Shown: in pieces, positions 1 through 64,000 of the stretch
Layout: each line of letters starts with the position of its first letter
How positions within the stretch are numbered: the stretch's first letter is position 1
Source of the DNA: a virus
IMG/VR virus record: IMGVR_UViG_3300036852_000300
Location: 1-64,000 of that record
DNA: 64,000 nucleotides
Reading direction: 5' to 3' (one strand)
Notes under the pieces: model-generated
Told to the model about the DNA's origin: nothing
Database searches by the model: none
What the model saw: only the letters and a program-made list of their open reading frames with translations
Position numbers and translations under genes: made by a program

Positions 1-269
1 GGGCGACGCTTGCCGCGCCATTCTTCGGTTGCCGACAGGGCCGGCCGGTCATCCTGACCGCGTCCGAATCTGTCACCACGTGCAAATTTCGTCACGGGCA
101 GCCGGACCGGTTCGGGCGCCGGGTCGTTGTTGACCCAACGCTTCCGGCCGGTCTCGGGATTGCGTCGCCGCGTTTGTGACTTCACTTTCACCAGACCGAA
201 ACGGGGCGCCGGAGCCGGCTTCCCGTTCTTGAACCTGACCGCGTGACGCATGCCAGTAGGTAGCGGCAT
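1..269 (-). CDS. Basic hypothetical protein, N-terminal part, cut by left edge
   Basis: The minus strand from the ATG at 269 is open for 89 codons and runs off the window. A GGAGG (complement at 277-281) lies 7 bases before the ATG, which is why this start is chosen over longer readings. The product begins MPLPTGMRHAVRFKNGKPA, is rich in Lys, Arg and Pro, and shows no domain I recognise. A 10-bp-arm hairpin (299-325) lies just upstream and could be part of its promoter region. If the two window ends are joined, the frame continues for twelve more codons to a TGA at 63961. Function unknown. Confidence 0.7.
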   Translation of the reverse strand, partial: MPLPTGMRHAVRFKNGKPAPAPRFGLVKVKSQTRRRNPETGRKRWVNNDPAPEPVRLPVTKFARGDRFGRGQDDRPALSATEEWRGKRR

Positions 270-298
270 CTTCAATCCTCCGGCGGGTCAGACCCGCG

Positions 299-325
299 TC
301 TCGCCCGGCAACCAACCGGGCGAGA
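299..325. repeat. Inverted repeat, 10-bp arms
   Basis: The arms TCTCGCCCGG (299-308) and CCGGGCGAGA (316-325) are perfect complements with a 7-base loop. The repeat lies 30 bases upstream of the minus-strand start at 269, so it could be an operator or leader hairpin of that gene. Confidence 0.6.
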
Positions 326-342
326 TGCGCGCATGACGCGAA

Positions 343-384
343 ACGGACCCCCTGGTCGCCGTTGCCAGCGACCAGGGGGTCCGT
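343..384. repeat. Inverted repeat, 17-bp perfect arms
   Basis: Positions 343-359 and 368-384 are perfect reverse complements (core GGACCCCCTGGTCGC) with an 8-base loop, the longest uninterrupted short-loop stem I found. There is no T-tract on either side, so a classical intrinsic terminator is not supported. The palindromic word GACCAGGGGGTC recurs near 1050. Confidence 0.7.
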
Positions 385-686
385 CCGTTGTCGGTACCCG
401 ACCCCCAGGTCAGCCCGGCCCACCAGTAGCGCGGGAAGCGCTACGGGACCGTTCCGACCGGGGGGTCTAGGTGGGGTAGTTCTGAGAATGAGACTATCGC
501 ACCACTTCGCTATGTCCGAACGTTCGCTATCGTTCACGACAAACCCGGTCCGGTGCACCACCGGCCAGCGGGTCAGTCCGCCCCGTCTACTGGCATCCCA
601 CCCGGTAGGACCGGTGTAGCGCACCGGTCCGGGTGGGGTCCTATCCAGTGTGGCGGCCGGAGGTAACCCGGTCTCGCCTACGGGAT

Positions 687-708
687 CGCAGTATCACTAC
701 TGCGAAGC
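687..708 (+). terminator. Possible small intrinsic terminator
   Basis: CGCAGTA (687-693) and TACTGCG (698-704) pair around a 4-base loop, and AAGCTTTT follows directly. The stem is short and no plus-strand gene is known upstream, so this is a weak call. Confidence 0.3.
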
Positions 709-871
709 TTTTCACGCGGCGATGCAAGGGGCGACACTCCGGTCCTAGGTAGGACCCGCCCGGCCGGTGCTACCCGGTCGGCCAGTGATGGGTCAGGTGA
801 GACCTTGTCACGGGGGATCCGGTCCCGACTGTGACCCTTGTGGGTCCAACAATCCGACCGGCCTACCGTTC

Positions 872-918
872 GTCAGCTACACGGCCCGGGTACCTTTTCG
901 CCGTACCGGGTAGCTGAC
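872..918. repeat. Inverted repeat with nested arms
   Basis: GTCAGCTAC (872-880) pairs with GTAGCTGAC (910-918). Inside, a CCCGG-TAC segment with one bulged base pairs with GTACCGG, leaving a T-rich loop. It can form a long imperfect stem in DNA or RNA. No adjacent gene explains it. Confidence 0.55.
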
Positions 919-1280
919 CTAGGGCTGACTGTCCACTGGGGAGATGGCGTTGTCTTGCATTCTCGCCTACCGTCCCCCGGCGTTGTCGTTGCCGGGTTTG
1001 GCGTGAACGCGCGCCTATTCGTGTGACGTCCCGACGTGCGCGCTAGCCGCGACCAGGGGGTCTGAGAGACCCGCGCCCGGTGCCAGCGATCCTAGCCGCT
1101 TCCGGTCCCATTGGCGCCCCGGCACGGCCCGGTCCCGGAACGATCGCGACAGATCCCTGTCTAGCGTGCCCGGTGGCGGACCTGCCCGGCGTGCCCGGAC
1201 AGGACGTTTTCGGGTCAGGACCCCAGGGGGTCCGCCCGCGCTACCCCTGGTGGGGCCGCGCACTAGGAGCATATCAGGTG

Positions 1281-2299
1281 TCAGGTATGGTGTCAATACT
1301 TTATAAGGGTCAAAACGGACGTTTTGGGCGCACTAGATCAGGTATGGTGACAATCGTTTCTGATCTGGTCACATGGGCACCCCTGACCAGATAGCGGTTC
1401 CCCTGGTCGGGGACGGTCCCGGATGGCGCTATGTGGCCGCTAGGGTCGAATCTGTAGCTGTCAGGGGCAGAATCGCTACTTCCCCGTTCTCGCCCCGGAT
1501 CGGCCACCGGTGGCGACCCTGACCCCCTGGTCGGGCAGCTACCCCCCGGGCCTACCGTCGACAGTAGGGGCGGCCCCGGTCCGGTCTCGCCCGGGTCAGG
1601 TCCCCAGCTACCCCACCGGGGTACCCTCCGGCCCTGACCTGACCGGTCCCGGTGTGACCCGGCACCCCACCACCACCGGCCCCGGCCTACACTACCCCTA
1701 CGCCGTACGGTTAGCCCACGCTAACGCCACCGTACCCGCCTTGCCGGGCCTCCGGTCAGGTCCGGCCCTATCTGGTCAGCGCCCGGACCCCCCTTGCCGG
1801 GCGCTAGTCAATCCAAAACTACCCGGAAACGCCCCGATTCTGTGCAATCTACGCGACAAATACCCGTACCCTGTTGCACGGATAACACAAAACACCCCCC
1901 TGGATTGTTGGACAATGTCAGGTATGGTGTCTATTTGGCCCTGAGCGCCCGATTCTGGGGTCTGGGCGCATTCCCGACTGTTGACCCGTGAAACCGGGTT
2001 TCGGCGCTATTCGGCCGTGTAGGGGCGCCTAGGGGGTCCTACCAGGGGTCCCGGCCTACCCCACCACCGGACCCCACCACCGGACCCGGGTGTCAGGTCC
2101 CCCGGCCCGTACCCGACCGGCCGACCGGTACCGGTCTCGCCCGACCCTACCCCTGACCTACGCTACCGGCCCTGACCTGACCGTACCCCGGTGTCAGGTC
2201 CCCCAGGTGAGACGTCCCCAGCTACCCCCAGCACCGGACCCCGGCACAGCTACCCCACCGGCAGATACCCCCTGGTACCCCAGGGTCAGGTATGGCGTC
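1281..2299 (+). repeat. Four copies of TCAGGTATGGYGWC
   Basis: The 14-bp word occurs at 1281-1294, 1338-1351, 1918-1931 and 2286-2299 with at most one or two changes. TATGGT inside it resembles a -10 box, so these may be promoters or binding sites. No matching -35 box is obvious at 16-18 bp upstream of the copies I checked. Confidence 0.6.
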
Positions 2300-2861
2300 A
2301 CCACTTGTACCCCTGGTGGGGATAGGTCGGATGCGCGCAAGGGGTCGCCTATACGTGCGAGACACCGGTGTCAGGGGGGTACCGGTGCACTGTGACCCCT
2401 GATGACAGGGTAGTGGCGCTATCGGGCAGCTACTGGCACCGGATGACCCGCTAATGACCCCGTAGTGACCACTAGCGGCCACCTGGGTGCAGGTGCCGAC
2501 CAGATAGGGACGCCTAGCAGTAGCTACCGGGGTAGTGCCCGATAACTTTCGATTATCGGACATCGACACTACAAGATTGACACTCTATGGTAGCACGGTC
2601 CGGGACCCCTGACCAGGGGTAGCAGCCGGTCAGCACCGGCCGGTTAGGGCCAGTCAATGGTCGCCCGATATTTGCACGGAGGCGAATCGCTGGCCGAACA
2701 GGGGGGCGGTCAGATACCGAGCATTGTTCCGGGTGATCGTCCCCTGCCCTGTCTCAAATGTGTCTCCCAGTCAACAGATCGGGCCGTCAACCCCGCGTTT
2801 TCGGCGGCCTGGGGTCGTCGTTTATTGACTGTCGGTCGATTTCCTGCCGGCGTCCTACCTG

Positions 2862-4079
2862 GTGGGGTTATCCTGGGTAACGAGATTGAGCCGGGTAACG
2901 GGGGTCCACCAGGTGCCAGCCGTCCAGAACGCCCGCCGTAAGACCGGGCTGAACGTCTTCGACGCGGCCATCGAACGCCTGGTCGATTTGTACCGCCAGG
3001 GGCACCGGCTGGTCGTCAGCATCAGCGGCGGCAAGGATAGTGGGGTCCTGCTGGAGCTGGCGATCATCGCGGCCCGCGAGACCGGCAACCTGCCGGTAGA
3101 CGCGGTCACCCGTGACGAAGAGATCATCTACCCTGGCACGATCGACTACCTGGACCGGTTGGCCGCCAGGACGTCAGAGATCGCCCTGCGCCGCTACCTG
3201 GTCCCCCGTCCCGTGGTCAACGTCTTCAACCGCGCCCAGCCCTACTACTGGCCGTTCGATGATCAGCTTGACCCGGCCGACTGGGTCCGCCGGCCGCCTG
3301 ACGGCGCGATCAGGCTGGCCGTCACCGATCACCCCAGGCTGACGACCCCTGACCGCTTCCCACCCCCGGCCGGCGGACAGACGATCGTCTTGCTGGGTCT
3401 GCGCGTCGCCGAAAGCCGCGCCCGGATGTACGGCTTCTTCAGTAGTGGTGGCATGCTGACCAGGCCCGACGAGAACGGGGTCAGGGCTGCCCGTCCGATC
3501 TACGACTGGTCCGACGGCGACGTCTGGCTGGCCTACAAGGCGAAGGGCTGGGACTACAACACCGCCTACACCGACCTGGCGAGGTTGGGGGTCCCGAGAT
3601 CCAGGCTGCGCGTCGCCCCGCCGGCCATGAACGCCAGTGGCGCCGAACTGCTGAAGGTCGCGGCCGTCGCCTGGCCTGATTGGTTCGCGGCCGCTGCGCG
3701 CCGACTGCCGGGCCTCCGGCAGGGCGCCATGTTCGGCAAGGCCGTGGTGATGCCACGTCGCCGATCGGACGAAAGCTGGGAGGACACGTTCAAGCGGGAA
3801 TGCCTGGGCGACCACGTCCCGTCCTGGATTCGCGAACGGGCGGCCGCCTGGTCGACCAAGATGCTGTCCCACCACGCCCATCACAGCGCCGGCGCCCCCT
3901 TGCCGCAGGTCGTGCCCTGCCACACCTGCGATGGTAACCAGGGAAGCTGGCGCACCTTGACGATCTCGCTGTGGTCCGGCGACCCGACCAGTGTCCACGC
4001 CAGGGGCTTGCCGGAGGTCCCGCCGGAGTTCTTCAGGCCCGGAGCTGGCACCTGGAAAGGGATCAAGGAGCGGTATTGA
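2862..4079 (+). CDS. PAPS reductase-family ATP-pyrophosphatase (IbrA-like)
   Basis: The 405-residue product carries the PP-loop SGGKDS at residues 55-60, the ATP-binding signature of the PAPS reductase/ATP-PPase family, which adenylates or reductively handles sulfur-containing substrates. A C-terminal CHTC motif (353-356) could bind metal or an iron-sulfur centre. Phage members of this family often sit beside a ParB-like gene, as here (4566), the arrangement also seen for E. coli ibrA/ibrB. The first start is GTG 2862; GTG 2913 has the better GGGGG ribosome site and would give 388 residues. The substrate is unknown. Classical assimilatory PAPS reduction is unlikely in a phage; a role in nucleotide, tRNA or DNA modification is only inferred. 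Confidence 0.85.
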   Translation: MGLSWVTRLSRVTGVHQVPAVQNARRKTGLNVFDAAIERLVDLYRQGHRLVVSISGGKDSGVLLELAIIAARETGNLPVDAVTRDEEIIYPGTIDYLDRLAARTSEIALRRYLVPRPVVNVFNRAQPYYWPFDDQLDPADWVRRPPDGAIRLAVTDHPRLTTPDRFPPPAGGQTIVLLGLRVAESRARMYGFFSSGGMLTRPDENGVRAARPIYDWSDGDVWLAYKAKGWDYNTAYTDLARLGVPRSRLRVAPPAMNASGAELLKVAAVAWPDWFAAAARRLPGLRQGAMFGKAVVMPRRRSDESWEDTFKRECLGDHVPSWIRERAAAWSTKMLSHHAHHSAGAPLPQVVPCHTCDGNQGSWRTLTISLWSGDPTSVHARGLPEVPPEFFRPGAGTWKGIKERY

Positions 4080-4387
4080 TGAACGCTGCGCCCCATCTGG
4101 CCGGCCTGCCGCAGTGCGACGTCTACCCCTGCCAGCGGCTGGCCACCCACCTGTACCACGACCTGAACGAGACCGACCCGGTCGCTTCCGGGAAGCTGGT
4201 CCCGGCCCCCGACGGGTCGTACGTGCCGGAGTTGTTTCGCCAATGGGACATCAAGGCGCACCACGCCAGGTGCGAGACCCACCAGGAACCGGCCCGGAGG
4301 TATTACCAGGACGGCCGGGTCTTTGAGACGACCGAACCGGGCGCGCCTGATCGCGAGGTCACATGCCCTGGATCAACCGCGTGTTAG
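4079..4387 (+). CDS. Hypothetical protein, 102 aa
   Basis: The ATG at 4079 overlaps the TGA of the ATP-PPase gene (ATGA), so translation is probably coupled. The product MNAAPHLAGLPQCDVYPCQR... has a Cys/His pattern (C14, C18, then ARCETH further on) compatible with a small metal-binding fold. No family was recognised. It lies between the ATP-PPase and ParB-like genes and may act with them. Confidence 0.7.
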   Translation: MNAAPHLAGLPQCDVYPCQRLATHLYHDLNETDPVASGKLVPAPDGSYVPELFRQWDIKAHHARCETHQEPARRYYQDGRVFETTEPGAPDREVTCPGSTAC

Positions 4388-4584
4388 GACTGCCGGCCGG
4401 CCTGCGTGGCCGCCGCGCCCGGCGCGAGATGCGCCGGGTCCGCCTGGGTATCGACCCTGCCATCGGTCGTGACCGTACCGTCAGGGCCACCGTCTACCCC
4501 CAGACCCCACACGTCGACCCCGGAGCCCCCGAATCCGTGCACGCCGAAGATCCGGTGGAGGGTCTTTGCCCCGACCCATCCTGA
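4363..4584 (+). CDS. Small basic hypothetical protein, 73 aa
   Basis: The ATG at 4363 follows a GAGG ribosome site and overlaps the previous gene by 25 bases. The N-terminal third is Arg-rich (GLRGRRARREMRRVRLG) and the C-terminal half is acidic and Pro-rich. Position and spacing fit the operon, but no domain is visible, so reality rests on context alone. Confidence 0.5.
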   Translation: MPWINRVLGLPAGLRGRRARREMRRVRLGIDPAIGRDRTVRATVYPQTPHVDPGAPESVHAEDPVEGLCPDPS

Positions 4585-5393
4585 CGCGGACCGCCCGGGA
4601 TCGCCGCGCGAAGGCCGTCGTTGCCAAGAAGTTCAACAAGTTGGAGCGGCTGTCGGTCACCTACGTCCCGACGGACGCGATCAAGCCGAACAGCTACAAC
4701 CCGAACCGGCAGTCGCCTGAAGATTTTGAACTGCTGCTCCGGTCGATCGAAGAAGACGGCTTCACCAGCGTCATCACCGTCCAGGAAGGCGTCAACGAGA
4801 TCGTTGACGGTGAGCATCGCTGGCGGGCCGCCCAGGCCCTGGGCCTGACCGAGATCCCGGTCGTCTTTGTCGACATGACCACCGCCCAGCGGATGGTCAG
4901 TACCCTCCGGATGAACCGGGCGCGGGGTAACGAAGACGTCGAATTGTCGGCCCAGGTGCTTCGGGACTTGCAGGCGATCGGCGCCCTGGACCACGCCCAG
5001 GACAGCCTGGCGCTGTCCGACGCGGAGATCAACCTGTTGATCACCAACGTCGCCGCGCCGGAGCTACTGGCCGGCGACGACTTCACCGACGCCTGGGTCC
5101 CGTTCAAGACCGAAGATGACCACGCGATCGACGGGCAAAGCGACACCAGCCTGACCGATCGGGGCGCCCAGGCCCTGCGATCTCGCCAGGCCGCGCTGGC
5201 CAGCGCGGTCACTGAACAGGAACGCCGGCAGGCCCGCGAGGACAACCAGGTCTTCCGGGTCAGCATGGTGTTCGACGGTGATGAAGCTGAGATCGTCCGC
5301 GCCATCCTGGGGCACCGGCCCGCGATCGCCGTCCTGGCGCTGTGCAAGGCGGAGCTGGAACGGCCCCGTCTCGCCACCGACTCACTCACATAG
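4566..5393 (+). CDS. ParB-like nuclease-domain protein (IbrB-like)
   Basis: The 275-residue product has a ParB/sulfiredoxin-type N-terminal domain: the segment VDGEHRWRAA around residues 80-89 matches the conserved ParB box II (GERR/GEHR) that binds the nucleotide. No ParB helix-turn-helix for parS binding is evident after it, so partition is unlikely. The TTG start at 4566 follows GGTGGAGGG and overlaps the previous gene by 19 bases. Together with the 2862 ATP-PPase it forms an IbrA/IbrB-like pair directly upstream of terminase. In this family the pair can act in regulation or nucleic-acid modification; the actual reaction here is unknown. Confidence 0.8.
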   Translation: MPRPILTRTARDRRAKAVVAKKFNKLERLSVTYVPTDAIKPNSYNPNRQSPEDFELLLRSIEEDGFTSVITVQEGVNEIVDGEHRWRAAQALGLTEIPVVFVDMTTAQRMVSTLRMNRARGNEDVELSAQVLRDLQAIGALDHAQDSLALSDAEINLLITNVAAPELLAGDDFTDAWVPFKTEDDHAIDGQSDTSLTDRGAQALRSRQAALASAVTEQERRQAREDNQVFRVSMVFDGDEAEIVRAILGHRPAIAVLALCKAELERPRLATDSLT

Positions 5394-5408
5394 ACACCGG
5401 GACACCCC

Positions 5409-6242
5409 ATGAGCAATTCGCCGACCGACGATGTCGACAACGTCGATATTCCCACCCAGGATGGGCGACAGAACGGCCAGATCAAGCGGCGCGGCCGTCC
5501 CCGCGTCCCGGCCGACGACGTCCGCTGCACCGCCCGGTCCAAGGTCCGGATGCGGGGGAACGACCCAGACCCCAGGTGTCGGAATTACCGCGCCGTCGGC
5601 TTCACCGTCTGCGAGGACCACGGCGCCGCCGCCCAGGTCGGCCTGGCCCACCACAGCACCACCCACGGCCGCTACAGCCGGGTCATGCCGAAGAAGCTGA
5701 CCGAACGCTTTGAAGCGCTGGTCACCGATCCGGATGTCCTGAACCTGTCCCGGGATCTCGCCCTGCTAGACACCCGGCTTGAACAGTTGCTGACCCGGAT
5801 TGATGAGAACGAATCCGAAGCCGACTGGCGCCGGGCTGGCGACGCGTACCGCAAGCTGCGGGCGGCCATGACGTCCGGCGACGGGGCCGGCATCACCGAC
5901 GCCCTGACAGCCCTGGGGCGGGCGTTCTCTTCCGCGTCGGCCGTCGATTCCAACTGGCGCGACATCCGCGACGCCCTGCAAGAACGGCGGCTGATTGTCG
6001 AATCGGAACGGCGGCGGCTGGTCGACCTGCACCAGATGGTGACCGTTGAAGAACTGATGGTCTTCGCGTCGGCGCTGGTCAGCATCGTCAATCAGGAAGT
6101 CCCGGACCCCCGGATCCGGACGTCGATCGCCCTGAAGGTGCGCGGCCTGTTGGGCCGATCGGGTCGCCCGATTGTCACTACCCCGGGGGCGATCGATGGG
6201 CAGGCCACCACGGTCGGCGCTAGGAACGGCGATGGCAGCTAG
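5409..6242 (+). CDS. Putative terminase small subunit or terminase-linked zinc protein
   Basis: The 277-residue product has an N-terminal Cys/His knot (CTARSK, RCRNY, VCEDHGAA) like the C-C-C-H 'HGG-type' domain that precedes many phage terminase genes. A helical middle and a C-terminal helical region follow. It sits directly before the large terminase and overlaps it by 11 bases. By position it is the best candidate for the DNA-recognising small terminase subunit, but the family itself is not diagnostic. The ATG at 5409 is the first good start, 15 bases after the ParB-like stop. Confidence 0.6.
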   Translation: MSNSPTDDVDNVDIPTQDGRQNGQIKRRGRPRVPADDVRCTARSKVRMRGNDPDPRCRNYRAVGFTVCEDHGAAAQVGLAHHSTTHGRYSRVMPKKLTERFEALVTDPDVLNLSRDLALLDTRLEQLLTRIDENESEADWRRAGDAYRKLRAAMTSGDGAGITDALTALGRAFSSASAVDSNWRDIRDALQERRLIVESERRRLVDLHQMVTVEELMVFASALVSIVNQEVPDPRIRTSIALKVRGLLGRSGRPIVTTPGAIDGQATTVGARNGDGS

Positions 6243-7965
6243 GTCTCTTCGCGCCCAGAAGTCGAACCGGGCGCCGCAATGGCCGCCGCCGATCTGGCCG
6301 CCGGTCGGGTACAGCGCGCCGACGATCGTCATCCCGGACGCCGCCGACGTCGAGATCTACAGCGAGACCGGCGGCGGCGCGATGGATCGCGCGATCGAGA
6401 TGATGTCGTCCCGGCTGCTGGTCGATGGGGCGACTACCCCTGACGACCCGCACATGGCCGACCCGATCGGCTGGATTGAGACCAAGCTGGGCGAGTACCC
6501 CTGGTCCAAGCAGCGGTTGATCGCCACCAGCATACTGACCAACCGCCGGACCGCCGTCCCGTCGGCCCATGAGACCGGGAAGTCCTGGCTTGCCGCCCGG
6601 ATCATCGCCTGGTGGCTGTCCACCCACAAGCCGGGTGAAGCGTTCGCCGTCACCACCGCGCCATCACAAAGTCAGGTCAGGGCGATCCTGTGGCGAGAGA
6701 TCAACCGCGCCCACCGCAAGGGCCAGCTTCCGGGTCGGACCAACCAGACCGAATGGTGGATCAGCGAGGAGCTGGTCGGTTTCGGCCGCAAGCCGGCTGA
6801 CTACAGCCCGACCGCCTTCCAGGGGATTCACGCGAAGTACGTGCTGGTGGTCCTGGATGAAGCGTGCGGGATTCCGGTCGAGATCTGGCGGGCCGCGAAC
6901 AGCCTGGTCGCCAACGAATACGGCCGGATGTTGGCGATCGGTAACCCCGACGATCCGACCAGTTACTTCGCTACGATCTGCGGCCCTGACACCGGCTGGA
7001 ACGTCATTCCGGTCAGCGCGTTCGATACCCCCAACTTCACCGGCGAATGGGTGCCTGATGAGCTGCGGCCGCTGCTGGTCAGCCGCATCTACACCGACGA
7101 ATTGGCCCGCGACGTCGGCGAGGACAGCCCGATCTACCTGTCGAAGGCGCTGGGCCAGTTCCCCGAGAATTCGGCCAACGGGGTCATCCCGCTGTCGATG
7201 ATCCGGGCCTGCCAGGTCGCCGATCGCGAGTACACCTACGAACAGCAGGTGCCGGTTGAACTGGGGATGGACGTCGGCGCCGGCGGCGACCAGACGGTCC
7301 TGCGAGAGCGTCGGGGGCCGGTCGCCGGGCGGACCTGGCGCCGGAATACCCCGAACTGGGCCGACGCCGTGGCGATCGCCTTGCAGGCGATCGATGAGAC
7401 CGGCGCCAGGCGGATCAAGATCGACCTGATCGGGATCGGCTGGGGCGTGGTCGGCAGGCTGAAGGAGCTGAAGCGGGAAGGGCGGCACGCCTGCGAGGTC
7501 GTCGGCGTCAACGTCGGGTCAGCCAGCACCAACCCGGACCGCTTCCCCCGGCTGCGGGACCAGTTGTGGTGGGAGATCGGGCGCGAGCTATCGCGATCGC
7601 GGGCCTGGGACCTGTCGGCGATCGATGACACCACCGTCAACCAGTTGATCATGCCCCAGTGGCAGCCGGACAGCGCCGGCCGAATCCACGTTGAACCGAA
7701 GCAGAAGACGATCGACCGGCTGAAGCGATCGCCGGACGACGCCGACGCCCTGCTGCTGGCCTACTACGTCCCGGTGCTCTCGAAGCCGTTCGCCGGGGCC
7801 GCCGGTGGGGCGCGGATGCAGGTCTCGTCGGGTCAGGTCGGCAGCAGTCGTGGCCCGGCTGAGAACCCGAAGCGGCGCGGCACCGTCCTGCCGTTCCGCC
7901 GCCGTGGTGCGCCGGCCCCGAACGGCAAGCCGCTGCCCAACCCGTACCGACGGAGGATCGGATGA
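6232..7965 (+). CDS. terL: Terminase large subunit
   Basis: The 577-residue product is the DNA-packaging motor. The ATPase half has a P-loop variant SAHETGKS (111-118), Walker B VLVVLDE (204-210, Glu210 as likely catalytic glutamate) and the coupling motif AIGNPD (235-240). The C-terminal RNase H-like nuclease half begins with ELGMDVGAGGD (Asp347 as first metal ligand) and later has DDADALLLAYY. The ATG at 6232 is preceded by AGGAA (6222-6226) and is preferred to the in-frame start at 6172 inside the previous gene. Its end overlaps the next gene (ATGA). Confidence 0.95.
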   Translation: MAARSLRAQKSNRAPQWPPPIWPPVGYSAPTIVIPDAADVEIYSETGGGAMDRAIEMMSSRLLVDGATTPDDPHMADPIGWIETKLGEYPWSKQRLIATSILTNRRTAVPSAHETGKSWLAARIIAWWLSTHKPGEAFAVTTAPSQSQVRAILWREINRAHRKGQLPGRTNQTEWWISEELVGFGRKPADYSPTAFQGIHAKYVLVVLDEACGIPVEIWRAANSLVANEYGRMLAIGNPDDPTSYFATICGPDTGWNVIPVSAFDTPNFTGEWVPDELRPLLVSRIYTDELARDVGEDSPIYLSKALGQFPENSANGVIPLSMIRACQVADREYTYEQQVPVELGMDVGAGGDQTVLRERRGPVAGRTWRRNTPNWADAVAIALQAIDETGARRIKIDLIGIGWGVVGRLKELKREGRHACEVVGVNVGSASTNPDRFPRLRDQLWWEIGRELSRSRAWDLSAIDDTTVNQLIMPQWQPDSAGRIHVEPKQKTIDRLKRSPDDADALLLAYYVPVLSKPFAGAAGGARMQVSSGQVGSSRGPAENPKRRGTVLPFRRRGAPAPNGKPLPNPYRRRIG

Positions 7966-8471
7966 TCGTGCACGTCTGGCAGTGCGCGCGCTGCGGCCCG
8001 ATGCCGACCGCCATGTACTGCGCCGGCGACCTGACCGCCTACTGCCCGCGCTGCGAGCAGCCACTGGCCCAGTTGTTCGTCAACGTCGACACGTCGGCCT
8101 ACGACGATCCCCAGGCGGCCCCACCACCCGGCGCCGGTGGCGCCCGTGATGGCGGCGTCCCCTGGCCGGACCCGTTCGACGGCCTGCTGTGCGGCGTCCG
8201 CTTCCTGCGGGCCGAAGGAAGTGCCGATGTCCCCGTCCAGGATGGGACGGTCCACTGGCAGGTCTACGTGATCGACCCGTCGCTGTCGGTCGGCGATGAC
8301 CGCCGGATGCACGTCGCCGCGACGACCGTCTGCGGCGTCGCCGGTCCGTACCAACGGCCAAACCTGCTGGTCGACGCGTGCCAGCCCTGCCACGACGGCT
8401 TCGCCGAAGCGCTGGCCGAAGCCCGGGTCGTCTTCCGCTGCCTACAGGACGGCGGCCGGGCGGGCCAGTGA
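7962..8471 (+). CDS. Zinc-ribbon hypothetical protein, 169 aa
   Basis: The ATG overlaps the terminase stop. The N-terminus has two CxxC knuckles (CARC at 8-11 and CPRC at 28-31) typical of a zinc ribbon. A Pro/Gly-rich linker and a second domain with VDACQPCHDGF near the end follow. The function is unknown. Placement between terminase and portal suggests a role in packaging, head assembly or expression of the head genes. Confidence 0.7.
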   Translation: MIVHVWQCARCGPMPTAMYCAGDLTAYCPRCEQPLAQLFVNVDTSAYDDPQAAPPPGAGGARDGGVPWPDPFDGLLCGVRFLRAEGSADVPVQDGTVHWQVYVIDPSLSVGDDRRMHVAATTVCGVAGPYQRPNLLVDACQPCHDGFAEALAEARVVFRCLQDGGRAGQ

Positions 8472-8740
8472 CAGGGAGAGACGGCGCAGCCGAGAGGCTC
8501 CGTGGTCTCGCGGTCGGCACGACGGTGCACGGCCATCCGGCCCCGGTCCTGGTCGCGGTCCCCTGCCGGGTCTGCGGCCGCCCGCTCGCCGAGACCGATG
8601 GGTCCCGGCTGTTCCTAGGGACCTGCTACTTCGTGCAGAGCGTGACGCTGCACTGCGGGCGCTGCCATGCCCGCACGCTGTGGTCCAGCCCCAACCGGGC
8701 GGACCCCGGCCGGCGAAGCTCCGGCGCCCGGAGGAACTGA
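8468..8740 (+). CDS. Com-like zinc-finger protein, 90 aa
   Basis: The GTG at 8468 overlaps the previous TGA (GTGA). The core CRVCGRPLAETDG followed about 20 residues later by LHCGRCHARTLW matches the spacing and style of the phage Mu Com family of RNA-binding zinc fingers (CxxCxxxLA...CxRC). In Mu, Com activates translation of the modification gene mom. No mom-like gene was recognised next to this one, so if it regulates translation its target must be a head gene or something elsewhere. The family assignment is by motif only. Confidence 0.6.
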   Translation: MTGRDGAAERLRGLAVGTTVHGHPAPVLVAVPCRVCGRPLAETDGSRLFLGTCYFVQSVTLHCGRCHARTLWSSPNRADPGRRSSGARRN

Positions 8741-8841
8741 TGATCTGGGTCAAGATCCTGGTCGGCTACGCTGCCGGCAGCCTGGTCGCGGCCTGGCTGT
8801 GGCACCGCTTTCACCAGCACCTGTGTCGGCGCGCGCCTTGA
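8740..8841 (+). CDS. Single-span membrane peptide, 33 aa
   Basis: The ATG at 8740 overlaps the previous stop and follows GGAGGAA. The product MIWVKILVGYAAGSLVAAWL continues to a His/Arg-rich tail (WHRFHQHLCRRAP), giving one membrane span with a positively charged C-terminus. It could be a small holin-like or accessory peptide. It is very short, but the ribosome site and coupling support translation. Confidence 0.5.
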   Translation: MIWVKILVGYAAGSLVAAWLWHRFHQHLCRRAP

Positions 8842-8979
8842 CGCGACGACGTGGCCCGTCGTAGTCTTGATACGACTGCCCGCACGGCGAGCATGTGGGC
8901 AGTCCGCCGGGCGGGACATCAGGCCCGCCAGCCGACCTGAGATGGGCGCCAGGTCTCTTCGATCGAAGGGACCGGCGCC

Positions 8980-10740
8980 TTGTCTGTTTCTCCCACCCGA
9001 CCGAACCTGCCCCCGGCACCCCCGGCCCGCCGTCGGCGACGCCGCCGGCGCGGCTACGAACCGGTCCGGACCGACAACAGTCAACTGACGCGCGAGTTCG
9101 TGGCCAGTGGCGATCGCCACACCTACAACCAGGCCGCCGCGTCGCTGCCCCAGCCGATCGATGACCTGACCCGCGACTTCGGGAACGACATCTATGAGCA
9201 GATGCTGTTGGACGCCCAGGTGGCGGCCTGCATCATCGTGTTCAAGGCGGCGGTGCTGGAAGACGGGGTCGAATTGTCACCGGCCGTCGGCGATCAGAAG
9301 GCCGACCAGTACAAGCTGGCCGTCGAGATCCGCGACCGCGCCGTCGCGATGCTGGATCGCCTGGAGACCCCGTTCGATGACGTCCTGTGGTCGATGCTGG
9401 ACGCCACCTGCTACGGCAACAAGATCGCCGAAGTCTGCAACGTCCTGGAGCGCGAGGACGGCCGGACCTGGATGCGGATTCGGGCGATCAAGCCGAAGCC
9501 CAGGCGGGCGATCGCCTTCGTGGTCGACCAGTTCTACAACGTCCTGGGATTCATCGGGGCCAAGCCCGGCCAGACCGTTCCTAACAGTGTGGGGTCGGTC
9601 CCGAAGTCGGCCGACGTCCTGCCACGAGACAAGTTCGCGGTCCTGTCCTGGCGCCCCCAGGACGGTGACCCCCGGGGGACCAGCATGCTCCGGCCGGCCT
9701 ATGAAGGCTGGTGGCGCAAGCGCCAGATGTACCCGGAGTACCTGAAGTACCTGACCCAGTTCGCCGGCCCCAGCTTGTGGGCGACCGCCCCTGAAGGGGT
9801 GGCGATCCAGCCGGTCACCGACGCCACCGGCAACCCGGTCGACGCCGACGGGAACCCGCTGGACCCGTCGATGATCCCGGCTGGCGAGGATGAAGAAGCG
9901 CAGGCGGCCCAGCAGGAAGCGCTGCTGACGGTCCTGATGGATTTCCAGAACGGCACCGCGATGGCCCTGCCGTTCGGGACCGACGTCCACGCGATCGAGA
10001 TGCAGGGCAACGGCGAGGCGTTCCTGGCCTGCTTCACCGAAGCGGATAGCCAGATCACCCACGCGATCCTGACCCAGCAGTTGGCGACCGAATCGCCCGG
10101 CATCCAGGCCCGCGCCGCCGCTGAAGTCCACCAGGACGTCCTGGGCACCCTGGTCCGCCAGGGCAAGCGGGCGGTGGCCCGGATGGTCATGCAGGACATC
10201 CTGAAGCCCTGGGTCATCCGGAACTGGGGCGAGGACAAGGCCGAGCTGACGCCCCGGGTCTCGCTGGGCGCGACCGAACACCAGGACCTGGCGGCGCTGA
10301 TGAACGCCATCGCGGCGCTGGCCCGGATCGGCTACCTGCATCCGTCCCAGCTTCCGTACGTGGACGGACTGCTGGGCCTGCCGGTCCGCGATATGTCGAC
10401 CGGCAGCGATCCGATGCCGCTGCGGCCGAAGCCGGCCACGCCAGGCGCTGGATCTGGAGGCGAGGGGCCGCGGCCTTCTAACCAGCGCCAGGGGCAGCCC
10501 AGCCGTGAGCCAGCCCGCGAGCGTGAGCGCCAGGCGGCATCCTCGCGCCGGCGCGAGGATATCTCATTTGATGGCGGCGACGTCGCCGCCCTGCTGGCCA
10601 GCCTGCCGCCGGACCAGGTCCGCTGGCTGGGCGACCTGCTGCGCGCCTTCGCGGCCGAGACCCAGGACCGCGAGCAGGTCGCCGAATGGATGTCCCGGGC
10701 TCGCCGCGTGGTCGCACCCGAGAACGGAGCCACCGTATGA
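8980..10740 (+). CDS. Portal protein (DUF935/Mu gp29-like)
   Basis: The 586-residue product matches the style of the DUF935 portal family: an early segment LTRDFGNDIYEQMLLDAQV, a clip and stem region, and a C-terminal QQLATESPGIQARAAAEVH helix. The portal forms the dodecameric ring at the packaging vertex. The TTG start at 8980 follows AAGGG (8966-8970). The last 90 residues are low-complexity and Arg-rich and contain SSRRREDISF, coded by a 30-bp sequence (10541-10570) also present in the methyltransferase gene. It overlaps the protease gene by 4 bases. Confidence 0.88.
   Translation: MSVSPTRPNLPPAPPARRRRRRRRGYEPVRTDNSQLTREFVASGDRHTYNQAAASLPQPIDDLTRDFGNDIYEQMLLDAQVAACIIVFKAAVLEDGVELSPAVGDQKADQYKLAVEIRDRAVAMLDRLETPFDDVLWSMLDATCYGNKIAEVCNVLEREDGRTWMRIRAIKPKPRRAIAFVVDQFYNVLGFIGAKPGQTVPNSVGSVPKSADVLPRDKFAVLSWRPQDGDPRGTSMLRPAYEGWWRKRQMYPEYLKYLTQFAGPSLWATAPEGVAIQPVTDATGNPVDADGNPLDPSMIPAGEDEEAQAAQQEALLTVLMDFQNGTAMALPFGTDVHAIEMQGNGEAFLACFTEADSQITHAILTQQLATESPGIQARAAAEVHQDVLGTLVRQGKRAVARMVMQDILKPWVIRNWGEDKAELTPRVSLGATEHQDLAALMNAIAALARIGYLHPSQLPYVDGLLGLPVRDMSTGSDPMPLRPKPATPGAGSGGEGPRPSNQRQGQPSREPARERERQAASSRRREDISFDGGDVAALLASLPPDQVRWLGDLLRAFAAETQDREQVAEWMSRARRVVAPENGATV
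10541..10570 (+). repeat. 30-bp sequence shared with the methyltransferase gene
   Basis: Bases 10541-10570 are identical to the reverse complement of 55479-55508. The first 18 bases, CCTCGCGCCGGCGCGAGG, form a perfect palindrome, and twelve AT-richer bases follow. In both genes it is read in the same frame and codes for SRRREDISF. Confidence 0.9.
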
Positions 10741-12350
10741 ACCTGCTGGACCGGGTCTGCACGGGTGCCTGGGCGATCCGTCCGGAAGCCCTGGAAGTCA
10801 TCATCGCCCTGGCCGATCGCCAGGACGTCCCGGCCGGGATGATCCGCGACGCGATGCACCACCGGGCGCCGCGCGACCCGGCCGAGATGCAGACCCACGC
10901 CGTCTCGGCATCCAGGGGGACGCCGATCGAAGGCGCCAGCGTCGCCTACCGGCGCGGGTCGGTCGCGGTCCTGCCGATCACCGGTCCGATCGTTCGCTAC
11001 GGCAACCTGTTCACGTCGGTCTCCGGGGGCGCCACCAGCGTCCAGGCGATCGGGCTGGACCTGAACCTCGCCCTGGCCGATCCCGACGTGAAGGCGATCA
11101 TGCTGCACGTCGATTCGCCCGGTGGCGAGAGCAACGGTATCGCTGAGCTGAGCGACATGATCTTCGCCGCCAGGGGTCGCAAGGCGATCGTCAGCTACGT
11201 CAGCGATCTGGGCGCGTCGGCCGGCTACTGGCTGGCGTCAGCCGCCAGCGAGATCGCGATCGCCCAGACCGCCGCCCTGGGATCGATCGGCGTGGTCGCC
11301 GCTGTCCAGGACCCCGAGAAGCACGACACCGGTGAGATCGAGTTCGTGTCGTCAGTCTCGCCCCACAAGCGGCTGGACCCCCGGACCAAGGTCGGCAAGG
11401 CCCAGATCCAGGCCCTGGTCGACACCCTGGGCGACATCTTCGTCGGCGCCGTCGCCCGCAATCGCGGGGTGACCGCCGAGACCGTGACCAACGACTTCGG
11501 GCAGGGTGGCCTGCTGGTCGGACAGGACGCTGTCCGCGCCGGCCTCGCCGACCGCCTGGGCAGCTTTGAAGGGGTCCTGGCCGATCTTGCCGGGTCCCCC
11601 ACCGCCGACGTCACGCAGCCCCCAGCACACCGACCGGCTGCCGCGTCAACGCCGCCAGTCGTGGCGATCGCCGCCACGACCGAGCCTGTACAGGAGCCAG
11701 AGATGGGCCTGCGCGAACGCATCCTGGAACTGGCCGCATCGCTGGACCCGGTCAACGGCAGCGCTGACCTGGAGGCCAGCATTGTGAGCCAGAACCTGCA
11801 CGCGACCACCGGCGGGACGTCCCAGACGCCGCCGCCCCCCACGGTGACGACCCACGGGACGTCCCCGACCACCCCGCCGCCGGCCCAGCCGGACGTCAAC
11901 GCCGACGCCCTGCGCGTCCGGTTGGCGGCCGCCGAAGCCGAGAATCAGCGGCTGCGCCTGCACGGCATCACTGACGCCGCCACCCGCTACGCCCAGGACA
12001 TGCTCCGGGAAGGCCGGGCGATGCCGTCCGAAGAGGACGCGATCACCGGCCTGTACATCCGGGCCGCCCTGGACGATATGTACACGCCGGTCAGCGAAGG
12101 CCCCAGCCGGGTGGCGCTGGTCCAGGCGAGCTACGCCGCCCGCCAGGCCCGGACCCAGCTTCTGGCCGAGCTGACCGACGACGCCGTCCTGCGGGCGCTG
12201 CACGACCGGGCCACGGCCCCACGGCGGTCCGCCGACGGCGAGCCGCCCAGCGACGACCGAACCCGCCAGCTTCTGGAGATGACCCCGTTGGGTCGTCGCC
12301 ACCTGGACCAGGTCAACGGCCACGCCATCAACGGGCAGGGGGGCCGGTAG
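10737..12350 (+). CDS. S49-family capsid maturation protease with C-terminal scaffold part
   Basis: The 537-residue product has an SppA-like S49 serine protease domain. VDSPGG lies at 125-130, the nucleophile Ser161 in GASAGYW, and Lys212 in SPHKRLDP is the likely general base. As in lambda gpC, this protease probably trims portal and scaffold in the procapsid. A Pro/Thr-rich linker (about 345-395) is followed by a helical region fit for scaffolding. The ATG at 10737 has GGAG upstream and overlaps the portal stop. The linker contains two GGGACGTCCC palindromes. Confidence 0.9.
   Translation: MNLLDRVCTGAWAIRPEALEVIIALADRQDVPAGMIRDAMHHRAPRDPAEMQTHAVSASRGTPIEGASVAYRRGSVAVLPITGPIVRYGNLFTSVSGGATSVQAIGLDLNLALADPDVKAIMLHVDSPGGESNGIAELSDMIFAARGRKAIVSYVSDLGASAGYWLASAASEIAIAQTAALGSIGVVAAVQDPEKHDTGEIEFVSSVSPHKRLDPRTKVGKAQIQALVDTLGDIFVGAVARNRGVTAETVTNDFGQGGLLVGQDAVRAGLADRLGSFEGVLADLAGSPTADVTQPPAHRPAAASTPPVVAIAATTEPVQEPEMGLRERILELAASLDPVNGSADLEASIVSQNLHATTGGTSQTPPPPTVTTHGTSPTTPPPAQPDVNADALRVRLAAAEAENQRLRLHGITDAATRYAQDMLREGRAMPSEEDAITGLYIRAALDDMYTPVSEGPSRVALVQASYAARQARTQLLAELTDDAVLRALHDRATAPRRSADGEPPSDDRTRQLLEMTPLGRRHLDQVNGHAINGQGGR
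11703..12350 (+). CDS. Predicted nested scaffold protein from an internal start
   Basis: Inside the protease gene, in the same frame, an ATG at 11703 is preceded by AGGAG (11692-11696) at a 6-base gap, a textbook initiation site. The product would be the 215-residue C-terminal part (MGLRERILELAASLDP...), with helical ends and a Pro/Thr-rich centre. Lambda C/Nu3 uses the same arrangement, where an in-frame internal start makes the scaffold. The protein cannot be proven from DNA alone. Confidence 0.55.
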   Translation: MGLRERILELAASLDPVNGSADLEASIVSQNLHATTGGTSQTPPPPTVTTHGTSPTTPPPAQPDVNADALRVRLAAAEAENQRLRLHGITDAATRYAQDMLREGRAMPSEEDAITGLYIRAALDDMYTPVSEGPSRVALVQASYAARQARTQLLAELTDDAVLRALHDRATAPRRSADGEPPSDDRTRQLLEMTPLGRRHLDQVNGHAINGQGGR

Positions 12351-12351
12351 G

Positions 12352-13086
12352 ATGCCAATCGCACCGAAGTGGACCTTCAAGATCGCCCGCCTGGACCCGG
12401 CCCTTGAGCCGGATCACGCGGCCGAGCTGGCGGTCAACCTGAAGCCGTCGACCAGTTACCTGGCCGGCACCGTCCTGGGCGAGATGATCGGGACCGATGA
12501 AGTCAGCCAGGTCGTGATCGACGCGACCGGTGGGGTCTGGGTCTTCACCTGGTCTGGCGAGTCGACCCCGAACGTGGCCTGGAACATCTCGGCCGCCGAT
12601 CTCGAACACGAGATCGAACTGCTGCCGAACGTCGGCGCCGGCAACGTCAGGGTGACGATGCCGGCGCCGCTGACCTACCGGATCGCCTGGATCGCCGCCC
12701 TGGGATCGGCCAACCAGCCGGCCCCGACGACCACCGCGACCGGCCTGACCGGTGGCGCCGGCACCGCCGTGGTGTCGACCCCGGTTGCTGGCGTCGCCGG
12801 ATCTCGGGGGGTCTACGCCCCGTACAGCAACGCGGCGGCCGACGGGTCGCAGGTCGCGAAGGGCCTGTGTCGCTACCAGTGTGTCACCGACGCCGCCGGC
12901 AACATCACCCTGGGGGAAGGGCCGGCCGGGACCAGTGAGCACGGGCACACGACCCGGTCGATCGATATGTTCTATCGCGGCGTGTTCTGGACGTCCCAGC
13001 TTACCGGCCTGGACGCTAGCGCCATCACCGATCTCGGCGTGCTGATCGACGGAACGATCGAGCATGGCCGGATCCGGATCGGGTAG
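12352..13086 (+). CDS. Head decoration protein (lambda gpD-like) with inserted domain
   Basis: The 244-residue product contains elements of the lambda D family: SYLAGTVLGEM near residue 40 and AAADGSQVAKGLCRYQ with a following Gly-rich strand near 165-190. Between them lies an extra beta-rich segment (about 55-125), making it about twice the usual length of gpD. It lies between protease/scaffold and major capsid protein, as in lambda, and probably stabilises the expanded shell. Confidence 0.7.
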   Translation: MPIAPKWTFKIARLDPALEPDHAAELAVNLKPSTSYLAGTVLGEMIGTDEVSQVVIDATGGVWVFTWSGESTPNVAWNISAADLEHEIELLPNVGAGNVRVTMPAPLTYRIAWIAALGSANQPAPTTTATGLTGGAGTAVVSTPVAGVAGSRGVYAPYSNAAADGSQVAKGLCRYQCVTDAAGNITLGEGPAGTSEHGHTTRSIDMFYRGVFWTSQLTGLDASAITDLGVLIDGTIEHGRIRIG

Positions 13087-13098
13087 GGGGATCTGACG

Positions 13099-14121
13099 AT
13101 GCCAGAGTTCATCTACCCGACGACGACTGAGCTGATCACGATCAACCAGACGCTGCTACCGAACCTGGAGCAATCGAGGGTCCCGTTCGCGCCGGGCGGC
13201 TTCTTCCCGATCCGGACCGTCGACCAGCACTACCTGGAATGGGAGCAGCGGGACAACTTCACCGGTCTCCAGCAGGCCCGGGGCCTGAACGGCAAGCCCA
13301 GCCTGGTCAACCCGATCGGCGGGCAGCGGTTCCAGGTCGAACCGGGGGTCTACGGCGAGTTCATGGTGATTGACGAGCGGGAGCTGACGCTGCGCCGGCC
13401 CTGGGGCCAGTTCAGCGGCCCGATCGACATCTCCGACCTGGTCCGCGAGAAGCAGGACCACCTGTTGCAGCGCCGGCTGGACCGGGTCGAAAAGATCTGC
13501 TGGGACCTGATCATCGACGGCACGTTCAGTGTGCCGGGGCCGAACGGCGCGATCCTGCACGTCGACAGCTTCCCGACCCAGACGTTTGCCGCTGGCATCC
13601 CCTGGGCGACGCTGGCGACGGCGACCCCGCTGGCCGACCTGCGGGCGGTCCAGTTGATGTCGCGAGGCTACAGCGTCAACTTTGGGTCCAGCGCCCGGCT
13701 GTACATCAACCGGACCACGGCGATCAGCCTGCTGGCCAACCGCAACGACGACGACATGGGCGGCCGCAAGATGGACTTCGCGACGATGGGCAACAACCTG
13801 TCGCAGGTCAATCAGTTGCTGTCCCTGGACGACCTGCCCAACTTCGTGATCTACGAGGGTGGGTACCTGGACGACGCTGGCGTCTTCAGCCTGTTCATCC
13901 CGGACGGCAAGGCGATCCTGATCGGCGCCCGCCGGGACGGCGACACCGTCGGCGAGTACCGGATGACCCGGAACGTCAACAACCCGGGCATGGCGCCTGG
14001 CGCCTACACCCGGGTCCTGGACGACCCGGACGAGATCCCGCGCACCGTGATCGTTCACGACGGCCATAACGGGGGGCCAGTGCTGTTCTACGGCAGCGCC
14101 ATCGTGGTGCTGGACGTCTAG
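13099..14121 (+). CDS. Major capsid protein (lambda gpE-like)
   Basis: The 340-residue product has the length and layout of the phage E capsid family: an N-terminal stretch with PGGFFPIRTVDQHYLEWE, a middle IDISDLVREKQDHLLQRRLD helix and a C-terminal beta region ending in LFYGSAIVVLDV. It would form the shell in the HK97 fold. It starts 12 bases after the decoration gene. A very stable hairpin (14133-14183) follows its stop and may boost or limit expression downstream. Confidence 0.9.
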   Translation: MPEFIYPTTTELITINQTLLPNLEQSRVPFAPGGFFPIRTVDQHYLEWEQRDNFTGLQQARGLNGKPSLVNPIGGQRFQVEPGVYGEFMVIDERELTLRRPWGQFSGPIDISDLVREKQDHLLQRRLDRVEKICWDLIIDGTFSVPGPNGAILHVDSFPTQTFAAGIPWATLATATPLADLRAVQLMSRGYSVNFGSSARLYINRTTAISLLANRNDDDMGGRKMDFATMGNNLSQVNQLLSLDDLPNFVIYEGGYLDDAGVFSLFIPDGKAILIGARRDGDTVGEYRMTRNVNNPGMAPGAYTRVLDDPDEIPRTVIVHDGHNGGPVLFYGSAIVVLDV

Positions 14122-14132
14122 CTTCCCTTTCC

Positions 14133-14183
14133 ACCCTGCCCGGCGCGGCGCGCACCCCCCGTGTGGCCGCGTCCGGGCAGGGT
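14133..14183 (+). terminator. Very stable hairpin after the capsid gene
   Basis: ACCCTGCCCGG (14133-14143) pairs with CCGGGCAGGGT (14173-14183). Inside, CGCGGC pairs with GCCGCG with one bulged T between, giving a 17-bp stem with a 16-base loop. There is no T-tract, so it may be a partial terminator, an RNase-processing signal or an mRNA-stabilising end rather than a full stop. Confidence 0.5.
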
Positions 14184-14202
14184 CACGCACCCGGAGGCCA
14201 CG

Positions 14203-14547
14203 ATGGCGAAGCGACAGTACCAGGTCATGGTCGACACCTGGGGGTCGGCACCGGAGTACAAGCGGGGCCGCATCCTCGATCTTGACCTGGACGACGCCGA
14301 AGCGATGCAGGCGTTCCCCTACGACGCCAGACGGGCGCTTGAACGGGGCATCCTGATCGATCTGGACCAGCAGCGCGAGGAGCAGGCGGCCCAGCAGCAG
14401 CGGGTCCAGGAAGCGGCCGAACGCCGCGAGCGCGAGACCACCCCACCGACGGTGCAGCAGACGTCCGGTGGGACGCCCCGGGGTCGAACGTCGGGGTCCG
14501 GCGGGACGTCCCAGTCACAGGAGAGCGGTGATGCCACGTCCAGCTAG
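14203..14547 (+). CDS. Hypothetical head protein with disordered tail, 114 aa
   Basis: The ATG at 14203 follows CCGGAGG and is preferred to an in-frame GTG at 14161 inside the hairpin. The first 60 residues look folded (MAKRQYQVMVDTWGSAPEYK). The rest is a Gln/Glu helix followed by a Gly/Ser/Thr-rich tail that contains GGTSQSQ, coded by a GGGACGTCCC palindrome. The gene is enclosed by two strong hairpins. By position it may be a head completion or packaging-accessory protein. Confidence 0.65.
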   Translation: MAKRQYQVMVDTWGSAPEYKRGRILDLDLDDAEAMQAFPYDARRALERGILIDLDQQREEQAAQQQRVQEAAERRERETTPPTVQQTSGGTPRGRTSGSGGTSQSQESGDATSS

Positions 14548-14548
14548 G

Positions 14549-14586
14549 CCGCCGGGACGTCCCAGCCCCACGGGGCGTCCCGGCGG
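14549..14586 (+). terminator. Strong hairpin, 11-bp arms
   Basis: CCGCCGGGACG (14549-14559) pairs with CGTCCCGGCGG (14576-14586) around a 16-base loop containing CCCC and GGGG. TTCC follows, so a T-tract is nearly absent. The left arm is part of a GGGACGTCCC palindrome (14554-14563). Partial termination or RNA processing is the likely role. Confidence 0.5.
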
Positions 14587-14632
14587 TTCCTGATTCCCTA
14601 CCACCCCCGAGACCCCAAAAGAGGAACCGCCG

Positions 14633-15121
14633 ATGCCCACCAGCGAAGACGACCTCCAAGCGCTGGTCTTGCTGAAGACCGGCGATGTTGACCCGGCCAC
14701 CGGGAAGGCGCCGGATCCGGTCAGCAAGGGCATTGTCTACCGCAACCTGGACCTGCTGTGGGACCAGTGGGCGGCGAAGGATCTGATCGTCGGCGGTCTG
14801 CGCGCGTTGTACGTCGAACGCGACGGCCTGGAGCTGATCATCGCGGTCCTGGGGCCGCGCCGGATTGACGCGGCGAACAGCGCCAGTGGCCTGGACATCA
14901 AGGCGTCCCAGGTCACCGGGATGTATGAGCGGAAGCTGGCCCGGGTCCAGGCCGCGATCAATCGGACCGAAGCGGCCGCCGCGTCGGCCGGGCGGGCCGG
15001 TGGCTACCGGATCGGCAAGCTGCGGAATCAAGCCCCGGTCGTCCCGTCGTCCCCGCCGGACGCCAACGATCCCAGGTACGCCGGCACGCCGTACGTCGGA
15101 CGGGACCCGCGATCGACATGA
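14633..15121 (+). CDS. Putative head-tail connector, 162 aa
   Basis: The ATG at 14633 follows GAGGAA. The product is mostly helical at the N-terminus (DDLQALVLLKTGDVDPATG), with a tail rich in Pro and Ala. It occupies the slot where head completion (connector) proteins lie between capsid and tail genes. No sequence family was recognised, so the role is by position only. It overlaps the next gene by 4 bases. Confidence 0.6.
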   Translation: MPTSEDDLQALVLLKTGDVDPATGKAPDPVSKGIVYRNLDLLWDQWAAKDLIVGGLRALYVERDGLELIIAVLGPRRIDAANSASGLDIKASQVTGMYERKLARVQAAINRTEAAAASAGRAGGYRIGKLRNQAPVVPSSPPDANDPRYAGTPYVGRDPRST

Positions 15122-15561
15122 CGTACGTTGATAAGGGCCTGGCCCAGGGCATCCGCGAGATCTTCGGGATGGCACTGGCCCACACCTACACCCGGACCCC
15201 CCGGACCGCCGGCCCCCGCGACGCCTGGGCGACCACGCCCCAGTCTGACGGCACCCCAGTGACCGGTGTCGCGTGCAGCTACGCCGACCGGGCCAGTGTC
15301 GACGTCAACGACGGCGGCTTCGCCATCCGGAGCAAGCCGCTGCTGCGGGGGTCGGTCGTCCTGCGGGAGACGCTGATGATCGACTGGGACGATCCACTGA
15401 AGGAGGACGACCTGGTCTCTGAGATCCGCGACCAGGATGGCACCCTGTTGCTCGCTGGCCCGGCCGTGGTGGTCGCGGTGCTGGCCCACGCCGGCTTCGG
15501 CCCGACCACCCAGCGGATCGCCGTACTGCGCGGACCGGACGAAGAGGCGGCGCCGGAGTGA
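15118..15561 (+). CDS. Putative head-tail joining protein, 147 aa
   Basis: The ATG overlaps the previous stop. The product is beta-rich in the second half (VVLRETLMIDWDDPLKEDDLVSEIRDQDGTLL), in the style of phage head-closure or stopper proteins that follow the connector. The position before the gp10-like protein, interrupted by a membrane cassette, supports this. No diagnostic motif. Confidence 0.5.
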   Translation: MTYVDKGLAQGIREIFGMALAHTYTRTPRTAGPRDAWATTPQSDGTPVTGVACSYADRASVDVNDGGFAIRSKPLLRGSVVLRETLMIDWDDPLKEDDLVSEIRDQDGTLLLAGPAVVVAVLAHAGFGPTTQRIAVLRGPDEEAAPE

Positions 15562-15573
15562 TCGAGAGGATGG

Positions 15574-15906
15574 GTGGTGGACGGGATCTTCCTGAAGCTG
15601 GTCGAAGTCGGCGGGCTGGCGTTCGCCCTGGCGGCTGTCGGCGTGCTGGCGCTGCTCCGGGGCGACGTCGTCACCAAGAAAAACCACGAAGCGCTGCTGA
15701 AGGCGAAGGACGACCAGATCATCCGCGAGCAGACGACCGCCGCCGACGCGATCAAGCGCGAGCGCGAGGATGCAGCCGCCGCGCTGCTGGCCGAGCGCGA
15801 TCGGACGAACGAGCTGTGGTCGCTGCTCCGGCCGATGATCGGCGTCGCCGGGGCGGTCGTCGATCGTCTCGACCGGGAGCGCCCGACCTACCACGAAAGG
15901 GGCTGA
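15574..15906 (+). CDS. Membrane-anchored coiled-coil protein, 110 aa
   Basis: One N-terminal membrane span (GLAFALAAVGVLALL) is followed by a long charged helix (KAKDDQIIREQTTAADAIKR) likely to form a coiled coil. The GTG at 15577 has better spacing to AGAGGA (15565-15570) than the GTG at 15574. It opens a run of small membrane-linked proteins placed unusually between head and tail genes. Function unknown; spanin-like, holin-like or virion-to-membrane roles are open. Confidence 0.6.
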   Translation: MVDGIFLKLVEVGGLAFALAAVGVLALLRGDVVTKKNHEALLKAKDDQIIREQTTAADAIKREREDAAAALLAERDRTNELWSLLRPMIGVAGAVVDRLDRERPTYHERG

Positions 15907-15907
15907 C

Positions 15908-16138
15908 GTGGACGTGGTCGCCATGATCAGGCAGTGGCTGAGCCCCCAGCCACCCCCGCCACCGCCACCCGGTGGCCCGGACCCGGAGGGGCCGCCGATC
16001 GCTTCGGTGCGTCACGAGATCGGGCCGCCGCCGCCGGCCGAGGATGAGCTGCGCTGGGCGCGCCGCGAGACCGAGCTGATCGTCCGACGCGCCCGCGCCC
16101 TGGACATCGACGTCGACCTGGAGCGATCGATCCGATGA
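15908..16138 (+). CDS. Proline-rich small protein, 76 aa
   Basis: The GTG start at 15908 lies one base after the previous stop. The product begins MDVVAMIRQWLSPQPPPPPPPGG, followed by an acidic/basic helix. It overlaps the next gene by 4 bases. The Pro stretch could be a spacer. No family known to me. Confidence 0.5.
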   Translation: MDVVAMIRQWLSPQPPPPPPPGGPDPEGPPIASVRHEIGPPPPAEDELRWARRETELIVRRARALDIDVDLERSIR

Positions 16139-16545
16139 TCACCTGGGAGTGGGTTGAGCTGATCTGGACCGTCGTGAATACCCTGGGCATCCTGGGTAAT
16201 GTCCGACTGATCGTGGTGGCGTGGCGGAAGCGAGCCGCGTCGCTAGCTGCGGGCCACCAGGTCGGTGGGCCGAGCATCTTGTCGGCCGATCGGTACATCC
16301 GCAACGACGTCGGCCGCCTGCTGTGCCACGCGATCGGCGTCCTGGTCGGGCTGTGGGCGCTGGTGACCCACAACCGCGACTGGCTGCTGACCGTCGTGAC
16401 CGGCTGGGGCGCGGTGCTGATCGTCGCCATCCTGATGGGCCTGGCGATTCTCGACCTGCTGGATGAGATCCGGCTGGATCGCCTGCTGGGCCGTGAGCAA
16501 GAGCAGGGCGGTCGCCGGGGGGGCATGCGTGGCCACGCTCGATAA
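16135..16545 (+). CDS. Multi-span membrane protein, 136 aa
   Basis: Three hydrophobic segments are visible: about 5-28 (WVELIWTVVNTLGILGNVRL), 62-80 (LCHAIGVLVGLWALV) and 88-108 (TVVTGWGAVLIVAILMGLAI), with a basic tail. The ATG overlaps the previous stop. It could be a holin, but the lysozyme and another holin candidate lie 27 kb downstream. A membrane role during infection or in exclusion is possible. Confidence 0.6.
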   Translation: MITWEWVELIWTVVNTLGILGNVRLIVVAWRKRAASLAAGHQVGGPSILSADRYIRNDVGRLLCHAIGVLVGLWALVTHNRDWLLTVVTGWGAVLIVAILMGLAILDLLDEIRLDRLLGREQEQGGRRGGMRGHAR

Positions 16546-17170
16546 CACCAGCGGTCTGGAAGCGCTGCGCCTGTTCGTCGCCTGCTGCGGGGTCGCCGTT
16601 AGTCTCTGGGGCCTGCTGCGGGCCGGCGACGGCAAGTTCGCCTTCGCGTCAGTTATCCGCGACCGCATGATCGCTGATCGCCGGACCGAGATGATCGCCT
16701 TCCTGGCGATCAACCTGGTCCTGGGCTTCCAGACCACGATCGCGGCGGCGACCCCGGACCCGCTGGTGTTGACGCCCGGCGCCCTGGGCGCCAACCTCTC
16801 GCCGCTGGTGACCCTGCTGCTGCTGCTGGGCCTGGCACTTCAGCAGGTTCACCGCTGGACGCACTTTGAAGAGGTCGTCGGCGCCCAGCCACTGAATCCG
16901 ACCGATAGCGAACGGATGACCGAGACGGCCCGGATCGGCCGGCCGATGCTGCACACGCTGGTGAACGACCTGGCGATCTCCGCGTCAGCGATCGAACTGC
17001 TGCTGCGCGCCGACAACCTGACCCCGGAGCAGGCCGCCGACCTGCGGATGATCCTGGAACGGCACACCCTGGCGGCCGGCCAGGTCCACCATCTCCAGCG
17101 GCTGGTCCGGAGCCTGGGCGGCGCTGACGACCTGCCGATGGCGCCACCGGGGGAAGAAGGCACCGCCTGA
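16529..17170 (+). CDS. Membrane protein with DHp-like helical tail, 213 aa
   Basis: The GTG at 16529 is chosen because the frame upstream lies inside the previous gene and GCCGGGGGG precedes it. Three hydrophobic segments (near 11-30, 48-68 and 84-102) are followed by a cytosolic part with HTLVNDLAISASAIELLLR and a second amphipathic helix. This resembles a histidine-kinase dimerisation hairpin without an ATPase domain. That resemblance is weak and by eye. It ends overlapping a 48-codon gene. Confidence 0.55.
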   Translation: MATLDNTSGLEALRLFVACCGVAVSLWGLLRAGDGKFAFASVIRDRMIADRRTEMIAFLAINLVLGFQTTIAAATPDPLVLTPGALGANLSPLVTLLLLLGLALQQVHRWTHFEEVVGAQPLNPTDSERMTETARIGRPMLHTLVNDLAISASAIELLLRADNLTPEQAADLRMILERHTLAAGQVHHLQRLVRSLGGADDLPMAPPGEEGTA

Positions 17171-17316
17171 TGAACGGGCAGATCAGTCATCTCCACACGC
17201 GAATCCGGGGGCTGGGCAGGCCGTTCGACCCGACGCCACCCGCCCCCCAGTCAAGCCTACCGTCGATGGTAGGCAGCGCCCCGAAAACCGCCGATGGCGA
17301 TGGGGGACGCGGATGA
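17170..17316 (+). CDS. Small protein, 48 aa, coupled on both sides
   Basis: The ATG at 17170 overlaps the TGA of the membrane gene and its own TGA (17314-17316) overlaps the ATG of the next gene. The product MNGQISHLHTRIRGLGRPFD continues as a Pro/Ser-rich tail. It contains the near-palindrome CCTACCGTCGATGGTAGG (17256-17273). Coupling on both sides supports a real gene or at least a ribosome-passing leader for 17313. Confidence 0.45.
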   Translation: MNGQISHLHTRIRGLGRPFDPTPPAPQSSLPSMVGSAPKTADGDGGRG

Positions 17317-17720
17317 TCGACACGACGTGCCAGGTGGTCGGATTGGACGCTTTCCGACGACGGGTGCTGTCGCTGGTGCCCCAGGTCGAAGCGGTCGGCG
17401 CGGTAGGGCTGAAGCGCGAGATGGTCGGTGTGCTGGAGGTCTCGCAGCGGCTGTGCCCCGTCGACACGAAGCGCCTGGTCAACTCCGGTCGGGTCGATGA
17501 CCCGGAGATCGGTGGCGGGATCGTCAACGTCTACATCAGCTACGGCGGCGACAACGACGTCCCCTACGCGCTGATCCAACACGAAAGATTGGACTACAAA
17601 CATGCGCAAGGAAAACAGGCGAAGTTCCTTGAGCGTCCATTACTAGAATGGACCAGGGATGGACCTGAAAACCTGATGCGTGGTGTCGCTGGTGTTCTGT
17701 TGCGAAGTTGGGGGCTGTGA
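17313..17720 (+). CDS. Tail completion protein (HK97 gp10-like) with a recoded 3' end
   Basis: The 135-residue product matches the gp10/neck family style: an N-terminal helix, CPVDTKRLVNSG in the middle, and PYALIQHERLDY. From about 17577 to the stop the codons change abruptly to AAA, CAA, AGA, TTA and TTG, and GC falls to about 51 percent by my count. This tail borders a minus-strand HNH gene and was probably brought in with it. The protein probably joins the head connector to the tail. Confidence 0.8.
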   Translation: MIDTTCQVVGLDAFRRRVLSLVPQVEAVGAVGLKREMVGVLEVSQRLCPVDTKRLVNSGRVDDPEIGGGIVNVYISYGGDNDVPYALIQHERLDYKHAQGKQAKFLERPLLEWTRDGPENLMRGVAGVLLRSWGL

Positions 17721-17722
17721 TG

Positions 17723-18352
17723 TCACCCAAGAAGCGGCAGGTATTCCAGCAGTGTTCGGTCCTTCTTTCGGCTGTTGCACGATTGGCAGCAGGGGACCAG
17801 GTTTTCGATCGCGTGATCCCCGCCCCGCGAGACCGGGGTCATGTGATCCATCGTCACCCGGATCAGCGGTCGCAGGCAGTAGGCGCAGCGCCGGTTGAAG
17901 CCGTCGACCTGGGCCTGCCAGTCGGCCACCGTGAACGGGTAGACGGTTGCCCCGCGCACCAGCGCCTGACGCCGACGGTTGCGCTGACGGGTCGGCTCCG
18001 GGTCTGCCAGGTAGTGGGTCAGCCAGCGCGCCCGACTGGCGTCAGGGTTGGCGTGGTAGTAACGGACGTTCTGGGCGCGGACCGCGCCGGGGTTGGCATC
18101 ACGCCAGCGCTGGGTGCGGGTGTTCTCCCGATCGGCGTTCTCGGCCCGCCAGGCGCGTTTCCTGGCCCGCGTGGCGTCGATATCGGCGTGGTATGCCCGC
18201 CGCGCCGACGCAGCACTGATTTGACGGCGTCGTTCGAGGTTGGCCTTGTTCCAGGCCATCGCGCTCGCGACCTTACAGGGCCGGCAGACCTGGCCGGTCG
18301 GGTACGAGTTTTCGGCGGTCGGGTCGGCCCCGCACCGCGAACAGCGCTTCAC
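17723..18352 (-). CDS. HNH homing-type endonuclease, 209 aa
   Basis: An N-terminal zinc knuckle (CSRCG, CRPC) and repeated basic helices (about 40-130) precede an HNH nuclease core: CAYCLRPL, VTMDHMTPVSRGGDH, then LVPCCQSCNSRKKDR, which supplies the catalytic His and zinc Cys. This layout is typical of free-standing phage HNH endonucleases. The GTG start is at 18352. It lies opposite to its neighbours, ending 2 bases after the 17313 gene. Confidence 0.85.
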   Translation of the reverse strand: MKRCSRCGADPTAENSYPTGQVCRPCKVASAMAWNKANLERRRQISAASARRAYHADIDATRARKRAWRAENADRENTRTQRWRDANPGAVRAQNVRYYHANPDASRARWLTHYLADPEPTRQRNRRRQALVRGATVYPFTVADWQAQVDGFNRRCAYCLRPLIRVTMDHMTPVSRGGDHAIENLVPCCQSCNSRKKDRTLLEYLPLLG

Positions 18353-18371
18353 GCCGCAACTCTAGCAGGGA
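17723..18371 (-). mobile_element. HNH endonuclease insertion between tail genes
   Basis: A minus-strand HNH gene splits two plus-strand tail genes. The word GGCTGTGATG, which holds the end of one gene and the start of the next, occurs on both sides (17714-17723 and 18372-18381). The recoded 3' end of the 17313 gene is likely part of the transferred segment. This fits homing with co-conversion of flanking sequence. Confidence 0.65.
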
Positions 18372-18378
18372 GGCTGTG

Positions 18379-18771
18379 ATGCCGGAAGACATCGCGGACC
18401 TGCTGGTCACGGCCGGCCTGGGCACCCTGGGCACGACCCTGGTGATGGGCCGGCTGCCGGAGCAGCCGGACGTCTGCGCGGCGATCGCCGACACCGCCGG
18501 CCGCCCGGCCGCCTGGGTCCACAACGGCGGCGAGCGGCGCTACCCGCATGTCCAGGTCATCGTCCGAGACCGGGACCCCCAGGCCGCCCGGACCCGCGCC
18601 AGAGACATCCGCGACCTGCTGGTAGCGATCCGGGGTGGTGCGATCGCCAGCGTCAACGGCCGGACCTACAAGGCGATCTACGCGATGTCTGAGCCGTTCG
18701 CGATGACCGGTGATTCCAGCGGCCGGAGCTTGGTCGGCTGCAACTACGAATGCTGGATGGGGGTCGACTAG
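18379..18771 (+). CDS. Tail terminator / minor capsid-like protein, 130 aa
   Basis: The ATG at 18379 follows AGGGAGG (18367-18373) and is preferred to GTG 18376. The segment ERRYPHVQVIVRDRDPQAARTRA is characteristic of the phage minor capsid/tail terminator family (lambda U-like position). The protein would cap the tail tube at the head-proximal end. It overlaps the methyltransferase gene by 1 base. Confidence 0.7.
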   Translation: MPEDIADLLVTAGLGTLGTTLVMGRLPEQPDVCAAIADTAGRPAAWVHNGGERRYPHVQVIVRDRDPQAARTRARDIRDLLVAIRGGAIASVNGRTYKAIYAMSEPFAMTGDSSGRSLVGCNYECWMGVD

Positions 18772-19274
18772 TGCACGCGGAAGCGTACGCGTTCGTCGCC
18801 AGCGTCGCTACGGTGCTGGTCGGGGTCAAGACTGCTGTCGAGATCGGCAGCCGCGACATCAACGGGTCGGTCCGCGAGCTATTCCCGGGGACCGCCTACA
18901 CCGGCCTGGACCTTATCCCTGGCCCGGGGGTCAACGTCGTCGCTGACGCTTCCACCTGGCGGCCGCTGGCCCGGGTCGACCTGGTCGTCTGCTGCGAAGT
19001 GCTCGAGCACGCGCGGGCAGCCGCCCTGCTGGTCGAGAACATGATCGCGATGCTGGCCCCGGGCGGCCACCTGATCGTGACCTGCGCGATGCCGCCCCGG
19101 CCCCCGCACTCCGGGATCGACGGCAACCGGCTCCGGCCCAGCGAGTGGTACCTGAACGTCCGCCCCGGCGAGCTTCACGACTGGGTCGACGGGATGGCCA
19201 TCCAGCGCCTGGAGACCCACAAGCAGCGGGGCGACCTGTACCTGTGGGCGACGAAGCCGGGCGGGGGGACGTGA
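18771..19274 (+). CDS. SAM-dependent methyltransferase, class I, 167 aa
   Basis: The motif AVEIGSRDINGS (glycine-rich SAM loop), then GLDLIPGPGVNVVADA (acidic ribose-binding strand end) and DLVVCCEVLEHA identify a class I methyltransferase of the Methyltransf_11/23 type, acting on a small molecule or sugar. The GTG start overlaps the previous stop. It is coupled to the glycosyltransferase that follows, so methylation of a transferred sugar is a reasonable inference. No DNA-methylase motif is present. Confidence 0.8.
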   Translation: MHAEAYAFVASVATVLVGVKTAVEIGSRDINGSVRELFPGTAYTGLDLIPGPGVNVVADASTWRPLARVDLVVCCEVLEHARAAALLVENMIAMLAPGGHLIVTCAMPPRPPHSGIDGNRLRPSEWYLNVRPGELHDWVDGMAIQRLETHKQRGDLYLWATKPGGGT

Positions 19275-20497
19275 TGACCTGGAGAGATGTCGAAGCAGTC
19301 GATATTCGCGCCGCGCAGCGGGGCGCAGCCGAGAGGATCGGGGATCTAGCGGTCGGCACGACGAGCCCGCGCGTCCTGGCGCTGGTCCACCCTGAGATGA
19401 TGGCGGGATGTACCGCCTGGCGGATCGCACAGCCGTTCTCTGAGCTGCACCGGCGGGGCTACCCGGTCGGCTGGTGCGCCGTCGGCGACGCCCGATCGGC
19501 CGACTGGCTTCGAGACGCCGACGCCGTGGTGATGGCGCGCCTGGAATGGGCGCCGGAGCAGGACTGGGTCGCGGATCGCTGGGTTGCGCTGATGCACGGC
19601 CTGGGTACGACCGTCATCTACGAGACCGACGACGACCTGTACAGCGAGGAGAGCATCGACCGGATCCGGGTGACCGGCGACCCGGCCCAGGCGAATAAGC
19701 CCCAGGAGTTGATGGAGCGCGAGCGGCAGGCCAGGATTCTGCCACTGGCGCTCTCGGACGGGGTGACCGTGGCGACCCCCAGGCTGGCTGAGGTCGTCAG
19801 TCGGTTCACCGACAAGCCGGTCATCGTCGTCCCGAACGCGATCGACCTGCCCCGGTTCCGGGCTGGGGTCGAGAAGTACGGCCCGAAGCGGGGCGCCCTG
19901 GACCCGGATCGTCCGCTGACGATCGGCTGGGCCGGCGGTAACCGCCCGGACGAAGACGCCCGTCATCTGGCGGTCGCCTGGACCCGGATCGCCAACCGCT
20001 ACCCCGACGTCCGCTTCCTGGTCGGCGGCTACCCGCTGGGGGTCCTGCTGCGGTCGGTCGACGCCGATCGCCTGACCCTGCGGCCGAAAGAGACGATCGA
20101 ACGGTACCCGGGGCTGATGGCCGAGATCGACATCCTGTGCTGCCCCCTGGAAGCGAACACGTTCAACGCCAGCAAGTCGCCGATCAAGGCGCTGGAAGGG
20201 GCGGCAGCCGGGTCGGCCGTGCTGGCGTCCCCGACCGTCTACCGGCACCTGATCGATCATGGCGAAGATGGGCTGATCTGTACGAACGCCGACGACTGGG
20301 AGGCTTCCCTGTCATGGCTGATCGAGGATCGCGCACGGCGCCGCCACTTCGCCGACCGCCTGTTGCAGAAGGTCGAAAGCCTTCACAGCTTGCAGGCCAA
20401 CGCCCACCGCTGGCCGGCCGCCTGGTCCCACCTGGTGGCCGACTACACGGCCCGTCAGGCCGGCATTCCCACCACGGTCGGAGGTACCGATGGCTGA
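19274..20497 (+). CDS. GT-B-fold glycosyltransferase, 407 aa
   Basis: The C-terminal half carries the GT4-like features TIGWAGGNRPDEDARHL, an IEIDILCCPLE-type strand (EIDILCCPLEANTFNASKSP) and ALEGAAAGSAVLAS, which bind the nucleotide sugar. The N-terminal half has a separate Rossmann-like acceptor domain with YETDDDLYSEES. The ATG at 19274 overlaps the methyltransferase stop. Placed between tail terminator and tail tube genes, it may decorate virion proteins, as described for some mycobacteriophages. Cell-surface targets cannot be excluded. Confidence 0.85.
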   Translation: MTWRDVEAVDIRAAQRGAAERIGDLAVGTTSPRVLALVHPEMMAGCTAWRIAQPFSELHRRGYPVGWCAVGDARSADWLRDADAVVMARLEWAPEQDWVADRWVALMHGLGTTVIYETDDDLYSEESIDRIRVTGDPAQANKPQELMERERQARILPLALSDGVTVATPRLAEVVSRFTDKPVIVVPNAIDLPRFRAGVEKYGPKRGALDPDRPLTIGWAGGNRPDEDARHLAVAWTRIANRYPDVRFLVGGYPLGVLLRSVDADRLTLRPKETIERYPGLMAEIDILCCPLEANTFNASKSPIKALEGAAAGSAVLASPTVYRHLIDHGEDGLICTNADDWEASLSWLIEDRARRRHFADRLLQKVESLHSLQANAHRWPAAWSHLVADYTARQAGIPTTVGGTDG

Positions 20498-20696
20498 TGA
20501 GACCCCAACCCCAACCCCGAAGCCGACCGCCGCCCAGCCCCGGGCGAGCCGGCGGCACGACGGCTATTACGAGAAGCCGTGGGGCAAGCCACCGCACCAG
20601 GTGACCGTCTACCAGTGCGAGAGCTGTCCCTTCGATCACGTCAATGAAGAGATCGTGAGGCAGCACGTTGCCTCGCGCGGGCACGCCGACAGTTAG
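20490..20696 (+). CDS. C2H2-like zinc-finger protein, 68 aa
   Basis: The ATG at 20490 follows CGGAGG and overlaps the glycosyltransferase end by 8 bases. After a Thr/Pro tail, YQCESCPFDHVNEEIVRQHV and a following RGH give a C-x2-C...H-x5-H finger, rare in phages. It might bind nucleic acid or be a small structural knob of the tail. Role unknown. Confidence 0.6.
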   Translation: MADETPTPTPKPTAAQPRASRRHDGYYEKPWGKPPHQVTVYQCESCPFDHVNEEIVRQHVASRGHADS

Positions 20697-20704
20697 GCTG
20701 AACC

Positions 20705-21151
20705 GTGACCGACCTGGCTATCCACGCATTTGGGACGCTGCTGAAGATGGGGGACGGCGAAGACCCGGAGGTCTTCACGAACGTCGCTGAGCTTCGATCG
20801 ATCCCGGTCCCCCAGATCGAGTCGCCCCGGATCGACACGTCGACCCACGACAACCCGGCCTTCTTCCGGTCGTACGTCAACAACCTGAACGACCTGCCGG
20901 CCGTCGGGTTCGACATCAACTACCTGCCGAACCACCCGACCCACAACCACGTGACCGGCCTGCTGCAACGGCAGTTGACCGGCGAACGGACGAATTTCCA
21001 GGTCCACTACAACAGCGCGGTCGTCCCACCGGTGGTGGTCCACTTCTCGGCGACGGTGTCCAGCTTCCGCCCGACCGCCCCGGTCGACAACGTCTACCAG
21101 GCGGCGGTGCAGCTACAGCCGACGTCGGCGCCGACCTACGGGTCGTCGTAA
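20705..21151 (+). CDS. Major tail tube protein
   Basis: The 148-residue product has the usual length and beta-rich composition of siphophage tube proteins (lambda V-like), with PVPQIESPRIDTSTHDN near residue 37 and a strand-rich C-terminus. It directly precedes the chaperone genes and tape measure, the standard position. The GTG at 20705 is the first usable start. Its stop codon lies inside a tandem 18-bp repeat. Confidence 0.8.
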   Translation: MTDLAIHAFGTLLKMGDGEDPEVFTNVAELRSIPVPQIESPRIDTSTHDNPAFFRSYVNNLNDLPAVGFDINYLPNHPTHNHVTGLLQRQLTGERTNFQVHYNSAVVPPVVVHFSATVSSFRPTAPVDNVYQAAVQLQPTSAPTYGSS

Positions 21152-21183
21152 GCCTGACATTCAGGGTAAGCCTGACATTCAGG
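21148..21183 (+). repeat. Two tandem 18-bp repeats at the end of the tube gene
   Basis: GTAAGCCTGACATTCAGG occurs twice in a row (21148-21165 and 21166-21183). Each copy contains the hairpin CCTGA-CAT-TCAGG, and the first supplies the TAA stop of the tail tube gene. Tandem short hairpins here could slow ribosomes or polymerase or protect the 3' end of the abundant tube message. Confidence 0.75.
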
Positions 21184-21219
21184 CAGCCGATCCCGATCGA
21201 TCTCCGGGCACGACGTCTC

Positions 21220-21260
21220 AAGGAGCGGCCGGCGGCCGTCCCGCCGGCCCAGCCACGATG
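21220..21260 (+). promoter_or_regulatory. Ribosome site separated from its start by a hairpin
   Basis: AAGGAG (21220-21225) lies 32 bases before the ATG at 21258, too far to work unaided. Between them GGCCGGCGG (21227-21235) and CCGCCGGCC (21241-21249) form a 9-bp stem with a 5-base loop. Folding leaves an effective gap of about 9 bases. Confidence 0.6.
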
Positions 21261-21764
21261 GAAGAGACCACCCGCGACAACGCCAGTCCGATCACGCAGG
21301 CGATCGAGAGCATCAAGGTCGAGGAGCAGGCGGCGGCCGCTGCGGCGGCCGCGACCCCGGTGGCGCCGAAACCGGCCCTGGTCGCCGAACCGCTGAACCA
21401 CCGCAAGCCCAGGCTGATCGAGCCGGTGCCGATCGAGCTTGACAAGACCCGCCACCTGCGGCTGCCGTTCTGGGCGCTGAAGATGTTCGAGGAGCGGACC
21501 GGGATCAACGCCTGGGATGAGAAGATCATCTTCGACTGGCCACCCAAGCTGGCCGTGATCACGACCCTGCTGTGGGTCGCCCTGCTGGACGAAGACGACA
21601 CGCTGACGCTGGATCAGGTCGAGCGGATGCCTGGGCTGGAGTTCGGGAACATCTACTACATCCTGCACTGCCTGGACCTGTGCTGGGGCCGTAACCAGCC
21701 GCCGGCCGACCCGGCCACAGCTTCCGCGACCGGAGGTGGCGGCCCAAACGCCAGCGCCGCGTAG
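21258..21764 (+). CDS. Tail assembly chaperone G-like, 168 aa
   Basis: The product has a disordered Ala-rich start, then HLRLPFWALKMFEERTGINAWDEK and a helical end, in the style of lambda gpG chaperones that coat the tape measure. The ATG at 21258 is reached through a hairpin-bridged ribosome site. Near its end the heptamer CCCAAAC (21743-21749) is in the X-XXY-YYZ register for a -1 frameshift into the next frame. Confidence 0.75.
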   Translation: MEETTRDNASPITQAIESIKVEEQAAAAAAAATPVAPKPALVAEPLNHRKPRLIEPVPIELDKTRHLRLPFWALKMFEERTGINAWDEKIIFDWPPKLAVITTLLWVALLDEDDTLTLDQVERMPGLEFGNIYYILHCLDLCWGRNQPPADPATASATGGGGPNASAA

Positions 21765-22156
21765 TGCGGTGGATCGACCTGTGGACGGTCGGGATCGTGG
21801 ACCTGGGCCTTTCTGAAGCCCGGTTCTGGGACCTGACCCCACGGGAGTTCCGCGCGCTCGCGGATCGTCGGCTTGAGCTGGAACGGGCCGAAGACCTGCG
21901 CTTCGGCGAGCTAGCGACCCTGGTGGCGTCATTGGGCGGTGCCAAGAAGTCGAACGGCCTGCCCTTCGGCCCGGCCGACTTCTTCCCCAGCCTGGCCGTC
22001 CCCCGGTTCTTCGATCCGACCGTCCAGGTGGCGGATCGGCCGGACAACCTGGTCGACCTGCCGAAGCGGCCGGGCCAGAACGCCGTGGAAGACGGGTGGG
22101 ACCGCTGGGTCGAGATGTGTCGGATGGCTGATCAGCACCGGGCGAGGGCGAGATAG
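21258..22156 (+). CDS. Predicted G-GT frameshift fusion, about 299 aa
   Basis: Zero-frame codons GGC CCA AAC place the slippery heptamer C-CCA-AAC at 21743-21749. A -1 shift there reads CGC CAG CGC CGC GTA GTG and enters the 21764 frame with no stop, joining the G-like and T-like parts. Lambda and most siphophages make GT this way to control tape measure assembly. The fraction of ribosomes shifting cannot be read from sequence. Confidence 0.7.
21764..22156 (+). CDS. Tail chaperone T-like part, 130 aa
   Basis: The frame begins at GTG 21764, which overlaps the TAG of the G-like gene, and has WDLTPREFRAL, typical of the second tail chaperone part. It may be made mainly as a frameshift fusion (21258-22156) rather than from its own GTG. 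The helical C-terminus contacts tube protein in lambda. Confidence 0.65.
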   Translation: MRWIDLWTVGIVDLGLSEARFWDLTPREFRALADRRLELERAEDLRFGELATLVASLGGAKKSNGLPFGPADFFPSLAVPRFFDPTVQVADRPDNLVDLPKRPGQNAVEDGWDRWVEMCRMADQHRARAR

Positions 22157-25100
22157 TGTCGATTCCGTTGGGCGGCTTCGGGTTCAGTGTCGGGTTCGAT
22201 ACGACCCAGGCCGATGCTGCCCTTCAGGCGTTCGTCGCCCGGGTCGTCGCGGCCACCGCCCAGGTCCAGCAGTCGTTCGACCGGATCCGGGGGCCGAACC
22301 TGGGGGGTGCCGCCGGCGGTGGGCTGGCCGGGCAGGCCCAGGCCGCGACCACGGCGATCGAGACCCAGACCGCCCGCCAGGCGGCCGCTGCTGAACGGGC
22401 GGCGGCCGCGAAGATCCGGGCGGATGAAGCGGCGTACACGGCGGCGCTGCGGCTGGCCAGGGCCGTCGAGATCGAAGAGGAGCGGATCGCCGCCCGCCGG
22501 CTGCGCCGGATCGAACAGGCGGCCGCCGCCGAACTGCGCGCCTCTCGCCGGAACGCCCCGGGCAGCGACGCGGCGGAACGGGAGTACCGGCGGGCCGAAC
22601 GCGGCGGGATTGGGGTCGAGACCGAAGAATTCCGCAACGCCCAACGCGCCCAGCAGCAGATCCGCCAGGAAGCGGCGGCGACCAACCGGATCATCGCCGA
22701 AGGTGAACGGGCGGTCGCGCGCGCCAGGGCCGAAGCGGCCCGCGAGGAAGCGTCCAGGGCACAGGATCGGCGGCGCCAGGTCGAAGAGGTCATGGCCGCC
22801 AACCGGCGGCTGTACGCCGAAGAACAGGCCGGGATCCGGGCCAGCCAGCGGGCCGAAGCCGAAGCCGCTAGGGACCGTCGGCGATCGACCGAAGAGATCC
22901 TGCGCCACAACCAGCGCCAGCACGACGAAGAGATCCGGGCGGCGGTCCGAAGAGAACAGCAGCGCCGCCGCGAGCAGCGCGAGATCGAACAGGAAGCCCG
23001 CCGCGAGGAACAGCGTCGGCGCGCCGAAGAACGCGAGTCGGTCCCCCGGGCCGCCCTGTCCGGTGGGCTCCGGGGCGCGATCTCCGGGTCTGGTCTCGGC
23101 GGCGGCCTGCTGATCGGTGGCGGGCTGGCCGGCGCCCAATTGGCGGCGACGGCGGCGGCGATCGCCATTCAGGCGGTCACCCGGGCGACGATCGACGGGA
23201 TCGCCGCCAGCATCCGCTACAACGCGGTGCTGGAACAGCAGACCCGCACCTTTGAGCACTACACCGGATCGGTCTCGGCCGGGCAGAAGGCGATCCAAGA
23301 GCTACGCCAGCAGGCCGCGATCTCGCCGTTTGGCGACGAACAGGAGATCGCGGCCGGCGCCACCTTCCTGCGGGTCAGCGGCGGCGACGTCGAGCGGATG
23401 AAGGAGCTGACCCAGCTAACGGTCGCCCTGGCCTCCGCGCACCCGGAGCTGGGCTTCGAGGCGATGCAGGCCGCCATTCAACAGCTCATCTCCGGCGACT
23501 TCCGGGCCTTTGAAGACCGCACCAACATCGCGATCGGGACGGTCCGTCAGCTTGCCCAGCAGGGCTTCAGTGGGATGGAGCTCTACCGCAAGGCGGTCGA
23601 AGCGGCCGGCGGGTCGACCGAGCTGCTGGTCAAGTCGGCCCAGGGTTTCGACGCCCAGCTTGCCCAGCTTCAGTCGACCGCTGCCGGCATCCAGGGCGCC
23701 CTGGGGCGCGGCTTCTTTGAAGCGCTGCTGGGCGGCCTTCAGGAAGCGAACACCGTCCTGTCCGCCAACCGCCAGGGATGGGAGCTGCTGGCGGAAGGGA
23801 TCGGGACCGCCGTCGTTGAAGGCCAGAAGTTCCTGGCCATCACGTCCGGGTTGGCCAGTAGCCTGGCGGGGCTGCGCGACCTGCTGGGGCTGACTGGTGG
23901 CGGCCTTCAGGGCCTAGCCCAAACCCGTCGCGAGCAGCGCCAGGCCCGCGAGGAAGCGGCCCCGACCCGCCCGCCGATCCCGTTCGCCCCGACGACGGCG
24001 TACACCCCGGAGCAGGAACAGCAGATCCGGGCGGCCCGCGCCCAGCGCCAGGAAGAACAGCGCCAGTTGCAGATCGATCTGGCCGCCCAGCAGGGCGCGC
24101 TGGGCCAGGTCAAGGCCGCCCACGCCGAGATCGGGCGCCAGATCAACGAAAACCAGGCCGCCGCTAAGCGGGTCACCAGTGAGTACGAAGCCCAGATCGT
24201 CGTCCTGAAGGCCCAGATCGCGGCGATCGAAGCACCGACCCAGGCGATGAACGCCCGCGCGGCCGCGATCCTGGAGGCCCAGCGCGAGCAGGCCCGGATC
24301 GCCGATCGCGCCCAGCAAGCCCAGGGGCCGGTCAGCCAGCGGGCCGACATCGCCGAAGCCCAGGCCCTGCTGGACTTTGAAGAGGAAGCGCTGGCGATCC
24401 GCCACCGCCGGGCCGAGATCAACGAAGAGATCGCCCAGCGCGAGCAGGAGAACGGCCGCCGGGTCCGCCAGGCCGAACTGGACAACGAACAGGAACGCAT
24501 CCGCGCCAGGCGCGAAGAGATCGAACAGATCCAGACGGCCCGCCAGGAACGGATCGAAGCGCTCCGGGCCGAGATCCAGGCCGCCCAGGAGGTGCGCCAG
24601 CAGCGCCTGGAAGCGCTGAGAGAGGAAGTCCGGGCCGCCCAGGAAGTCCGCCAGACCCGGATCGAAGCGATCCGCGAAGAGATCCAGGCCGCCCAGGCGA
24701 GCCGGCAGGCCCGCCTGGAAGCGCTGAGAGAGGAAGTCCGGGCCAGCCAGGAAGCCAGGCAGCAGCGGCTGGACGCGATCCGCGAAGAGATCCGGGCCAA
24801 CCAGGCCGCCCGCCAGGCGTCGCTGGACGGCCTGCGTGAAGAGATCCGGGCGCGTCAGGAAGCCCGCCAGATCGCGCTGGAAGCGGCTCGCGAGATCATC
24901 CAGGCCCACCAGGAAGAACGCCGCGCGGCGATCGAAAACCTGAACGATCAGATCCGGGCCAGGCGGGAAGCGTACGACCTGGCCAGGGAAGCCGCCCGCG
25001 AGCTAGCCGACGAAGCCGAACGCCAGTACCGGCGCGAGCGCGACGCGGCCGACCGCGCCCACCAGGCCAGGCAGCAAGAGTACCGGGACCGGATCGACCA

Positions 25101-27930
25101 GCTTCGGGAAGCCGACCGCCAGGAACGGAACCGAGAGCGCGGGCCGTCGGCGGCTGAACGGGAGCTGGAGGCCCTGGAACGGGTCAACCGCGAGCGTCAG
25201 CGGGCCAGGACCCTGGAAGACGCGCAGCTTGCGGTCGCCGAAGCCAGGACGTCGAGAGAATGGCGCGACGCCCGCCGCCGGCTGGCCGTCGTCCAGGAAC
25301 AGCAAGCCTATGAACGCCAACGCGAAGCCCTTCAACAGCGGATCGAAGAGGAAAGGAACGCCCGTGAGGAACGGTCGTTCCAGCGCCAGGAAGAGATCGC
25401 CGAGCTTGAGCGACGGGCGGCCGCCGAAGACCGCGCCTACCGCGAGCAGCGCGACCGGCAAGAGCTTGCCCACCAGCAGGCCAGGCAAGCCCTTGAAGAC
25501 GCCAACCGGGCCGAAGACCGGGCCGAACGCGAGCGCCAGCGCGAAGAGGACCGCCAGGTCCGCGAGCTTGAACGGGCCGACCGGGAAGCCACCAAGCAAG
25601 AACAGGCCCAGATCCGCGAGCAAGAGAAACGCGAGCGCGAGCTACAGCGCGAAGAAGAACGCGCCATCCGCGAGGCCGAACGGTCCGCTGCTGCTGCTGA
25701 TCGTGCCGATCAGGAACGGCTCCGGCAGGAAGAACAGGCCGCCCGCGCCGCTGAGCGCGAAGAAGAACGGACCATCCGGGACGCTGAACAGGCCGCCCGC
25801 GCCGCAGAACAGGCCGACCAGGCCCGGCTCCGGGCCGCCGAAGCCGAAGACCGCCGTCTCACCCGTGAGGAAGAGGCCCGCGTCCGGGCCGCCGAAACCG
25901 AAGACCGCCGGCTTCAACGCGAGGAAGACCGCCGTCTCCGCGACGAAGAAGCGGCAGCAAAAGCCGCCCAGCGGGCCGAAGACGCCCAACTGCGCGCCGA
26001 AGAACGGGCCTACCAGCAGCGCCAGAAGGAAGAACGCGAACGTCAGCGCCGCGAGGAAGAGGAGCAGAACAACCGCCAGCTAGAACGACTTCGGGAAGCC
26101 CGCACACTGGAGATCCGGGCGCTGGAGCTGCGCCAGCGGACCCTGGATCTCCAGGACCGCACCGCCGCCGCCACGGCGGCCCGTGACCGGGTCATCGCCG
26201 ACTACGTCCTGGCGATTCTGGAGAACGCCCAGAAGATCGATCAACTGACCCAGCAGATCCGGGCGCTGCCCCTGCGTCAGGAGATCGCCGAGCTTGAAGC
26301 GCTGGCGGCGACCAGGATGGCGCCGATCGAAGCGCGGCGGATTCAGCTTGACCTGGAGCTGTCGGAATCCCAGGCCCGGATCGACGCGATCACCCGAGAG
26401 ATCGAGCGCATCCAGCGCGAGCTTCAGATCCGGAGCCGGCCCGGCCCCGACGAGACCCCGGTGCCGGAGGGCACCAGGTCGCCGTTCCAGCTACCATCGG
26501 GCGACGGCGGCTGGGTGCAGTGGCTGACCGACCTGACGGCCGCCATCCGCGACGGCTGGAATAATTTCTGGCGTACCGAGAACACCGGCCCGGAGGCGAT
26601 CCGGGACTGGGGCGAGCGGGGCGCGGTCTACGTCGAGAAGGACGTCTGGCAGACCGACTCGCCGTCCCGCCGGACCGAAGCGCTGGCCTACGACGTCGCC
26701 CAGGGCTTCATTCTCCAGATCCAGTACCAGGGGCCGTTCATCCGGGCGGCGATGGAAGAGGCGTTCAGTCCGCCGGACCTGTCGGCCACCCTGCGCGCGC
26801 CGTTTGAAGAGTTTCTGTACACCTGGCTGCCGGGTGTCCCGCCGTTCTACGCCGCGACCGGCGCGGAAGCGGCCGCCCAGTGGCAGGCCGGCTACAGCAG
26901 CGTCGACCTGGGGGCGATCCTCCGGGCGCCGTTTGAAGAGTTCCTGTACACCTGGCTGCCCGGCACCCCGGCCTTCTACACCCAGGCCGCCACCGACAGT
27001 ACCGGCGCCTTCCGGGCCGCCTACGAAGCGGCCGACCTGTACGGGGTACTGAGGTTCCCGTACGAAGAGATGATCGGCTGGCTGCCGGGCCTGGCGGACC
27101 AGTACCGGACGGCCGCGTCTGACAGCGCGGCCGCGTTCACGACCGCCTACGACGCGGCCGACCTGTACGCGGTCCAGCGGCGGCCGTTTGAAGAGATGAT
27201 CGACACCTGGCTGCCGGGCCTGCCTGCCCATTTTGAAGGGAGTGGGCAGGCCGCCGCTGCTGCCTGGGCCAACGGCTGGTCCAGCGGCCAGGCGGCGATC
27301 ATCGCGGCGATCGACGCCACGATGTTCAGCGTTCAGGCGCGGCTGGCTGAGTACGACCCGGGCTTCACGACCCTGGGCAGCAACGCGGCCATCAACTGGC
27401 AGAACGGCTGGGTTGCGGCGATGAACGGCTGGACCCCGCCGATCCCGCAGGCCACGGCGCCAGGCGGCGGTGGTGAAGGCGGCGGTCGTCGTCGGGAAGG
27501 GCCGGACCCGGGCGGGACCGGGCCTGCCCCGACCCCGACCCCCCAGCCGACCCCGCAGTGTCCGCCGGGCACCCGCTGGTCGACGGCGTTCGGCCAGTGC
27601 ATGCCGTTCTCCCCGACCCCGCCGATCGCGTTTGGCGGCGGCGACTGGATACCCCAGGCCCAGGCCGGGGCGGTCCTACCAGCAGCGGCCATGCAGGACG
27701 CCGTGGCACGAGCGGCGAGTCCGCGACCTTCAGATCCCCAGGCTGCCCAGTCGAGAGGTCCGGTCAACATCCACATCGAACAGCGGATCTCGGCCGACGG
27801 GATCACCGACCCCCAGGCGTTCGCCCAGATGGTCACCGACCAGACGGTCGACGCGATCGTGAACATCCTGGACGTCACCCAGCAGACGTCGCTGTCACCC
27901 GTCACACGCATCCTACCGGGAGCCCTGTAG
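22156..27930 (+). CDS. Tape measure protein, 1,924 aa
   Basis: The largest gene of the window follows the chaperones and starts at GTG 22156, overlapping their stop. An N-terminal domain (LGGFGFSVGFDTTQADAALQ) precedes helices. A hydrophobic span lies near 312-350 (GGLLIGGGLAGAQLAATAAA). An extremely charged coiled coil runs to about 1,400, with eight 18-residue repeats at 799-942. A Trp-rich region with 43-residue repeats follows, then a Pro/Thr-rich C-terminal part. It sets tail length (about 290 nm by the 1.5-angstrom rule) and passes into the host envelope with DNA. Confidence 0.93.
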   Translation: MSIPLGGFGFSVGFDTTQADAALQAFVARVVAATAQVQQSFDRIRGPNLGGAAGGGLAGQAQAATTAIETQTARQAAAAERAAAAKIRADEAAYTAALRLARAVEIEEERIAARRLRRIEQAAAAELRASRRNAPGSDAAEREYRRAERGGIGVETEEFRNAQRAQQQIRQEAAATNRIIAEGERAVARARAEAAREEASRAQDRRRQVEEVMAANRRLYAEEQAGIRASQRAEAEAARDRRRSTEEILRHNQRQHDEEIRAAVRREQQRRREQREIEQEARREEQRRRAEERESVPRAALSGGLRGAISGSGLGGGLLIGGGLAGAQLAATAAAIAIQAVTRATIDGIAASIRYNAVLEQQTRTFEHYTGSVSAGQKAIQELRQQAAISPFGDEQEIAAGATFLRVSGGDVERMKELTQLTVALASAHPELGFEAMQAAIQQLISGDFRAFEDRTNIAIGTVRQLAQQGFSGMELYRKAVEAAGGSTELLVKSAQGFDAQLAQLQSTAAGIQGALGRGFFEALLGGLQEANTVLSANRQGWELLAEGIGTAVVEGQKFLAITSGLASSLAGLRDLLGLTGGGLQGLAQTRREQRQAREEAAPTRPPIPFAPTTAYTPEQEQQIRAARAQRQEEQRQLQIDLAAQQGALGQVKAAHAEIGRQINENQAAAKRVTSEYEAQIVVLKAQIAAIEAPTQAMNARAAAILEAQREQARIADRAQQAQGPVSQRADIAEAQALLDFEEEALAIRHRRAEINEEIAQREQENGRRVRQAELDNEQERIRARREEIEQIQTARQERIEALRAEIQAAQEVRQQRLEALREEVRAAQEVRQTRIEAIREEIQAAQASRQARLEALREEVRASQEARQQRLDAIREEIRANQAARQASLDGLREEIRARQEARQIALEAAREIIQAHQEERRAAIENLNDQIRARREAYDLAREAARELADEAERQYRRERDAADRAHQARQQEYRDRIDQLREADRQERNRERGPSAAERELEALERVNRERQRARTLEDAQLAVAEARTSREWRDARRRLAVVQEQQAYERQREALQQRIEEERNAREERSFQRQEEIAELERRAAAEDRAYREQRDRQELAHQQARQALEDANRAEDRAERERQREEDRQVRELERADREATKQEQAQIREQEKRERELQREEERAIREAERSAAAADRADQERLRQEEQAARAAEREEERTIRDAEQAARAAEQADQARLRAAEAEDRRLTREEEARVRAAETEDRRLQREEDRRLRDEEAAAKAAQRAEDAQLRAEERAYQQRQKEERERQRREEEEQNNRQLERLREARTLEIRALELRQRTLDLQDRTAAATAARDRVIADYVLAILENAQKIDQLTQQIRALPLRQEIAELEALAATRMAPIEARRIQLDLELSESQARIDAITREIERIQRELQIRSRPGPDETPVPEGTRSPFQLPSGDGGWVQWLTDLTAAIRDGWNNFWRTENTGPEAIRDWGERGAVYVEKDVWQTDSPSRRTEALAYDVAQGFILQIQYQGPFIRAAMEEAFSPPDLSATLRAPFEEFLYTWLPGVPPFYAATGAEAAAQWQAGYSSVDLGAILRAPFEEFLYTWLPGTPAFYTQAATDSTGAFRAAYEAADLYGVLRFPYEEMIGWLPGLADQYRTAASDSAAAFTTAYDAADLYAVQRRPFEEMIDTWLPGLPAHFEGSGQAAAAAWANGWSSGQAAIIAAIDATMFSVQARLAEYDPGFTTLGSNAAINWQNGWVAAMNGWTPPIPQATAPGGGGEGGGRRREGPDPGGTGPAPTPTPQPTPQCPPGTRWSTAFGQCMPFSPTPPIAFGGGDWIPQAQAGAVLPAAAMQDAVARAASPRPSDPQAAQSRGPVNIHIEQRISADGITDPQAFAQMVTDQTVDAIVNILDVTQQTSLSPVTRILPGAL
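24550..24981 (+). repeat. Eight 54-bp repeats in the tape measure coiled coil
   Basis: Units begin at 24550, 24604, 24658 and so on every 54 bases. Each codes for an 18-residue helix of the form R-L-E-A-L-R-E-E-V-R-A-A-Q-E-A-R-Q-Q, with decay toward the last units. Eighteen residues are five helical turns at 3.6 per turn, so the same face repeats exactly. Unequal crossing-over could change tail length in steps of about 27 angstrom per unit. Confidence 0.85.
26797..27306 (+). repeat. Four 42-43-residue repeats in the tape measure
   Basis: Segments beginning APFEEFLYTWLPG (26797), APFEEFLYTWLPG (26926), FPYEEMIGWLPG (27055) and RPFEEMIDTWLPG (27181) recur at 129, 129 and 126 bases, each followed by an Ala-rich helix ending near W or Y-x-x-x-DL. 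This Trp/Pro-rich module lies after the coiled coil and may be a membrane-active or tip-binding part. Confidence 0.8.
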
Positions 27931-28299
27931 ATGGCCCTGCATGACTACTTCTGGGGCGGGGTCCCGTTTGGTCCGGCAGTCCAGGACAGTGTGTCGATGC
28001 CAGACCCTGGCGAGCTTCTCCAGGGCGAGCGACACGTCCCCTACAGCACCTTCAACGTCATCGACCTGGGCGGGACGACGACCCCGAGATACCGGGCGGC
28101 GATCCTGCTGCTGCCCCAGTACGCCGGCCGGTTCATGGCGTCGCTGGGTCAGACGTCGGCCCTGGTCATCGACGGCACCACCTACGAGACCGCCGTCCTG
28201 CTGGGCCTGACCGGTCACACCATGACGCCCCGCCGCGAGTTTCATATGTTCCAGGCCGAATGGGCACTGCTGTCCGACGGCGATCCGGGGCCGGTCTGA
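27931..28299 (+). CDS. Distal tail-like protein, 122 aa
   Basis: The ATG lies directly after the tape measure stop. The product is beta-rich (YSTFNVIDLGGTTTPRYRAA) and small. It occupies the place of minor tail tip proteins between tape measure and hub. It overlaps the hub gene by 1 base. No family match by eye. Confidence 0.6.
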   Translation: MALHDYFWGGVPFGPAVQDSVSMPDPGELLQGERHVPYSTFNVIDLGGTTTPRYRAAILLLPQYAGRFMASLGQTSALVIDGTTYETAVLLGLTGHTMTPRREFHMFQAEWALLSDGDPGPV

Positions 28300-30701
28300 T
28301 GTCGATTCCGACCTTTCCGCAGACCCCGTTCATCAACCCGCCGGCCCCGCTGCCGATCCCCCAGCCGACGCCGGCGTCGGGGACGATCGTCAGGCGGCCC
28401 CGCTTCCAGGTCTACGTCAACGGGATGCTGATGCCCCACTGCCTGGACATCACCGTCACCCGGGGCCTGGATCTGGACCTGGCGACGGCCCAGATCACCT
28501 ACCCCTATCCGCTGCCGGCCTGGATTCCGAAGTGGGCGCGGGTCAGCATCCTGATGACGGCGACCGACCCCAACCCGGCCCTGCCGTATAGCGGGCTGAT
28601 TGAGCGGTTCACGGGGTACGTGATGACGTTCACGAACGGGCTGTGGCCCGGCACCGTCACGATCAACTGCCTGGACGTCCTGGCCTTAGCGGCCTGGACC
28701 TACACCCCCGAAGAGATGGACATCCGGGGGGACACCGACGTCCAGGCGATCGTCCGGATCCTGGGGCCGGGCGAAGGCGACAACCTGGGCGGCGTCGGCT
28801 ACCAGTTGTCGCTGCTCCGGATCGACGGCCTGCACGAAGTGATCGGCGACATGCCGGACGCCAACCTGTTCTGGGAGTTGGGGCAGACCGCGCTGGAGAA
28901 GGTCAAAGACATCGACAGCGTCTCCCTGGGCTTCCGGACCTACGCCACCGTCGGCGGGTTGATCGTCCGCGAGCAGATCCCGACCAACCCGAACACGGTC
29001 ACCGAAGTCCACAGCTTCCGCGAGGGCGTCGACATCCTGGACGGGTCGATGTCGACCGAACAGATCGACCCGAAGAACGAGATCACGGTCTCAGGCTGGG
29101 ATGGGGTCGAATACGGCGCCGAGATGCCCGAAGACATGGACCCCTTCTACTGGCGGCGGAATAGCTACTGGGTCCGCTTCATGATGTTGCAGGGGACCGC
29201 CGGCGGCGCGGGGTTGCTGAATCCGACCCTGGTTGCCGAATACATCCTGTCGCAACTGAACAAGAACATCCTGAAGGTGACCTTCAGCACCCACCTGGAT
29301 CTGCTGATCGAAGGCGCTGAAGTGATCCACGTCCAGTCGCCCAGGATGGACATCAACCAGAAGTTCTGGGTCCAGTCCTGCCAGACCCAGATCGACGCCA
29401 ACGGCCAGTTCACCCAGACGATCACGGCGGTCTCTGAACTGGGGCCGTACAACCGACGGGTCCAGGTGCCGCCGGTAGAGCCGCCAGATCCCGTCCCACC
29501 AGGCACGACGCTGCCGGTCCCACCGGCTGTGCCCGACCTGCCGCCGGCAGCGGACCAGATCCGGCCCCGGATGTCGATCCAGGCGATCGACGTCGAGAAG
29601 GCCGCCCCCGCGATCGACCTGACGAACCGGGGCCAGGCGATCTTCTGCGTCCTGGCGACCGACCAGTCGACCAGCTTGCAGGGTCAGATCGTGTCCCGCG
29701 TCTGGCAAGCCTCCGGCCCCGGCTGCACCGTGGTCGGCCCCCAGGAAGGGATGACGTTCACGACGTTCTTTACCGACCTGACCCCGCTCTCTCTCATTAC
29801 CCTGACCGTCACCGACAACCACGGCTTCACGGCTGCGATCACCCAGCAAGCATCGACGGGAGCTGTGCCTGTGAGATCCCGCAAGCTGTACGCGGTCACC
29901 GATGCGAGCTACGAAGCGTTCGACGGCAACGTCTGGCGCACCTACGATCCCAGCCGCCCCTGCCAGGTGGTGGGTAACGGCCCCTGGTGGGGCAGCAGCA
30001 ACGTCGTCGCCTATTCGGCCGACGACCTGCTGACGCCACCGACCGAATCGGCCGTCCTACCGCCGGGCGAGGACGTGACGGCGATCTGGGTCCACGAGAC
30101 CAACCTGCGCGTGGTCGCGGTCGGCGGATCGTCCGGCACGGTCGCGGTCACCACCGACGGCGGTGCGGTCTGGACGATCAAGCCGTCGCCAGGGTCGCGG
30201 GTCAACTTCATCATCATCTCGATTCATGACCAGCGCGAGATCCACGTGGTGACCCCGGAGGGGTGGCGCAAGTCCCAGGACCAGGGGCTGACCTGGGAGA
30301 CCGTCAGGGCTGGGAATTTCGACTACCTGGAGCTGAGCCACAGCCGCAACATCGTGATCGCAGCCGGTGGCCAGCTTCAGCAGGGCGAGACCGGCACCCC
30401 GTTCACTGGCAACAGCGCGCCGATCGCCGCCGCCACCGCCCATATCCGGGAAGACAAGTTCTACGCGATCGCCGAAGACGGCACGACCTGGTACACGCCC
30501 GTCTCCGGCAGCTTCACGCTGGTCCAGGGGGTCGACATCCCGGCCGGCTTCCCCTACACGGCCGGCGCCTACCGCGACGGTCAGATGGTCGACCTGGTGT
30601 ATTTCGCCGCGCAGGAAGCTGGCCTGTTCAAGACCGTTGATGGCTTCCGGACTGAGCAGGGGTATCTCCGGCTGCGCGAGGTTGGGAGGCTGACGCCATG
30701 A
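28299..30701 (+). CDS. Tail hub protein with C-terminal BNR-like propeller, 800 aa
   Basis: The first 400 residues (FQVYVNGMLMPHCLDITVTR, WIPKWARVSILM) resemble the baseplate hub/tail-tip domain found after tape measure genes. A Pro-rich hinge near 410-430 follows. The last 280 residues contain BNR/Asp-box repeats (AVTTDGGAVWT, KSQDQGLTWE), suggesting a beta-propeller that binds or cuts glycans. The ATG at 28299 overlaps the previous stop. Joining a hub and a propeller in one chain is uncommon. Confidence 0.7.
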   Translation: MSIPTFPQTPFINPPAPLPIPQPTPASGTIVRRPRFQVYVNGMLMPHCLDITVTRGLDLDLATAQITYPYPLPAWIPKWARVSILMTATDPNPALPYSGLIERFTGYVMTFTNGLWPGTVTINCLDVLALAAWTYTPEEMDIRGDTDVQAIVRILGPGEGDNLGGVGYQLSLLRIDGLHEVIGDMPDANLFWELGQTALEKVKDIDSVSLGFRTYATVGGLIVREQIPTNPNTVTEVHSFREGVDILDGSMSTEQIDPKNEITVSGWDGVEYGAEMPEDMDPFYWRRNSYWVRFMMLQGTAGGAGLLNPTLVAEYILSQLNKNILKVTFSTHLDLLIEGAEVIHVQSPRMDINQKFWVQSCQTQIDANGQFTQTITAVSELGPYNRRVQVPPVEPPDPVPPGTTLPVPPAVPDLPPAADQIRPRMSIQAIDVEKAAPAIDLTNRGQAIFCVLATDQSTSLQGQIVSRVWQASGPGCTVVGPQEGMTFTTFFTDLTPLSLITLTVTDNHGFTAAITQQASTGAVPVRSRKLYAVTDASYEAFDGNVWRTYDPSRPCQVVGNGPWWGSSNVVAYSADDLLTPPTESAVLPPGEDVTAIWVHETNLRVVAVGGSSGTVAVTTDGGAVWTIKPSPGSRVNFIIISIHDQREIHVVTPEGWRKSQDQGLTWETVRAGNFDYLELSHSRNIVIAAGGQLQQGETGTPFTGNSAPIAAATAHIREDKFYAIAEDGTTWYTPVSGSFTLVQGVDIPAGFPYTAGAYRDGQMVDLVYFAAQEAGLFKTVDGFRTEQGYLRLREVGRLTP

Positions 30702-31114
30702 CCGTTCCGCCAGTGCGCACGCGGATCTCCCCGGCGTCGAGACGTCGGCTGACCCAGATGTTCGGGCGGATGCTGGCCAAAAACCGCGAGGTCGCCGAAG
30801 CGATGGCGCTGCGTGTCCAAAGCGACATCGCGACCCCTGGCGGCGCGATCCGGGTCCACAGCGTCCCGCCGCTGCTGGGCGACGTCACCGGGCGGATCAT
30901 CGAGACGATCGTCGCCGGGTTTCGGGGCCGCCCGCTGTCGGAAGCCGTGCCGACCCACGGCGACGTCTACACCTGGGACGCGGCCGATCAGCAGTGGCAG
31001 CCGAAGCGGGGGGCGACGTCGACCCGCTGGGAACCGGTCGTCACCGGTGGGCCGGGCAATGAACAGATCGTCTTCTCAAATGGCGACATCGTGATGACTG
31101 AGGTGCCGATCTGA
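30698..31114 (+). CDS. Tail-associated hypothetical protein, 138 aa
   Basis: The ATG overlaps the hub stop. A basic helical N-terminus (RRRLTQMFGRMLAKN) precedes a beta-rich C-terminus with VFSNGDIVMTEVPI. By position it is a tip or fibre-attachment protein. No family recognised. Confidence 0.6.
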   Translation: MTVPPVRTRISPASRRRLTQMFGRMLAKNREVAEAMALRVQSDIATPGGAIRVHSVPPLLGDVTGRIIETIVAGFRGRPLSEAVPTHGDVYTWDAADQQWQPKRGATSTRWEPVVTGGPGNEQIVFSNGDIVMTEVPI

Positions 31115-31464
31115 TGGCCGCCGGGGTGCTGAACATCTACGTCGAGCAGGGGGCGACCTGGCAGCGTCAGGTCGCCTGGACCCAGGAGAACGGCGATCCG
31201 ATCAACATCGTCGGGTACAGCGCCCGGATGATGATCCGCGAGCGGTACCGATCGGACGAACCGATCGTCTCGCTGGACAGCGACCCTGGCGGCGGGATCG
31301 TCATCACCGCCCCGAACCTGCTGGACATCACCATGACGGCCGCCCAGACGGCGCTGATCGACTTCGGTGCCGGGGTCTACGACCTGGAGCTTGTCGCACC
31401 TGACGGCAGGGTCATCCGGCTGCTGCAAGGCACGGCTGAGATCGGCCCGGAGGCGACGAAATGA
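31114..31464 (+). CDS. Fibre-base beta-sandwich protein, 116 aa
   Basis: The product begins [18 protein letters not shown] and ends [20 protein letters not shown], a pattern I know from small proteins encoded next to phage fibre genes and probably an Ig-like or upper-baseplate fold. It is coupled to the collagen-like fibre gene by a 4-base overlap and may anchor that fibre to the tip. Confidence 0.65.
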
Positions 31465-34400
31465 GCCCTGAGACCGACACGATCGTTATCATCTCGCCGC
31501 CGATCATCACCCAGGTCGTCGTGACCGAACCGGACGGCAGCACGGTCAGCGTCGAGGTCGTCAACGAAGGCCCGGTCACCGTCGCCCAGTTCGGGGTGAT
31601 GGGGCCGCCCGGGTCGGTCGGACCCCCTGGCCCCCAGGGCATACCCGGTCCCGAAGGCCCCCAGGGCGAGATCGGGCCGCAAGGCGAGCCCGGCCTACCG
31701 TCGACGGTACCAGGTCCGCCAGGTCCCCAGGGCGCGCCGGGGCCGCAAGGTCCGCAGGGGCCGATGGGTCCGGAAGGTGAACCGGGGCCGCAGGGGGCGG
31801 CTGGCCCGGCCGGTGCCGACGGCGCACCTGGTGCCACGGGTCCCCAGGGACCGGCCGGGCCAGCCGGTCCCCAGGGTCCCCAGGGTGCCCCCGGGGCCAC
31901 CGGCGCCACGGGTGCTACGGGTGCGACCGGCCCCCAGGGCGCCGAAGGTGAGCCCGGTCCCCAGGGTCCCGCCGGTCTCCAGGGTGCCCAGGGTCCGAAG
32001 GGTGATACCGGCGATACCGGCCCCCTGGGGTCAGCCGGGCCGGCCGGCGCGGACAGCACGGTCCCTGGTCCCCAGGGACCGGTCGGTCCCGCCGGTCCGG
32101 CCGGTCCCGCCGGCCCCCAGGGCGAGCAAGGCCCGGCCGGCCCGATCGGCGTTCAGGGGCCACAAGGTGTCCAGGGCGACCCCGGCCCGACCGGGGCAAC
32201 CGGGGCGACTGGCGCGACTGGCGCGACTGGCGCTGTCGGCCCCCAGGGGCTACAGGGTGTCCAGGGCGAGCAGGGGGACCAGGGGCCGCAGGGGGTAGCC
32301 GGGCCGGCCGGTCCGGTCGGTCCGGCCGGTCCCCAGGGTGCCCCTGGGGCGGACAGCACCGTGCCAGGACCAGCGGGACCGACCGGACCGGCTGGCGCGA
32401 CCGGTGCAACGGGCGCAACGGGCGCAATGGGACCGGAGGGTCCCCAGGGCGCCCCTGGGGCGACAGGACCGGCCGGAGCCACTGGCCCGGCCGGTCCCCA
32501 GGGGGACCCTGGCCCAGCAGGTCCGCAAGGCCCAGCAGGCCCGGCGGGGGCACCCGGTGCCCAGGGTAGCGCAGGCCCGGCCGGCCCGCAAGGCCCCCAG
32601 GGGGTCGCCGGTCCCGAAGGTGATACCGGGCCGCAGGGGCCGGTTGGGCCGCAGGGGCCGGTTGGGCCGGAGGGTCCCCAGGGTGCGACCGGCCCAACCG
32701 GGCCGGCCGGCGCGACCGGGGTAACCGGGCCACAGGGGCCGATCGGCCCAGCCGGCCCCCAGGGACCCCAGGGTGACACCGGCCCGATCGGACCGACCGG
32801 TCCCCAGGGTCCGGTTGGCGCCAACGGCGAGACCGGGCCGCCAGGCGCCGACAGCACGGTACCAGGTCCGATCGGCCCGCAGGGGCCGCCTGGGCTGGTC
32901 TGGCGCGGCGTCTGGGGTGTTGGGACCAGCTACATCCCGAACGACGTTGTCGAATACCAGGGATCGAGCTACGTGGCGATCCAGCCGACGACCGGCGACA
33001 ACCCGGCCACCGACGGCGAGATCCACTGGCAGGTGCTGGCCCGCAAGGGCGTCGATGGCGGCGGCGGATCTGGGACCGGGCTGGTCTGGCGCGGCGCCTG
33101 GGACATCGCGACCGAATACCTGGTTGACGACGCCGTTGAGCGGAACGGGTCCAGCTATATCGCGACCGGGTCCAGCACTGGGGTCGATCCGGAGCTGGGG
33201 CCACTGTTCTGGGATCTGTTGGCGGCGCAGGGCGACGCTGGTCCCCAGGGGCCAACTGGCGCTGCTGGCGCCCAGGGGCCGGAGGGCGATCCGGGGCCGG
33301 CCGGGGCTGACGGCGAGGACGGCCCGCGCTGGCGGGGCGCCTGGTTTGACAGCACCGCCTACCTGATTGACGACCTGGCCGAGTTTGAAGGGTCGACCTA
33401 CATCGCGGTCGCCAACAACACCAATCAAGAGCCGGAAGCCAACCCCGACTTCTGGCTGCCGTTCGCACTCCGGGGCAGCACTGGTGCGACCGGTGCCACT
33501 GGAGCTGTCGGGCCGCAGGGCGATCCCGGCCCCCAGGGTGACCCGGGACCGCAAGGTATCCAGGGTGTGCCGGGCATCCAGGGCGATCCCGGCCCGGCCG
33601 GTCCGGAGGGTCCGGAAGGGCCGCAGGGACCGATCGGCGAGCCGGGCCAGCCGATCCCGCTGCTGGACTACAACCCGGATGGGGTGGCCGAGGACGGCCT
33701 CGCAATGGCCGATTCGACCTGGACCGATCTCTGCCCGGCCCAGACGTTCACGGTCGACGTCGCCGACCAGTGCACCGAGATCGCCGTCCGGGGCGCCGTC
33801 AAGGTCGGCTCGGCCGTCGATGTGCTGTCGATGGCAGCCCGGGTCATGATCGACAGCACTGAGACCTACCGGCTAGGCGGCGACGTCCTTCAGGTCGCTG
33901 GCATGCAGGCCAACCCGCTGGCCGGGGCCGGCCCGATCAAGCTGTACCACCTGGACGAAGGCAGCCACACCGTCAAGGTCCAGTTGTACGCCGACGAAGC
34001 GGCGACAGCCTACTGCCGGGCCAACGCGACCGAATTCCTGTCGGTCCAGGTGACCCGGCTGTCTGGTGGCGGCACCCAGGGCGATCCAGGGACGCCGGGT
34101 GCCCCGATCATGCGACTGAACTACCAGGCCACCAGTGATGCGCTGGGCGGCGGCGCCGCTGATGGGGTCGCCTACGCCCTGCACGGTCAGCAGAATTTCA
34201 CGGTGGCCGGCCCGGCCAACATCGTCGAGATCGCCATCTCGGGATCGATGCTGGTCGGCGGGGTCAATGCCGGGACCGGCGCCACGATCCATATTTTGAT
34301 CGACAGCACGGTCTACAACCTGGGTCAGGACGCCAACAATGCCACCAACCAGTACGGCAACCCGTTCGCCGGGGTCGGCCCGCTGCGCATCAGCGGGCTC

Positions 34401-35891
34401 TCAGCCGGTACCCACACGGTGCTGGTCCGGGCCGTCGCCCACGGCAGCACGGCGATGTACTTCCGCCCCGGCACCCGCCCAGGCGAAGAGTTCCTGCGCA
34501 TCCAGATCACGGAGTTCCTGACGTCAGCGTCGGACTGGACCTGGCGCGGCGCCTGGGGGTCGGGGACGGCCTACAACGCCAACGATGCCGTCACCGACGA
34601 CGGGTCAACCTGGCTTGCGCTGCTAGCGGGGACCAACCAGCCGCCGGCGTCCAGCCCGTCCTACTGGCAGCAGGTGGCGGCCAGGGGATCGCCGGGGGCG
34701 CCGGTCCAGCGGTTGGCCTACAACCAGCCCACCGATCTCCATAACGGGACCCCGTTCGGGTCTGGCCCCCAGAACATCACATCTGACTTCAACTTTACCG
34801 TTAGTGGTCCACAAAGTCTCGTCAAGCTCGCGGTGGCGACCGGGATGCAGTGGGCGAACACGGGGGCGCTTCAGGGGGCCGCTGTCAACCTGCTGCTCGA
34901 TGGAACGTCGCGGCACCCGATCGAAGCGGCCTACACGTCGACAAATATGCAGACGATCAACCTGTCAGCCGCCGGCGACGTCTGGGTCAGTGGTCTCGCC
35001 GCCGGTACCCACACCGTTCGGGTCCAGGTCTACTTCACCGTCGGCAGCAACACGATCTACCTCCGGCCGACCACGATTGCGACCGAGTATCTCCGTCTCG
35101 ACGTGATCGAGTACCAGACGTCGGTCTCGACCTGGACCTGGCGCGGGGCCTGGTCGGCCGCGACCGCCTACGTCACGAACGACACCGTCACCTACGATGG
35201 GTCGACCTACCTGGCCCTACAGAACGGCACCAATCAGAATCCAGCCACCCAGATCGCCTACTGGCAGGTGGTCGCGTCAAAGGGCGATCCGGGCGACATG
35301 ACCAACCCGATGACGACGCCCGACGACATCATCGTCGGTGGCGTGGCCGGGGCGCCGGGCCGGCTGGCGAAGGGGGCCAATTCGCGGGCCTTCGGGGTCA
35401 ACAGCGCCGGCGTGCTGGGCTACCACCAGGTCGAACGGGCCGAGATCGCGCCGAATGCTGTCGTGCAGTCACGGCTGGGCTTCCAACTGCTGACCGACGT
35501 CTTCAGCGGTACGGTCACCACCACCGGCAGTTTCTACAACATCATGGCCGATCAGGCGTTCACGGTTGAGTCGGCTAGCAGCGTCATCGGATTCGCCGTC
35601 ACTGGCGCGATGGTCGTCCAGGGGTCGGTCAATCACGGTGCGATGGTTCAACTGCTGGTCGACAACGCCATCGCCGTGCAGGTCGGCGCCGATTACATCC
35701 AGACGGCCGGCAGCAACGGCAACCCGTTCTCCGGCAGTGGGACGATCTACCTGAGCGGCCTGAGTGTCGGTGCCCATGTCGTCCGGCTGCGCGTCTTCAT
35801 CATGAGCGGGACCCCGACGATTTACCTCCGGGCGGTGTCGGTCGTCTCCGAGTTCTGCCGGCTGTACGTCGTTGAGCACAAGTCGAGCTAG
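31461..35891 (+). CDS. Collagen-like tail fibre with glycan-binding modules, 1,476 aa
   Basis: After a 47-residue head, residues 48-478 are Gly-X-Y triplets with interruptions of the form (A/L)-(D/P)-STVPGP. Five copies of a CBM5/12-like module follow (WRGAWxxxTxYxxxDxVxxxGSxY...), near 479, 537, 620, 1020 and 1220, alternating with short collagen pieces and beta-sandwich domains ([20 protein letters not shown]). Such fibres bind surface polysaccharides and trimerise through the collagen part. It is the main receptor-binding candidate. Confidence 0.85.
31602..32894 (+). repeat. Collagen-like Gly-X-Y coding repeat
   Basis: About 430 codons of GGN-NNN-NNN with frequent CCCCAGGG and GGTCCCCAG blocks. 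Pro and Gln dominate the X and Y places. The block creates long false open frames on the minus strand. Slippage or recombination here could vary fibre length. Confidence 0.9.
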
Positions 35892-35899
35892 GAGGCGAG

Positions 35900-36181
35900 A
35901 TGCAAGCCCTGGTCAGACTCTCCGACCGGCAGGTCGTCGCGCTGGGGGAATGGAGTGCCGACCCCGTCGATCCCGATCTGGTGCTGGTCACCCTGACGCC
36001 GGCGCAGGAAGCGGCGCTGGCAGCACCAGGGGTCAAGTACATCGCCGAGAATGGCGAGGTCACGGTCATCCCGGTCGTGCTGGTCCCGACGATCGGCGAG
36101 CGTGAGCAGGAGGAGACGATCGCCCGGGTGCGCCGGTCCGACCCGGAGCTTGCGACCCTGTTGTACGGACCAGCGTCATGA
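35900..36181 (+). CDS. Fibre-region hypothetical protein, 93 aa
   Basis: The ATG follows TAGGAGG. The product (MQALVRLSDRQVVALGEWSA) has a small beta part and a helical acidic tail. It overlaps the next gene by 4 bases. Similar short proteins are common between fibre genes, possibly chaperones or caps. Function unknown. Confidence 0.6.
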   Translation: MQALVRLSDRQVVALGEWSADPVDPDLVLVTLTPAQEAALAAPGVKYIAENGEVTVIPVVLVPTIGEREQEETIARVRRSDPELATLLYGPAS

Positions 36182-37413
36182 GCGTCGACGTCCAGGTCCG
36201 CACGTCGGACCGCCGCATCCTGGCCTACGGTCAGCCGCTGGCCACGGCCCCGGCCGGCGCCAGCATCGTGACACTGCCAGACGCGAAGCTGCCGGAGCTG
36301 CGGCTTGACGGGCTGAAGACCCTTGAGGTCGACAACACGACGATCTCGCTGACGCCACCAGGGGCGCCGGATGAGTTCTCGCTGTATCAGGGCGCACCAG
36401 TGGCGAACTACCTGGCGAACCCGTCGTTTGAGGATGGGGGCACGACCGGTGTGCTGGCGCTGACGACCACCGCCTACACGCCGGCCGTGCCCGGCTGGCT
36501 GGCGCTGAAGGGCCATGCGTCGGACGCCGCCAACGTCCTGTTGCAGGGCACCACCGTCGACACGGCGTACGGCGGCGAGACCGCGCTGCGTCTGTCCAAA
36601 GTCGGCATGAACGGCGTGCAGCAACTGGCCCAGTGGCTGCCACCGCGCCTGGTCAAGCATCTGCGCAACAAGGCGTTTGCGACCCGGTTCCGGGTCAACG
36701 CGGCCGTCCCCAGCGCGGCCCGGCCGTTCTACTGGAACGGTGTCACGACGACCTACGGGCCATCGAACACCCTGACCAACCAGTGGGAGACCCTGATCCA
36801 GCAGTGCAGCGGCCCACCCGGCGGCGTCATCGCGGTTGGGGTTGAGCTGTTCGTGAACGCCAGCGGCGTGAACGTGTTTGTCGACAACGCGGCGCTGGTT
36901 GAAGGCTCGTTCGTCCCGAAGATCCTGCCGCCGGCAATCCCGCCGATGTTCAGTGGCGCCAGTTCGACGAGCGTTCAGCGGGCGCCGAGATGCGTGAAGT
37001 GGGCGGGCACCAACTTCATGACGATCAGCAGCACGCCAGCGGCCCTGCCGCTCTCGCAGGTGATGGTCGACAACGACAACATGGCCAGCGGCAACGGTCT
37101 GTTGATCCAGACCCCGGGCCGCTACCGGGTCACCGGGCAGATTTACAGCCATCAAACGACCGGCGGGGTCGGCAACTTTACCGCCTACTTCTCGATCAGC
37201 GGCGGCTTCCTGATCAACGGGGCCAATGGCGAGCCGGGGGTTGGTAGCTACCAGAACAACGGCGCCTATGTGGTGCCCCAGTTTTCTGAGACCGCCTACT
37301 TCGCCGGCGGCGAGACGATCGTCATGAACGCCTACCTCACGCAAGGCCCGGCCACCGCTATCGGCATCCACTACAACGGCACCTACTTGAAAGCCGATCG
37401 GCTGGGAGACTGA
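36178..37413 (+). CDS. Tail fibre protein with lectin-like domains, 411 aa
   Basis: The N-terminal part repeats the RTSDRRILAYG style of the previous gene. A carbohydrate-binding jelly-roll beginning NYLANPSFEDGG (near 79) follows. The C-terminus YRVTGQIYSHQTTGG...GIHYNGTYLKADRLGD looks like a C1q/TNF-type trimeric head found at fibre tips. It is probably a side fibre or spike. Confidence 0.65.
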   Translation: MSVDVQVRTSDRRILAYGQPLATAPAGASIVTLPDAKLPELRLDGLKTLEVDNTTISLTPPGAPDEFSLYQGAPVANYLANPSFEDGGTTGVLALTTTAYTPAVPGWLALKGHASDAANVLLQGTTVDTAYGGETALRLSKVGMNGVQQLAQWLPPRLVKHLRNKAFATRFRVNAAVPSAARPFYWNGVTTTYGPSNTLTNQWETLIQQCSGPPGGVIAVGVELFVNASGVNVFVDNAALVEGSFVPKILPPAIPPMFSGASSTSVQRAPRCVKWAGTNFMTISSTPAALPLSQVMVDNDNMASGNGLLIQTPGRYRVTGQIYSHQTTGGVGNFTAYFSISGGFLINGANGEPGVGSYQNNGAYVVPQFSETAYFAGGETIVMNAYLTQGPATAIGIHYNGTYLKADRLGD

Positions 37414-37414
37414 G

Positions 37415-37759
37415 ATGCAGATCACCATCACCGACCCGGTCAACCGTGACCGACTGCTGACCGATCTCCAGGCGCTGCCCGAAGCGGTCGGACCGCCAGC
37501 GCCGGATGGCCGGGCGTCCAGCCTGGTCTCGCTGTCCTGGAATCCTGATCTCGGCGAGACCTACATCCACCTGCCGGACGACGACCCGGCGCTGCTGGCA
37601 GCCGTCCAGGCCGTGATCGGTGCCCACAGCCCGGCCCTGACGCCGGCCCAGACCTACCCTGATCGCGATCGGGAAGAACTGCTGACGGTCGTGCAACAGC
37701 GGGCGGCGACCGACCCGGCCTACGCCGCGCTCGCAAAGCTGACCCTGGGAGAGATCTGA
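37415..37759 (+). CDS. Fibre-region hypothetical protein, 114 aa
   Basis: The ATG lies one base after the previous stop, preceded by GGGAGACTGAG. The product is a mixed alpha/beta protein (MQITITDPVNRDRLLTDLQA) with a helical C-terminus. It could be a fibre assembly chaperone by analogy with other phages, but nothing proves it. Confidence 0.55.
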   Translation: MQITITDPVNRDRLLTDLQALPEAVGPPAPDGRASSLVSLSWNPDLGETYIHLPDDDPALLAAVQAVIGAHSPALTPAQTYPDRDREELLTVVQQRAATDPAYAALAKLTLGEI

Positions 37760-38061
37760 TGGCGTTCGCTGACCAGTACGCACTTGGGGTCGACCCGGCC
37801 TTCCGCGCCCGGGTCGAGATGGCGCTGATCAAGGCGTCAACGGCCGTGATGGCCGAAGTCCAGAATGTCGACGGGCACGACTTGCGCGCGACCTACGCGA
37901 CCTACGCGCTGAACAACCCGGCCAGCGCCTCCGGCCCGATGGCGATGGCGGTCGCCGGCAACCCGGCCATCACGGCCGAGAGCGTCGATGGCGATCTAGA
38001 GTTCACCGTCAACAGCCTCTTCAGTGCGATGGCGGGTCACAGCACAGGCCCAACGTCGTGA
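37759..38061 (+). CDS. Hypothetical protein with replaced 3' end, 100 aa
   Basis: The ATG overlaps the previous stop. The product is helical, and its last 17 residues (VNSLFSAMAGHSTGPTS) are coded by 38008-38061. The same peptide with one change (PAS) is coded again at 38661-38714 after an HNH gene. The second copy keeps the 1-base junction to the next operon gene, so it is probably the ancestral end and this one the imported, recoded end. Confidence 0.7.
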   Translation: MAFADQYALGVDPAFRARVEMALIKASTAVMAEVQNVDGHDLRATYATYALNNPASASGPMAMAVAGNPAITAESVDGDLEFTVNSLFSAMAGHSTGPTS

Positions 38062-38660
38062 ACATACAGTGCGAGGAGCACAACATGCCTAGTACACTGG
38101 CCGCATGCCGATCAAGGTCTGTCGTGCCTGCGAGAAACCGAAAGATACCGACAACGACTTCCCCAGGAAGCCGGGCGGGCGCTTCGGCGTTGCTGCCGTC
38201 TGCAAGCAGTGTGACAGTGCGCGATCCAAACGCTACTATGCCGCCAACCGCGAGCAGAAACTGGCCGCCCGACGCGCCTATGTCGAGGCGAACAAGGACG
38301 CCGTCTACACCGACAACGCAGCCCGCAACCGGCGCCGGTACGCCAGCGATCCCGACTGGCGAGATCAACGGAACCGTGAGACGCGCGCAGCCGCCATCGC
38401 AATCCGCCGACTCGTCCTATCCCACTACGCCGGCGGCGAGCCCCACTGCGCCTGCTGTGACGAGACCGCCGACGAGTTCTTGCAGCTTGACCACGTCAAC
38501 GGCGGTGGAGGAGTTCAGCGCGCCCAGTCTGGGTCTCGCGGGTCGACCGGCGTCTTTTACTGGCTCCGGCGGAACGGTTTTCCGGAGGGCTACCGGGTGC
38601 TCTGCGCCAACTGTAACTTCGCCCTCGGGCGCTACGGGTACTGCCCACACACCCGCTGAC
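38062..38660 (+). mobile_element. HNH insertion with recoded target-gene end
   Basis: The segment between two 54-bp versions of the same gene end carries only an HNH gene and short flanks. The 54-bp blocks (38008-38061 and 38661-38714) code for nearly the same peptide but differ at several synonymous places, including AGT versus TCG for Ser. This is the pattern expected if the element brings its own, altered end of the target gene. Confidence 0.7.
38105..38659 (+). CDS. HNH homing-type endonuclease, 184 aa
   Basis: The N-terminus has CRACEKP and CKQCDSARSKRYY, a zinc knuckle with a basic helix. The nuclease core near the C-terminus has CACCDETADEFLQLDHVNGG and VLCANCNFALGRYGYCPH. The His in LDHVNG and the Asn in CANCN are the likely active-site residues. 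The gene is in the same direction as its neighbours, 43 bases after the split gene. Confidence 0.85.
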   Translation: MPIKVCRACEKPKDTDNDFPRKPGGRFGVAAVCKQCDSARSKRYYAANREQKLAARRAYVEANKDAVYTDNAARNRRRYASDPDWRDQRNRETRAAAIAIRRLVLSHYAGGEPHCACCDETADEFLQLDHVNGGGGVQRAQSGSRGSTGVFYWLRRNGFPEGYRVLCANCNFALGRYGYCPHTR

Positions 38661-38714
38661 GTCAACAGCCTGTTCTCGGCAATGGCCGGTCACAGCACAG
38701 GTCCGGCGTCCTGA
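38661..38714 (+). pseudogene. Leftover ancestral 3' end of the 37759 gene
   Basis: These 54 bases code for VNSLFSAMAGHSTGPAS and a stop, matching the end of the 37759 gene. They have no start of their own. The TGA at 38712-38714 is one base before the next ATG (38716), matching tight operon spacing elsewhere. It is best read as the end displaced by the HNH insertion. Confidence 0.75.
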
Positions 38715-38715
38715 G

Positions 38716-40911
38716 ATGGCCGATCACGCTGAGCTGAACGACATCCACCTGGCCGCGTTCGTCCAGTCCGAAGAACCGACCGACGAGGACGTCCGGGCGA
38801 AGATCTTCTGGGTCGACACGTCGGGCGGCGTGCCGTACCGACTGAAGGTCCGATCGGAGAGCGACGACGAATGGCTGCCGGTCGGGCCGGTCAGCATCGG
38901 CGGCGGCGGCGGCGGGGGCACGCCCGGCGAGAACGTCGCCCTGGCGACCGCCGGCGCTGTCGCCACGGCCAGTTCACAGAATGCTAGTGGCCCGGAGCGC
39001 GTCCCCGGCTTGACGATCGACGGTGACGACGGGACAAGCTGGGCTGGCGCCTTCCCCAACGACGCGTCCGACGAATGGGTCAGGATCGATCTCGGGACGG
39101 CCGAGACGATCGCCGAATACCGGGTCTTGAACAGCCCGGAGTCGATCGCCAACCGGGCGACGTCGGCGAAGCTGCAAAGCAGCACCGATGACGTCATCTG
39201 GACCGACCAGGTCACGATCACCGGACCGTTCACCGACACCGGCAAGGTCGCCCTGCCGGTCGCCGTCACCGCCCGCTACTGGCGCCTGTACGGACTCGCC
39301 GGCGCCGACGTCGGCCACTTCTGGGTCGTGAACACGATCGAGCTGTGGACGGCCGCGACCGGTGGCGGTGGCAGCGGCGGCAGCATCGTCTGGCAGGGGG
39401 ACTGGAACAGCGCCCAGACCTACGCCCTGTTCGACGCCGTCAGCCACGAAGGGTCCAGCTACCTGTGCATCCTGGCCCACGTCAACCAGGAACCGCCCGC
39501 AGCTCTCTACTGGGGCCTGCTGGCGGCGAAGGGTGACACCGGAGCTGTCGGAGCTACCGGCCCGGCCGGACCGACCGGACCCGCTGGCCCACCCGGTGAA
39601 GGTGGCAGCGGCGGTGGCCTGACCAACCCGATGATCGCCCCGTTCGACATGATCTACGGCGCTGTGCCTGGCGAGCCGTACAGCGCCGTCTCACACCTGG
39701 ACCCAGCGACGGCGACCGCGTCATCGACCGAAGCCGGGTCCAGCCCCGACAACGTTCATGACGCCGATTTCGACACCTTCTGGGACCAGGGTGCCGGCCC
39801 GGCGGACGGCGGCTGGGTCGAGATCGATCTGGGGTCCCCGATCGAGATCGTCGCCTTTGAGGTGGTGACCAACGAGACCGGGGCCGGCTTCCGGGCTGAC
39901 GAGTACGACCTGGAGTATTGGGACGGGGCCACCTGGCAGGTGGCCAACACCCAGACCGGTCAGGGGTCGTCGTTCGGGACCGGCCTGGTCATCCTGGACA
40001 CCCCGGCCACGGCCCAGCGCTGGCGGCTGCTGGGGGTTAGCGGCGGCGCCAACGGCTGGCGGATCACAGAGTTTTACCTGTACGACGGCGCGGCCGCCGG
40101 CGCCCCAGTCCGTCTCCCCAGCAGTTTCACTGAGAGCGACGTGCTTCAGCTTGACGGCAGCGGGCGGCCGTTCTGGGGCGCGCCGGGGTCCGGGGGTGGC
40201 TTTGCCAACCCGATGACCGACGCCGGCGACATCATCGTCGGCGGGGCCAGCGGCGCGCCGGAGCGGTTCTCGGTGACCGACGGCGGGGCCGGCACCGTCC
40301 TTGGGGTCGGCAGCGGCGGCGCGATCGAGATGCTGACCCTGGTGCCGGGCTACACCCGCCCGATCGTCTCGCCGGTCGGCACATCCGGCTGGTTCACCTT
40401 TGGCAGCACCGGTGGCTGGAACGCCGCGAACTTCGGCGCCTTCACCGCCCAGAAGGGCGGCACTGGCACCGAGATGGTCGGCTGGCGACGCAACGTTCCG
40501 AGCCCGACCTGGGACATCGCGGCGTTCATCGTGCCGACGCTCTCGCCTGACACCGACGCGGCGGTCGGCGTCATGCTGACCGGATCTGGCGGCGGCTACG
40601 CCGGCGTCGAGATCGCCTACGACACCGATCATTTTGAAGCCAGGGTCGTCTCCTCGACCGGCACCGTGACCCTGCCAACCACGCTGTTCAGCCAGGATCT
40701 GTTCAGCCTGCACCCGATCTGGTTCCGGCTCCGGACGACCGACAACGTCAACTTCCAGGTCTGGTGGAGCATGGACGGCCGGGTCTGGCAGTCGCTGTCG
40801 ATCCACGACCTGTCCGGCATCCTGACAGCCGCGACCGAAGTCGGGCCGTACGCCCGGGGCCTCTCTACCGGCGGCGGGCAGTTCAGCCTGGTCTCCTGGA
40901 GCAACACCTGA
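38716..40911 (+). CDS. Tail fibre with two discoidin-like domains, 731 aa
   Basis: Domains in order: a small N-terminal attachment part; a discoidin/F5-8C-like domain (ASSQNASGPERVPGLTIDGD, near 80-215); one CBM5/12-like module (VWQGDWNSAQTYALFDAVSH, near 225); a short collagen piece ([16 protein letters not shown]); a second discoidin-like domain (near 320-460); and a lectin-like C-terminus. Both fold types bind sugars. It shares its CBM module with the large fibre at 31461. Confidence 0.75.
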   Translation: MADHAELNDIHLAAFVQSEEPTDEDVRAKIFWVDTSGGVPYRLKVRSESDDEWLPVGPVSIGGGGGGGTPGENVALATAGAVATASSQNASGPERVPGLTIDGDDGTSWAGAFPNDASDEWVRIDLGTAETIAEYRVLNSPESIANRATSAKLQSSTDDVIWTDQVTITGPFTDTGKVALPVAVTARYWRLYGLAGADVGHFWVVNTIELWTAATGGGGSGGSIVWQGDWNSAQTYALFDAVSHEGSSYLCILAHVNQEPPAALYWGLLAAKGDTGAVGATGPAGPTGPAGPPGEGGSGGGLTNPMIAPFDMIYGAVPGEPYSAVSHLDPATATASSTEAGSSPDNVHDADFDTFWDQGAGPADGGWVEIDLGSPIEIVAFEVVTNETGAGFRADEYDLEYWDGATWQVANTQTGQGSSFGTGLVILDTPATAQRWRLLGVSGGANGWRITEFYLYDGAAAGAPVRLPSSFTESDVLQLDGSGRPFWGAPGSGGGFANPMTDAGDIIVGGASGAPERFSVTDGGAGTVLGVGSGGAIEMLTLVPGYTRPIVSPVGTSGWFTFGSTGGWNAANFGAFTAQKGGTGTEMVGWRRNVPSPTWDIAAFIVPTLSPDTDAAVGVMLTGSGGGYAGVEIAYDTDHFEARVVSSTGTVTLPTTLFSQDLFSLHPIWFRLRTTDNVNFQVWWSMDGRVWQSLSIHDLSGILTAATEVGPYARGLSTGGGQFSLVSWSNT

Positions 40912-41432
40912 TGGCCGGCTTCCTGGGTGTGCGGCACGCCGAATGGGCCGTCCCGGCCTGGCCGGATATCGACGCTGAAGTCTATATGTTCATCGGCGAC
41001 GGGCTGTACAAGGGCATCGCCGGCAACGGGACCGGCGAGATCAAACAGATCGAGGCGACGCTGCCGCCGATCCCGACCGACGGCGGCTACACGTTCCTGT
41101 CCAGCCTGGAAGAACAGGGGCGGGTCGAGATCGTGGCCGAAGGCGGCGAGCCCTACCTGCACTTCCACTACCGGAGCGACGATGGCGGGCTGGCGTTCGG
41201 CGAGACCGACAACCAGTTCAGCGCGCTTGGGGTGCAGATCCAGACCGGTGCCGGCCGCCACTGGGCCGCGTCAGACACCGCGATCTTTGAAGCGATCAAC
41301 TTCGGCGAGTACGTCGAACGGGTGGCGGCCCCGCCGGACCCGCCACCCGGCGACCCCGGGCCGCAGGCGATCGACACCTTCCTGGTCACCCCGACCGAGA
41401 TCTACTTTGTGACGATTCCACTGGAGGAGTGA
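40911..41432 (+). CDS. Fibre-region hypothetical protein, 173 aa
   Basis: The ATG overlaps the previous stop. The product is beta-rich (AEVYMFIGDGLYKGIAGNGT), with a Pro-rich stretch (PPDPPPGDPGP) and a terminal strand. It probably forms a fibre or tip domain. No family recognised. Confidence 0.6.
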   Translation: MAGFLGVRHAEWAVPAWPDIDAEVYMFIGDGLYKGIAGNGTGEIKQIEATLPPIPTDGGYTFLSSLEEQGRVEIVAEGGEPYLHFHYRSDDGGLAFGETDNQFSALGVQIQTGAGRHWAASDTAIFEAINFGEYVERVAAPPDPPPGDPGPQAIDTFLVTPTEIYFVTIPLEE

Positions 41433-41436
41433 GCCT

Positions 41437-42048
41437 GTGACCGGAGTGTGGGTGGCGCCGATCGCCGGCGGCGTCGGCACCAGGGTGTTGGAGTTCGGGC
41501 AGTTGATCGGGCCGTGTTCGGACGGGGTCCTGGCGGTCGATTCAACGGCATCGAACGGGACGCTGATCACGCCGGCGCCGGTCGTCAAGATCGTCGGCGG
41601 CAGCCCGACTGACGTCGCGTCACTGCCGGAGTCGTTCGTTGAAGGGACCCCGGAGCCCGGCGAGGTCGGGCCGTACCTGACCTACAGCGGGTCGGCAAGC
41701 AAGGGGCTGACCGTCATCGTGGTCTGTATCGAGAACAGCGGCCCGGTCGACAGCGACGTCGCCCAGATCTGGCGGTCGATCGACGGCGGCGCGACCTTCG
41801 AGAAGGTGCATGAATGGCCGACCGACATCTCCGGCAAGCACGGCAGTATCCAGATCGCCTACTTCGGCCTGGGCAGCGGGATCTGGTGGGTCGGGCCGGG
41901 GGCCGAAGATCTCTTTCAGACCGGCATCTGGCGGTCCAGCAACAACGGGGCGACCTGGGGCCTGGTCCTGTTTCCGGAGTCGGTCGGGATCTTCGCGGAT
42001 ATCCAGGAGATGACGTCGGCGGGGCGGGCGGCCCCCAGCATGTCGTGA
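41437..42048 (+). CDS. BNR-repeat protein, 203 aa
   Basis: The GTG follows GGAGGAGTGAGCCT. Two Asp-box motifs, RSIDGGATFEKV and RSSNNGATWGLV, mark BNR repeats of sialidase-type propellers. The chain is too short for a full six-blade propeller, so it may assemble with the propeller of the hub protein or be a fragment. A glycan-binding role is likely. Confidence 0.65.
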   Translation: MTGVWVAPIAGGVGTRVLEFGQLIGPCSDGVLAVDSTASNGTLITPAPVVKIVGGSPTDVASLPESFVEGTPEPGEVGPYLTYSGSASKGLTVIVVCIENSGPVDSDVAQIWRSIDGGATFEKVHEWPTDISGKHGSIQIAYFGLGSGIWWVGPGAEDLFQTGIWRSSNNGATWGLVLFPESVGIFADIQEMTSAGRAAPSMS

Positions 42049-42054
42049 CCGATC

Positions 42055-42654
42055 GTGATTGAGTTCGACGCGCGGCTGCCGGCGATCCGCCAGGTGAACG
42101 GCTGGTCATGTTTCGTCACCAGCCTGCGCTGGTGCGCGGCGTCGCTGGGCCAGCCGGTCGGGCGGCGGGCGGCTGAACGGCTGGTGCTACGCCAGCAGAT
42201 CATCTCGCCGCACGGCAACCTGGTCGACAAGACCGGGGCCGAGTTGGCCCACTTCGCCAGCCAGGAGCTTGACATCTCAGCCAGCTACGTCGACGGCGTC
42301 AGCTTTGACGAGGTCGCGCTGGAAGCCGGCCGCTGGCCCCTGGTGCTGGGCGGCTTGGGATGGCAGCATTATGCTGCGGTCCGGGCCTACAGCCCGGAGC
42401 TACGCGCGCTGATTCTGGCGAACCCCCTGCGGTCTCCCTGGCTGGGGGTCGCCCGGGTCCTGACACGGGCACGCTTTGACGCACTCCGTCCCCTGGTGAT
42501 GGTGCGCGTCCTCCCGAAAGGACTGGGTGATGCCGTCCACCCCCCACGACTCTGGCTCCCGGATCGCCCCGATGCCGGCGCGGTGCCCCGCCTTCGGGGA
42601 ATGGGAACAGGTGCTGATCGACATCAAGCCGGAGATCTTCTGGCCCACGCTTGA
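42055..42654 (+). CDS. C39-like cysteine peptidase domain protein, up to 199 aa
   Basis: NGWSCFVTSLRWCAA holds the candidate nucleophile Cys19, GWQHYAAVRAY the His, and ILANPLRSPW the Asn, in the order of papain/C39-like peptidases. The same arrangement opens the lysozyme protein at 42849, so the two look paralogous. From about residue 160 the frame overlaps the 42530 gene and looks less protein-like. It may cleave peptide bridges in the cell wall. Confidence 0.6.
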   Translation: MIEFDARLPAIRQVNGWSCFVTSLRWCAASLGQPVGRRAAERLVLRQQIISPHGNLVDKTGAELAHFASQELDISASYVDGVSFDEVALEAGRWPLVLGGLGWQHYAAVRAYSPELRALILANPLRSPWLGVARVLTRARFDALRPLVMVRVLPKGLGDAVHPPRLWLPDRPDAGAVPRLRGMGTGADRHQAGDLLAHA

Positions 42655-42754
42655 CCGGATCGACGCCGCTGACGCGGCCGCCGACGACGGCGATGACGAC
42701 ACCTACTTCTACTTCACGAACTACGACGGGGGGTCACCGTGGACCCCCAGCTAA
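42530..42754 (+). CDS. Small acidic protein ending DDTYFYFTNYDGG, 74 aa
   Basis: The ATG at 42530 lies inside the 42055 frame. The product MPSTPHDSGSRIAPMPARCP continues as a helical acidic stretch and ends with a peptide repeated in the next small frame. Codon use and acidity look natural. Its overlap of 125 bases with 42055 is unusual and one of the two may be shorter than drawn. Confidence 0.55.
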   Translation: MPSTPHDSGSRIAPMPARCPAFGEWEQVLIDIKPEIFWPTLDRIDAADAAADDGDDDTYFYFTNYDGGSPWTPS

Positions 42755-42840
42755 TCACCCAGGGCCTGGCGGCGCCCCTGGCGGCGCTGGCGGCCGCCGG
42801 CGAGGACGACACCTACTTCTGCTTCACGAACTACGACGGG
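42695..42840 (+). repeat. 36-bp direct repeat coding DDTYFxFTNYDG
   Basis: Bases 42695-42730 and 42805-42840 differ at one position. Both are read in frame as DDTYF-(Y/C)-FTNYDG at the ends of consecutive small frames, and both are followed by a G-rich ribosome site for the next start. A 110-bp duplication followed by divergence explains it. Confidence 0.8.
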
Positions 42841-42864
42841 AGCCAGCCATGTCCGTCGCGGTAG
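42739..42864 (+). CDS. Tiny protein with repeated C-terminal motif, 41 aa
   Basis: The GTG at 42739 follows GGGGGG and overlaps the previous frame. The product MDPQLITQGLAAPLAALAAA continues to EDDTYFCFTNYDG and ends inside the lysozyme gene start. It has a short hydrophobic helix, so a small membrane peptide of the lysis region is conceivable. Confidence 0.45.
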   Translation: MDPQLITQGLAAPLAALAAAGEDDTYFCFTNYDGSQPCPSR

Positions 42865-44198
42865 CACCAGCCCCGACCGTGGCAAGCGTGACCTACAACC
42901 CGTGGGTACCACTGCAACAGCAGGACGCTGACTACGACTGTAGCCAGGAGTCCGACGAGTACATGCTGCGCGGCTGGGGTCGCACGCCCAGCGATGCCTG
43001 GATGACCCGGAGCTGGATCGATGAGGGGGTGATGACGCCCCAGTACGGCCTGATGGACGCCAGCGGGGCCGGCATGGCGGCCTGGAACAACGAGTATTAC
43101 GGCATGGACGGGCTGTTCTCCGAGAACTTCCCGAGCGTGACGTTCAACGACTTGATCGACAAGGTCGGGTCGGCCGACCAGGGGGTCTGCGCCGGCGGCC
43201 GAAACTTCTACCACTGGGTCGGGATCCGGGCCTACGATCCCCCGACCGACGCACTGGTGCTGCACAACTCCGCCAACGGCTACATGGGGGTCTACCAGAC
43301 GCTGTCTCGATCCCAGTTCGGCGCACTAGGACCGTGGAGCGCGGTCACGCTTCGCTGGGATCACGCGGCGCCGCCCCAGACGACCTGGCAGACCGGGATC
43401 GACGTCAGCAGCCACCAACCGGACGTCGACTGGGATCAGGTCGCAGCCGCCGGCCACCGGTTCGCGATCGTCAAGGCGACCGAATCGATCGACTACCTGA
43501 ACCCGGAGTTTGCCCGTGACTGGGCCGAGATCCCCCGGGTCGGGATGAAGCGGGGGGCCTACCACTTCGCCCGGCCGGACCTGACCGATGGGGCGGACGC
43601 CGAAGCCAGCTACTTCTGTCAGCAAGTGCTGGCACAGGGGCCACTGGTCGCGGGCGACCTGCTGGTGCTGGATCTGGAGCGGGGGAATGGTGATCTGTCC
43701 GCCTGGTCCAGGGCGTTCGCTGACCGGGTGCAGCTTCTGACCGGACTGTTGCCGATGATCTACACCGGCGGTCCGTTCGCTACTGAGCACGGTCTGGCGA
43801 ACGATCTGAGCCTGGGCAGTCTCGGGCTCTGGATCGCCAACTACCGTGAACCGCCGCCACCATCGGCACCGGCGCCCTGGTCGACCATCCAGATCTGGCA
43901 GGACAGCGCAACGGCGAGCGTGCCGGGAGTGGGGGGTGACTGCGACCACAACAACGCGCTGGTCGACATCGAGACGATCGTTGCCGAGTTCGGCTACGAA
44001 GGGAGCGGACCTGTGACTGACACAGCACCGAGCTACGAAAGCCTTCAGACCTTGTGCGGCGTCGCCTACAACGCTGACGGGTCGGTCCGACTGGGCCTGG
44101 AAGGCGCGAAGGCCCAGACCGACGTTGAGTCGATGCGCCAGGAGATCCAGAACGTCATCAACTTCCTGGCCGCGAACAACCCGAACCCTGGCGGCTGA
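42849..44198 (+). CDS. Endolysin: C39-like domain plus GH25 lysozyme, 449 aa
   Basis: Residues 15-175 form a C39-like domain (Cys31 in DYDCSQES, His122 in FYHWVGIRAY, HNSANG). Residues 180-390 form a GH25 muramidase with TGIDVSSHQPDVDW (Asp185), VKATES, GAYHF and LVLDLE (Asp275 and Glu277 as catalytic pair). A helical C-terminus follows. The ATG at 42849 has GGGAG upstream. It cuts glycan strands of peptidoglycan at lysis; no signal peptide is visible, so it needs the holin. Confidence 0.88.
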   Translation: MSVAVAPAPTVASVTYNPWVPLQQQDADYDCSQESDEYMLRGWGRTPSDAWMTRSWIDEGVMTPQYGLMDASGAGMAAWNNEYYGMDGLFSENFPSVTFNDLIDKVGSADQGVCAGGRNFYHWVGIRAYDPPTDALVLHNSANGYMGVYQTLSRSQFGALGPWSAVTLRWDHAAPPQTTWQTGIDVSSHQPDVDWDQVAAAGHRFAIVKATESIDYLNPEFARDWAEIPRVGMKRGAYHFARPDLTDGADAEASYFCQQVLAQGPLVAGDLLVLDLERGNGDLSAWSRAFADRVQLLTGLLPMIYTGGPFATEHGLANDLSLGSLGLWIANYREPPPPSAPAPWSTIQIWQDSATASVPGVGGDCDHNNALVDIETIVAEFGYEGSGPVTDTAPSYESLQTLCGVAYNADGSVRLGLEGAKAQTDVESMRQEIQNVINFLAANNPNPGG

Positions 44199-44203
44199 TC
44201 GCG

Positions 44204-44509
44204 ATGGAGTGGCTGGACGTGGCCGAGCGGGTCGGGCTGCCGGTCGCGTTTCTCGGGGCCGGTGTGATCGTCCTGTGGCGGTTCATGGGGGTGATACTGG
44301 CCAAGGTGTTCAGCCTGTACGACGCCCGGATCGAGTACCGTGACGAGCTGGCCACAGCCAGGGAAGCGATGTGGGCCGCTGAGCGTGAGCGGATGATGGG
44401 CAACATCGTCCATCTGATTGAGCGGCAGGAGGCCGAGATCGACCGCAGTCACGCCAAAGTCGATGAGTTGACCCGGGCGCTGCTGTCGCGACCGGGTCAA
44501 CCGGCCTGA
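44204..44509 (+). CDS. Holin candidate, 101 aa
   Basis: The gene starts 5 bases after the lysozyme. It has one membrane span near 10-35 (GLPVAFLGAGVIVLWRFMGV) followed by a charged coiled coil (ARIEYRDELATAREAMWAAE). This size and layout fit single-span phage holins or membrane spacers next to endolysins. It is the last gene of the late operon. Confidence 0.65.
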   Translation: MEWLDVAERVGLPVAFLGAGVIVLWRFMGVILAKVFSLYDARIEYRDELATAREAMWAAERERMMGNIVHLIERQEAEIDRSHAKVDELTRALLSRPGQPA

Positions 44510-44512
44510 TGA

Positions 44513-44538
44513 ATCTATCAAAGTTGTATAGATGTTTT
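44513..44538 (+). terminator. Terminator-like AT hairpin after the holin gene
   Basis: ATCTAT (44513-44518) pairs with ATAGAT (44528-44533) and GTTTT follows. It lies 4 bases after the holin stop. The stem is AT-rich and weak for a GC-rich host. Confidence 0.4.
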
Positions 44539-44653
44539 CCGACATTTCGCAACGGTCAGGCGCCGTCCTGTAGGAAGGGTGGGCCTACGGTTTTCCGTGG
44601 GGTCCTATCTGGGGGGGTTGGTGTAGCCTATCGACTCGGGGGGAGCGCCGGCA

Positions 44654-44703
44654 TACTGACCGAAATGTCAGTAACCGCGTCGTAGCGGTTCGGCGGGGCT
44701 TTT
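44654..44703 (+). terminator. Two adjacent hairpins followed by TTTT
   Basis: TACTGAC (44654-44660) pairs with GTCAGTA (44667-44673). AACCGC (44673-44678) pairs with GCGGTT (44685-44690). CGGCGGGGCTTTTC follows. This is a better late-operon terminator candidate than the one at 44513, though the T-run starts ten bases after the stem. Confidence 0.45.
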
Positions 44704-45029
44704 CGTCAGGGTGCCGGTGCTATATTCCTCTCCAGCCCCCTGGTGTCTCGGCTCGTGACTGCATCTCGGAGCCAAAAGGGGTGGGCCGGCCGGGCTACCC
44801 CACGTGCGGAACCTCGCGCACTGCACCGCCGCGAGGTGGCCAGGCCCGGGACCGCGAACGACCCCGGACCTGGGGGTGGCGTGACTGGTGGCCGATCCGG
44901 ACCCCCCCCGGTCGGCCACCAGCCAATGCCGGTGGATGCTATCGCATCCTACGGGCCGACGACAGCGCCGATCGGTGGTACCGGGTGGATTTTGGGTTGC
45001 GATCCTGGGTATCCTAGGCGCACCTTCTC

Positions 45030-45045
45030 TGTGATCCCCTTCACA
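45030..45045. promoter_or_regulatory. Operator-like site TGTGA-N6-TCACA (first)
   Basis: TGTGA (45030-45034) and TCACA (45041-45045) are perfect 5-bp half-sites with a 6-base gap, the arrangement of CRP-family sites. It lies 220 bases before the 45268 start. Confidence 0.5.
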
Positions 45046-45204
45046 AGTGGGTACCGCGTTCGGTGCGTCGCCTTGACGCCTGGCCAGCGTCAGGATCTCC
45101 CCCGCGACCGGACAGCCTGGTTCTCGACGTAACGTCGCATCGGACCCCGTCAATCCTCCCACGCCGGGTGATGGGCGCCCGTTACGCCGGGGATCGGGTG
45201 GTCG

Positions 45205-45263
45205 GGGACGTCCCACGACCCGTTTGTGACGTCACGGGTCGTCCCGTTGTGAGGTAGCTCACA
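45205..45263. promoter_or_regulatory. Stacked palindromes upstream of the 45268 gene
   Basis: In order: GGGACGTCCC (45205-45214); ACGACCCGT / ACGGGTCGT arms (45215-45223 and 45234-45242) around GTGACGTCAC; then TGTGAG-GTAG-CTCACA (45248-45263). The last covers a GAGGT ribosome site and ends 4 bases before the ATG, and TAAAAT follows. A protein bound there would block transcription or translation of the next gene. Confidence 0.65.
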
Positions 45264-45267
45264 TAAA

Positions 45268-45996
45268 ATGGTGGTCATGGATGATCCGAGACCACTTGTC
45301 AAGCTTTCGACCCCCGAGCTCGCCCGGCTGTTGGGGATATCGCGGTCGACTGTCAAGCGAAGATTCAACGACGCGACCGGTCAGTGGGTCCTGCCGCCGG
45401 GCTGGACCTGGGACACGGAACAGCGGCCGCAGGGCGAGGTCTACGTGTTCTACCTGCCGGCCGACGACCCCCTTCTGACGAGGCCGACCGCCCAGCCCGG
45501 GACGTCCCCGGGCGCCGATACCCCCACGGGGGACGTCCCGGAGGCCGTCCCGGAGGCCGTCCAGGACGCACCGGAGCCGGTCCGGCACGTCGCAGTGGAC
45601 GAAGGCCCGTCCAGCGAGCCCCGGCTGACGATTCCGGAGATTCGCGACGCCCTGATCGCGCCGCTGGTGGGGCGGCTGGCCGACGTCGACCGCCAGGCCA
45701 GCGCCCGGATGGAGCTGATCGGGGCGCTGCGCGAGCAGGTCGGCGGGCTGCGCGTCCAGGTCGAGATGGGTGAACGGCTGCTGGGCGTGAAGGACGCGGA
45801 AGTGGGGTCACTTCGGGTGGCGCTAGCGTCGCAGGAGCAGCTTACGGAGGAGCTACGCCAGCTACTGGCAGTCGAACGGGAGGCGCGTGGACGCGCCGAG
45901 AATCGGGTGTCTGCGCTTGAAATAGAATTGCAACGTCCGTCGTTCTGGCGACGACTTCTGGCAGTACTGTCCGGACATCGGGGGTCGACCGGCTAG
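45268..45996 (+). CDS. Helix-turn-helix protein with coiled coil, 242 aa
   Basis: Residues 14-36 (STPELARLLGISRSTVKRRF) form a helix-turn-helix. A Pro-rich linker (70-120) and a long coiled coil (about 130-220) lead to an amphipathic end FWRRLLAVLSG. The layout resembles plasmid KfrA-like or segregation-type DNA-binding proteins. The start may be ATG 45268 or ATG 45277. It stands alone on the plus strand, converges on the early operon with a 4-base stop overlap, and its control region has three palindromes. It may be a regulator or a maintenance protein. Confidence 0.75.
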   Translation: MVVMDDPRPLVKLSTPELARLLGISRSTVKRRFNDATGQWVLPPGWTWDTEQRPQGEVYVFYLPADDPLLTRPTAQPGTSPGADTPTGDVPEAVPEAVQDAPEPVRHVAVDEGPSSEPRLTIPEIRDALIAPLVGRLADVDRQASARMELIGALREQVGGLRVQVEMGERLLGVKDAEVGSLRVALASQEQLTEELRQLLAVEREARGRAENRVSALEIELQRPSFWRRLLAVLSGHRGSTG

Positions 45997-46250
45997 CCCG
46001 TCTGGGGGTCGTCAGTGGTCCAGGTGATGTGGATCAGGCAGTACTGGTCTGGCTGGATCTGGCTTTGGATGCGCAGGCCGGTCTCGACCCGGATGAACGT
46101 CAGGCTCCGGTACTTGCTGCGCAGGTAGGCCAGCGCCATCGCCATGAAGCTCTCGAATTCCGCCGGGGTGTTGCCGATGATGCTGACCTGGGGCGGCAGG
46201 CCCGGCGGGATCGGGACCCCGTGCATCTCTGAACGCAGGTGGACGATCAC
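45993..46250 (-). CDS. Hypothetical protein, 85 aa
   Basis: Last gene of the early operon; its stop interlocks with the stop of the 45268 gene. The product MIVHLRSEMHGVPIPPGLPP has an alpha/beta pattern with VSIIGNTPAEFESFMAMALA, perhaps a small nucleotide-handling or single-strand binding-like fold. No family known to me. Confidence 0.6.
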   Translation of the reverse strand: MIVHLRSEMHGVPIPPGLPPQVSIIGNTPAEFESFMAMALAYLRSKYRSLTFIRVETGLRIQSQIQPDQYCLIHITWTTDDPQTG

Positions 46251-46591
46251 GGGACCGCCCGTTCAAACAGCCGCATCGCCCAACGGCGGGCGTCGTCGCG
46301 TTCGGCGAGCGTTCGGTCTAGTAGTCGCAGGAACCGGGTGTGCAGGCGGTCGACGGCGGTCGACGCGAACGTGATCGTCTCCATCGCCATCGCGTCGGCC
46401 GCCTCGGCCCGCTCATCGGCACGTCGCACGTCGGCGCGCAGGGCGTCGATCTCGGCCAGGGCGGCAGCCAGCCGGAAGTCGCAGCTAAGCCCGGACGGGT
46501 CGTGTTCACCGGCTTCCAGGTAGCCGCGCAGTTCGGCTTCGTCGGAAGGGTCCAGGCGGTCGGGGTCGGGGACCGGGATCGCGTTCGTCAT
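46247..46591 (-). CDS. Coiled-coil protein, 114 aa
   Basis: Starts overlapping the upstream stop and ends overlapping the next gene. The middle is a long helix rich in Ala, Arg, Asp and Glu (ALAEIDALRADVRRADERAE). Function unknown; perhaps a scaffold or an inhibitor of a host protein. Confidence 0.6.
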   Translation of the reverse strand: MTNAIPVPDPDRLDPSDEAELRGYLEAGEHDPSGLSCDFRLAAALAEIDALRADVRRADERAEAADAMAMETITFASTAVDRLHTRFLRLLDRTLAERDDARRWAMRLFERAVP

Positions 46592-46830
46592 CGGGGGTCA
46601 CCGTGGCGGGCGCGGAAGGCGTCGGCGGCCGTCAACAACAGCTTCAAGCTGGTCTCGCCCACGACGACCCGCCCATCACCGAGATCCATCCGGATCATGA
46701 CGCTGGGCGCACCGGACAGCATGCCGGCTGGCAGCGCGGCGATCGACAGCTTGACGGCGGACTCCGGCGGCTTGTCCGCCAGGTCGGGCCAGACGCCCTC
46801 GCCCTCGACGTGAATGTGTAGGACTGGCAT
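46588..46830 (-). CDS. Hypothetical protein, 80 aa
   Basis: A compact beta-rich sequence (MPVLHIHVEGEGVWPDLADK...GRVVVGETSLKLLLTAADAF). It starts 12 bases after the RHH gene and overlaps the next. No recognisable motif. Confidence 0.6.
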   Translation of the reverse strand: MPVLHIHVEGEGVWPDLADKPPESAVKLSIAALPAGMLSGAPSVMIRMDLGDGRVVVGETSLKLLLTAADAFRARHGDPR

Positions 46831-46842
46831 CGGTCTCTCCCC

Positions 46843-47001
46843 TTAGCCCAGGTTGACCGGGCCAACCCGGCGCTCCTCCTGGTCCTCTAACCAGGGCAGC
46901 AGCGCGTCGGTGACGGCAGCATCGACGCTGATGTCGTTGATCGCCGTCACGGCGTTCAGGCGTTCAATGATCTCGTCAGGCAGGGTGACAGTGATCTCCA
47001 C
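46843..47001 (-). CDS. Ribbon-helix-helix regulator, 52 aa
   Basis: The GTG at 47001 follows GGAAGGAAA and gives MEITVTLPDEIIERLNAVTA, a beta strand plus two helices as in CopG/Arc DNA-binding dimers. A longer start at 47031 is possible but has no ribosome site. Two palindromes upstream (47050-47101) suggest autoregulation. It may control the last genes of the early operon. Confidence 0.7.
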   Translation of the reverse strand: MEITVTLPDEIIERLNAVTAINDISVDAAVTDALLPWLEDQEERRVGPVNLG

Positions 47002-47049
47002 GGTCTTTCCTTCCAGGTGCCCTGCTGGCACGGTCGGGATCTTCTTACC

Positions 47050-47101
47050 AACTAAGCGTCTTAGTTCGACTGGTCGTGCTAATCAGTATTAGCACGACCA
47101 G
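47050..47101. promoter_or_regulatory. Two adjacent palindromes before the RHH gene
   Basis: AACTAAG-CGT-CTTAGTT (47050-47066) is followed 3 bases later by 14-bp arms CTGGTCGTGCTAAT / ATTAGCACGACCAG (47070-47083 and 47088-47101, 4-base centre). They lie just upstream of the RHH start. RHH proteins bind such inverted repeats as tetramers. Confidence 0.6.
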
Positions 47102-47114
47102 CATCTATACCTGG

Positions 47115-47915
47115 TCACGTGTCGTCGGTTTCGCGCTGCTGCGCCGCCCTGGCTTCTTCGGCGCGTTCTCGCCCCGTAACGTGCGCTTGGACGGCATCCA
47201 GGATCGCCATGATCTCCGCCGGCAGCACCGGGTACTGCCACCAGTGCGGCTTGACCCGCTCGCCGTTGTCGTGGTCCAGGTAGATGCTGGTTGGCGCGAA
47301 CCGGATGTCGATGTACATCAGCGCGTCGGGCGAGAGCCCCGACAGTGCGTCGGTGTCGTCCAGCGCTTCGTAGGTGTCATGGCGGGTGTACCCCTGGCCG
47401 CCCAGCAGTGCCGCTTTGATCTCATCCCCGACGTGGCCGCCGTCGAACGTCTCCAGGGCCGTCCGCAGCGCCGGAGCCAGGTGCGACGCCAGGTGGTCGC
47501 GCCAGGCCGACAGAGCCGGTCCGTCAGCGAACCGCCACGGCGCGCGCTCCGACTCGCCCTTGAACATCGGCGGGCGATCCAGCTTGAACGCCAGGCCGGT
47601 CGCCCGGTGTTCATCGGCCAGATCGTCGGCCATCTCGCGGGCAACGTCCTTCGGGTCCAGGACGGAGAACTCTTCATCAATGATGGCGTAGCGCGACGGC
47701 GGCACCCAGGGCGTGTTCAGCCAGCGCGCGACTTCATCATGAGCCGCTGGCATTAGCGCCATCAGACTGTCTCTGGCGCCCGCCATTGCGTCCTTGACCC
47801 GCTGGTAGCACGCCTTACAGAGATGACGATCGTCCCAGGCCAATGTGACGATCGTCTCGCAGCCTGGTGCCAGGCAGGGGTAGCTGTAGGTCTTGGTTCG
47901 GGGGACGGCGTGCAT
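47115..47915 (-). CDS. Zinc-knuckle hypothetical protein, 266 aa
   Basis: The N-terminus YPCLAPGCETIVTLAWDDRH followed by LCKACY gives a four-Cys zinc site. The remainder is alpha/beta, Trp-rich and without a known motif (DIRFAPTSIYLDHDNGERVK). It is the largest unassigned protein in the distal early operon. A host take-over function is possible. Confidence 0.65.
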   Translation of the reverse strand: MHAVPRTKTYSYPCLAPGCETIVTLAWDDRHLCKACYQRVKDAMAGARDSLMALMPAAHDEVARWLNTPWVPPSRYAIIDEEFSVLDPKDVAREMADDLADEHRATGLAFKLDRPPMFKGESERAPWRFADGPALSAWRDHLASHLAPALRTALETFDGGHVGDEIKAALLGGQGYTRHDTYEALDDTDALSGLSPDALMYIDIRFAPTSIYLDHDNGERVKPHWWQYPVLPAEIMAILDAVQAHVTGRERAEEARAAQQRETDDT

Positions 47916-47927
47916 CGTCCTTCCCTC

Positions 47928-48254
47928 TCAGGCGTGCGGGGCTATGATCTCGACGTCGTCGCGGAAGATCTGGACCCGGCCGAACAGCAGCCTGGCGCAA
48001 ACAGCCTTGCCGCAGTTCTCGCAGGGGTGCATGCCGCCCCCGCCCGGCCGGTCCTGGTGGTGGTAGATCCAGCCCTTCGGACCGGCGACTGCTTCCAGTA
48101 CGTGCTTGACTTCGTTCCCGTCCAACAGGAACTGCCATCTGATCCCTTCGGTCAGGGGGTTGAATCGGATGCCGACGTGGTGGGGTCCGGTCCGTCCGCC
48201 ACTGGGGGCGATCTCCGGGTAGCACGTCGTGCAGCGGGCGACGTGGTCAGGCAT
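47928..48254 (-). CDS. Cys-rich hypothetical protein, 108 aa
   Basis: CTTCYPE near the start and HPCENCGKAVCARLLFG near the end suggest a zinc site. The core is beta-rich (VGIRFNPLTEGIRWQFLLDG). Overlaps the upstream gene by 8 bases. Function unknown. Confidence 0.6.
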   Translation of the reverse strand: MPDHVARCTTCYPEIAPSGGRTGPHHVGIRFNPLTEGIRWQFLLDGNEVKHVLEAVAGPKGWIYHHQDRPGGGGMHPCENCGKAVCARLLFGRVQIFRDDVEIIAPHA

Positions 48255-48585
48255 GGCCGGGCCGACCCGGGCTGGCGACGATCGGCGGCCTGGCCGGCCG
48301 ATCGATCAGGGTCTGGGTCAGTGATGCGACGTCGTAGGTGCAGCCGGTCAGGGTCTTCAGCTTCTCCAGGACCGCGACCATCTCCGGGTGCAGCGCCACC
48401 GTCAGCTCTTTCTCCCGACCCTTGAACTTGCCGGCCGGGTTGGTGTGGACTTCGATCGCCGCCCCCATCGTCTCGTCGCCCAGCATGATCTGGAACATGA
48501 CCAGACCCCTGGCCACGATCATCCTGGGTGGCCCGGTGGCCCCGTCGGTCTCCGCGACCACCTTCTGTCGAGACTTCTTTGCCAT
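48247..48585 (-). CDS. Hypothetical protein, 112 aa
   Basis: The product MAKKSRQKVVAETDGATGPP has a beta-rich core (MIVARGLVMFQIMLGDETMG) and a C-terminal helix with a single Cys. It overlaps both neighbours. No family recognised. Confidence 0.6.
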   Translation of the reverse strand: MAKKSRQKVVAETDGATGPPRMIVARGLVMFQIMLGDETMGAAIEVHTNPAGKFKGREKELTVALHPEMVAVLEKLKTLTGCTYDVASLTQTLIDRPARPPIVASPGRPGHA

Positions 48586-48770
48586 CAGGTCTCTTCCTCC
48601 ACAGTCACGGCCACCAGGTGGACCGGTAGCCCCGATCGGTACGCCGCCAGCAGCGCCTGGATCGCCTCCGGGGCGTCCGCCCGCAGGCGCAGCACAACCT
48701 CGTACCGGTCGCCCGGGTGCAGCGTGATCACGTTCAGGCTGACGATCAGCGCGTCGATCTCGGCGGTCAT
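48585..48770 (-). CDS. Hypothetical protein, 61 aa
   Basis: The ATG at 48770 is chosen because the frame upstream reads through the previous gene. The product MTAEIDALIVSLNVITLHPG then DRYEVVLRLRADAPEAIQAL is a small beta/alpha protein. Start and stop overlap the neighbours. Confidence 0.6.
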   Translation of the reverse strand: MTAEIDALIVSLNVITLHPGDRYEVVLRLRADAPEAIQALLAAYRSGLPVHLVAVTVEEET

Positions 48771-49045
48771 CAGGGGATGATGCCCGGGTCCTGGGGGATC
48801 GCCGGTTCCTGGTCGACGTTCAAAAGTGTCGGGTCGACCCCCAGCAGCGCCGACAGGGCCTGGGTGTAGCGGTCCAGGTCGCACGGCCCGCCCCAGGGCG
48901 TCGGCGAGATCACGACCAGATGGTCGGGCGACGGGAACGCCCGGAGGACGATCGTGACGCAGTTGTCGCACAGGTGCAGCCCGTTGGTGTCTCTGCCACC
49001 GTTGGCCCGCTTGATCGTGACGCGATGGGTCCCGGTGTTCAGCAT
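48770..49045 (-). CDS. Hypothetical protein, 91 aa
   Basis: LHLCDNCVTIVLRAFPSPDH contains a CxxC knuckle; the rest is Pro-rich. Coupled to neighbours by overlaps. It may be one of several small zinc proteins in this operon. Function unknown. Confidence 0.6.
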   Translation of the reverse strand: MLNTGTHRVTIKRANGGRDTNGLHLCDNCVTIVLRAFPSPDHLVVISPTPWGGPCDLDRYTQALSALLGVDPTLLNVDQEPAIPQDPGIIP

Positions 49046-49434
49046 CAGTTCCGATCCTCCGCAGCCATCCCGTACGGCCGGCCGGGCAGCAGGTGGTTGT
49101 GGCGCTGGACCGCCTGCTGCTGGCGGCTCTCGATCGCCTCGCGGCAGGGCGCGCAGTCGTCGGCGTTCCCCCGGTGGTACTGGACGACGTCGTCGCAGGG
49201 GTCGTCCCGGGTCGGGCCGCAGAAATGCTCCGTGGTCAGGTGGAAGATCGGCAGGTCATGCGGCCCGGACAGCCGCAGCGCCCGATCTTCGGCCCCGTCC
49301 GACAACACCAGCTTGGCGATCAGGGTCCCCAGTCGCCGGTTGTTGTCGGTCATGATCGCGAGGCGGGCCGCCAGGTCGTCGTTCGCCGCCTGCTGGCGCG
49401 TCAGCTCATGTCGCAGTCGTTCTGCTGGGGTCAC
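49045..49434 (-). CDS. Coiled-coil protein with Cys cluster, 129 aa
   Basis: A helical N-terminus (AERLRHELTRQQAANDDLAA) precedes EHFCGPTRDDPCDDVVQYHR and DDCAPCREAIE, a four-Cys/His cluster that likely binds zinc. It overlaps the downstream gene. Function unknown. Confidence 0.6.
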   Translation of the reverse strand: MTPAERLRHELTRQQAANDDLAARLAIMTDNNRRLGTLIAKLVLSDGAEDRALRLSGPHDLPIFHLTTEHFCGPTRDDPCDDVVQYHRGNADDCAPCREAIESRQQQAVQRHNHLLPGRPYGMAAEDRN

Positions 49435-49435
49435 G

Positions 49436-49843
49436 TCATCTCTCCCAGGTGGTGTCGGGCGGGACCGTCAGCGCGACGTCCAGGGCGTCCAGGGCGGCCA
49501 CGACCTGGCGCCTGACCGATCCGATGTAGGCGTCCCAGCCGCCGGCCAGCAGGATCGTCTCCGGGCAGTGGCCGGCCGCCACCAGCAGCCGTTCACGATC
49601 TTCCACAGCCGCCTCCAGTGCTTCCCACAGCGCCGTCACGACCTTCCGGCTGGGCAGCGAGACCGACGCCTGCCCGGTCGCGGCCACCGCCCGTTCCAGG
49701 CGATTGACGTAGGCCGGATCGACCCCTGACCGCCTCGCCAGTTGGTTCTGGGACAGCCCGGACCTGGTCCGCAGCCGCCGCAGCATCGGCCCGAAGGCGA
49801 CACCATCGGTCTGGACCGGGCGCAGCGGCACGCGGGCCACCAT
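49436..49843 (-). CDS. XRE-family helix-turn-helix protein, 135 aa
   Basis: GPMLRRLRTRSGLSQNQLAR followed by RSGVDPAYVNRLERAV is a clear XRE/Cro-type helix-turn-helix at residues 18-55. A helical C-terminus probably dimerises. Located deep in the early operon, it may be a late or anti-repressor regulator distinct from the switch pair at 62.0-63.3 kb. Confidence 0.8.
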   Translation of the reverse strand: MVARVPLRPVQTDGVAFGPMLRRLRTRSGLSQNQLARRSGVDPAYVNRLERAVAATGQASVSLPSRKVVTALWEALEAAVEDRERLLVAAGHCPETILLAGGWDAYIGSVRRQVVAALDALDVALTVPPDTTWER

Positions 49844-49854
49844 CGGCTCTCCTC

Positions 49855-50247
49855 TCAGGTCGATGCAGGTGGAACGGCGTCAAATTCCAGGACCCGGCGG
49901 GCCTGCCGGATCCGGCCGGCCAGGCTGGCCTTGCCGGCACAGATCAGGTCATCGACGCCCATCAGCGCCAGGCACCCTTCTTCAAAACAGTCGTGTCCTT
50001 CGAGATGGTTCAGCAGGTCGGTCAGCAGCCGGTCCAGCGCCTTGCGGTTCGGGTGGGTCCGCTTCTGGAGATCCTGGACGTGGTCGATGACGTCCTGGGC
50101 CGCCATCTGCAATTCGGCGTAGATCAGGCAGTTCAGGTGGCCCTGGAACACGCTGAACGGCGCCCCGCAGTGGCGCGCCCAGGTCTCCAGGAACTGCTGG
50201 TATTCCGTCGACCGCCCGTTGATCTCGGAGGCGTGCTGGTCGGTCAT
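49855..50247 (-). CDS. Helical hypothetical protein, 130 aa
   Basis: The ATG at 50247 gives MTDQHASEINGRSTEYQQFL; the 41 codons upstream belong to other genes. The sequence is mostly helical with His and Cys (HLEGHDCFEEGCLALMG). It overlaps the tiny membrane gene upstream. No family recognised. Confidence 0.6.
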   Translation of the reverse strand: MTDQHASEINGRSTEYQQFLETWARHCGAPFSVFQGHLNCLIYAELQMAAQDVIDHVQDLQKRTHPNRKALDRLLTDLLNHLEGHDCFEEGCLALMGVDDLICAGKASLAGRIRQARRVLEFDAVPPAST

Positions 50248-50327
50248 TGGGCTACGGTGGATGTCACCAGCCAGGCCAGGGCGGCCAGCAGGGCGGCCAG
50301 TGAGATGATCGCGAGGCAGACGTCCAT
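50244..50327 (-). CDS. Single-span membrane peptide, 27 aa
   Basis: Between the deaminase-like gene and 50247, ATG 50327 opens MDVCLAIISLAALLAALAWL and ends at a TGA overlapping the next ATG. The upstream TGA also overlaps its start. It is one hydrophobic helix, typical of tiny phage membrane proteins. Coupling supports it but size makes it uncertain. Confidence 0.45.
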   Translation of the reverse strand: MDVCLAIISLAALLAALAWLVTSTVAQ

Positions 50328-50908
50328 CAGGCGGCCACCCCCAGCAGCATCCGGGCTGGCTGGGGCTCACTGTCGTGCTGGTAGCGGCCCCGGTACGGCG
50401 GGTCGGCGCGAGCGTCCAGCAGGGTGAACGTCACCTGGCCGATCCGCTGGCCGGTGTAGATCACGGTATGCGGATTCTTCACGCTGATCTCCAGGGTCGC
50501 CCGTCCTTCCCAGCCGGCGTCCAGCAGGCCGGCCTGCTGGTGGATCATCACCCCGTCTCGGGCACGCGACGAGACCCCACCCAACTGGGCGCAGCAGTCC
50601 TCCGGGACGACGATCCGTTCCTTCAGCACCGACAGGTACAGCCGATCGGGCTGGAGCACCCACAGCCGTGGCCCATCGGGACCGTCGGGGTGGGCTTCGG
50701 GCTCGAGCTTTTTCCACCAGGGGCTGTTGTCACGTTGGGTGTCGGTGACGGCGCCGGTGTAGAGCAGGATCGTGTCGCCCAGGTGGACGTCGATACTGTG
50801 CGGCTGGATCGCGGCCGGGTCGACCGGGTCGACTTCGATCCGCTGCCACGGCTCCCAGATGTCGGCGTCGTGCAGCCGCGAGAGCAGCGTCCGGTTCGAC
50901 AGCATCAT
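50327..50908 (-). CDS. dCTP deaminase/dUTPase-superfamily protein, 193 aa
   Basis: IQPHSIDVHLGD (34-45), GVSSRARDGVMIHQQAG (111-127), GWEGRATLEIS (132-142, Glu140 in the place of the catalytic Glu) and GQRIGQ (153-158) follow the dCTP deaminase pattern. Usual SSxGRLG is altered to SSRARDG. It would convert dCTP to dUTP and so feed thymidylate synthesis, or act as a non-catalytic regulator. The ATG at 50908 overlaps the previous stop. Confidence 0.8.
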   Translation of the reverse strand: MMLSNRTLLSRLHDADIWEPWQRIEVDPVDPAAIQPHSIDVHLGDTILLYTGAVTDTQRDNSPWWKKLEPEAHPDGPDGPRLWVLQPDRLYLSVLKERIVVPEDCCAQLGGVSSRARDGVMIHQQAGLLDAGWEGRATLEISVKNPHTVIYTGQRIGQVTFTLLDARADPPYRGRYQHDSEPQPARMLLGVAA

Positions 50909-51114
50909 GGGCGCCCCCAGCGAGCCTGGCTGGCGGTCCGGTCCAGCGTGCGGTCGAGCAGCAGCACGACCAGGATTGCCAGGGCGGCGACCCCGATCAG
51001 GTACGGCGCCCACGCGGCGTTGGCGAACGACCCGAAGGCGCCCAGCAGCATGGCCACGGCCGCCGCGTACCGGGTGACCATCAGCCAACGCCGGGCGATC
51101 TTCATGAGCCGCAT
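50905..51114 (-). CDS. Two-span membrane protein, 69 aa
   Basis: The ATG at 51114 follows GAGAAGG. Two hydrophobic segments, YAAAVAMLLGAFGSFANAAW and YLIGVAALAILVVLLL, flank a short turn with a basic start and end. This is holin-like in shape but sits in the early operon, so an early membrane function such as exclusion is as likely. Confidence 0.6.
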   Translation of the reverse strand: MRLMKIARRWLMVTRYAAAVAMLLGAFGSFANAAWAPYLIGVAALAILVVLLLDRTLDRTASQARWGRP

Positions 51115-51131
51115 CACCTTCTCGGCAGCGA

Positions 51132-51509
51132 CTACTTGAGGATTCTCTCGATCTCCGGCCAATCCTCCGGGCGCCATTCGTACACTTCGATCGAGAGGTG
51201 CGGGCCGGCGAGCATCGACAGGATCTCCCAATTCACCCTCCAGACGTTCTGCCAGTCGGTCAGCGTGTTGTCGCCGACCTTCAGTTCAGCGACCACCAGG
51301 CGTGGGACCCGGATCAGGGTCAGGTCCAGAAAGCCGGGGTCGGACTTCTCGGACCGGTACGGGTGGAACGGCAGCCAGCCGCCCCGGCGGGCGTACCGTT
51401 TGATCCGGTCGGTCAGGTGGCGTTCGGGCTGCTGCCGCCGACGCCGGGGCTGAGCGGTCCCCTTCAGCTTCGCGAGATCGTCGGGGGTCGCCCAGTTCGT
51501 CGCGGCCAT
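51132..51509 (-). CDS. VRR-NUC nuclease, 125 aa
   Basis: HLTDRIKRYARRGGWLPF, then PGFLDLTLI (58-66, Asp62) and VVAELKVG (Glu75 and Lys77) give the PD-(D/E)XK core of VRR-NUC enzymes, which cut branched or flap DNA. The small stand-alone form is common in phages and may resolve recombination or replication intermediates together with the Rad52-like protein. Confidence 0.8.
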   Translation of the reverse strand: MAATNWATPDDLAKLKGTAQPRRRRQQPERHLTDRIKRYARRGGWLPFHPYRSEKSDPGFLDLTLIRVPRLVVAELKVGDNTLTDWQNVWRVNWEILSMLAGPHLSIEVYEWRPEDWPEIERILK

Positions 51510-51510
51510 G

Positions 51511-51750
51511 CTATCCCAGTTTCTCCTCCTCTCCGTTCAGGGTGACGCTGCCGATCGTGCAGTCGCAGCCGTGGCGCAGCGTGTGCGGCAGCGACAGGTC
51601 GCGGGCGTTTTGCTTGACGACGTCGGGTGTCCCGAACACGATGTAGCTGGCGGTCCCGTGGGGGCAGGAAGCGCCGGCGTCCCAGGCCGTCTTGCCCCAG
51701 GCCGGCTTCCGGACCAGGACCCAGGTGACCCGGCTAGCTTCGGTGGTCAT
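51511..51750 (-). CDS. Hypothetical protein, 79 aa
   Basis: The sequence MTTEASRVTWVLVRKPAWGK has Cys29, and HGCDCTIGSVTLNG near the end, perhaps a metal site. It overlaps the upstream gene by 17 bases. No family recognised. Confidence 0.55.
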   Translation of the reverse strand: MTTEASRVTWVLVRKPAWGKTAWDAGASCPHGTASYIVFGTPDVVKQNARDLSLPHTLRHGCDCTIGSVTLNGEEEKLG

Positions 51751-52012
51751 CGTGTGGCCCTTCAGCTACCGTCAACGGGAGGCCCGGCATCGCGACCTGG
51801 CGGCCGATCAGGCTGACCTGGCGACTGTCGATCTGGGCTTTCGTCACCTGCTTGCGCTTCCCTTCTTCCCGCTTGACCCGCTGGAGATGCAGGCGAACCG
51901 GCTGGTAGCCGTCCCGCTCGCGGGGCAGCATCAGGTCTTCGCCGACGACGTCCCAACTGTGGCCGTCGTGCTGGACGATGTCCCCTACCCGGACGGCGTC
52001 CTGGGTCGTCAT
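51734..52012 (-). CDS. Hypothetical protein, 92 aa
   Basis: The ATG at 52012 gives MTTQDAVRVGDIVQHDGHSW, a beta-barrel-like start often seen in small SH3-like phage proteins, followed by a basic middle (KREEGKRKQVTKAQ). RNA or DNA binding is possible. Confidence 0.6.
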   Translation of the reverse strand: MTTQDAVRVGDIVQHDGHSWDVVGEDLMLPRERDGYQPVRLHLQRVKREEGKRKQVTKAQIDSRQVSLIGRQVAMPGLPLTVAEGPHDDHRS

Positions 52013-52161
52013 GTGCCCCCTTTCTCCCAGGTGAAGCGGATCGGCAGGTACGGGATAACGCAGACGTACAGCCGCGTCCGTTCGGGCTGGGGATCGAAGA
52101 AGTAGCCGAACCACCCGTCGCGCCACTCCCAGTACAGGCGGATCTCGTCGGGCCGGCGCAT
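52009..52161 (-). CDS. Small aromatic-rich protein, 50 aa
   Basis: The ATG at 52161 overlaps the upstream stop and gives MRRPDEIRLYWEWRDGWFGY followed by RLYVCVIPYLPIRFTWEKGG. It is rich in Trp, Tyr and Phe and strand-like. The long frame continuing upstream is a shadow of other genes. Confidence 0.5.
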   Translation of the reverse strand: MRRPDEIRLYWEWRDGWFGYFFDPQPERTRLYVCVIPYLPIRFTWEKGGT

Positions 52162-52664
52162 CAGGAGACGCCAACCTCGCGGAACTGGTCGGCCAGGTAC
52201 AGCTTCGCCGCCCCGACCTTCCGGTCGTGCTGGTCGTCCAGCGCCTGCCGGGCCAGGCAGGGCGGACAGTCGCCGCAGTCCAGCGGGAACCACAGCAAAG
52301 GGTCTCTGGGGTCCAGGCTGTGCCGGACCGGCTGGTGGCAGGGCTTCGTGGTCTCCCAGCCCGGTTCGGTCTCGCGCAGGATCTCCACCGGTCCCCCGGC
52401 CAGGTCGACGGCCGGATCGGTATGAAAGTAGCTGGGCAGGATGCTGATCTCGTCGGCGGTCAGCGCCCGGTGCAGGCACAAAGTGATCTGCATCCTGAAC
52501 AGCCGTTCGTAGCGGGTATCGCCGGCCCCAGCCAAAACCCGCAGCAGCGTCGCTTCCGCCTCGGCCAGGGTCCGGGGCGTCCAGACCTGGGTCGAGAGCG
52601 ACTTGCCCCGCACCAACGGGCTCCGGCGCCCGATGCTCGCCAACCAGACCGGTCGGCCCTTCAT
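52161..52664 (-). CDS. Hypothetical protein with C-terminal Cys cluster, 167 aa
   Basis: The middle is alpha-helical (ADEISILPSYFHTDPAVDLA). The end holds CHQPVRH, then DCGDCPPCLARQALDD, a likely zinc or iron-sulfur site. Codon use is ordinary for the operon. Function unknown. Confidence 0.6.
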   Translation of the reverse strand: MKGRPVWLASIGRRSPLVRGKSLSTQVWTPRTLAEAEATLLRVLAGAGDTRYERLFRMQITLCLHRALTADEISILPSYFHTDPAVDLAGGPVEILRETEPGWETTKPCHQPVRHSLDPRDPLLWFPLDCGDCPPCLARQALDDQHDRKVGAAKLYLADQFREVGVS

Positions 52665-52673
52665 TGCGTCCGA

Positions 52674-52808
52674 TCATTTGTTGACCGACAGCGCCACCGT
52701 GACGCCACCCCCCAGCTCCACCGGATCCGGCCGGGTGTTGGCCCGGGTGACCGGGCGTCGCAGCGCCTGTTGGCGTAGGCGGGCAAACGTTCTGTCAATA
52801 CTGGCCAT
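52674..52808 (-). CDS. Small basic protein, 44 aa
   Basis: ATG 52808 lies directly after the upstream TAG and follows GGGAG. The product MASIDRTFARLRQQALRRPV continues to TVALSVNK. It has an amphipathic basic helix. Good ribosome site and operon fit; below the length where coding statistics help. Confidence 0.45.
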   Translation of the reverse strand: MASIDRTFARLRQQALRRPVTRANTRPDPVELGGGVTVALSVNK

Positions 52809-53237
52809 CTACAGCATCTCCCATCGTTGGGGGGTCTGGGACAGGTGGAAGACGTGGCTGTCCATCCCGCCCGGTGCGCCCTCTACCCCCGACACGTACA
52901 GCTCATCCCGGGGGAGAACACACATCACGTCGATATCGCGCGGGAAGATCGCGTACCGGACCGCCTTCAGGTCGGCCCAGGTTGGGTCTCGCTTCTGGTA
53001 GCTGACCGACGCGTGCAGCAACGGCCCCAGGTGGGTCAGGTCCAGGGTGCACAGCACGATCAACTGCTGGGGGCCGTCCCAGCCCTCGAAGTCGGCGAAC
53101 GGGGCCAACGGGTTGCCGCGCATCCGGAAGCGGCGCGGATCGCCTGGCCCCCACAGCTTCAGCCGGCGCCCGTCGGCCAGGCGCAGGTCGCTGTGCGGGA
53201 CCGGCAGCACCGGTCGGTTCTCCAGTGGTACCGTCAT
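52809..53237 (-). CDS. DUF7694-like phage protein, 142 aa
   Basis: The segment SVSYQKRDPTWADLKAVRYA followed by IFPRDIDVMCVLPRDELYV and HVFHLSQTP matches a small phage domain I know as DUF7694, of unknown function, common in early regions. It overlaps the upstream gene by 4 bases. Confidence 0.65.
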   Translation of the reverse strand: MTVPLENRPVLPVPHSDLRLADGRRLKLWGPGDPRRFRMRGNPLAPFADFEGWDGPQQLIVLCTLDLTHLGPLLHASVSYQKRDPTWADLKAVRYAIFPRDIDVMCVLPRDELYVSGVEGAPGGMDSHVFHLSQTPQRWEML

Positions 53238-53509
53238 CGCCAGGCACTTTCCGATCGCGCGAACTCAAGCCAGCTATCCCCCATCTGGGCCGCCGTCTCG
53301 GAGACTTCCGGCATCGCCCGTCCGACGCAGGCTGGCGAGCAGTAGATCCCCACCCGCTGGCCCCGGTAGCCGATCCCCACCTGGCGCATCACGCTGTACC
53401 AGCCGACCGGCATCGACACACTGCTGCCCTGGACTTCGGCTGGCGCTTCTACCCCGCAGCCCCGGCAGCGATAGTCGCGCCGGTTGCGGGGGTCGGTCCG
53501 TTCGGTCAA
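53234..53509 (-). CDS. Zinc-ribbon protein, 91 aa
   Basis: CRGCGVEAP near residue 15 and YCSPACVGRAM near residue 60 supply a four-Cys ribbon. Between them is a short beta region. Possible nucleic-acid or protein adaptor. Overlaps the DUF7694-like gene. Confidence 0.65.
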   Translation of the reverse strand: MTERTDPRNRRDYRCRGCGVEAPAEVQGSSVSMPVGWYSVMRQVGIGYRGQRVGIYCSPACVGRAMPEVSETAAQMGDSWLEFARSESAWR

Positions 53510-53514
53510 AGGCC

Positions 53515-53649
53515 CTACTTTCTGTCGAGACTGGCGGCCTTGCGCCAGTGCTGACGATTCAGCGTCCGCGCACCCCGCACCTGGCTGCTGGGCTTATGGG
53601 GTCGCTTCGGCGGGTCGCGCTGCCAGGCGCGCTTACGGGGCCGGTCCAT
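53515..53649 (-). CDS. Very basic small protein, 44 aa
   Basis: ATG 53649 lies within the end of the upstream gene and follows GGGAGAAG. The product MDRPRKRAWQRDPPKRPHKP is nearly one third Arg and Lys. It could bind nucleic acid. Supported by ribosome site and by filling the gap exactly. Confidence 0.45.
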   Translation of the reverse strand: MDRPRKRAWQRDPPKRPHKPSSQVRGARTLNRQHWRKAASLDRK

Positions 53650-53983
53650 CGAGCTTCTCCCGCAGGGCCACCACCACCCCGGCCAGCTCGTCTTTCTTCA
53701 GCGGGCTGCCGTCGTAGTCGGTGATGACCGCTTCGCAGGCCCTGGCCAGGCCGGGCGGCACCGTGCCGCCCGGTTCGACGCACAGCACCAGCGGCTTGCC
53801 CAGCAGCAGCATGATCCCCACCTGGGTCGCGAACATCAGTCGGGCGGTGTCCCAGTCGCTGTCGTCCCAGACTCCGACCATCACGGCCGACCCGACCAGC
53901 TTATCGATCTCCCTGGCCGAGATCTCCTTGACGTACTCGCGCAGCCAGGCGTCGCCCTGGCCAAACCGTTGCCGTCGTGTCAC
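53633..53983 (-). CDS. Nucleoside deoxyribosyltransferase/TIR-like-fold candidate, 116 aa
   Basis: VGSAVMVGVWDDSDWDTARL, then FATQVGIMLLLGKPLVLCVE and GLARACEAVITDYDG give a Rossmann-like order (strand, helix with Q-x-G, strand), in the style of NDT-like and TIR-like small proteins found in phages. A catalytic Glu is not certain. It might act on nucleotides or NAD-like signals. GTG start overlaps the upstream stop. Confidence 0.5.
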   Translation of the reverse strand: MTRRQRFGQGDAWLREYVKEISAREIDKLVGSAVMVGVWDDSDWDTARLMFATQVGIMLLLGKPLVLCVEPGGTVPPGLARACEAVITDYDGSPLKKDELAGVVVALREKLDGPAP

Positions 53984-54162
53984 TTCCGTCCTCGCTTCTT
54001 GTTCTGTCGCTCCGTCTTCCTACGTGCCCGGATCGTCTTGGTGCCCGTCTGGGCCGCCGCCCTGTCCTTCGTGTCGTTGAACATGGTTTTGGCCACGTAC
54101 GACGCGCTGGTGGCCCGTGGGGCGCGGAACTTCATGCCGCCGATCCCCTTCCGCTGGCCCAT
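53980..54162 (-). CDS. Basic small protein, 60 aa
   Basis: ATG 54162 gives MGQRKGIGGMKFRAPRATSA and ends ERQNKKRGRK, very rich in Lys and Arg. A longer reading from 54261 overlaps the zinc-finger gene and is less likely. A DNA- or RNA-binding role is plausible. Confidence 0.5.
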   Translation of the reverse strand: MGQRKGIGGMKFRAPRATSASYVAKTMFNDTKDRAAAQTGTKTIRARRKTERQNKKRGRK

Positions 54163-54329
54163 CGCCTGTCTGCCGACGCGGTAGCTGTCCGGGGACGGTC
54201 CGCGTCGGCGACGTGCTGCTGACACTTCGACGTCCTCCGGTCCTTCGTGTGGCGCCCGCATGGGTAAAGCGCACCACCTGGCAATTCGATGATGAAGTCG
54301 CAGCGCCTCACCTGCTTACGGCCCTTCAT
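54132..54329 (-). CDS. Zinc-finger-like protein, 65 aa
   Basis: ATG 54329 overlaps the upstream stop. CDFIIELPGGALYPCGRHTK then CQQHVADAD forms a C...C..H...C..H cluster with an antiparallel hairpin, a small zinc fold seen in several phage early proteins. The C-terminus is disordered. Confidence 0.55.
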   Translation of the reverse strand: MKGRKQVRRCDFIIELPGGALYPCGRHTKDRRTSKCQQHVADADRPRTATASADRRWASGRGSAA

Positions 54330-54547
54330 CGGACGGTGCGGACCACACTGGCCGGGTCGACCCCGGCCGGCAGGTTGGCGTGGACGGTCACCAGGCCGTT
54401 GTCTCTCAGCGCCGCCAGGTAGCCGTCGGCGTAGTCTTCGAGACTGCACCGCTGCCGGGGCCGCTGGCGGTAGGCCCGCAACAGCCGCAGCTCATGCTGC
54501 CCCGGCAGCACGCCGCGCAGGTGGTCGGGGATCTTGACGTCGGTCAT
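54326..54547 (-). CDS. Hypothetical protein, 73 aa
   Basis: The product MTDVKIPDHLRGVLPGQHEL and a helical end with SLEDYADGYLAALRDNGLV is small and coupled to the methyltransferase (ATGA). Perhaps a helper of that enzyme; no motif. Confidence 0.6.
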   Translation of the reverse strand: MTDVKIPDHLRGVLPGQHELRLLRAYRQRPRQRCSLEDYADGYLAALRDNGLVTVHANLPAGVDPASVVRTVR

Positions 54548-55845
54548 GCAGCGATCCTTTCCGCCACGCGCCGCCTGGCTGACAGCACGTAGCTCTCTTC
54601 GGTGTCGGTGCCGTAGAAGCGGCGGCCGGCGACGGCCGCCGCTTCGGCGGTGGTCCCCGATCCGACGAACGGGTCCACCACCAGGTCACCCGGGAACGAC
54701 AGCAGGTAGATCAGCCGGCGCGGGATCTCGATCGGGAACGGGGCCGGGTGGCCGTCGACCGCGTTGGTCTCGCCTCGGACCGGCCAGTAGCCGTTGGTCC
54801 AGATCAGCCACCCTTCGTGGGAGAGGTCGGACGAGACGTCGGTCCGGGTCTGCCCCCATTCGTCACCCTTGAACAGCAGGATGATCACTTCGCCGGGGAA
54901 GTAGATGAACGGGCTGGCCGCGCTGTCTCGGGACCCCCGGGCGGTCGACTTGCCCAACTGGTCGTCGTGCCAGACGATCGTGTTGCGGTAGGTCCAGCCG
55001 GCCCGCTGGGCGTCGGTCAGGGCCTGGGCGTAGGTCGGCCGGGCCGGCACGTAGGGCTGGCCGGTGGCCGGGTCTTCGGCGATCGGGGCGGTGTCCAGCG
55101 GCACGTTCAGCGCCAGCCGGCCGCCTGGCTTGGTGTACCGGTACGCTTCGGTCAACCAGTCCTGCATCAACGCGCGCCACTGATCGACCGCGATGTCGCC
55201 CTTCAGGTACCGCTTCCCCAGCGCGTACGGCGGCGAGGTCACGATCAGGTCGACCATGTCGTCGCCCAGATCCATGCGGCGGGCGTCGCCGACGGCGATC
55301 TGGCAACTGGGGACGATCGTCGGCGGCGGAAGCTGCGCCCGTTCATTCGCCTTGATCTGGGCGCGGGCCTCGCCGGCCGCCCGGCGAACGTCCTCGCGCT
55401 TCCAGCCCTTCTCTTCGGCGATGTCCAGGATCGCGTCCTGCATCACCGGCGGCAGGGCCGCGACTTCGCGGTGGTGGGCAAATGAGATATCCTCGCGCCG
55501 GCGCGAGGGCTCGATCCGGCGGCCGACCCAGGCGATGTCATGCAGGGTCTGGACCGACAGCCCGGATTCGTGGACCCACTGGGCGTACTTCTCGCCGTAG
55601 TCGCGCCCGAAGTTGATCGCGTCGGCCAGCGCGAATTCCAGGCGCTTGTGGGCGCGGATCAGCCGCGAGGTCAGGCCGGCCCAGACCGCAAGCGGGGTGT
55701 CAGGGCGGAACCGCAGGCCGGTCGCGGTCTCGGTGACGTAGTACCGCTCATCGGCGGTCACCAGCAGGGTCGGGTTGTCGTCCGTCCCAGCGAACGCAGC
55801 AGTCGGAACGTCCTGGGGCAGCAGAAGCCGGCGATCGATCGTCAT
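54544..55845 (-). CDS. DNA methyltransferase (amino-group, SPPY type), 433 aa
   Basis: Motif IV VTSPPYALG (202-210) and the C-terminal motif I DPFVGSGTTAEAA (391-403) in this order indicate a beta-class N4-cytosine or N6-adenine methyltransferase. The N-terminal 170 residues form a ParB/helix-rich targeting part with SRRREDISFAHHREVAALPP. No restriction enzyme gene is next to it, so it probably protects phage DNA or regulates. Its SRRREDISF codons are the 30-bp sequence shared with the portal gene. Confidence 0.88.
   Translation of the reverse strand: MTIDRRLLLPQDVPTAAFAGTDDNPTLLVTADERYYVTETATGLRFRPDTPLAVWAGLTSRLIRAHKRLEFALADAINFGRDYGEKYAQWVHESGLSVQTLHDIAWVGRRIEPSRRREDISFAHHREVAALPPVMQDAILDIAEEKGWKREDVRRAAGEARAQIKANERAQLPPPTIVPSCQIAVGDARRMDLGDDMVDLIVTSPPYALGKRYLKGDIAVDQWRALMQDWLTEAYRYTKPGGRLALNVPLDTAPIAEDPATGQPYVPARPTYAQALTDAQRAGWTYRNTIVWHDDQLGKSTARGSRDSAASPFIYFPGEVIILLFKGDEWGQTRTDVSSDLSHEGWLIWTNGYWPVRGETNAVDGHPAPFPIEIPRRLIYLLSFPGDLVVDPFVGSGTTAEAAAVAGRRFYGTDTEESYVLSARRRVAERIAA
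55479..55508 (-). repeat. 30-bp sequence shared with the portal gene
   Basis: Reverse-complement copy of 10541-10570, exact over 30 bases, again in the frame SRRREDISF. The REDISF-HH-EVA context is normal for this protein family, so this copy is more likely the source. Confidence 0.9.
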
Positions 55846-56990
55846 GTACCCTCAGCCAGGTCTTCGAGATCTTGGAGTCCCCGTTCGGCCGGCCCCAGCG
55901 CGTCGCCTTCAAAGACGACCCGGTCGCACAGGTGGCTGATCCGCGAGTAGATCCGTGGCCCGTAGTGGCCCAGCAACGCTTCCTTGCGCAGGTTCGTGGT
56001 GATGACGGTCCACAGCTTGATCCGCCCGTCGTGGGGGTCGCGGGCGTTGTCGGCGCGGCCGTTCAAGATCTGCCACAGGGCCGTCTCGACGTACTCGGTC
56101 ATCTTCTCGGCGCCGAGATCGTCCAGCAGCAGGAACTGGACTTCCTGGAGCGACTTGATCAGGGTCTGGTGGGTGACCTGGACCGGCTGCTCCGGGTCTG
56201 ATTTCAGCCGCTGGTCGTGGTTGAACGTCTCGCGCAGCCGGTCCAGCAGGTCGGGCACCGTCATCGCGATACAACCCCGCTGACGAAGGATCGCCTCGCG
56301 GGCCAGCAGGTACGCCGTGACCGACTTGCCGACCTGATTCTCGCCGGCGATCACCAGCCCCGGCTTGAACTGACCGTCCCACCAGCGCCGCACCAGGCCG
56401 ATCTTGACCCGGTCCGGGTGACTGTCCAGGCTGACCCAGTCCGGTAGCTCCGGCATCTTCAGGTCGCGCCACAGCTTGTCCAGCCGGCGGGCGCGATCGT
56501 CAGCCAGCAGGGCCGTCCTGGCGGCCTCAATCCGGGCGCGAGCGTCGTCGCCCAGCGGGCAGGGGCAGATGTCGCGGAACGTCGTGACGGTCGGGTCGGC
56601 CAGGATCCGGCCGTCGGGGGTCCTGAACGAGAGCCCTTCCTTCGGCCAGCGGCCACCGAAACCCAGGCAGACGCAGCCCGGCCAGGCGTCCTGGCGCGCC
56701 ATCGCCAGCTCGGCCGCCCGCTGGGCGATCGCCAGCTTCTTAGCAGCGGCGTCACGGTCTCTAAGCAGCTCTTTCGGCGGCTTCTTGTCGGCGTCAACGT
56801 AGCCAGCGATCGCCCGATCGACCCGATTGAGCATCTGCTGGCAGTGCAGCGGCGGGCCGGCTGAGAACAGGTCGAACGGCGAGACCGCGTCTGATGCCCC
56901 GGCCTTCAGCGCGTCCAGGTCGAACGTCACGCCGGCCGTGTAGTCGGCCGCGTGCGCCCCGATGTGGCGTAGCTCGCGCTCGACGGCCAT
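55842..56990 (-). CDS. DnaC-like helicase loader (lambda P position), 382 aa
   Basis: An N-terminal helical part leads to a Cys quartet (CVC at 106-108, CPC at 142-144) that may bind zinc. An AAA+ domain follows with Walker A GENQVGKS (216-223), Walker B FLLLDDLGAEK (286-296) and sensor TVITTNLRKEALL (328-340), as in DnaC/IstB ATPases. It should load the host replicative helicase at the origin. ATG 56990 follows the initiator stop by one base. Confidence 0.88.
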   Translation of the reverse strand: MAVERELRHIGAHAADYTAGVTFDLDALKAGASDAVSPFDLFSAGPPLHCQQMLNRVDRAIAGYVDADKKPPKELLRDRDAAAKKLAIAQRAAELAMARQDAWPGCVCLGFGGRWPKEGLSFRTPDGRILADPTVTTFRDICPCPLGDDARARIEAARTALLADDRARRLDKLWRDLKMPELPDWVSLDSHPDRVKIGLVRRWWDGQFKPGLVIAGENQVGKSVTAYLLAREAILRQRGCIAMTVPDLLDRLRETFNHDQRLKSDPEQPVQVTHQTLIKSLQEVQFLLLDDLGAEKMTEYVETALWQILNGRADNARDPHDGRIKLWTVITTNLRKEALLGHYGPRIYSRISHLCDRVVFEGDALGPAERGLQDLEDLAEGT

Positions 56991-56991
56991 C

Positions 56992-58029
56992 CTAGAACCT
57001 CTTGTTCTCGCGGATGTTCTGCTTCTGGGCGCGGGTCCCCCCACCGTGGCGGGTGCCGTCGTACGGGCGTTCGACCGGCGAGGCCCCGTAGAAGCGGCCG
57101 CGTCCAGCCTGACGGTCCCGGGTCTCCAGGAAGCGAGACGGCGGACGATCGTCGCCCCGGGTGGCGGCGGCAAGCTGGCCAGCCCTGATCGGATTCTTGC
57201 CCAGCCGATTCAGGGCACCGCGCCTGGCCTTGTCGATCCCGCGCACCCCGTCGCCGGCCAGGTAGGTCACCGACGCCATGATCTCGTCGGCGCCGATCTC
57301 GGCGACCGCTTCCTCCAGCAGCCGGACCTGGGTCGGATTCAGGGTCGGGTGCGCCGCCCCCCACTCCACGGCGTAGTGGTCCATGACGGCCTGGGCACCC
57401 GGCGACAGGGCGATCGCCGACGGAGACGGCCGTGGCTTCGGCGGCTTTGATGTCGAAACTTCTTGCGAAGAAAATTCACCTTCTGTCGCGCCGCCGGGAC
57501 CGGCCGGTTGCGAAGCAACCGCCGGTCTTTTTATCTCCGGAGTCTCCGGATCCGGTCTCCGGTTAAGATAACCGTCATTTTTTGGCCGGTGTGACCGTCC
57601 ATTTTCTGACGGTGTCGCGTCATTTTTTGGCCGGTGTCCACCGTCCCGATCCGAGACACCGTCATTTTTTGGCCGGTGTCCAACCTGTTCGCCCGGATCG
57701 ATCGGCCAGTACGCCTTCGCCTGGGTCGGACCGGTCCGCTTCTGGCCCAGTAACCCGCAGTCGACCAGGGGCTTGACCAGCGCCCGGACGGTCCGGGTCT
57801 CGCGGCCGACTAGCTGGGCTAGCTCGCCGTGGGACAGGCGGCAGGTCCCGGTCTCATCGCGCCACGCCTGGTCGGCGATGACCAGGTACAGGATCTTGAG
57901 CTGGGGGGTCAGCGTCAGGTCGTACAGCATCGCCTTGCGCAGGATCACGAACGGCTCAACCATGCGCAGTCCCGGCTGTCCGGTCTCGCGGGGGGTGTAT
58001 TCGATCGGCAGCTCATGTGCGACCACCAT
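56992..58029 (-). CDS. Replication initiator, lambda O-like, 345 aa
   Basis: The N-terminal 115 residues form a winged-helix domain (LTLTPQLKILYLVIADQAWR, LSHGELAQLVGRETRTVRAL). A linker holds three HRPKND repeats, a Ser/Pro-rich hinge follows, and a DnaD-like C-terminal domain (TQVRLLEEAVAEIGADEIMA) completes it. The linker DNA contains 19-bp iteron-like repeats. Directly downstream is the helicase loader, as in lambda O-P. The N-domain probably binds the repeats in its own gene. Confidence 0.82.
   Translation of the reverse strand: MVVAHELPIEYTPRETGQPGLRMVEPFVILRKAMLYDLTLTPQLKILYLVIADQAWRDETGTCRLSHGELAQLVGRETRTVRALVKPLVDCGLLGQKRTGPTQAKAYWPIDPGEQVGHRPKNDGVSDRDGGHRPKNDATPSENGRSHRPKNDGYLNRRPDPETPEIKRPAVASQPAGPGGATEGEFSSQEVSTSKPPKPRPSPSAIALSPGAQAVMDHYAVEWGAAHPTLNPTQVRLLEEAVAEIGADEIMASVTYLAGDGVRGIDKARRGALNRLGKNPIRAGQLAAATRGDDRPPSRFLETRDRQAGRGRFYGASPVERPYDGTRHGGGTRAQKQNIRENKRF
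57574..57679. repeat. Iteron-like repeats inside the initiator gene, candidate origin
   Basis: The 19-mer GTCATTTTTTGGCCGGTGT (plus strand) is exact at 57574-57592, 57619-57637 and 57661-57679, with a 14/19 copy at 57597-57615. Starts are spaced about 22, 22 and 42 bases, so copies face the same side of the helix. The T6 run and the AT-richer flank (TTAAGATAACC at 57563-57573, TTTTTATC near 57528) stand out in this GC-rich DNA and could be the unwinding region. Confidence 0.8.
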
Positions 58030-58259
58030 CAGATCCCCCTACGGGCGGCGAGCGCGGCGTCTTTGGCACGGTCGTTGACGATCAAGTCCGGGCGATCGGG
58101 GGACGGGAGGTAGACGGTCTCGCCGAGATACGCTGACGGCGCACCCACGACGGGTACGACCATGTCCAGATGACGCCTGACGACCATGCTGACGGGTGGG
58201 GCCAGATTACTGGCGTGCCGACGGCCCTTGTCGATCGCCTTCCGGTGTCGCTTCTTCAC
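58029..58259 (-). CDS. Small protein upstream of the initiator, 76 aa
   Basis: The GTG at 58259 follows AAGGGA at a 5-base gap and gives MKKRHRKAIDKGRRHASNLA. It is basic at the start and has a beta-rich end (GETVYLPSPDRPDLIVNDRA). It is the first gene after the 58.3-kb operator region and is coupled to the initiator. A frame continuing far upstream is a shadow. Confidence 0.65.
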   Translation of the reverse strand: MKKRHRKAIDKGRRHASNLAPPVSMVVRRHLDMVVPVVGAPSAYLGETVYLPSPDRPDLIVNDRAKDAALAARRGI

Positions 58260-58275
58260 GGGAATCCCTTCCGGC

Positions 58276-58362
58276 CGGGACGTCCCACGTGCTACACTGG
58301 ACCCTGAGTCGGGCTTGTGAGATGTCTCACAGTGCTGCTTGTGTAGCACGTGGGACGTCCCG
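58276..58362. promoter_or_regulatory. 22-bp inverted repeat enclosing a TGTGA-N6-TCACA operator
   Basis: Bases 58276-58297 and 58341-58362 are perfect reverse complements, each containing GGGACGTCCC and CACGTG or a part of it. Between them lies TGTGAG-ATGT-CTCACA (58316-58331). The block is in the 161-base gap between the Rad52-like gene and the minus-strand replication genes, so it is a strong candidate promoter-operator of that operon, or a terminator for the gene before it. Confidence 0.75.
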
Positions 58363-58420
58363 AGCCGCGAAGAGACCGGCCTGCCAGGGCCGGTCTCTCT
58401 GCGTCCAGGACTGGACGGGG

Positions 58421-59218
58421 TCAAGAGGCGAGCGCCTGACGCTTCGTGATGTGGCTTTCCAGTAGCCGCTGGTAGCCGGCAAGCTGGGGTAACGTCCAGC
58501 GTCGGGGGTCCTCGTCGATCCACGGCGACTTGAAGCCCAGCGTCACGGCTTCGGCGCGGATCACTTCGTACTTGCCGACGGTCTCGTCGTCCGGGTACTC
58601 GCGGCTGGCCGGCTGGGGTGCCGGTGCCGTCGCCGATCGCCGTGGCGGTAGCTGGCGCGGACGGCCGCCCTGCCCGACCTGCTGGGCGGTCTCCGGGACC
58701 CCGTCGTCCAGGGCGGCCGGGATACCGCCCTCCTTGCGCCACAGGTAGGTCCCGACCCCGATCTGGCTGGCGCACTTCTTCAGGGCATCGGTCGCCGCGC
58801 CCTTCAGGTCGAACCCGATGTCCAGGATGTTGCCGGTTGACCGCGCCCTTTTCAGTTTTTGCGACCCGAACTGCATTTTGACGACGGGCTGGATCATCAG
58901 CTCGCCCGGCAGGTTCGGGTCGGCCTGGATCACCCGGCAGGTCAGCTTGGCCAGGACCCAGCATTCGTCGGCGTCGGACGAGACCCCGTGTTCGATGATC
59001 TCGAAGTCCCAGAAGCCCGGCCCCTGTTCGTTCAGGCGCGAGATCGCCTGTTCGCCGGTGAAGTAGTCGAACTCGACGCCGCCCCGGTTGTCGCGGAACA
59101 CGACGTCGAACGGGCGCGCAAGCTGGCGGTAGTCGGTCGGCTGGACGGTCCAGGTGCCGGTCTGGTCGTCCTGGGTCGCGTCCAAGATCTCGGATGGCTG
59201 GTCGTCGTCGGTCTGCAT
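58421..59218 (-). CDS. Rad52-like single-strand annealing protein, 265 aa
   Basis: The first 150 residues contain AISRLNEQGPGFWDFEIIEH, then LDIGFDLKGAATDALKKCAS and IGVGTYLW, the core of the Rad52/Rad22 family that anneals complementary strands. The C-terminal part is a Pro-rich linker and a helical tail, perhaps for a single-strand-binding protein. It probably works with the VRR-NUC nuclease in phage recombination. The start at 59218 lies in a promoter region shared with the RHH gene. Confidence 0.8.
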   Translation of the reverse strand: MQTDDDQPSEILDATQDDQTGTWTVQPTDYRQLARPFDVVFRDNRGGVEFDYFTGEQAISRLNEQGPGFWDFEIIEHGVSSDADECWVLAKLTCRVIQADPNLPGELMIQPVVKMQFGSQKLKRARSTGNILDIGFDLKGAATDALKKCASQIGVGTYLWRKEGGIPAALDDGVPETAQQVGQGGRPRQLPPRRSATAPAPQPASREYPDDETVGKYEVIRAEAVTLGFKSPWIDEDPRRWTLPQLAGYQRLLESHITKRQALAS

Positions 59219-59337
59219 GGCAGTACCATCCCTTTGGGATAATCGGTACCGAAAGGATACACCATCTGGTACTATCGTCGGTACCGACTGTAGACCTGGG
59301 GCATGATGGATGCGATATATTGATGGGGGAGGACCCG
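59219..59337. promoter_or_regulatory. Divergent promoter region with TCGGTACCGA operators
   Basis: The exact palindrome TCGGTACCGA occurs at 59243-59252 and 59278-59287, 35 bases apart. Related GTACCA and TGGTAC words lie near 59223 and 59267. GATAAT, GATACA and GATATAT are -10-like. The divergent genes are the Rad52-like (minus) and RHH (plus) genes; the RHH protein is the obvious candidate binder. Confidence 0.65.
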
Positions 59338-59535
59338 ATGGCCAGGGACAAGGACAAGCAGTTCATCAACCTGCCGCTGGAGCGAGACCTGCTTGCCCTG
59401 GTGGACGACTTCCGGTTCACGTACCGCTTTCCGTCGAGGATCGCGGCGATGAAGTACCTGATGGCCAGTCGTCTCCAGGACAAGACCGAGCCGAAGCCGG
59501 AGGAAGTGGCCCAGTACAGCCGCATGGCATCCTGA
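59338..59535 (+). CDS. Ribbon-helix-helix regulator, 65 aa
   Basis: ATG 59338 follows GGGGGAGGA. The product reads KQFINLPLERDLLALVDDFR, then FPSRIAAMKYLMASRLQ, an RHH fold. It overlaps the GIY-YIG frame at CTGA (59532-59535). The pair is opposite to the operon around it and probably an insertion. It may repress its own promoter and the Rad52-like gene through TCGGTACCGA. Confidence 0.7.
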   Translation: MARDKDKQFINLPLERDLLALVDDFRFTYRFPSRIAAMKYLMASRLQDKTEPKPEEVAQYSRMAS

Positions 59536-59921
59536 CCGGACTGCCGTCGGTCGCACTGAATCGGCGCCGGGACCTGCCACGGGTCGCCGGTGTCTACGTC
59601 GTGCTGTCCGGCGACGGGACGCCCTTGTACATCGGGCAGTCGCTGAACCTGCGCCAGCGCTGGCAGTCCCACAGCTTGATCGCGCGATTGTCGCGGACTG
59701 GCGCGGAACGGATCGCCTGGCGTGCTGAAGACCCGCTGACGTGCCGTGACGTTGAGTCGGAATTGATCCACCAGTTTCACCCACCGTTCAACCGTTGTCG
59801 GTGTCCGGCCTGGCTGGTCGCCCTGTACGGCCCTAGATCTCATGGCAGCGCCAGCGCCGACCGGACGACGGCGAACGGTCTGACCTGGGCGCTGGAAAAC
59901 CACCCTGACCGCCAGCGCTGA
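59532..59921 (+). CDS. GIY-YIG endonuclease with unusual start, about 130 aa
   Basis: GVYVVLSGDGTPLYIGQSLN, then LRQRWQSH and SELIHQFHPPFN are the GIY-YIG core with the conserved Arg43 and Glu. No ATG, GTG or TTG lies between the RHH stop and this core. A CTG overlapping the RHH TGA is the most upstream coupled start, or the two are fused by a frameshift. The last 27 residues are coded by DNA similar to 61427-61462. Probably a homing endonuclease. Confidence 0.7.
   Translation: MTGLPSVALNRRRDLPRVAGVYVVLSGDGTPLYIGQSLNLRQRWQSHSLIARLSRTGAERIAWRAEDPLTCRDVESELIHQFHPPFNRCRCPAWLVALYGPRSHGSASADRTTANGLTWALENHPDRQR
59839..59874. repeat. 36-bp direct repeat, first copy
   Basis: Matches 61427-61462 at 34 of 36 positions. 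Here it lies in the 3' end of the GIY-YIG gene on the sense strand. Confidence 0.8.
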
Positions 59922-59923
59922 TC

Positions 59924-60451
59924 TCATGCGGAGTCCTGGTTCAGTTCGCGGAAGACGGCGACTTTGACGTCGCCGAACGTGGCGTCCGGCCCCAACGCGA
60001 TCATCCGCTGACGCCCGGCCACCAGGTAGTCCAGCAGTCGGCCGATCTTCTCGATCAGGACGTGGCGGTCTCGGGTCAGGTAGTCCAGGGTGTTCAGGGT
60101 CAGGTTGTCGACCTTCAGCCAGTGGCGTCGCCGCTGGCCTTCGATCCGGTAGCAGATGAACTTGCGCAGGCCCAGGTCGTCCCTGGTCTTGCGCAGGCGG
60201 ACCAGTACCCATTCGCGCATCGGGAACCGCAGGAAGACGTCCAGGTGCTCCTTGTGCCTGTGGCCGGGCGACAGGATCTCCTGGAACTTGATCTCGTCGC
60301 CGACCCGCATGAAGCCGCGCGTCAGCCCGACCACATCGTCCGTCGAGAACTCGCCCGGCCAGGTCTCGACTTCCTGCACGGCGGCGGCGGTCGCCGCCTT
60401 GATCGTCAGTGCCCGCCGTCGGGGTCGCGCGGGGGTCGCGGGGGCGGTCAT
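59924..60451 (-). CDS. Hypothetical protein with FGDVK motif, 175 aa
   Basis: ATG 60451 overlaps the ParB-like stop. The C-terminus ALGPDATFGDVKVAVFRELN shares the phrase (T)FGDVK-x5-RE with the ParB-like protein before it (PTFGDVKHDIVREVEA), so a common module may link the two. The middle (RVGDEIKFQEILSPGHRHKE) looks alpha/beta. Unknown function. Confidence 0.65.
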   Translation of the reverse strand: MTAPATPARPRRRALTIKAATAAAVQEVETWPGEFSTDDVVGLTRGFMRVGDEIKFQEILSPGHRHKEHLDVFLRFPMREWVLVRLRKTRDDLGLRKFICYRIEGQRRRHWLKVDNLTLNTLDYLTRDRHVLIEKIGRLLDYLVAGRQRMIALGPDATFGDVKVAVFRELNQDSA

Positions 60452-61431
60452 CACACCATCTCCAGGGGCTTCAAGTCGCGGTCGATCGCGTCGCGCAGGG
60501 ACGTCAGCCAGGCGATCCGACCCGGCAGGTCATCCAGGATCTGTCGGCGTTCCGTCGCGTCCAGGCCCCGCACCAGGTCAGGTAGCGGCCAGCGACCGGC
60601 CGACTCGATCGAATACAGCAGGTTGCGCAGCATCCGGCCTTCGGCGCCCGTCGCTTCAACCTCGCGCACGATGTCGTGCTTGACGTCGCCGAACGTCGGC
60701 GGGGGTGGCACCGGCAGCGCCGTCGGGTCGGGCGGCATCCGGCGACGGTCCGTGCCGAATTCGGACAGGTCGGCGTCCCCGTTCAACAGGGCCTGCTTGT
60801 CCGCCTCCGGGACCGTGGGGTCCTTGACGATCGCGACCGCCGCGCTGGTCTCGACACTGTCCCAGTCTTCTTCGACCGCCGCGTCGACCAGCGGCTGCCA
60901 GGTCTCGCGTGGCGCGCGGCTGATCTCGGCGTAGTGGCTGTCGGTCAGGCGGTCGTCAGCTTCGCTACTAGTAGCGAAGTCGTTCAGTCGCGTTGGTTCG
61001 ACAACCTCCGCGCGCACCCGGTCGGCCGCGAATAACTTACTGATGACCGGGCGCGAGACCCCAAACCGCTGGGCCAGCCGCTGGTGGGACCAGGCGTCGC
61101 CCGGCAGCCCGGCCAGGCGGCGGATCGCGGCGTTCCGTTCTTCCCGATCCAGCGGCTTGCCGTGGGCCAGGTTGGCCAGCGCCGCGAATTCGATGGCGTC
61201 TTGCCGACTGCCCCGGTGGACCACCGCCTCGATCTCGGTCCGGCCTTCCAGGACGGCCGCTTCGACGCGGTGGAAGCCGTCGACCAGCAGGTAGGCGCCG
61301 TCGACCAGGAACACGTCGACCGGTGGCAGCGCGTCGAGCGCTTCGGCGTAGCGCTGCACGGTGTCGGGGTCGTTCGCCGCCCTGATCTGGACGGTCGGGT
61401 CGACCACGATGGCGTCGATCGACAGTCTCAC
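60451..61431 (-). CDS. ParB-like DNA-binding protein, 326 aa
   Basis: LLVDGFHRVEAAVLEGRTEI (48-67) is the ParB box region. WSHQRLAQRFGVSRPVISKL (114-133) is a helix-turn-helix, so unlike the 4566 protein it can bind DNA by itself. The C-terminus carries the FGDVK module. It may regulate early genes or act in replication or DNA modification control. It overlaps a small membrane gene at its start. Confidence 0.8.
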   Translation of the reverse strand: MRLSIDAIVVDPTVQIRAANDPDTVQRYAEALDALPPVDVFLVDGAYLLVDGFHRVEAAVLEGRTEIEAVVHRGSRQDAIEFAALANLAHGKPLDREERNAAIRRLAGLPGDAWSHQRLAQRFGVSRPVISKLFAADRVRAEVVEPTRLNDFATSSEADDRLTDSHYAEISRAPRETWQPLVDAAVEEDWDSVETSAAVAIVKDPTVPEADKQALLNGDADLSEFGTDRRRMPPDPTALPVPPPPTFGDVKHDIVREVEATGAEGRMLRNLLYSIESAGRWPLPDLVRGLDATERRQILDDLPGRIAWLTSLRDAIDRDLKPLEMV

Positions 61432-61462
61432 GGCAGGGCCAGCGCCGACCGGACGACGGCGA
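61427..61462. repeat. 36-bp direct repeat, second copy
   Basis: Differs from 59839-59874 at two positions. Here it covers the end of the 61428 membrane gene and the start of the ParB-like gene, so this copy is functionally placed and the GIY-YIG copy is likely derived. Confidence 0.8.
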
Positions 61463-61646
61463 TCAACAGGCGGACCAGGTTCCCCGACAGGACGAACCAG
61501 GTCAGCCCCGCTGCGCCCAGGCCCCAGCAGAATCCCTGGATCAGGCCGTCCAGGCGTGCGTCGGCGACGGCCCGCCCGTGACGATCGCTGCTGTAGCTGT
61601 GCAGGACCAGCGTCGGCGGCAGCGTCTGGTCTCCGTTTCTACGCAT
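61428..61646 (-). CDS. Membrane protein, 72 aa
   Basis: Hydrophobic segments GFCWGLGAAGLTWFVLSG and LVRLLIAVVRSALALP follow a polar start. It overlaps both neighbours by a few bases. Function unknown; possibly superinfection exclusion. Confidence 0.55.
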   Translation of the reverse strand: MRRNGDQTLPPTLVLHSYSSDRHGRAVADARLDGLIQGFCWGLGAAGLTWFVLSGNLVRLLIAVVRSALALP

Positions 61647-61926
61647 CAGCAGCCTCCCCGTTGAAGCTCGCGCGGCTGTGGGCGCTGGCCACCAGGCGGC
61701 CCAGATCGGTCGGTAGGGCGTCCTTCTCAGCCAGGAAGGCGGCCGCGTCCAGGCAGACCAGGCAGCGGCCGTCGCAGACGGTGACGGCGTGCCACAGCAG
61801 GTACTGCCCGATCAGGGCGACCGGCCCCAGCGGCCGGGCTTCCAGTACGATCGTGGGGTCAGGGGGTGGGCAGGTGTGGATCGCGCCGCGACCGCGCCCG
61901 CACCGTCTACAAAACCCCCTCGGCAT
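61639..61926 (-). CDS. Zinc-finger protein, 95 aa
   Basis: ATG 61926 follows AAAGGGGGG. FCRRCGRGRGAIHTCPP and VCDGRCLVCLDAAAFL supply Cys/His ligands. A helical tail follows. It lies just after a minus-strand terminator and might be expressed from read-through or a weak promoter. Function unknown. Confidence 0.6.
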   Translation of the reverse strand: MPRGFCRRCGRGRGAIHTCPPPDPTIVLEARPLGPVALIGQYLLWHAVTVCDGRCLVCLDAAAFLAEKDALPTDLGRLVASAHSRASFNGEAADA

Positions 61927-61960
61927 GGAACCCCCCTTTCCACCTGGTTCGGTCGGACAC

Positions 61961-61987
61961 AAAAGGGCGGCGCCCGGTGCGCCGCCC
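61961..61987 (-). terminator. Intrinsic terminator on the minus strand
   Basis: On the minus strand GGGCGGCGC pairs with GCGCCGCCC (9 bp, 5-base loop) and TTTT follows at 61964-61961. This is the most classical intrinsic terminator in the window. It lies between the Cro-like gene and the rest of the early operon, where antitermination would matter. A second hairpin with a CGAA loop sits at 61989-62006. Confidence 0.75.
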
Positions 61988-62042
61988 GGCCGCGCCGAAG
62001 CGCGGCGTCAGAAGCTGTAGATCAGGGTCAGCCGCGCCCCGA

Positions 62043-62441
62043 TCACTGGTCCACCTGCGGTGCGCCATCATCGGCTGCGCCGACGTCCTCGACCGCTTCG
62101 GCTGCCTGGCCCAGCACGGCCAGGGCGCGGATGATCGGCCAGCCGAAGCCGTCGGCCAGATAGTTGGCGGCGGCGTCCGATAGCTCCGGGTACGCCGTGA
62201 CGATCTTGGCGCAGGTGACGATCCCCAGCCGCTCCTTACGGGTGTCCGATCGACTGGCCCGCGAGAGCATCGCGTGATCGATCCCGATCTTCTCGCACAG
62301 GGCGTAGCGCGGGATGCCCTCGCGCAGGGCGATCGCCATCAGGCCGGCGATCAGGTCGTGCTGGGGACGCGCCGAGATCAGGTCGCGGCCGTCGTCGGGC
62401 GCGGCGGGTGCCCGCAGCGCAGCGCTGCTGGACGTGCGCAT
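62043..62441 (-). CDS. Cro-like helix-turn-helix protein, 132 aa
   Basis: ATG 62441 follows AGGAG. LMAIALREGIPRYALCEKIG, then IDHAMLSRASRS is an XRE-like helix-turn-helix with YALCEKIGIDHAMLSR as the likely recognition unit. A regular helical C-terminus follows. It is divergent from the repressor at 62620, so the pair forms a lysis-lysogeny type switch. Confidence 0.65.
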   Translation of the reverse strand: MRTSSSAALRAPAAPDDGRDLISARPQHDLIAGLMAIALREGIPRYALCEKIGIDHAMLSRASRSDTRKERLGIVTCAKIVTAYPELSDAAANYLADGFGWPIIRALAVLGQAAEAVEDVGAADDGAPQVDQ

Positions 62442-62619
62442 ATGGGGATGCTCCTGCCGCCCGGTCCGGTGACCCCCCAGTCGGTTCCGCGCGTCCTCCA
62501 AATGTACCTCCGGTTGTGAACCATGTCAAACCCGTCGCCGAAAACCACCCAAATTGGGGAGGTCTACACACGGTGTCGTCTCCTACGGGGTGGTATCCTC
62601 CTCTTTGTGAGGAGGCTCA
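62442..62619. promoter_or_regulatory. Switch region between Cro-like and repressor genes
   Basis: It holds near-operators TGTGAACCATGTCAAA (62515-62530) and TGTGAGGAGGCTCAAT (62606-62621), the odd palindrome CCCAA-A-TTGGG (62548-62558), and CCTCCTC-TTTGT-GAGGAGG (62597-62615), whose right arm is the ribosome site of the repressor gene. GGTATCCT at 62593-62600 is -10-like. Divergent promoters are expected here. Confidence 0.6.
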
Positions 62620-63294
62620 ATGGTCGTTTCCGTTCCGACCGAAACAACGTCGATACCGACGCATTCCAGCGTTGGGGCGCGGGTGAAGTGGCTGATGGAG
62701 CAGCGGGGGTGGTCGCTGTCCAAGGCGGCCGACGAATCCGGCGTCTCGCATTCCACGCTGTCCCTGCTGGTCAGGGGTATCGTGGACTTTCCGAAGATCC
62801 GTACCATCGAGCTGTTGGCGCGGGCCTTCAAGGTCCCCAGGTCTTTTCTGATGCCGTACGTCCTACCGGGCGGGCCGGCCGGCGACCTGGTTGCCGAAGG
62901 AGTCCTGTTGGTACCGGTCGTCCGGCTGTTCGCGACGGCTACCGGGGCCGGACACCTTGAAACGGGGGAGTTGATCCCGGTGCCGCTGTCGATCAACGGG
63001 CAGCACCAGGGCATCATGGCCACGCTGGTCACCGGCGGCGGCCTGCCGCCGTACGTGGCTGTGGGCGCCCTGGCGATCTTCGATCCTGACCGGGACCCGC
63101 TTCACCGTGACCCGGTCGTCATCGACTACCAGGGCTCGACCCATGTCGCCTGGTATCTCGAAGTCCCGGAGACAGGCGGCGTTGAGTCACGCTACCGCCT
63201 GGGCGACGGGACCTACCTTGATGCACGCCTGGCCCGCCTGGCGGGCGTTCTCCTGGGCACCTACAGCTCCCCACCCCGGTTCGGTGGTGCCTAA
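62620..63294 (+). CDS. CI-like repressor, 224 aa
   Basis: The N-terminus (GARVKWLMEQRGWSLSKAAD, ESGVSHSTLSLLVRG) is an XRE helix-turn-helix. Residues 85-205 resemble the S24/LexA-type C-terminal domain (LLVPVVRLFATATGAGHLET, GALAIFDPDRDP). The usual GxSM serine and the later lysine of the cleavage pair are not visible, so it may not be self-cleaving. It may keep the early operon silent through the TGTGA-N6-TCACA sites. Confidence 0.75.
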   Translation: MVVSVPTETTSIPTHSSVGARVKWLMEQRGWSLSKAADESGVSHSTLSLLVRGIVDFPKIRTIELLARAFKVPRSFLMPYVLPGGPAGDLVAEGVLLVPVVRLFATATGAGHLETGELIPVPLSINGQHQGIMATLVTGGGLPPYVAVGALAIFDPDRDPLHRDPVVIDYQGSTHVAWYLEVPETGGVESRYRLGDGTYLDARLARLAGVLLGTYSSPPRFGGA

Positions 63295-63364
63295 TCCGTC
63301 TTTGGGTCGGCTGCTACCACCGTGGCCTCCTCTGCCATGACCCCCAGCGTCAGTCGACCCGCCG

Positions 63365-63706
63365 CTACTCGCCGATCGGCTCGCCTTCGAGATCCGGCAC
63401 CCGGATCTCGGCAGGCGGGCGGACTGGCGGGGCCAGGTCGTCGCCCCGGGGCTGATTGGCCTGCCACCTGACGTAGTGGACCCAGGCCGTCAGAAACTTC
63501 GCCATCGAGATCGTGATGGTCGGTTGCAGTGTTGGCGCCCCCGCCGCCAACACCTGGATATGCAGGTCCGACCCCCGAACCATCTCCAGGAAGGCATCCC
63601 CGAAGTCGATCGCCAGCGCGAACTGTTCGAGGATGCGCTCCCGAGAGCGGTTATCTGGGACGCATCGCCCCGCGTCGTGGTGGTCGCAGCTTTGCATGAT
63701 CGTCAT
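63365..63706 (-). CDS. Hypothetical protein, 113 aa
   Basis: Convergent with the repressor gene. An N-terminal CDHHDAGRC cluster could bind metal; the centre (AKFLTAWVHYVRWQANQP) is helical. It belongs to a minus-strand group that continues past the right edge. Function unknown. Confidence 0.6.
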   Translation of the reverse strand: MTIMQSCDHHDAGRCVPDNRSRERILEQFALAIDFGDAFLEMVRGSDLHIQVLAAGAPTLQPTITISMAKFLTAWVHYVRWQANQPRGDDLAPPVRPPAEIRVPDLEGEPIGE

Positions 63707-63712
63707 CGTTCC

Positions 63713-63964
63713 CTACCCCTGAGAGTCCGGATCGCCCACACCAGCGCCCTGGCGCCGTTGGGCCATCGCCCGGAGATCCCGGACCCAGTTGGATCTCGAC
63801 TGCCCTTCCCGATTGGCCGCCGGCGCGGCCGCCGCTTCGTAGGCGTCGCGGATCTCGCCCCAGGTCACCTTCAGGCCGTCCTCAGCGAGTCCACGCCTGA
63901 TCCCTTCAAACAGGTAGTCCAGCGGCTGCCAGTTGTCGCGGTCCATCGGTGGTCCGTACGTCAC
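63713..63964 (-). CDS. Hypothetical protein, 83 aa
   Basis: The GTG at 63964 overlaps a TGA (GTGA), implying an upstream coupled gene. The product MTYGPPMDRDNWQPLDYLFE has a helical middle and a basic C-terminus. No family recognised. Confidence 0.6.
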   Translation of the reverse strand: MTYGPPMDRDNWQPLDYLFEGIRRGLAEDGLKVTWGEIRDAYEAAAAPAANREGQSRSNWVRDLRAMAQRRQGAGVGDPDSQG

Positions 63965-64000
63965 TGGGTGTTCCCCCTGCTGCTGTCGTGCCCGCGCGGC
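63961..64000 (-). CDS. C-terminal end of a gene cut by the right edge
   Basis: The minus strand reads PRGHDSSRGNTQ and a TGA at 63963-63961 that overlaps the GTG of the next gene. Only twelve codons are visible. The frame is compatible with the gene cut at the left edge (1-269) if the sequence is circular. Confidence 0.4.
   Translation of the reverse strand, partial: PRGHDSSRGNTQ

Follow-up and report, generated by a model that had tools for sequence, protein, structure and literature searches.

Rad52-like phage recombinases accept substrates that are short and diverged (De Paepe et al. 2014, PMC3945230), and by such limited homology a phage gene can gain a foreign stretch, giving rise to mosaic genes. 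The locus described here shares this outcome, but its tract is 30-52 bp long and is carried, in inverted orientation, by two genes of a single genome that are unrelated to each other; moreover, no such recombinase was recognized among the early-region genes scanned, and the portal event is deduced from sequence. Template-switch mutations at palindromes and inverted repeats (PMC8604942, PMC7202029) likewise involve inverted copies, hairpin-forming sequence and multi-base replacement in coding DNA; there, however, the inverted repeats are short and nearby, whereas 45 kb separates the two copies here. Rickettsia palindromic elements and MITE-like coding insertions also place palindromic DNA in frame within unrelated genes, but in this case there are two copies, no family, and a source that is ordinary conserved coding sequence. 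LmbU regulators (NF038070; PMC6510168), whose binding site is the palindrome CGCCGGCG (PMC6510168; PMC10763038), resemble the source gene in its N-terminal domain, in an RRR..LSF.HH.EVA stretch, and in the presence of CGCCGGCG at the center of the palindrome. The source gene differs in being a phage gene in which this domain is fused to a DNA methyltransferase, and its N-terminus scores 89.7 bits against NF038070, where the curated whole-protein cut-off is 125 bits; we classify it as a relative of the LmbU domain, not a full-length LmbU.

The window, the whole stretch of DNA analyzed here, spans positions 1 to 64,000 of an 86,416-bp IMG/VR record (68% G+C). The first 127 bases of the record are identical to its last 127, an end repeat of the kind left in a circular contig by assembly at k=127. 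The portal gene (8980..10740, + strand) falls in the Portal_Mu family (PF06074, 2.2e-44; 152.6 bits, above the gathering score of 23.9), and its variable C-terminal linker, from approximately residue 470, holds the patch. The portal ORF runs on past the patch and overlaps the next gene at 10686, which, judged by eye, looks like an SppA/S49-type peptidase; the same portal-then-SppA gene order is found in Microcystis phage Mae-JY24. The second gene (54544..55845, - strand) is a predicted fusion of an LmbU domain (NF038070, residues 42-169, 2.1e-25) with an N4-N6 DNA methyltransferase (PF01555, residues 198-423, 2.6e-34).

An initial, sequence-only reading had reported that these genes share an exact 30-base inverted match, which includes an 18-bp perfect palindrome and is read as SRRREDISF in both, and all three observations hold. 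The 30-mer CCTCGCGCCGGCGCGAGGATATCTCATTTG at 10541..10570 (+) is the reverse complement of 55479..55508 (-), with no internal mismatch and with one mismatch bounding it at either end; the palindrome is contained in both copies, and the codon frame is identical. The portal codons at the patch are TCC TCG CGC CGG CGC GAG GAT ATC TCA TTT G.., and those of the methyltransferase are CCC followed by the same series. In the portal the palindrome extends to 22 bp (ATCCTCGCGCCGGCGCGAGGAT, 10539..10560), predicted to form a hairpin as a single strand, and is adjacent to a second perfect palindrome of 18 bp (GGCGGCGACGTCGCCGCC, 10573..10590), the methyltransferase counterpart of which, CCGCGAAGTCGCGG, is imperfect.

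If a local repeat (24604/24712) and the end repeat are set aside, no exact repeat in the 86.4-kb record is longer than the 30-mer. Because the longest exact repeats in simulated records span only 17-21 bases (Markov orders 3 and 5, 40 simulations each; repeat copies more than 300 bp apart), a chance origin of the 30-bp identity is excluded. Given the same nine-residue peptide, the probability of identical codons under this phage's codon usage averages approximately 3e-4 and, for the codon set observed here, is 1.6e-5. The codons common to both copies include two that are rare in this phage, TCA (7% of Ser) and TTT (15% of Phe), so that the patch is copied DNA rather than a product of peptide convergence. 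DNA identity beyond chance that includes synonymous positions is the pattern expected of a gene-conversion or templated-copy patch.

The motif RRR..[LI]SF.HH.EVA is conserved, with differing codons, in LmbU-domain proteins from Streptomyces and Pseudonocardia plasmids and from phage contigs. Since the aligned LmbU-domain stretch keeps this motif with other codons, the methyltransferase copy of the 30-mer (55479..55508, -) is native family sequence. The sequence-only reading was right that the phrase is usual in the methyltransferase family but out of place in a portal tail, except that it is the LmbU-type DNA-binding domain at the N-terminus, rather than the methylase domain, that defines the family concerned. 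The portal copy, by contrast, sits in the linker beyond the last conserved segment (residue ~468). The expectation that portal homologs might lack REDISF was borne out in 33 of the 33 relatives read out (30 from IMG/VR and three named phages; two of the 33 are truncated), and in none was the same peptide encoded by other codons, the sign of protein-level conservation named by the sequence-only reading. The tails of these relatives, which share 21-53% identity with the portal, differ in length and sequence; that of the closest (L015, 53% identity) is unrelated and without REDISF, and no relative above 53% identity was found in the IMG/VR searches. Neither the portal nor the methyltransferase gave a match when used as a single-protein query against IMG/VR, and alignment queries of the same database returned 32 portal loci and eight LmbU or methyltransferase loci. 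A portal-profile scan of GTDB genomes gave no match, and none of 44 terminase relatives, fetched as a source of further portals, carried a recognizable relative of this portal. With one copy native and the other missing from homologs, as expected of a gene-conversion or templated-copy patch, the direction of copying, from methyltransferase to portal, is clear.

Although the exact identity is 30 bp, as the sequence-only reading stated, the similarity probably continues beyond it. Downstream of the 30-mer, approximately nine differing bases are followed by a 16/18 match that is offset by 3 nt (portal GCGACGTCGCCGCCCTGC, methyltransferase GCGAAGTCGCGGCCCTGC); a match this good has a frequency of 3.5e-4 in random coding pairs. 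Scanning IMG/VR for the 18-bp palindrome identified a contig, L099, with a gene in which an LmbU-like domain is fused to MT-A70 and the palindrome occurs in the same codons. By blastn, this gene aligns to the window methyltransferase over 104 bp (78.8% identity, E 1.4e-16), marking an LmbU-domain coding stretch at 55454..55556 (-) with 79% DNA identity, and to the portal over 10541-10592 (80%, E 3.6e-5). Because of the latter alignment, we consider the copied tract to be probably ~52 bp long, its probable remainder lying at 10571..10592 (+), where the sequence encodes DGGDVAAL and is diverged yet resembles LmbU-domain DNA. Since L099 has the same codons as well as this alignment to the portal, the palindrome is best read as a piece of the coding sequence for an LmbU domain that was inserted, without loss of frame, in the portal's variable C-terminal linker. 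The palindrome of L099 is no evidence of selection on the palindrome, because L099 was found by it. With SRRREDISF masked, the portal tail gave no signal (E ~10) against an LmbU profile built without the window protein; LmbU homology of the whole portal tail is therefore unsupported, and it is DNA similarity that argues for the longer tract. In these phage records, LmbU-type domains are observed fused to unrelated methyltransferases, N6_N4_Mtase in the window (54544-55845, -) and MT-A70 in L099 (L099:3416-4444).

We assign a probability of approximately 0.72 to the interpretation that one recombination event placed an in-frame copy of a short methyltransferase-gene segment in the variable portal linker. 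Among the options offered by the sequence-only reading, a gene-conversion patch fits best, running from methyltransferase to portal. The copied segment would code for the part just after the helix-turn-helix of the LmbU-type DNA-binding domain, and the recombination, whether internal to the phage or involving a relative, may have been gene conversion or template switching. A likely route is that a single-strand annealing recombinase paired short, similar, arginine-rich and GC-rich stretches; alternatively, replication may have slipped, switching template at the hairpin. Codons for arginine and glutamate (CGC, CGT, GAG) abound in the portal linker, as they do in the source, so annealing of single strands could have begun at short similarities that were already there; among the early-region genes scanned, a single-strand annealing protein was not recognized. 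As the portal tail is not conserved, the insertion would have been tolerated. Of the ~52-bp tract, 30 bp are still identical and the remainder would have diverged or been re-edited; the length of the tract, the single event and the route are what we infer from the pattern as a whole. Overall, the patch has the appearance of a scar from a single recombination event in a variable protein tail, rather than that of a mobile element or a functional DNA site.

Counting against this interpretation, divergence along the tract is uneven, with no changes in 30 bp, ~9 replaced bases plus a 3-bp gap, and then two changes in 18, and neutral evolution of one tract would not produce such unevenness without a second event or selection. 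Selection on the DNA could have kept a functional site in both genes if the palindrome, with its core CGCCGGCG, were bound by the LmbU-type methyltransferase or by a packaging or recombination protein, a reading that we consider unlikely. It draws on the position of the published LmbU target (PMC6510168), which is the exact center of the 18-mer and is present at 10546 and 55496, and on the portal sequence itself, where the palindrome is longer (22 bp), a second 18-bp palindrome lies 12 bp away, and the palindromes fold better than most shuffles (z -2.3, compared with -0.4 for the methyltransferase region). The record also holds nine perfect palindromes of at least 18 bp against ~1.5 expected (simulations, 40 runs per order, largest count 5). 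However, CGCCGGCG occurs 32 times in the record where 18 are expected, such that the core marks nothing, and the extended palindrome occurs only twice. Further, 12 of the 30 identical bases are non-palindromic (ATATCTCATTTG), the protein frame is kept although a binding site does not need it, and the palindrome is not kept by most LmbU-domain relatives; L099 keeps it, but was found through it and is no independent test. Both CGCCGGCG-bearing copies lie inside coding sequence, and not in a promoter region as would be expected of an LmbU operator. The match to the LmbU target is a suggestive coincidence.

A second event is invoked by a somewhat less probable history, in which the portal long ago captured a longer LmbU half-domain and a later 30-bp gene conversion took place between the copies. 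Such a history would account for the uneven divergence; it would also suit the resemblance of the portal SRRREDISF-DGGDVAAL..LPP to SRRREDISFAHHREVAALPP, and the 52-55 bp spanned by the L099 alignment. Against it stands the masked portal tail, in which the profile described above detects nothing of the LmbU domain. More improbable again is the proposal that the LmbU-methyltransferase binds the palindrome at both loci, its own gene and the portal gene, making the patch an intragenic operator or a methylation-guided switch, with the adjacent portal palindromes as paired sites. If true, such an intragenic switch would link late head genes to the methyltransferase.

A small mobile palindromic element in coding sequence, comparable to those of Rickettsia, is very improbable, even though the sequence is palindromic and in frame in two unrelated genes. 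This possibility, raised by the sequence-only reading, is not borne out: the record holds two copies only at up to three mismatches, the exact 30-mer is absent from IMG/VR and GTDB contigs, and no target duplication is seen. The 18-mer occurs in five viral contigs, the contexts of which are unrelated save for L099, and the methyltransferase copy is family sequence, not an interruption of it. An assembly or library chimera is equally improbable. The record does come from a metagenome-era virus collection, and palindromes are known as sites of template-switch artifacts, but a misjoin would exchange flanks rather than paste 30 bp, and the 127-bp end repeat indicates k=127 assembly. LmbU homology runs across the site in the methyltransferase, and the portal continues coherently into its overlap with the next gene at 10686; with both genes intact and coherent across the site, we exclude a misjoin as the source. 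An invertase-type site, considered in view of the inverted, in-frame copies, was rejected, as inversion would fuse portal and methyltransferase halves, a functionally senseless product, and no other site was found.

Several other repeats were observed. A half-site, GCGAGGATATCTCATTTG, is present at L102:2258-2275 and L103:1059-1076, in a phage gene of 43-44% GC whose sequence at this point is shared by the two contigs; it is read as ..REDISFDFLEDNYF.., and the gene resembles a T4-type portal. As a related copy it was set aside, since it represents one locus and is, by a rough estimate, at about chance level for an 18-mer in such a collection; it is probably a coincidence. Three of the nine perfect palindromes of at least 18 bp in the 86-kb record belong to the portal and methyltransferase patches. 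The 10-bp palindrome GGGACGTCCC occurs 14 times in the record against 0.28 expected from 3-mer composition, at 11814, 11856, 14503, 14554, 45205, 45499, 45530, 58277 and 58352 in the window and at 65583, 65623, 67156, 72533 and 73788 beyond it. Its copies are often paired, 31-75 bp apart; candidate roles are an operator or a binding site of the ParB type, and a ParB-like gene is present at 60451-61431. At 58276-58297 and 58341-58362, the arms of a perfect 22-bp inverted repeat, separated by 43 bases, each carry GGGACGTCCC and CACGTG; this repeat adjoins replication-initiation and helicase-loader genes and is possibly a replication origin or partition site. Within a replication-initiation-like gene, 57573-57682 holds three iteron-like copies of CGTCATTTTTTGGCCGGTGT(CCA), 42-45 bases apart. 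Finally, the 10-mer CTCCTCTCAG occurs 21 times in the 86-kb record, often extended to GCTCCTCTCAGG, and its complement, CCTGAGAGGAGC, resembles a canonical ribosome-binding sequence.

These data provide a clean, directional example of new sequence reaching the variable tail of a structural phage protein from another, unrelated gene in its genome. The gain amounts to tens of bases, in frame, and is recognizable through shared rare codons. The comparison with L099 additionally reveals LmbU-type DNA-binding domains joined to at least two unrelated types of phage DNA methyltransferase. What the locus records is a real, directional and small copy-paste between two phage genes, which is unusual to catch but is not a new kind of system.

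Follow-up and report, generated by a model that had tools for sequence, protein, structure and literature searches.

A four-gene accessory block of small membrane proteins among the connector genes of a phage, with a possible holin-like role

A real accessory membrane block of four genes, three of which encode small membrane proteins, lies between a head-closure-position gene and a neck-like gene in the late region of a phage genome. The explanation that fits best, by analogy and at a probability of about 40%, is that these genes, here termed A to D, encode holin-like membrane proteins that are late and accessory and whose genes stand apart from the endolysin gene. This function is proposed from build and setting rather than from homology. 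The original prediction had described five coupled small genes as an unassigned membrane cassette and had proposed a virion or infection-stage membrane system; the observation is partly confirmed, and the interpretation is partly supported.

The window, i.e., the whole stretch of DNA analysed here, comprises bases 1–64000 of an 86,416-base virus record. The last 127 bases of this record repeat its first 127, which makes it probable that the genome is complete. The order of the late genes is large terminase, portal, head maturation protease, a presumed decoration gene, major capsid protein, connector genes, tail terminator, methyltransferase, glycosyltransferase, major tail protein, tape measure, collagen-repeat fibre, and GH25 endolysin, where the tape measure and the decoration gene are assigned by position and size. 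The upstream neighbour of the cassette (15118..15561, plus strand) occupies the head-closure position and has homologues in the relatives L008 and L024/L027, and the downstream neighbour (17313..17720, plus strand) is a neck or tail-completion-like gene with a weak match to phrog_5 (E 0.0025) and homologues in L093, L061, L079, and L080; the connector names of these two genes and of the gene at 14633 come from position and weak profiles. The cassette does break the connector gene order, as had been claimed: the neck-like gene stands directly after it, and the tail terminator (18379..18771, plus strand; PF12691, E 1.3e-12) is found further downstream. The DNA of 14000–21900 has no match in a collection of 50,697 phage records; for the capsid protein, there are matches at 29% identity in two Microcystis phage records.

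Gene A (15577..15906, plus strand) encodes 109 amino acids, or 110 if read from the GTG at 15574, and is followed by gene B (15908..16138, plus strand) for a Pro-rich protein of 76 amino acids, gene C (16135..16545, plus strand) for one of 136 amino acids, and gene D (16529..17170, plus strand) for one of 213 amino acids. Their codon scores (0.48, 0.22, 0.33, and 0.40 per codon, respectively) all lie inside the range of 117 pieces of 48 codons cut from the remaining genes in the window (mean 0.37, 5–95% range 0.13–0.56), and a simple gene caller, a short codon log-odds script of our own rather than a trained program, selects exactly these four genes in the cassette. A starts 12–15 bases past the upstream stop codon, the gap between A and B is 1 base, B and C overlap by 4 bases (ATGA), and C and D by 17 bases. 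Such tight packing suggests that A–D are co-expressed with the structural genes, presumably late in infection. In agreement with the holin-like reading, a sigma-70 type scan found no promoter-like or forward terminator-like site in 14500–21500.

Two details of the earlier gene list had to be revised. First, D had been started at 16463, but the stretch from there has coding character in the frame of C and not in that of D; thus, D probably starts at the GTG at 16529, 66 bases further on and preceded by a G-rich run, and consists of 213 rather than 235 amino acids. The codon scores used for this start and those of the 48-codon pieces refer to different backgrounds. Second, although A–D are coding and tightly packed as proposed, the fifth member, ORF E (17170..17316, plus strand; 48 codons), scores –0.07 per codon, unlike the genes of this phage: none of the 117 genuine pieces is as low, and none of 234 wrong-frame pieces of the plus strand is as high. 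This ORF is probably a spacer of 142 bases rather than a gene. An RNA element in these 142 bases was also considered and rejected, as their predicted fold is not unusual (z –0.54).

The span counts of the original prediction were borne out. By Kyte–Doolittle hydrophobicity, computed with a short script of our own and not with a trained program, one span is predicted in A, none in the Pro-rich B, and three each in C and D, and the charge rule would place A, C, and D all in an N-out/C-in orientation. The single span of A is N-terminal and is followed by basic residues and a predicted helical cytoplasmic domain with 41% KRHDE; the C-terminal tail of C contains 48% KRHDE; and D continues behind its spans into a cytoplasmic helical hairpin. 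At a looser hydrophobicity threshold, a segment above the limit is found in 13 of the 130 genes called in the window and the relative L109, some of them clearly soluble proteins, and in three of the four consecutive genes of the cassette. The structure model of C has three long helices (mean pLDDT 67), with no match in PDB at E ≤ 10 and none among viral models at E ≤ 0.001. The single-sequence model of D has a mean pLDDT of 58, with residues 1–90 below 50, and its hairpin is composed of two long helices (model residues 127–159 and 166–201) at a pLDDT of about 76–79.

This hairpin is the tail that had been likened to a kinase-dimerisation domain. A role of D in membrane signalling, with the tail acting as the dimerisation domain of a histidine kinase, would draw on the predicted hairpin itself, on an H..L...L pattern visible by eye, and on the CheA phosphotransferase domain (1tqg, Z 8.6), which is 1 of 50 VIA rows for D. 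These rows are generic helical bundles with a designed helical protein as the best one (Z 11.5), and all lie below the caution level of about Z 13 and point to no function; no histidine-kinase DHp domain is among them. Moreover, the HisKA profile finds nothing in the record at E ≤ 10, whereas it matches in all 14 control genomes, Pfam detects no HATPase or other ATPase domain in D, and Foldseek returns no match for the D model at E ≤ 0.001. The signalling role is therefore highly improbable, and of the kinase-like tail only a predicted helical hairpin is left. A hit of the D tail to Enzyme I in PDB (phmmer, E 0.031) is not credible.

None of A–D has a credible family match in Pfam, PHROGs, NCBIfam, or PADLOC, and the lack of any holin or lysis profile match for A, C, and D speaks, at the level of sequence, against the holin-like reading. 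The best PADLOC matches of the cassette (E 0.017 and 0.027) are not credible. A weakly matches phrog_4511 (E 8.1e-5), a profile without assigned function; it was dropped as a functional clue since it also matches in 6 of the 14 control genomes, and the match of A may reflect just the composition of a span plus a coil. D reaches DUF7071 at E 0.018, under the cut-off of this family, and has no further Pfam match, and its hit to phrog_38233 (tail fibre; E 0.063) is at chance level. In searches against phages, A, B, and D gave no match and C gave E of about 4 at best, and D had no match in plasmids. A, C, D, and the gene at 15118 as single queries found nothing in viral contigs, and no match appeared for C in 5 genomes or for D in 291 genomes of one phylum, where an empty answer is uninformative.

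Capsid-aligned scans gave 21 and 80 loci in viral contigs and 7 in genomes, with 80 unique by capsid end. None of A–D is encoded in 105 loci (tblastn, E ≤ 0.01), D occurs in 1 of 49 whole records, namely that of the window itself, and the closest relatives have no such block. In 55 of the 80 unique loci, the sequence continues for 3 kb or more past the capsid gene; these were counted, and 7 of them have at least one small membrane gene in the stretch from the capsid gene to the first long gene. A 62-aa hydrophobic ORF of L005 at this place is under the threshold of this count, and the gene of L027 stands 6.3 kb downstream, beyond the presumed tail-tube genes. Judged by tail genes, the nearest relative is L093 (major tail protein 49% identical); it has in succession a homologue of the adaptor gene, a 46-aa hydrophobic ORF, a 120-aa gene, and the neck homologue, with no A–D; its small ORF (L093:4722-4862) overlaps the adaptor gene by 4 bases. 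L008 carries a 96-aa one-span coil gene behind its connector genes, while L024 has no small hydrophobic gene ahead of its tail genes. More small hydrophobic ORFs were seen in L005, L056, L089, and L106. Since the nearest relatives lack the cassette at this position, it is, from the sequences compared, an accessory insertion, bigger than any in the relatives, and it occupies a site at which small hydrophobic genes are found now and then. This absence, together with the lack of credible family matches, upholds the claim that A–D are not an ordinary connector set.

The same survey bears on a virion or DNA-entry component, in which the membrane proteins would be packaged and then inserted into the next host. 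The position amid structural genes would suit this role. However, no credible structural-protein profile matches A–D, and a three-span gene is present in the stretch from the capsid gene to the first long gene in 0 of the 55 capsid-sharing loci, indicating that such a gene is not needed for this head type. A packaged component is thus very unlikely.

The original prediction had noted that the lysis genes lie elsewhere, and a GH25 endolysin gene is indeed encoded at 42888..44198 (plus strand; PF01183, E 4.7e-38; start from the gene caller), about 27 kb downstream of the cassette. Nevertheless, a lysis function should not have been set aside on this ground, because in this clade a holin-like gene can be located among connector genes and the lysis region of a relative has the same kinds of parts. 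The endolysin gene is adjoined by P0001 (44204..44509, plus strand), which encodes 101 amino acids with one span and a charged helix. The connector-region protein of L008 (L008:6679-6969; E 1.1e-11, 32% identity over 74 residues) is its sole relative in 50 records, so that the same kind of gene adjoins the endolysin gene in one phage and the connector genes in another. The lysis region L116:95-2742, from the record of the relative L063 (capsid 51.6% identical), consists of a 115-aa multi-span gene, a 149-aa one-span coil gene, a GH25 endolysin gene, a 105-aa gene, and a gene for a Holin_LLH protein (PF09682, E 2.2e-14). By analogy, the composition of the cassette is like this row minus the endolysin, with a one-span coil protein and multi-span proteins. 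Both the P0001 homologue among the L008 connector genes and the L116 row argue for the holin-like reading. On the other side, A has no detectable homology to P0001, the L008 protein, or the L116 coil protein, and C has none to the L116 multi-span protein, which confines the likeness to build and setting. It also counts against this reading that the endolysin already has a one-span neighbour in P0001 and that the cassette is not beside the endolysin.

The anatomy of A resembles that of LysF1b of the mycobacteriophages Girr and NormanBulbieJr, which is described as a 124-aa protein with one N-terminal span, an N-out/C-in topology, and a charged helical cytoplasmic part; its gene overlaps a two-span gene by ATGA and is needed for efficient lysis, its deletion leading to lysis defects (PMC13056207). 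LysF1b-like proteins are given there as 92–150 amino acids long with 30–50% DEKRH and minimal sequence identity (PMC13056207). Judged by this description, A is similar in its 109 amino acids, in its one N-terminal span in a predicted N-out/C-in orientation, in the basic residues after the span, in its 41% charged helical cytoplasmic part, and in being packed with multi-span genes. It differs in standing 27 kb from the endolysin gene and in having three-span rather than two- or four-span neighbours, and it is not filed as a LysF1b-like member since it lies outside a lysis cassette with the endolysin. DUF2746 (PF10874), the family named for LysF1b on the basis of HHpred (PMC13056207), has no match in the record by HMMER at E ≤ 10, which may be a further point against the holin-like reading at the sequence level; the published LysF1b match came from HHpred.

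Type I holins such as lambda S105 and P2 Y are described as having three spans with the N-terminus out and the C-terminus in (PMC9671378), and C shares with them, as predicted, three spans, this topology, and a charged C-terminal tail. This layout of C and the LysF1b-like anatomy of A may be counted in favour of holin-like proteins. C differs in its 136 amino acids, its want of a profile match, and its distance from the endolysin, and it is not filed as a type I holin because it matches no described holin family in Pfam, PHROGs, or NCBIfam. D departs from this class through its long helical tail, and the 109 residues of its cytoplasmic part, unusual for a holin, weigh against the reading. Also in favour of the reading, several holin-like genes in one phage have been described: three consecutive ones are reported for Gordonia phages, and one-span and multi-span holin-like proteins act together in SPP1 (gp24.1/gp26) and PBSX (XhlA/XhlB) according to a published account (PMC6316719). 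The cassette likewise pairs a one-span protein with multi-span proteins, whereas in SPP1 and PBSX the span of the one-span protein is C-terminal and the genes stand before the endolysin gene or on either side of it. A two-component spanin formed by A and B, of the Rz/Rz1 kind with an N-in/C-out i-spanin and a lipoprotein as o-spanin, was rejected, as A is predicted to be N-out/C-in and B has no cysteine.

The number of spans would suit superinfection exclusion equally well. P22 SieA is described as an inner-membrane protein of 162–164 amino acids that has three predicted spans and blocks DNA injection, and HK97 gp15 as a predicted inner-membrane exclusion protein and the product of a moron (PMC10883804). 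C and D, three-span membrane proteins by prediction and compared here with SieA as described, might act like SieA or gp15 and, together with A and B, keep the DNA of related phages out of the host, and an accessory insertion missing in the nearest relatives is moron-like. Exclusion therefore stays the main rival, although it is on the whole unlikely. It may count against it that the cassette has no own promoter-like site in the scan, which was of sigma-70 type only, and that the record contains no tyrosine or serine integrase match; neither PHROGs, Pfam, nor PADLOC gives a credible link, and three spans alone are unspecific. The packing in a presumed late operon also means that A–D would likely be made after the time at which exclusion matters most. 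Exclusion and DNA entry were both named in the original prediction, and nothing specific in the data points to either.

Another late envelope role, be it in assembly on the membrane, in modification of the envelope with nearby enzymes, or in a membrane change unconnected with lysis, is somewhat less probable still. Proteins without a family match leave room for other functions, and a SAM-methyltransferase and a glycosyltransferase gene are encoded nearby (18771-20497). However, both enzymes are separated from the cassette by the neck, HNH, and terminator genes, and no transport or flippase profile matches A–D. The enzyme pair follows the tail terminator and precedes the tail-tube genes, is missing there in L093, and possibly serves in virion glycosylation.

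If the preferred holin-like reading holds, A–D would be made with the virion proteins, their genes standing amid connector genes, and would act at the end of infection with the endolysin encoded 27 kb downstream. C, with its three spans and charged tail, would oligomerise in the host inner membrane; D would act as another three-span subunit, with its cytoplasmic hairpin serving for pairing or restraint; A, as a LysF1b-like partner, would time the action of C and D; and B may be a small soluble or peripheral adaptor. A bolder form of this scheme, which is rather doubtful, is a split lysis system in which A, C, and D, perhaps with B, form a holin-type complex in the connector operon with timing tied to connector synthesis, while the endolysin and the other one-span protein are encoded 27 kb away, and in which A–D belong to families without described members. 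Were A–D holin-like, lysis parts would not need to cluster with the endolysin gene, which is the usual guide of annotators to them, and four orphan families would become testable candidates; were they an exclusion system, a membrane exclusion set would be embedded in an assembly operon. Either way, the connector region of this phage clade is marked as an insertion place for accessory genes.

Several other features of the window were recorded. A minus-strand HNH endonuclease gene adjoins the neck gene (17313-18352), and the last 54 codons of the latter have a GC3 of 0.63 and 0.44, against 0.82–0.93 before; this low-GC3 end and the endonuclease gene are perhaps one exchanged tract. Two likely adsorption proteins are encoded, one of 1476 amino acids with collagen repeats and CBM5/12 modules (31461-35891) and one of 731 amino acids with F5/8 type C domains (38716-40911). 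Ahead of the terminase genes stand a PAPS-reductase-like gene and a ParB_N gene (2913-5393), a pair that can be part of DNA modification. Finally, a capsid gene 43% identical to that of the phage was found inside a long bacterial contig (L105, a 1.05-Mb contig titled as an Armatimonadetes MAG), so that related phages may exist there as prophages.

Follow-up and report, generated by a model that had tools for sequence, protein, structure and literature searches.

An HNH endonuclease gene inserted between the gp10-like and tail terminator genes of a GC-rich phage, beside a low-GC gene end

How does an endonuclease gene come to stand, in antisense orientation, between two closely packed structural genes of a phage, and does it bring with it the unusual gene end on which it abuts? 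The question is raised by a locus in the 86,416-bp IMG/VR virus record IMGVR_UViG_3300036852_000300, of which positions 1–64000 (the window, meaning the whole stretch of 64 kb that was analysed) were studied. An earlier note on this DNA had proposed a general rule, namely that HNH elements replace the end of the upstream gene with foreign-coded sequence. The locus comprises the following features.

17313–17720, plus strand: gp10-like / Neck1 minor capsid (tail completion) gene, 135 aa; phrog_5, E 0.0025
17577–17720, plus strand: low-GC recoded 3' end of the gp10-like gene, starting at codon 88/89 and running to the stop, delimited by change point and GC3
17710–17722, plus strand: left repeat copy GGGGGCTGTGATG, gp10 stop plus fossil start
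17723–18352, minus strand: HNH endonuclease gene with a GTG start, in antisense to the late operon; its stop codon adjoins the left repeat
18353–18381, plus strand: candidate remnant of the native gp10 end, read from the sequence as in-frame AATLAGRL followed by a stop
18369–18381, plus strand: right repeat copy GGAGGCTGTGATG, ribosome site, fossil stop and tail terminator start codon
18379–18771, plus strand: tail terminator gene, 130 aa; Pfam Phage_tail_terminator_6, E 1.3e-12

The identity of the gp10-like gene is supported by tblastn matches to minor head proteins of Streptomyces, Gordonia and Arthrobacter phages and by synteny, the order being stopper, gp10-like gene and tail terminator. 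The HNH gene matches Pfam HNH (PF01844; E 1.9e-12, 47.6 bits against a cut-off of 21.4) and the endonuclease VII family phrog_1035 (1.7e-18), and its product retains an intact HNH motif and resembles the solved HNH endonuclease 4h9d. It is the one PF01844 gene of the whole record, a second and more diverged HNH/endonuclease VII-like gene of the same phage being found at 38105–38659.

The HNH insertion and its flanking repeat

The gp10-like and tail terminator genes of actinophage relatives abut or overlap. In the best-covered neck relative from the search with the major capsid protein (MCP), L044, the gp10-like gene (5231–5590) overlaps the terminator gene (5587–5979) without an HNH gene, and the terminator is 130 aa long, equal to that in the window. 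By a simple motif count, an overlapping-type stop/start junction ends 38 of the 51 gp10-family genes examined. PF01844 genes are present in only four of 50 gp10-family records (partial records, scored for presence per record), so that an HNH gene at the gp10/terminator junction is not the norm of the family. In relatives, then, the two neighbours of the HNH gene lie side by side, which identifies that gene as an insertion; its entry at a gene junction is borne out both by this gene order and by the remains of a stop/start junction on its two sides. No close HNH-free relative of this exact locus was found in the collections searched.

These remains take the form of a short direct repeat. The window contains exactly two copies of GGCTGTGATG, at 17713–17722 and 18372–18381, and the full 86-kb record adds no further one; they flank the HNH gene, as the earlier note had observed. 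The match extends to 12 of 13 nt (17710–17722 and 18369–18381), the extended repeat reading GG[G/A]GGCTGTGATG and including the stop/start overlap TGATG. A 12/13 match in the same register is found in 5 of 15,875 other stop-region/start-region pairs of this phage, and a looser 10-mer test puts the chance at about 1%. The final TG of the left copy now serves no gene, and the TG ahead of the ATG in the right copy has lost its role as a stop; these unused TGs mark the copies as fossils of a single ancestral stop/start junction. The GGGAGG ahead of the tail terminator ATG comes from the right copy.

Two other kinds of mobile element were considered and rejected. An intron- or intein-borne endonuclease does not match the arrangement, since both neighbouring reading frames are complete and the HNH gene lies between them on the other strand, and an insertion sequence or transposon does not match it either, as the edges are without inverted repeats and the HNH gene is the only gene present.

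The low-GC end of the gp10-like gene

The GC content of 17577–17720 is 0.507, in agreement with the figure of about 51 percent given earlier, compared with 0.659 in the first part of the gp10-like gene and 0.683 in the window, and the gp10-like end contains one of the two lowest-GC 145-nt windows in the 64 kb. A codon-usage scan along 17313–17720, as the earlier note had suggested, located a sharp shift at codon 88, with a GC3 of 0.886 before and 0.468 after. This change point was matched by none of 5000 permutations, and the gene end is indeed abruptly recoded. When all 127 called genes were scanned with a 46-codon window (19,219 window positions; GC3 averaging 0.87, sd 0.07), the gp10-like end, at 0.46 over a 46-codon window, was the second-lowest tract, the lowest lying mid-gene in the replication initiator. 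Among the 119 genes long enough to score, the gp10-like gene shows the biggest GC3 drop in the last 40 codons. The dip had been described as running exactly up to the HNH gene; instead, GC is also reduced (0.55–0.58) over about 80 nt of the HNH gene's 3' end, where GC3 is 11/17 in the last 17 codons (binomial p about 0.02, a marginal support). Taken whole, the HNH gene, with a GC3 of 0.84, matches the GC-rich composition of the phage at large.

The scan also brought out two tracts elsewhere. The replication-initiator-like gene (56992–58029, minus strand; phrog_270, O-like) has its low-GC3 middle at about 57575–57680, where GGACACCGGCCAAAAAATGACG or a close variant occurs three times; this is probably an iteron origin inside the initiator gene in the style of lambda O. 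At the end of the gene at 45268–45996, GC3 is 0.52 over a 46-codon window; a convergent gene follows, and no HNH gene was called next to it.

For comparison with the gp10 family, whose alignment was too divergent for a locus search, the motif YAxIQHExL...H..G of the family was turned into a DNA pattern, and 51 IMG/VR loci were collected with it. The change in GC3 from the N-terminal to the C-terminal part is +0.02 ± 0.077 in these genes, with a minimum of −0.21, against −0.39 in the window gene; the relatives are distant and several contigs are near-duplicates, so that they represent fewer than 51 independent cases. The low-GC end is a peculiarity of the window's gp10-like gene and no family trait. 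Alignments of the gp10-like protein cross the recoding boundary (L044, residues 42–113; PapayaSalad, 25–120; and others), and the C-terminal part retains the family motif QHE..L...H..G..AK, so the end is recoded but homologous. The nearest gp10 proteins are encoded on contigs with GC of 0.49–0.65. Because the protein is too short and diverged for phylogeny, its two halves were compared by identity rank, which revealed no clear difference in ancestry, the relative L080 standing high for both.

A DNA search for a donor of the low-GC tract found none, and phage records yielded no DNA match to the window region. Single-protein IMG/VR scans with gp10, tail terminator and HNH returned no relatives, a search for prophages in GTDB genomes by capsid or tail-tube pattern returned none, and a tail-tube search retrieved relatives in which a gp10 homologue was undetectable.

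Gene ends beside other HNH genes

The proposed rule was examined against the second HNH gene of the same phage, which belongs to an element (37759–38714) with the order carried end, HNH gene, displaced end of 54 nt.

38008–38061, plus strand: carried end of gene 37759–38061, VNSLFSAMAGHSTGPTS followed by a stop
38105–38659, plus strand: second HNH/endonuclease VII-like gene; phrog_2255, E 3.4e-12
38661–38714, plus strand: displaced original gene end, VNSLFSAMAGHSTGPAS followed by a stop, agreeing with the carried end at 44 of 54 nt

The carried and displaced ends have, by reading, the same GC3 (13/17 each), so this element shows no foreign codons. At ten other HNH genes, a flanking repeat or displaced end was sought and none found except for one 11-nt match.

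Capsid gene ends were scored in 37 relatives, the largest GC3 drops being −0.36 in L046, −0.32 in L028 and −0.15 in L048. An HNH gene stands directly after the capsid gene in L028 and L048 and none does in L046, and L028 and L046 provide an occupied/empty pair for this insertion.

L028, 4539–5638: HNH insertion after the capsid gene, occupied site
L046, 10011–10200: the same site, empty

The MCP of the two is 100% identical in protein and 95% in DNA, and the sequences are 95% identical in DNA on the left and 99% over 127 nt on the right of the insertion site, which holds about 940 bp in L028 versus 15 bp in L046. Both capsid ends are equally low in GC (GC3 0.12 in the last 16 codons), the low GC continuing into the intergenic region, and L030, 81% identical, has no low-GC capsid end. 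As HNH-free L046 shares the low-GC end with L028, a low-GC gene end is possible without an HNH gene; this end is either older than the HNH gene or a scar kept after L046 lost it. What the earlier note had named as refuting its idea, a low-GC end shared by an HNH-free relative, is thus seen here, though at the capsid site and not at gp10.

Regarding side features of these relatives, a TATAAT-like box and a hairpin precede the HNH gene in the L028 insert, and the related contigs L021 and L022 (IMG/VR 3300042814_000132 and 3300043313_001828) have three to four HNH genes apiece, several of them interspersed with head-neck genes.

Eight further HNH-adjacent gene ends (gp10 and L028 excluded; related or sequence-similar contexts) show changes of −0.16 to +0.11. 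HNH-adjacent ends average −0.12 versus −0.02 for 138 other genes, with p about 0.05 when the discovery case is left out, and this wider survey is suggestive, falling short of a rule. The general rule was not upheld: L046 keeps its low-GC end without an HNH gene, most other HNH-adjacent ends are unremarkable, the end carried at 38 kb does not differ in GC3 from the one displaced, and the HNH gene at 17.7 kb is GC-rich, unlike the gene end that it supposedly brought along.

Proposed origin, alternatives and known systems

The explanation that we prefer, with confidence about evenly balanced, is HNH insertion by junction duplication together with a low-GC recombination tract, possibly arising by homing co-conversion. 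A free-standing HNH (endonuclease VII-like) gene with putative homing activity entered the TGATG overlap of the gp10-like and tail terminator genes in antisense orientation, and about 13 nt around the junction were duplicated in the process, so that the gp10-like gene still ends on its own stop and the terminator gene still has its ribosome site and ATG. The low-GC gp10-like end would be a tract of about 145–230 bp acquired by homologous recombination from a lower-GC related phage, with preservation of the reading frame and of the family's conserved C-terminus. The simplest link between tract and HNH gene would be a co-conversion tract from the repair of an HNH cut in the conserved gene end. 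The HNH element is of a known kind: homing of free-standing endonucleases in phages converts flanking sequence (PMC2988022), such endonucleases favour insertion near conserved genes (PMC10448857), and HNH marker exclusion is known in Skunavirus (PMC12724721). A joint arrival of tract and HNH gene from one low-GC donor is improbable, since the HNH gene is like the surrounding phage in composition, which makes a single low-GC element carrying both unlikely. An exception would be a low-GC donor that already had a matching HNH gene, with the exchange ending inside that gene; the dip at its 3' end would fit such a course.

The foremost alternative, itself unlikely, is that the low-GC tract stems from an unrelated mosaic exchange and stands beside the HNH gene by coincidence. 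Low-GC3 tracts do occur in this phage away from HNH genes, as at the end of 45268–45996, tract and HNH gene are separated in the L028/L046 pair, and other HNH-adjacent ends differ weakly from background. Mere coincidence must nevertheless account for the biggest 3'-end drop of 119 genes falling exactly on the HNH side, the positional chance of which we put at roughly 1–2%.

Second in order among the alternatives, and likewise unlikely, is a single mobile element that carried a foreign gp10 end along with the HNH gene, entered the gene body and displaced the native end. The 38-kb element of the same phage has just such a carried end, HNH gene and displaced end, hybrids of atp6, atp9, cox2 and nad3 in Glomus and of atp6 in Allomyces offer a precedent for endonuclease-carried gene ends (PMC3630166), and the 12/13-nt repeat and candidate 27–29-nt remnant to the right of the HNH gene are consistent with this course. 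However, the native remnant is at most 29 nt, where the 38-kb element retains 54 nt and about 140 nt would be expected, the composition of the HNH gene is unlike that of the tract, the low-GC end at the L028 site is present without an HNH gene, and the ten other HNH genes, one 11-nt match aside, show neither flanking repeat nor displaced end. That the HNH genes here move as composite elements with replacement 3' ends of their own, the displaced end being still in place at 38 kb and eroded to a 13-nt remnant at 17.7 kb, and so form a phage equivalent of the C-terminus-carrying mobile ORFs of mitochondria, is more doubtful still.

It is improbable that the low-GC end is functional in place, whether as an AT-rich control element, as a terminator for the antisense HNH transcript or as an altered target site resistant to homing. 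Homing inherently involves altered cut sites that shield the carrier, which counts in its favour, and the low-GC3 tract at 57.4–57.7 kb of the same phage is explained by origin-like iterons; however, 17200–18700 contains no terminator or sigma-70 promoter match, and none of the 51 gp10-family genes has a comparable dip. Weakest, and very improbable, is an assembly chimera in which two phages were fused within the conserved gp10 gene: conceivable as such a join is in an IMG/VR virus contig, the phage's own composition resumes inside the HNH gene, and on either side the reading frame and the order of genes are undisturbed.

The locus illustrates how, by duplicating the stop/start, a selfish nuclease gene can settle in an assembly operon of tightly overlapping genes and leave both neighbours unbroken, and it indicates that short gene-end tracts are probably swapped between phages of differing GC. 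Were it true that HNH elements carry gene ends, essential phage genes would be recoded as the elements spread.

Among known systems, the free-standing Seg and Mob homing endonucleases of T-even phages resemble the locus in that the nuclease gene neighbours a conserved structural gene and is missing in relatives, and in the exchange of flanking sequence (co-conversion and marker exclusion). Unlike these, the HNH gene here is antisense at a stop/start overlap, and its cutting and biased inheritance are putative. The mobile ORFs of fungal mitochondria (Allomyces atp6; Glomus atp6, atp9, cox2 and nad3) share an endonuclease gene at a gene end and a candidate in-frame replacement end, and the 38-kb element is like them in having kept its displaced native end (PMC3630166), whereas the 17.7-kb locus has no clear displaced end and a nuclease gene that differs in composition from the tract. 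The HNH endonucleases known from places where phage genomes recombine (PMC10448857; Skunavirus HNHEs, PMC12724721) are similar in that the HNH gene marks the edge of an exchange close to essential genes, though the exchanged tract here would span only about 150–230 bp.
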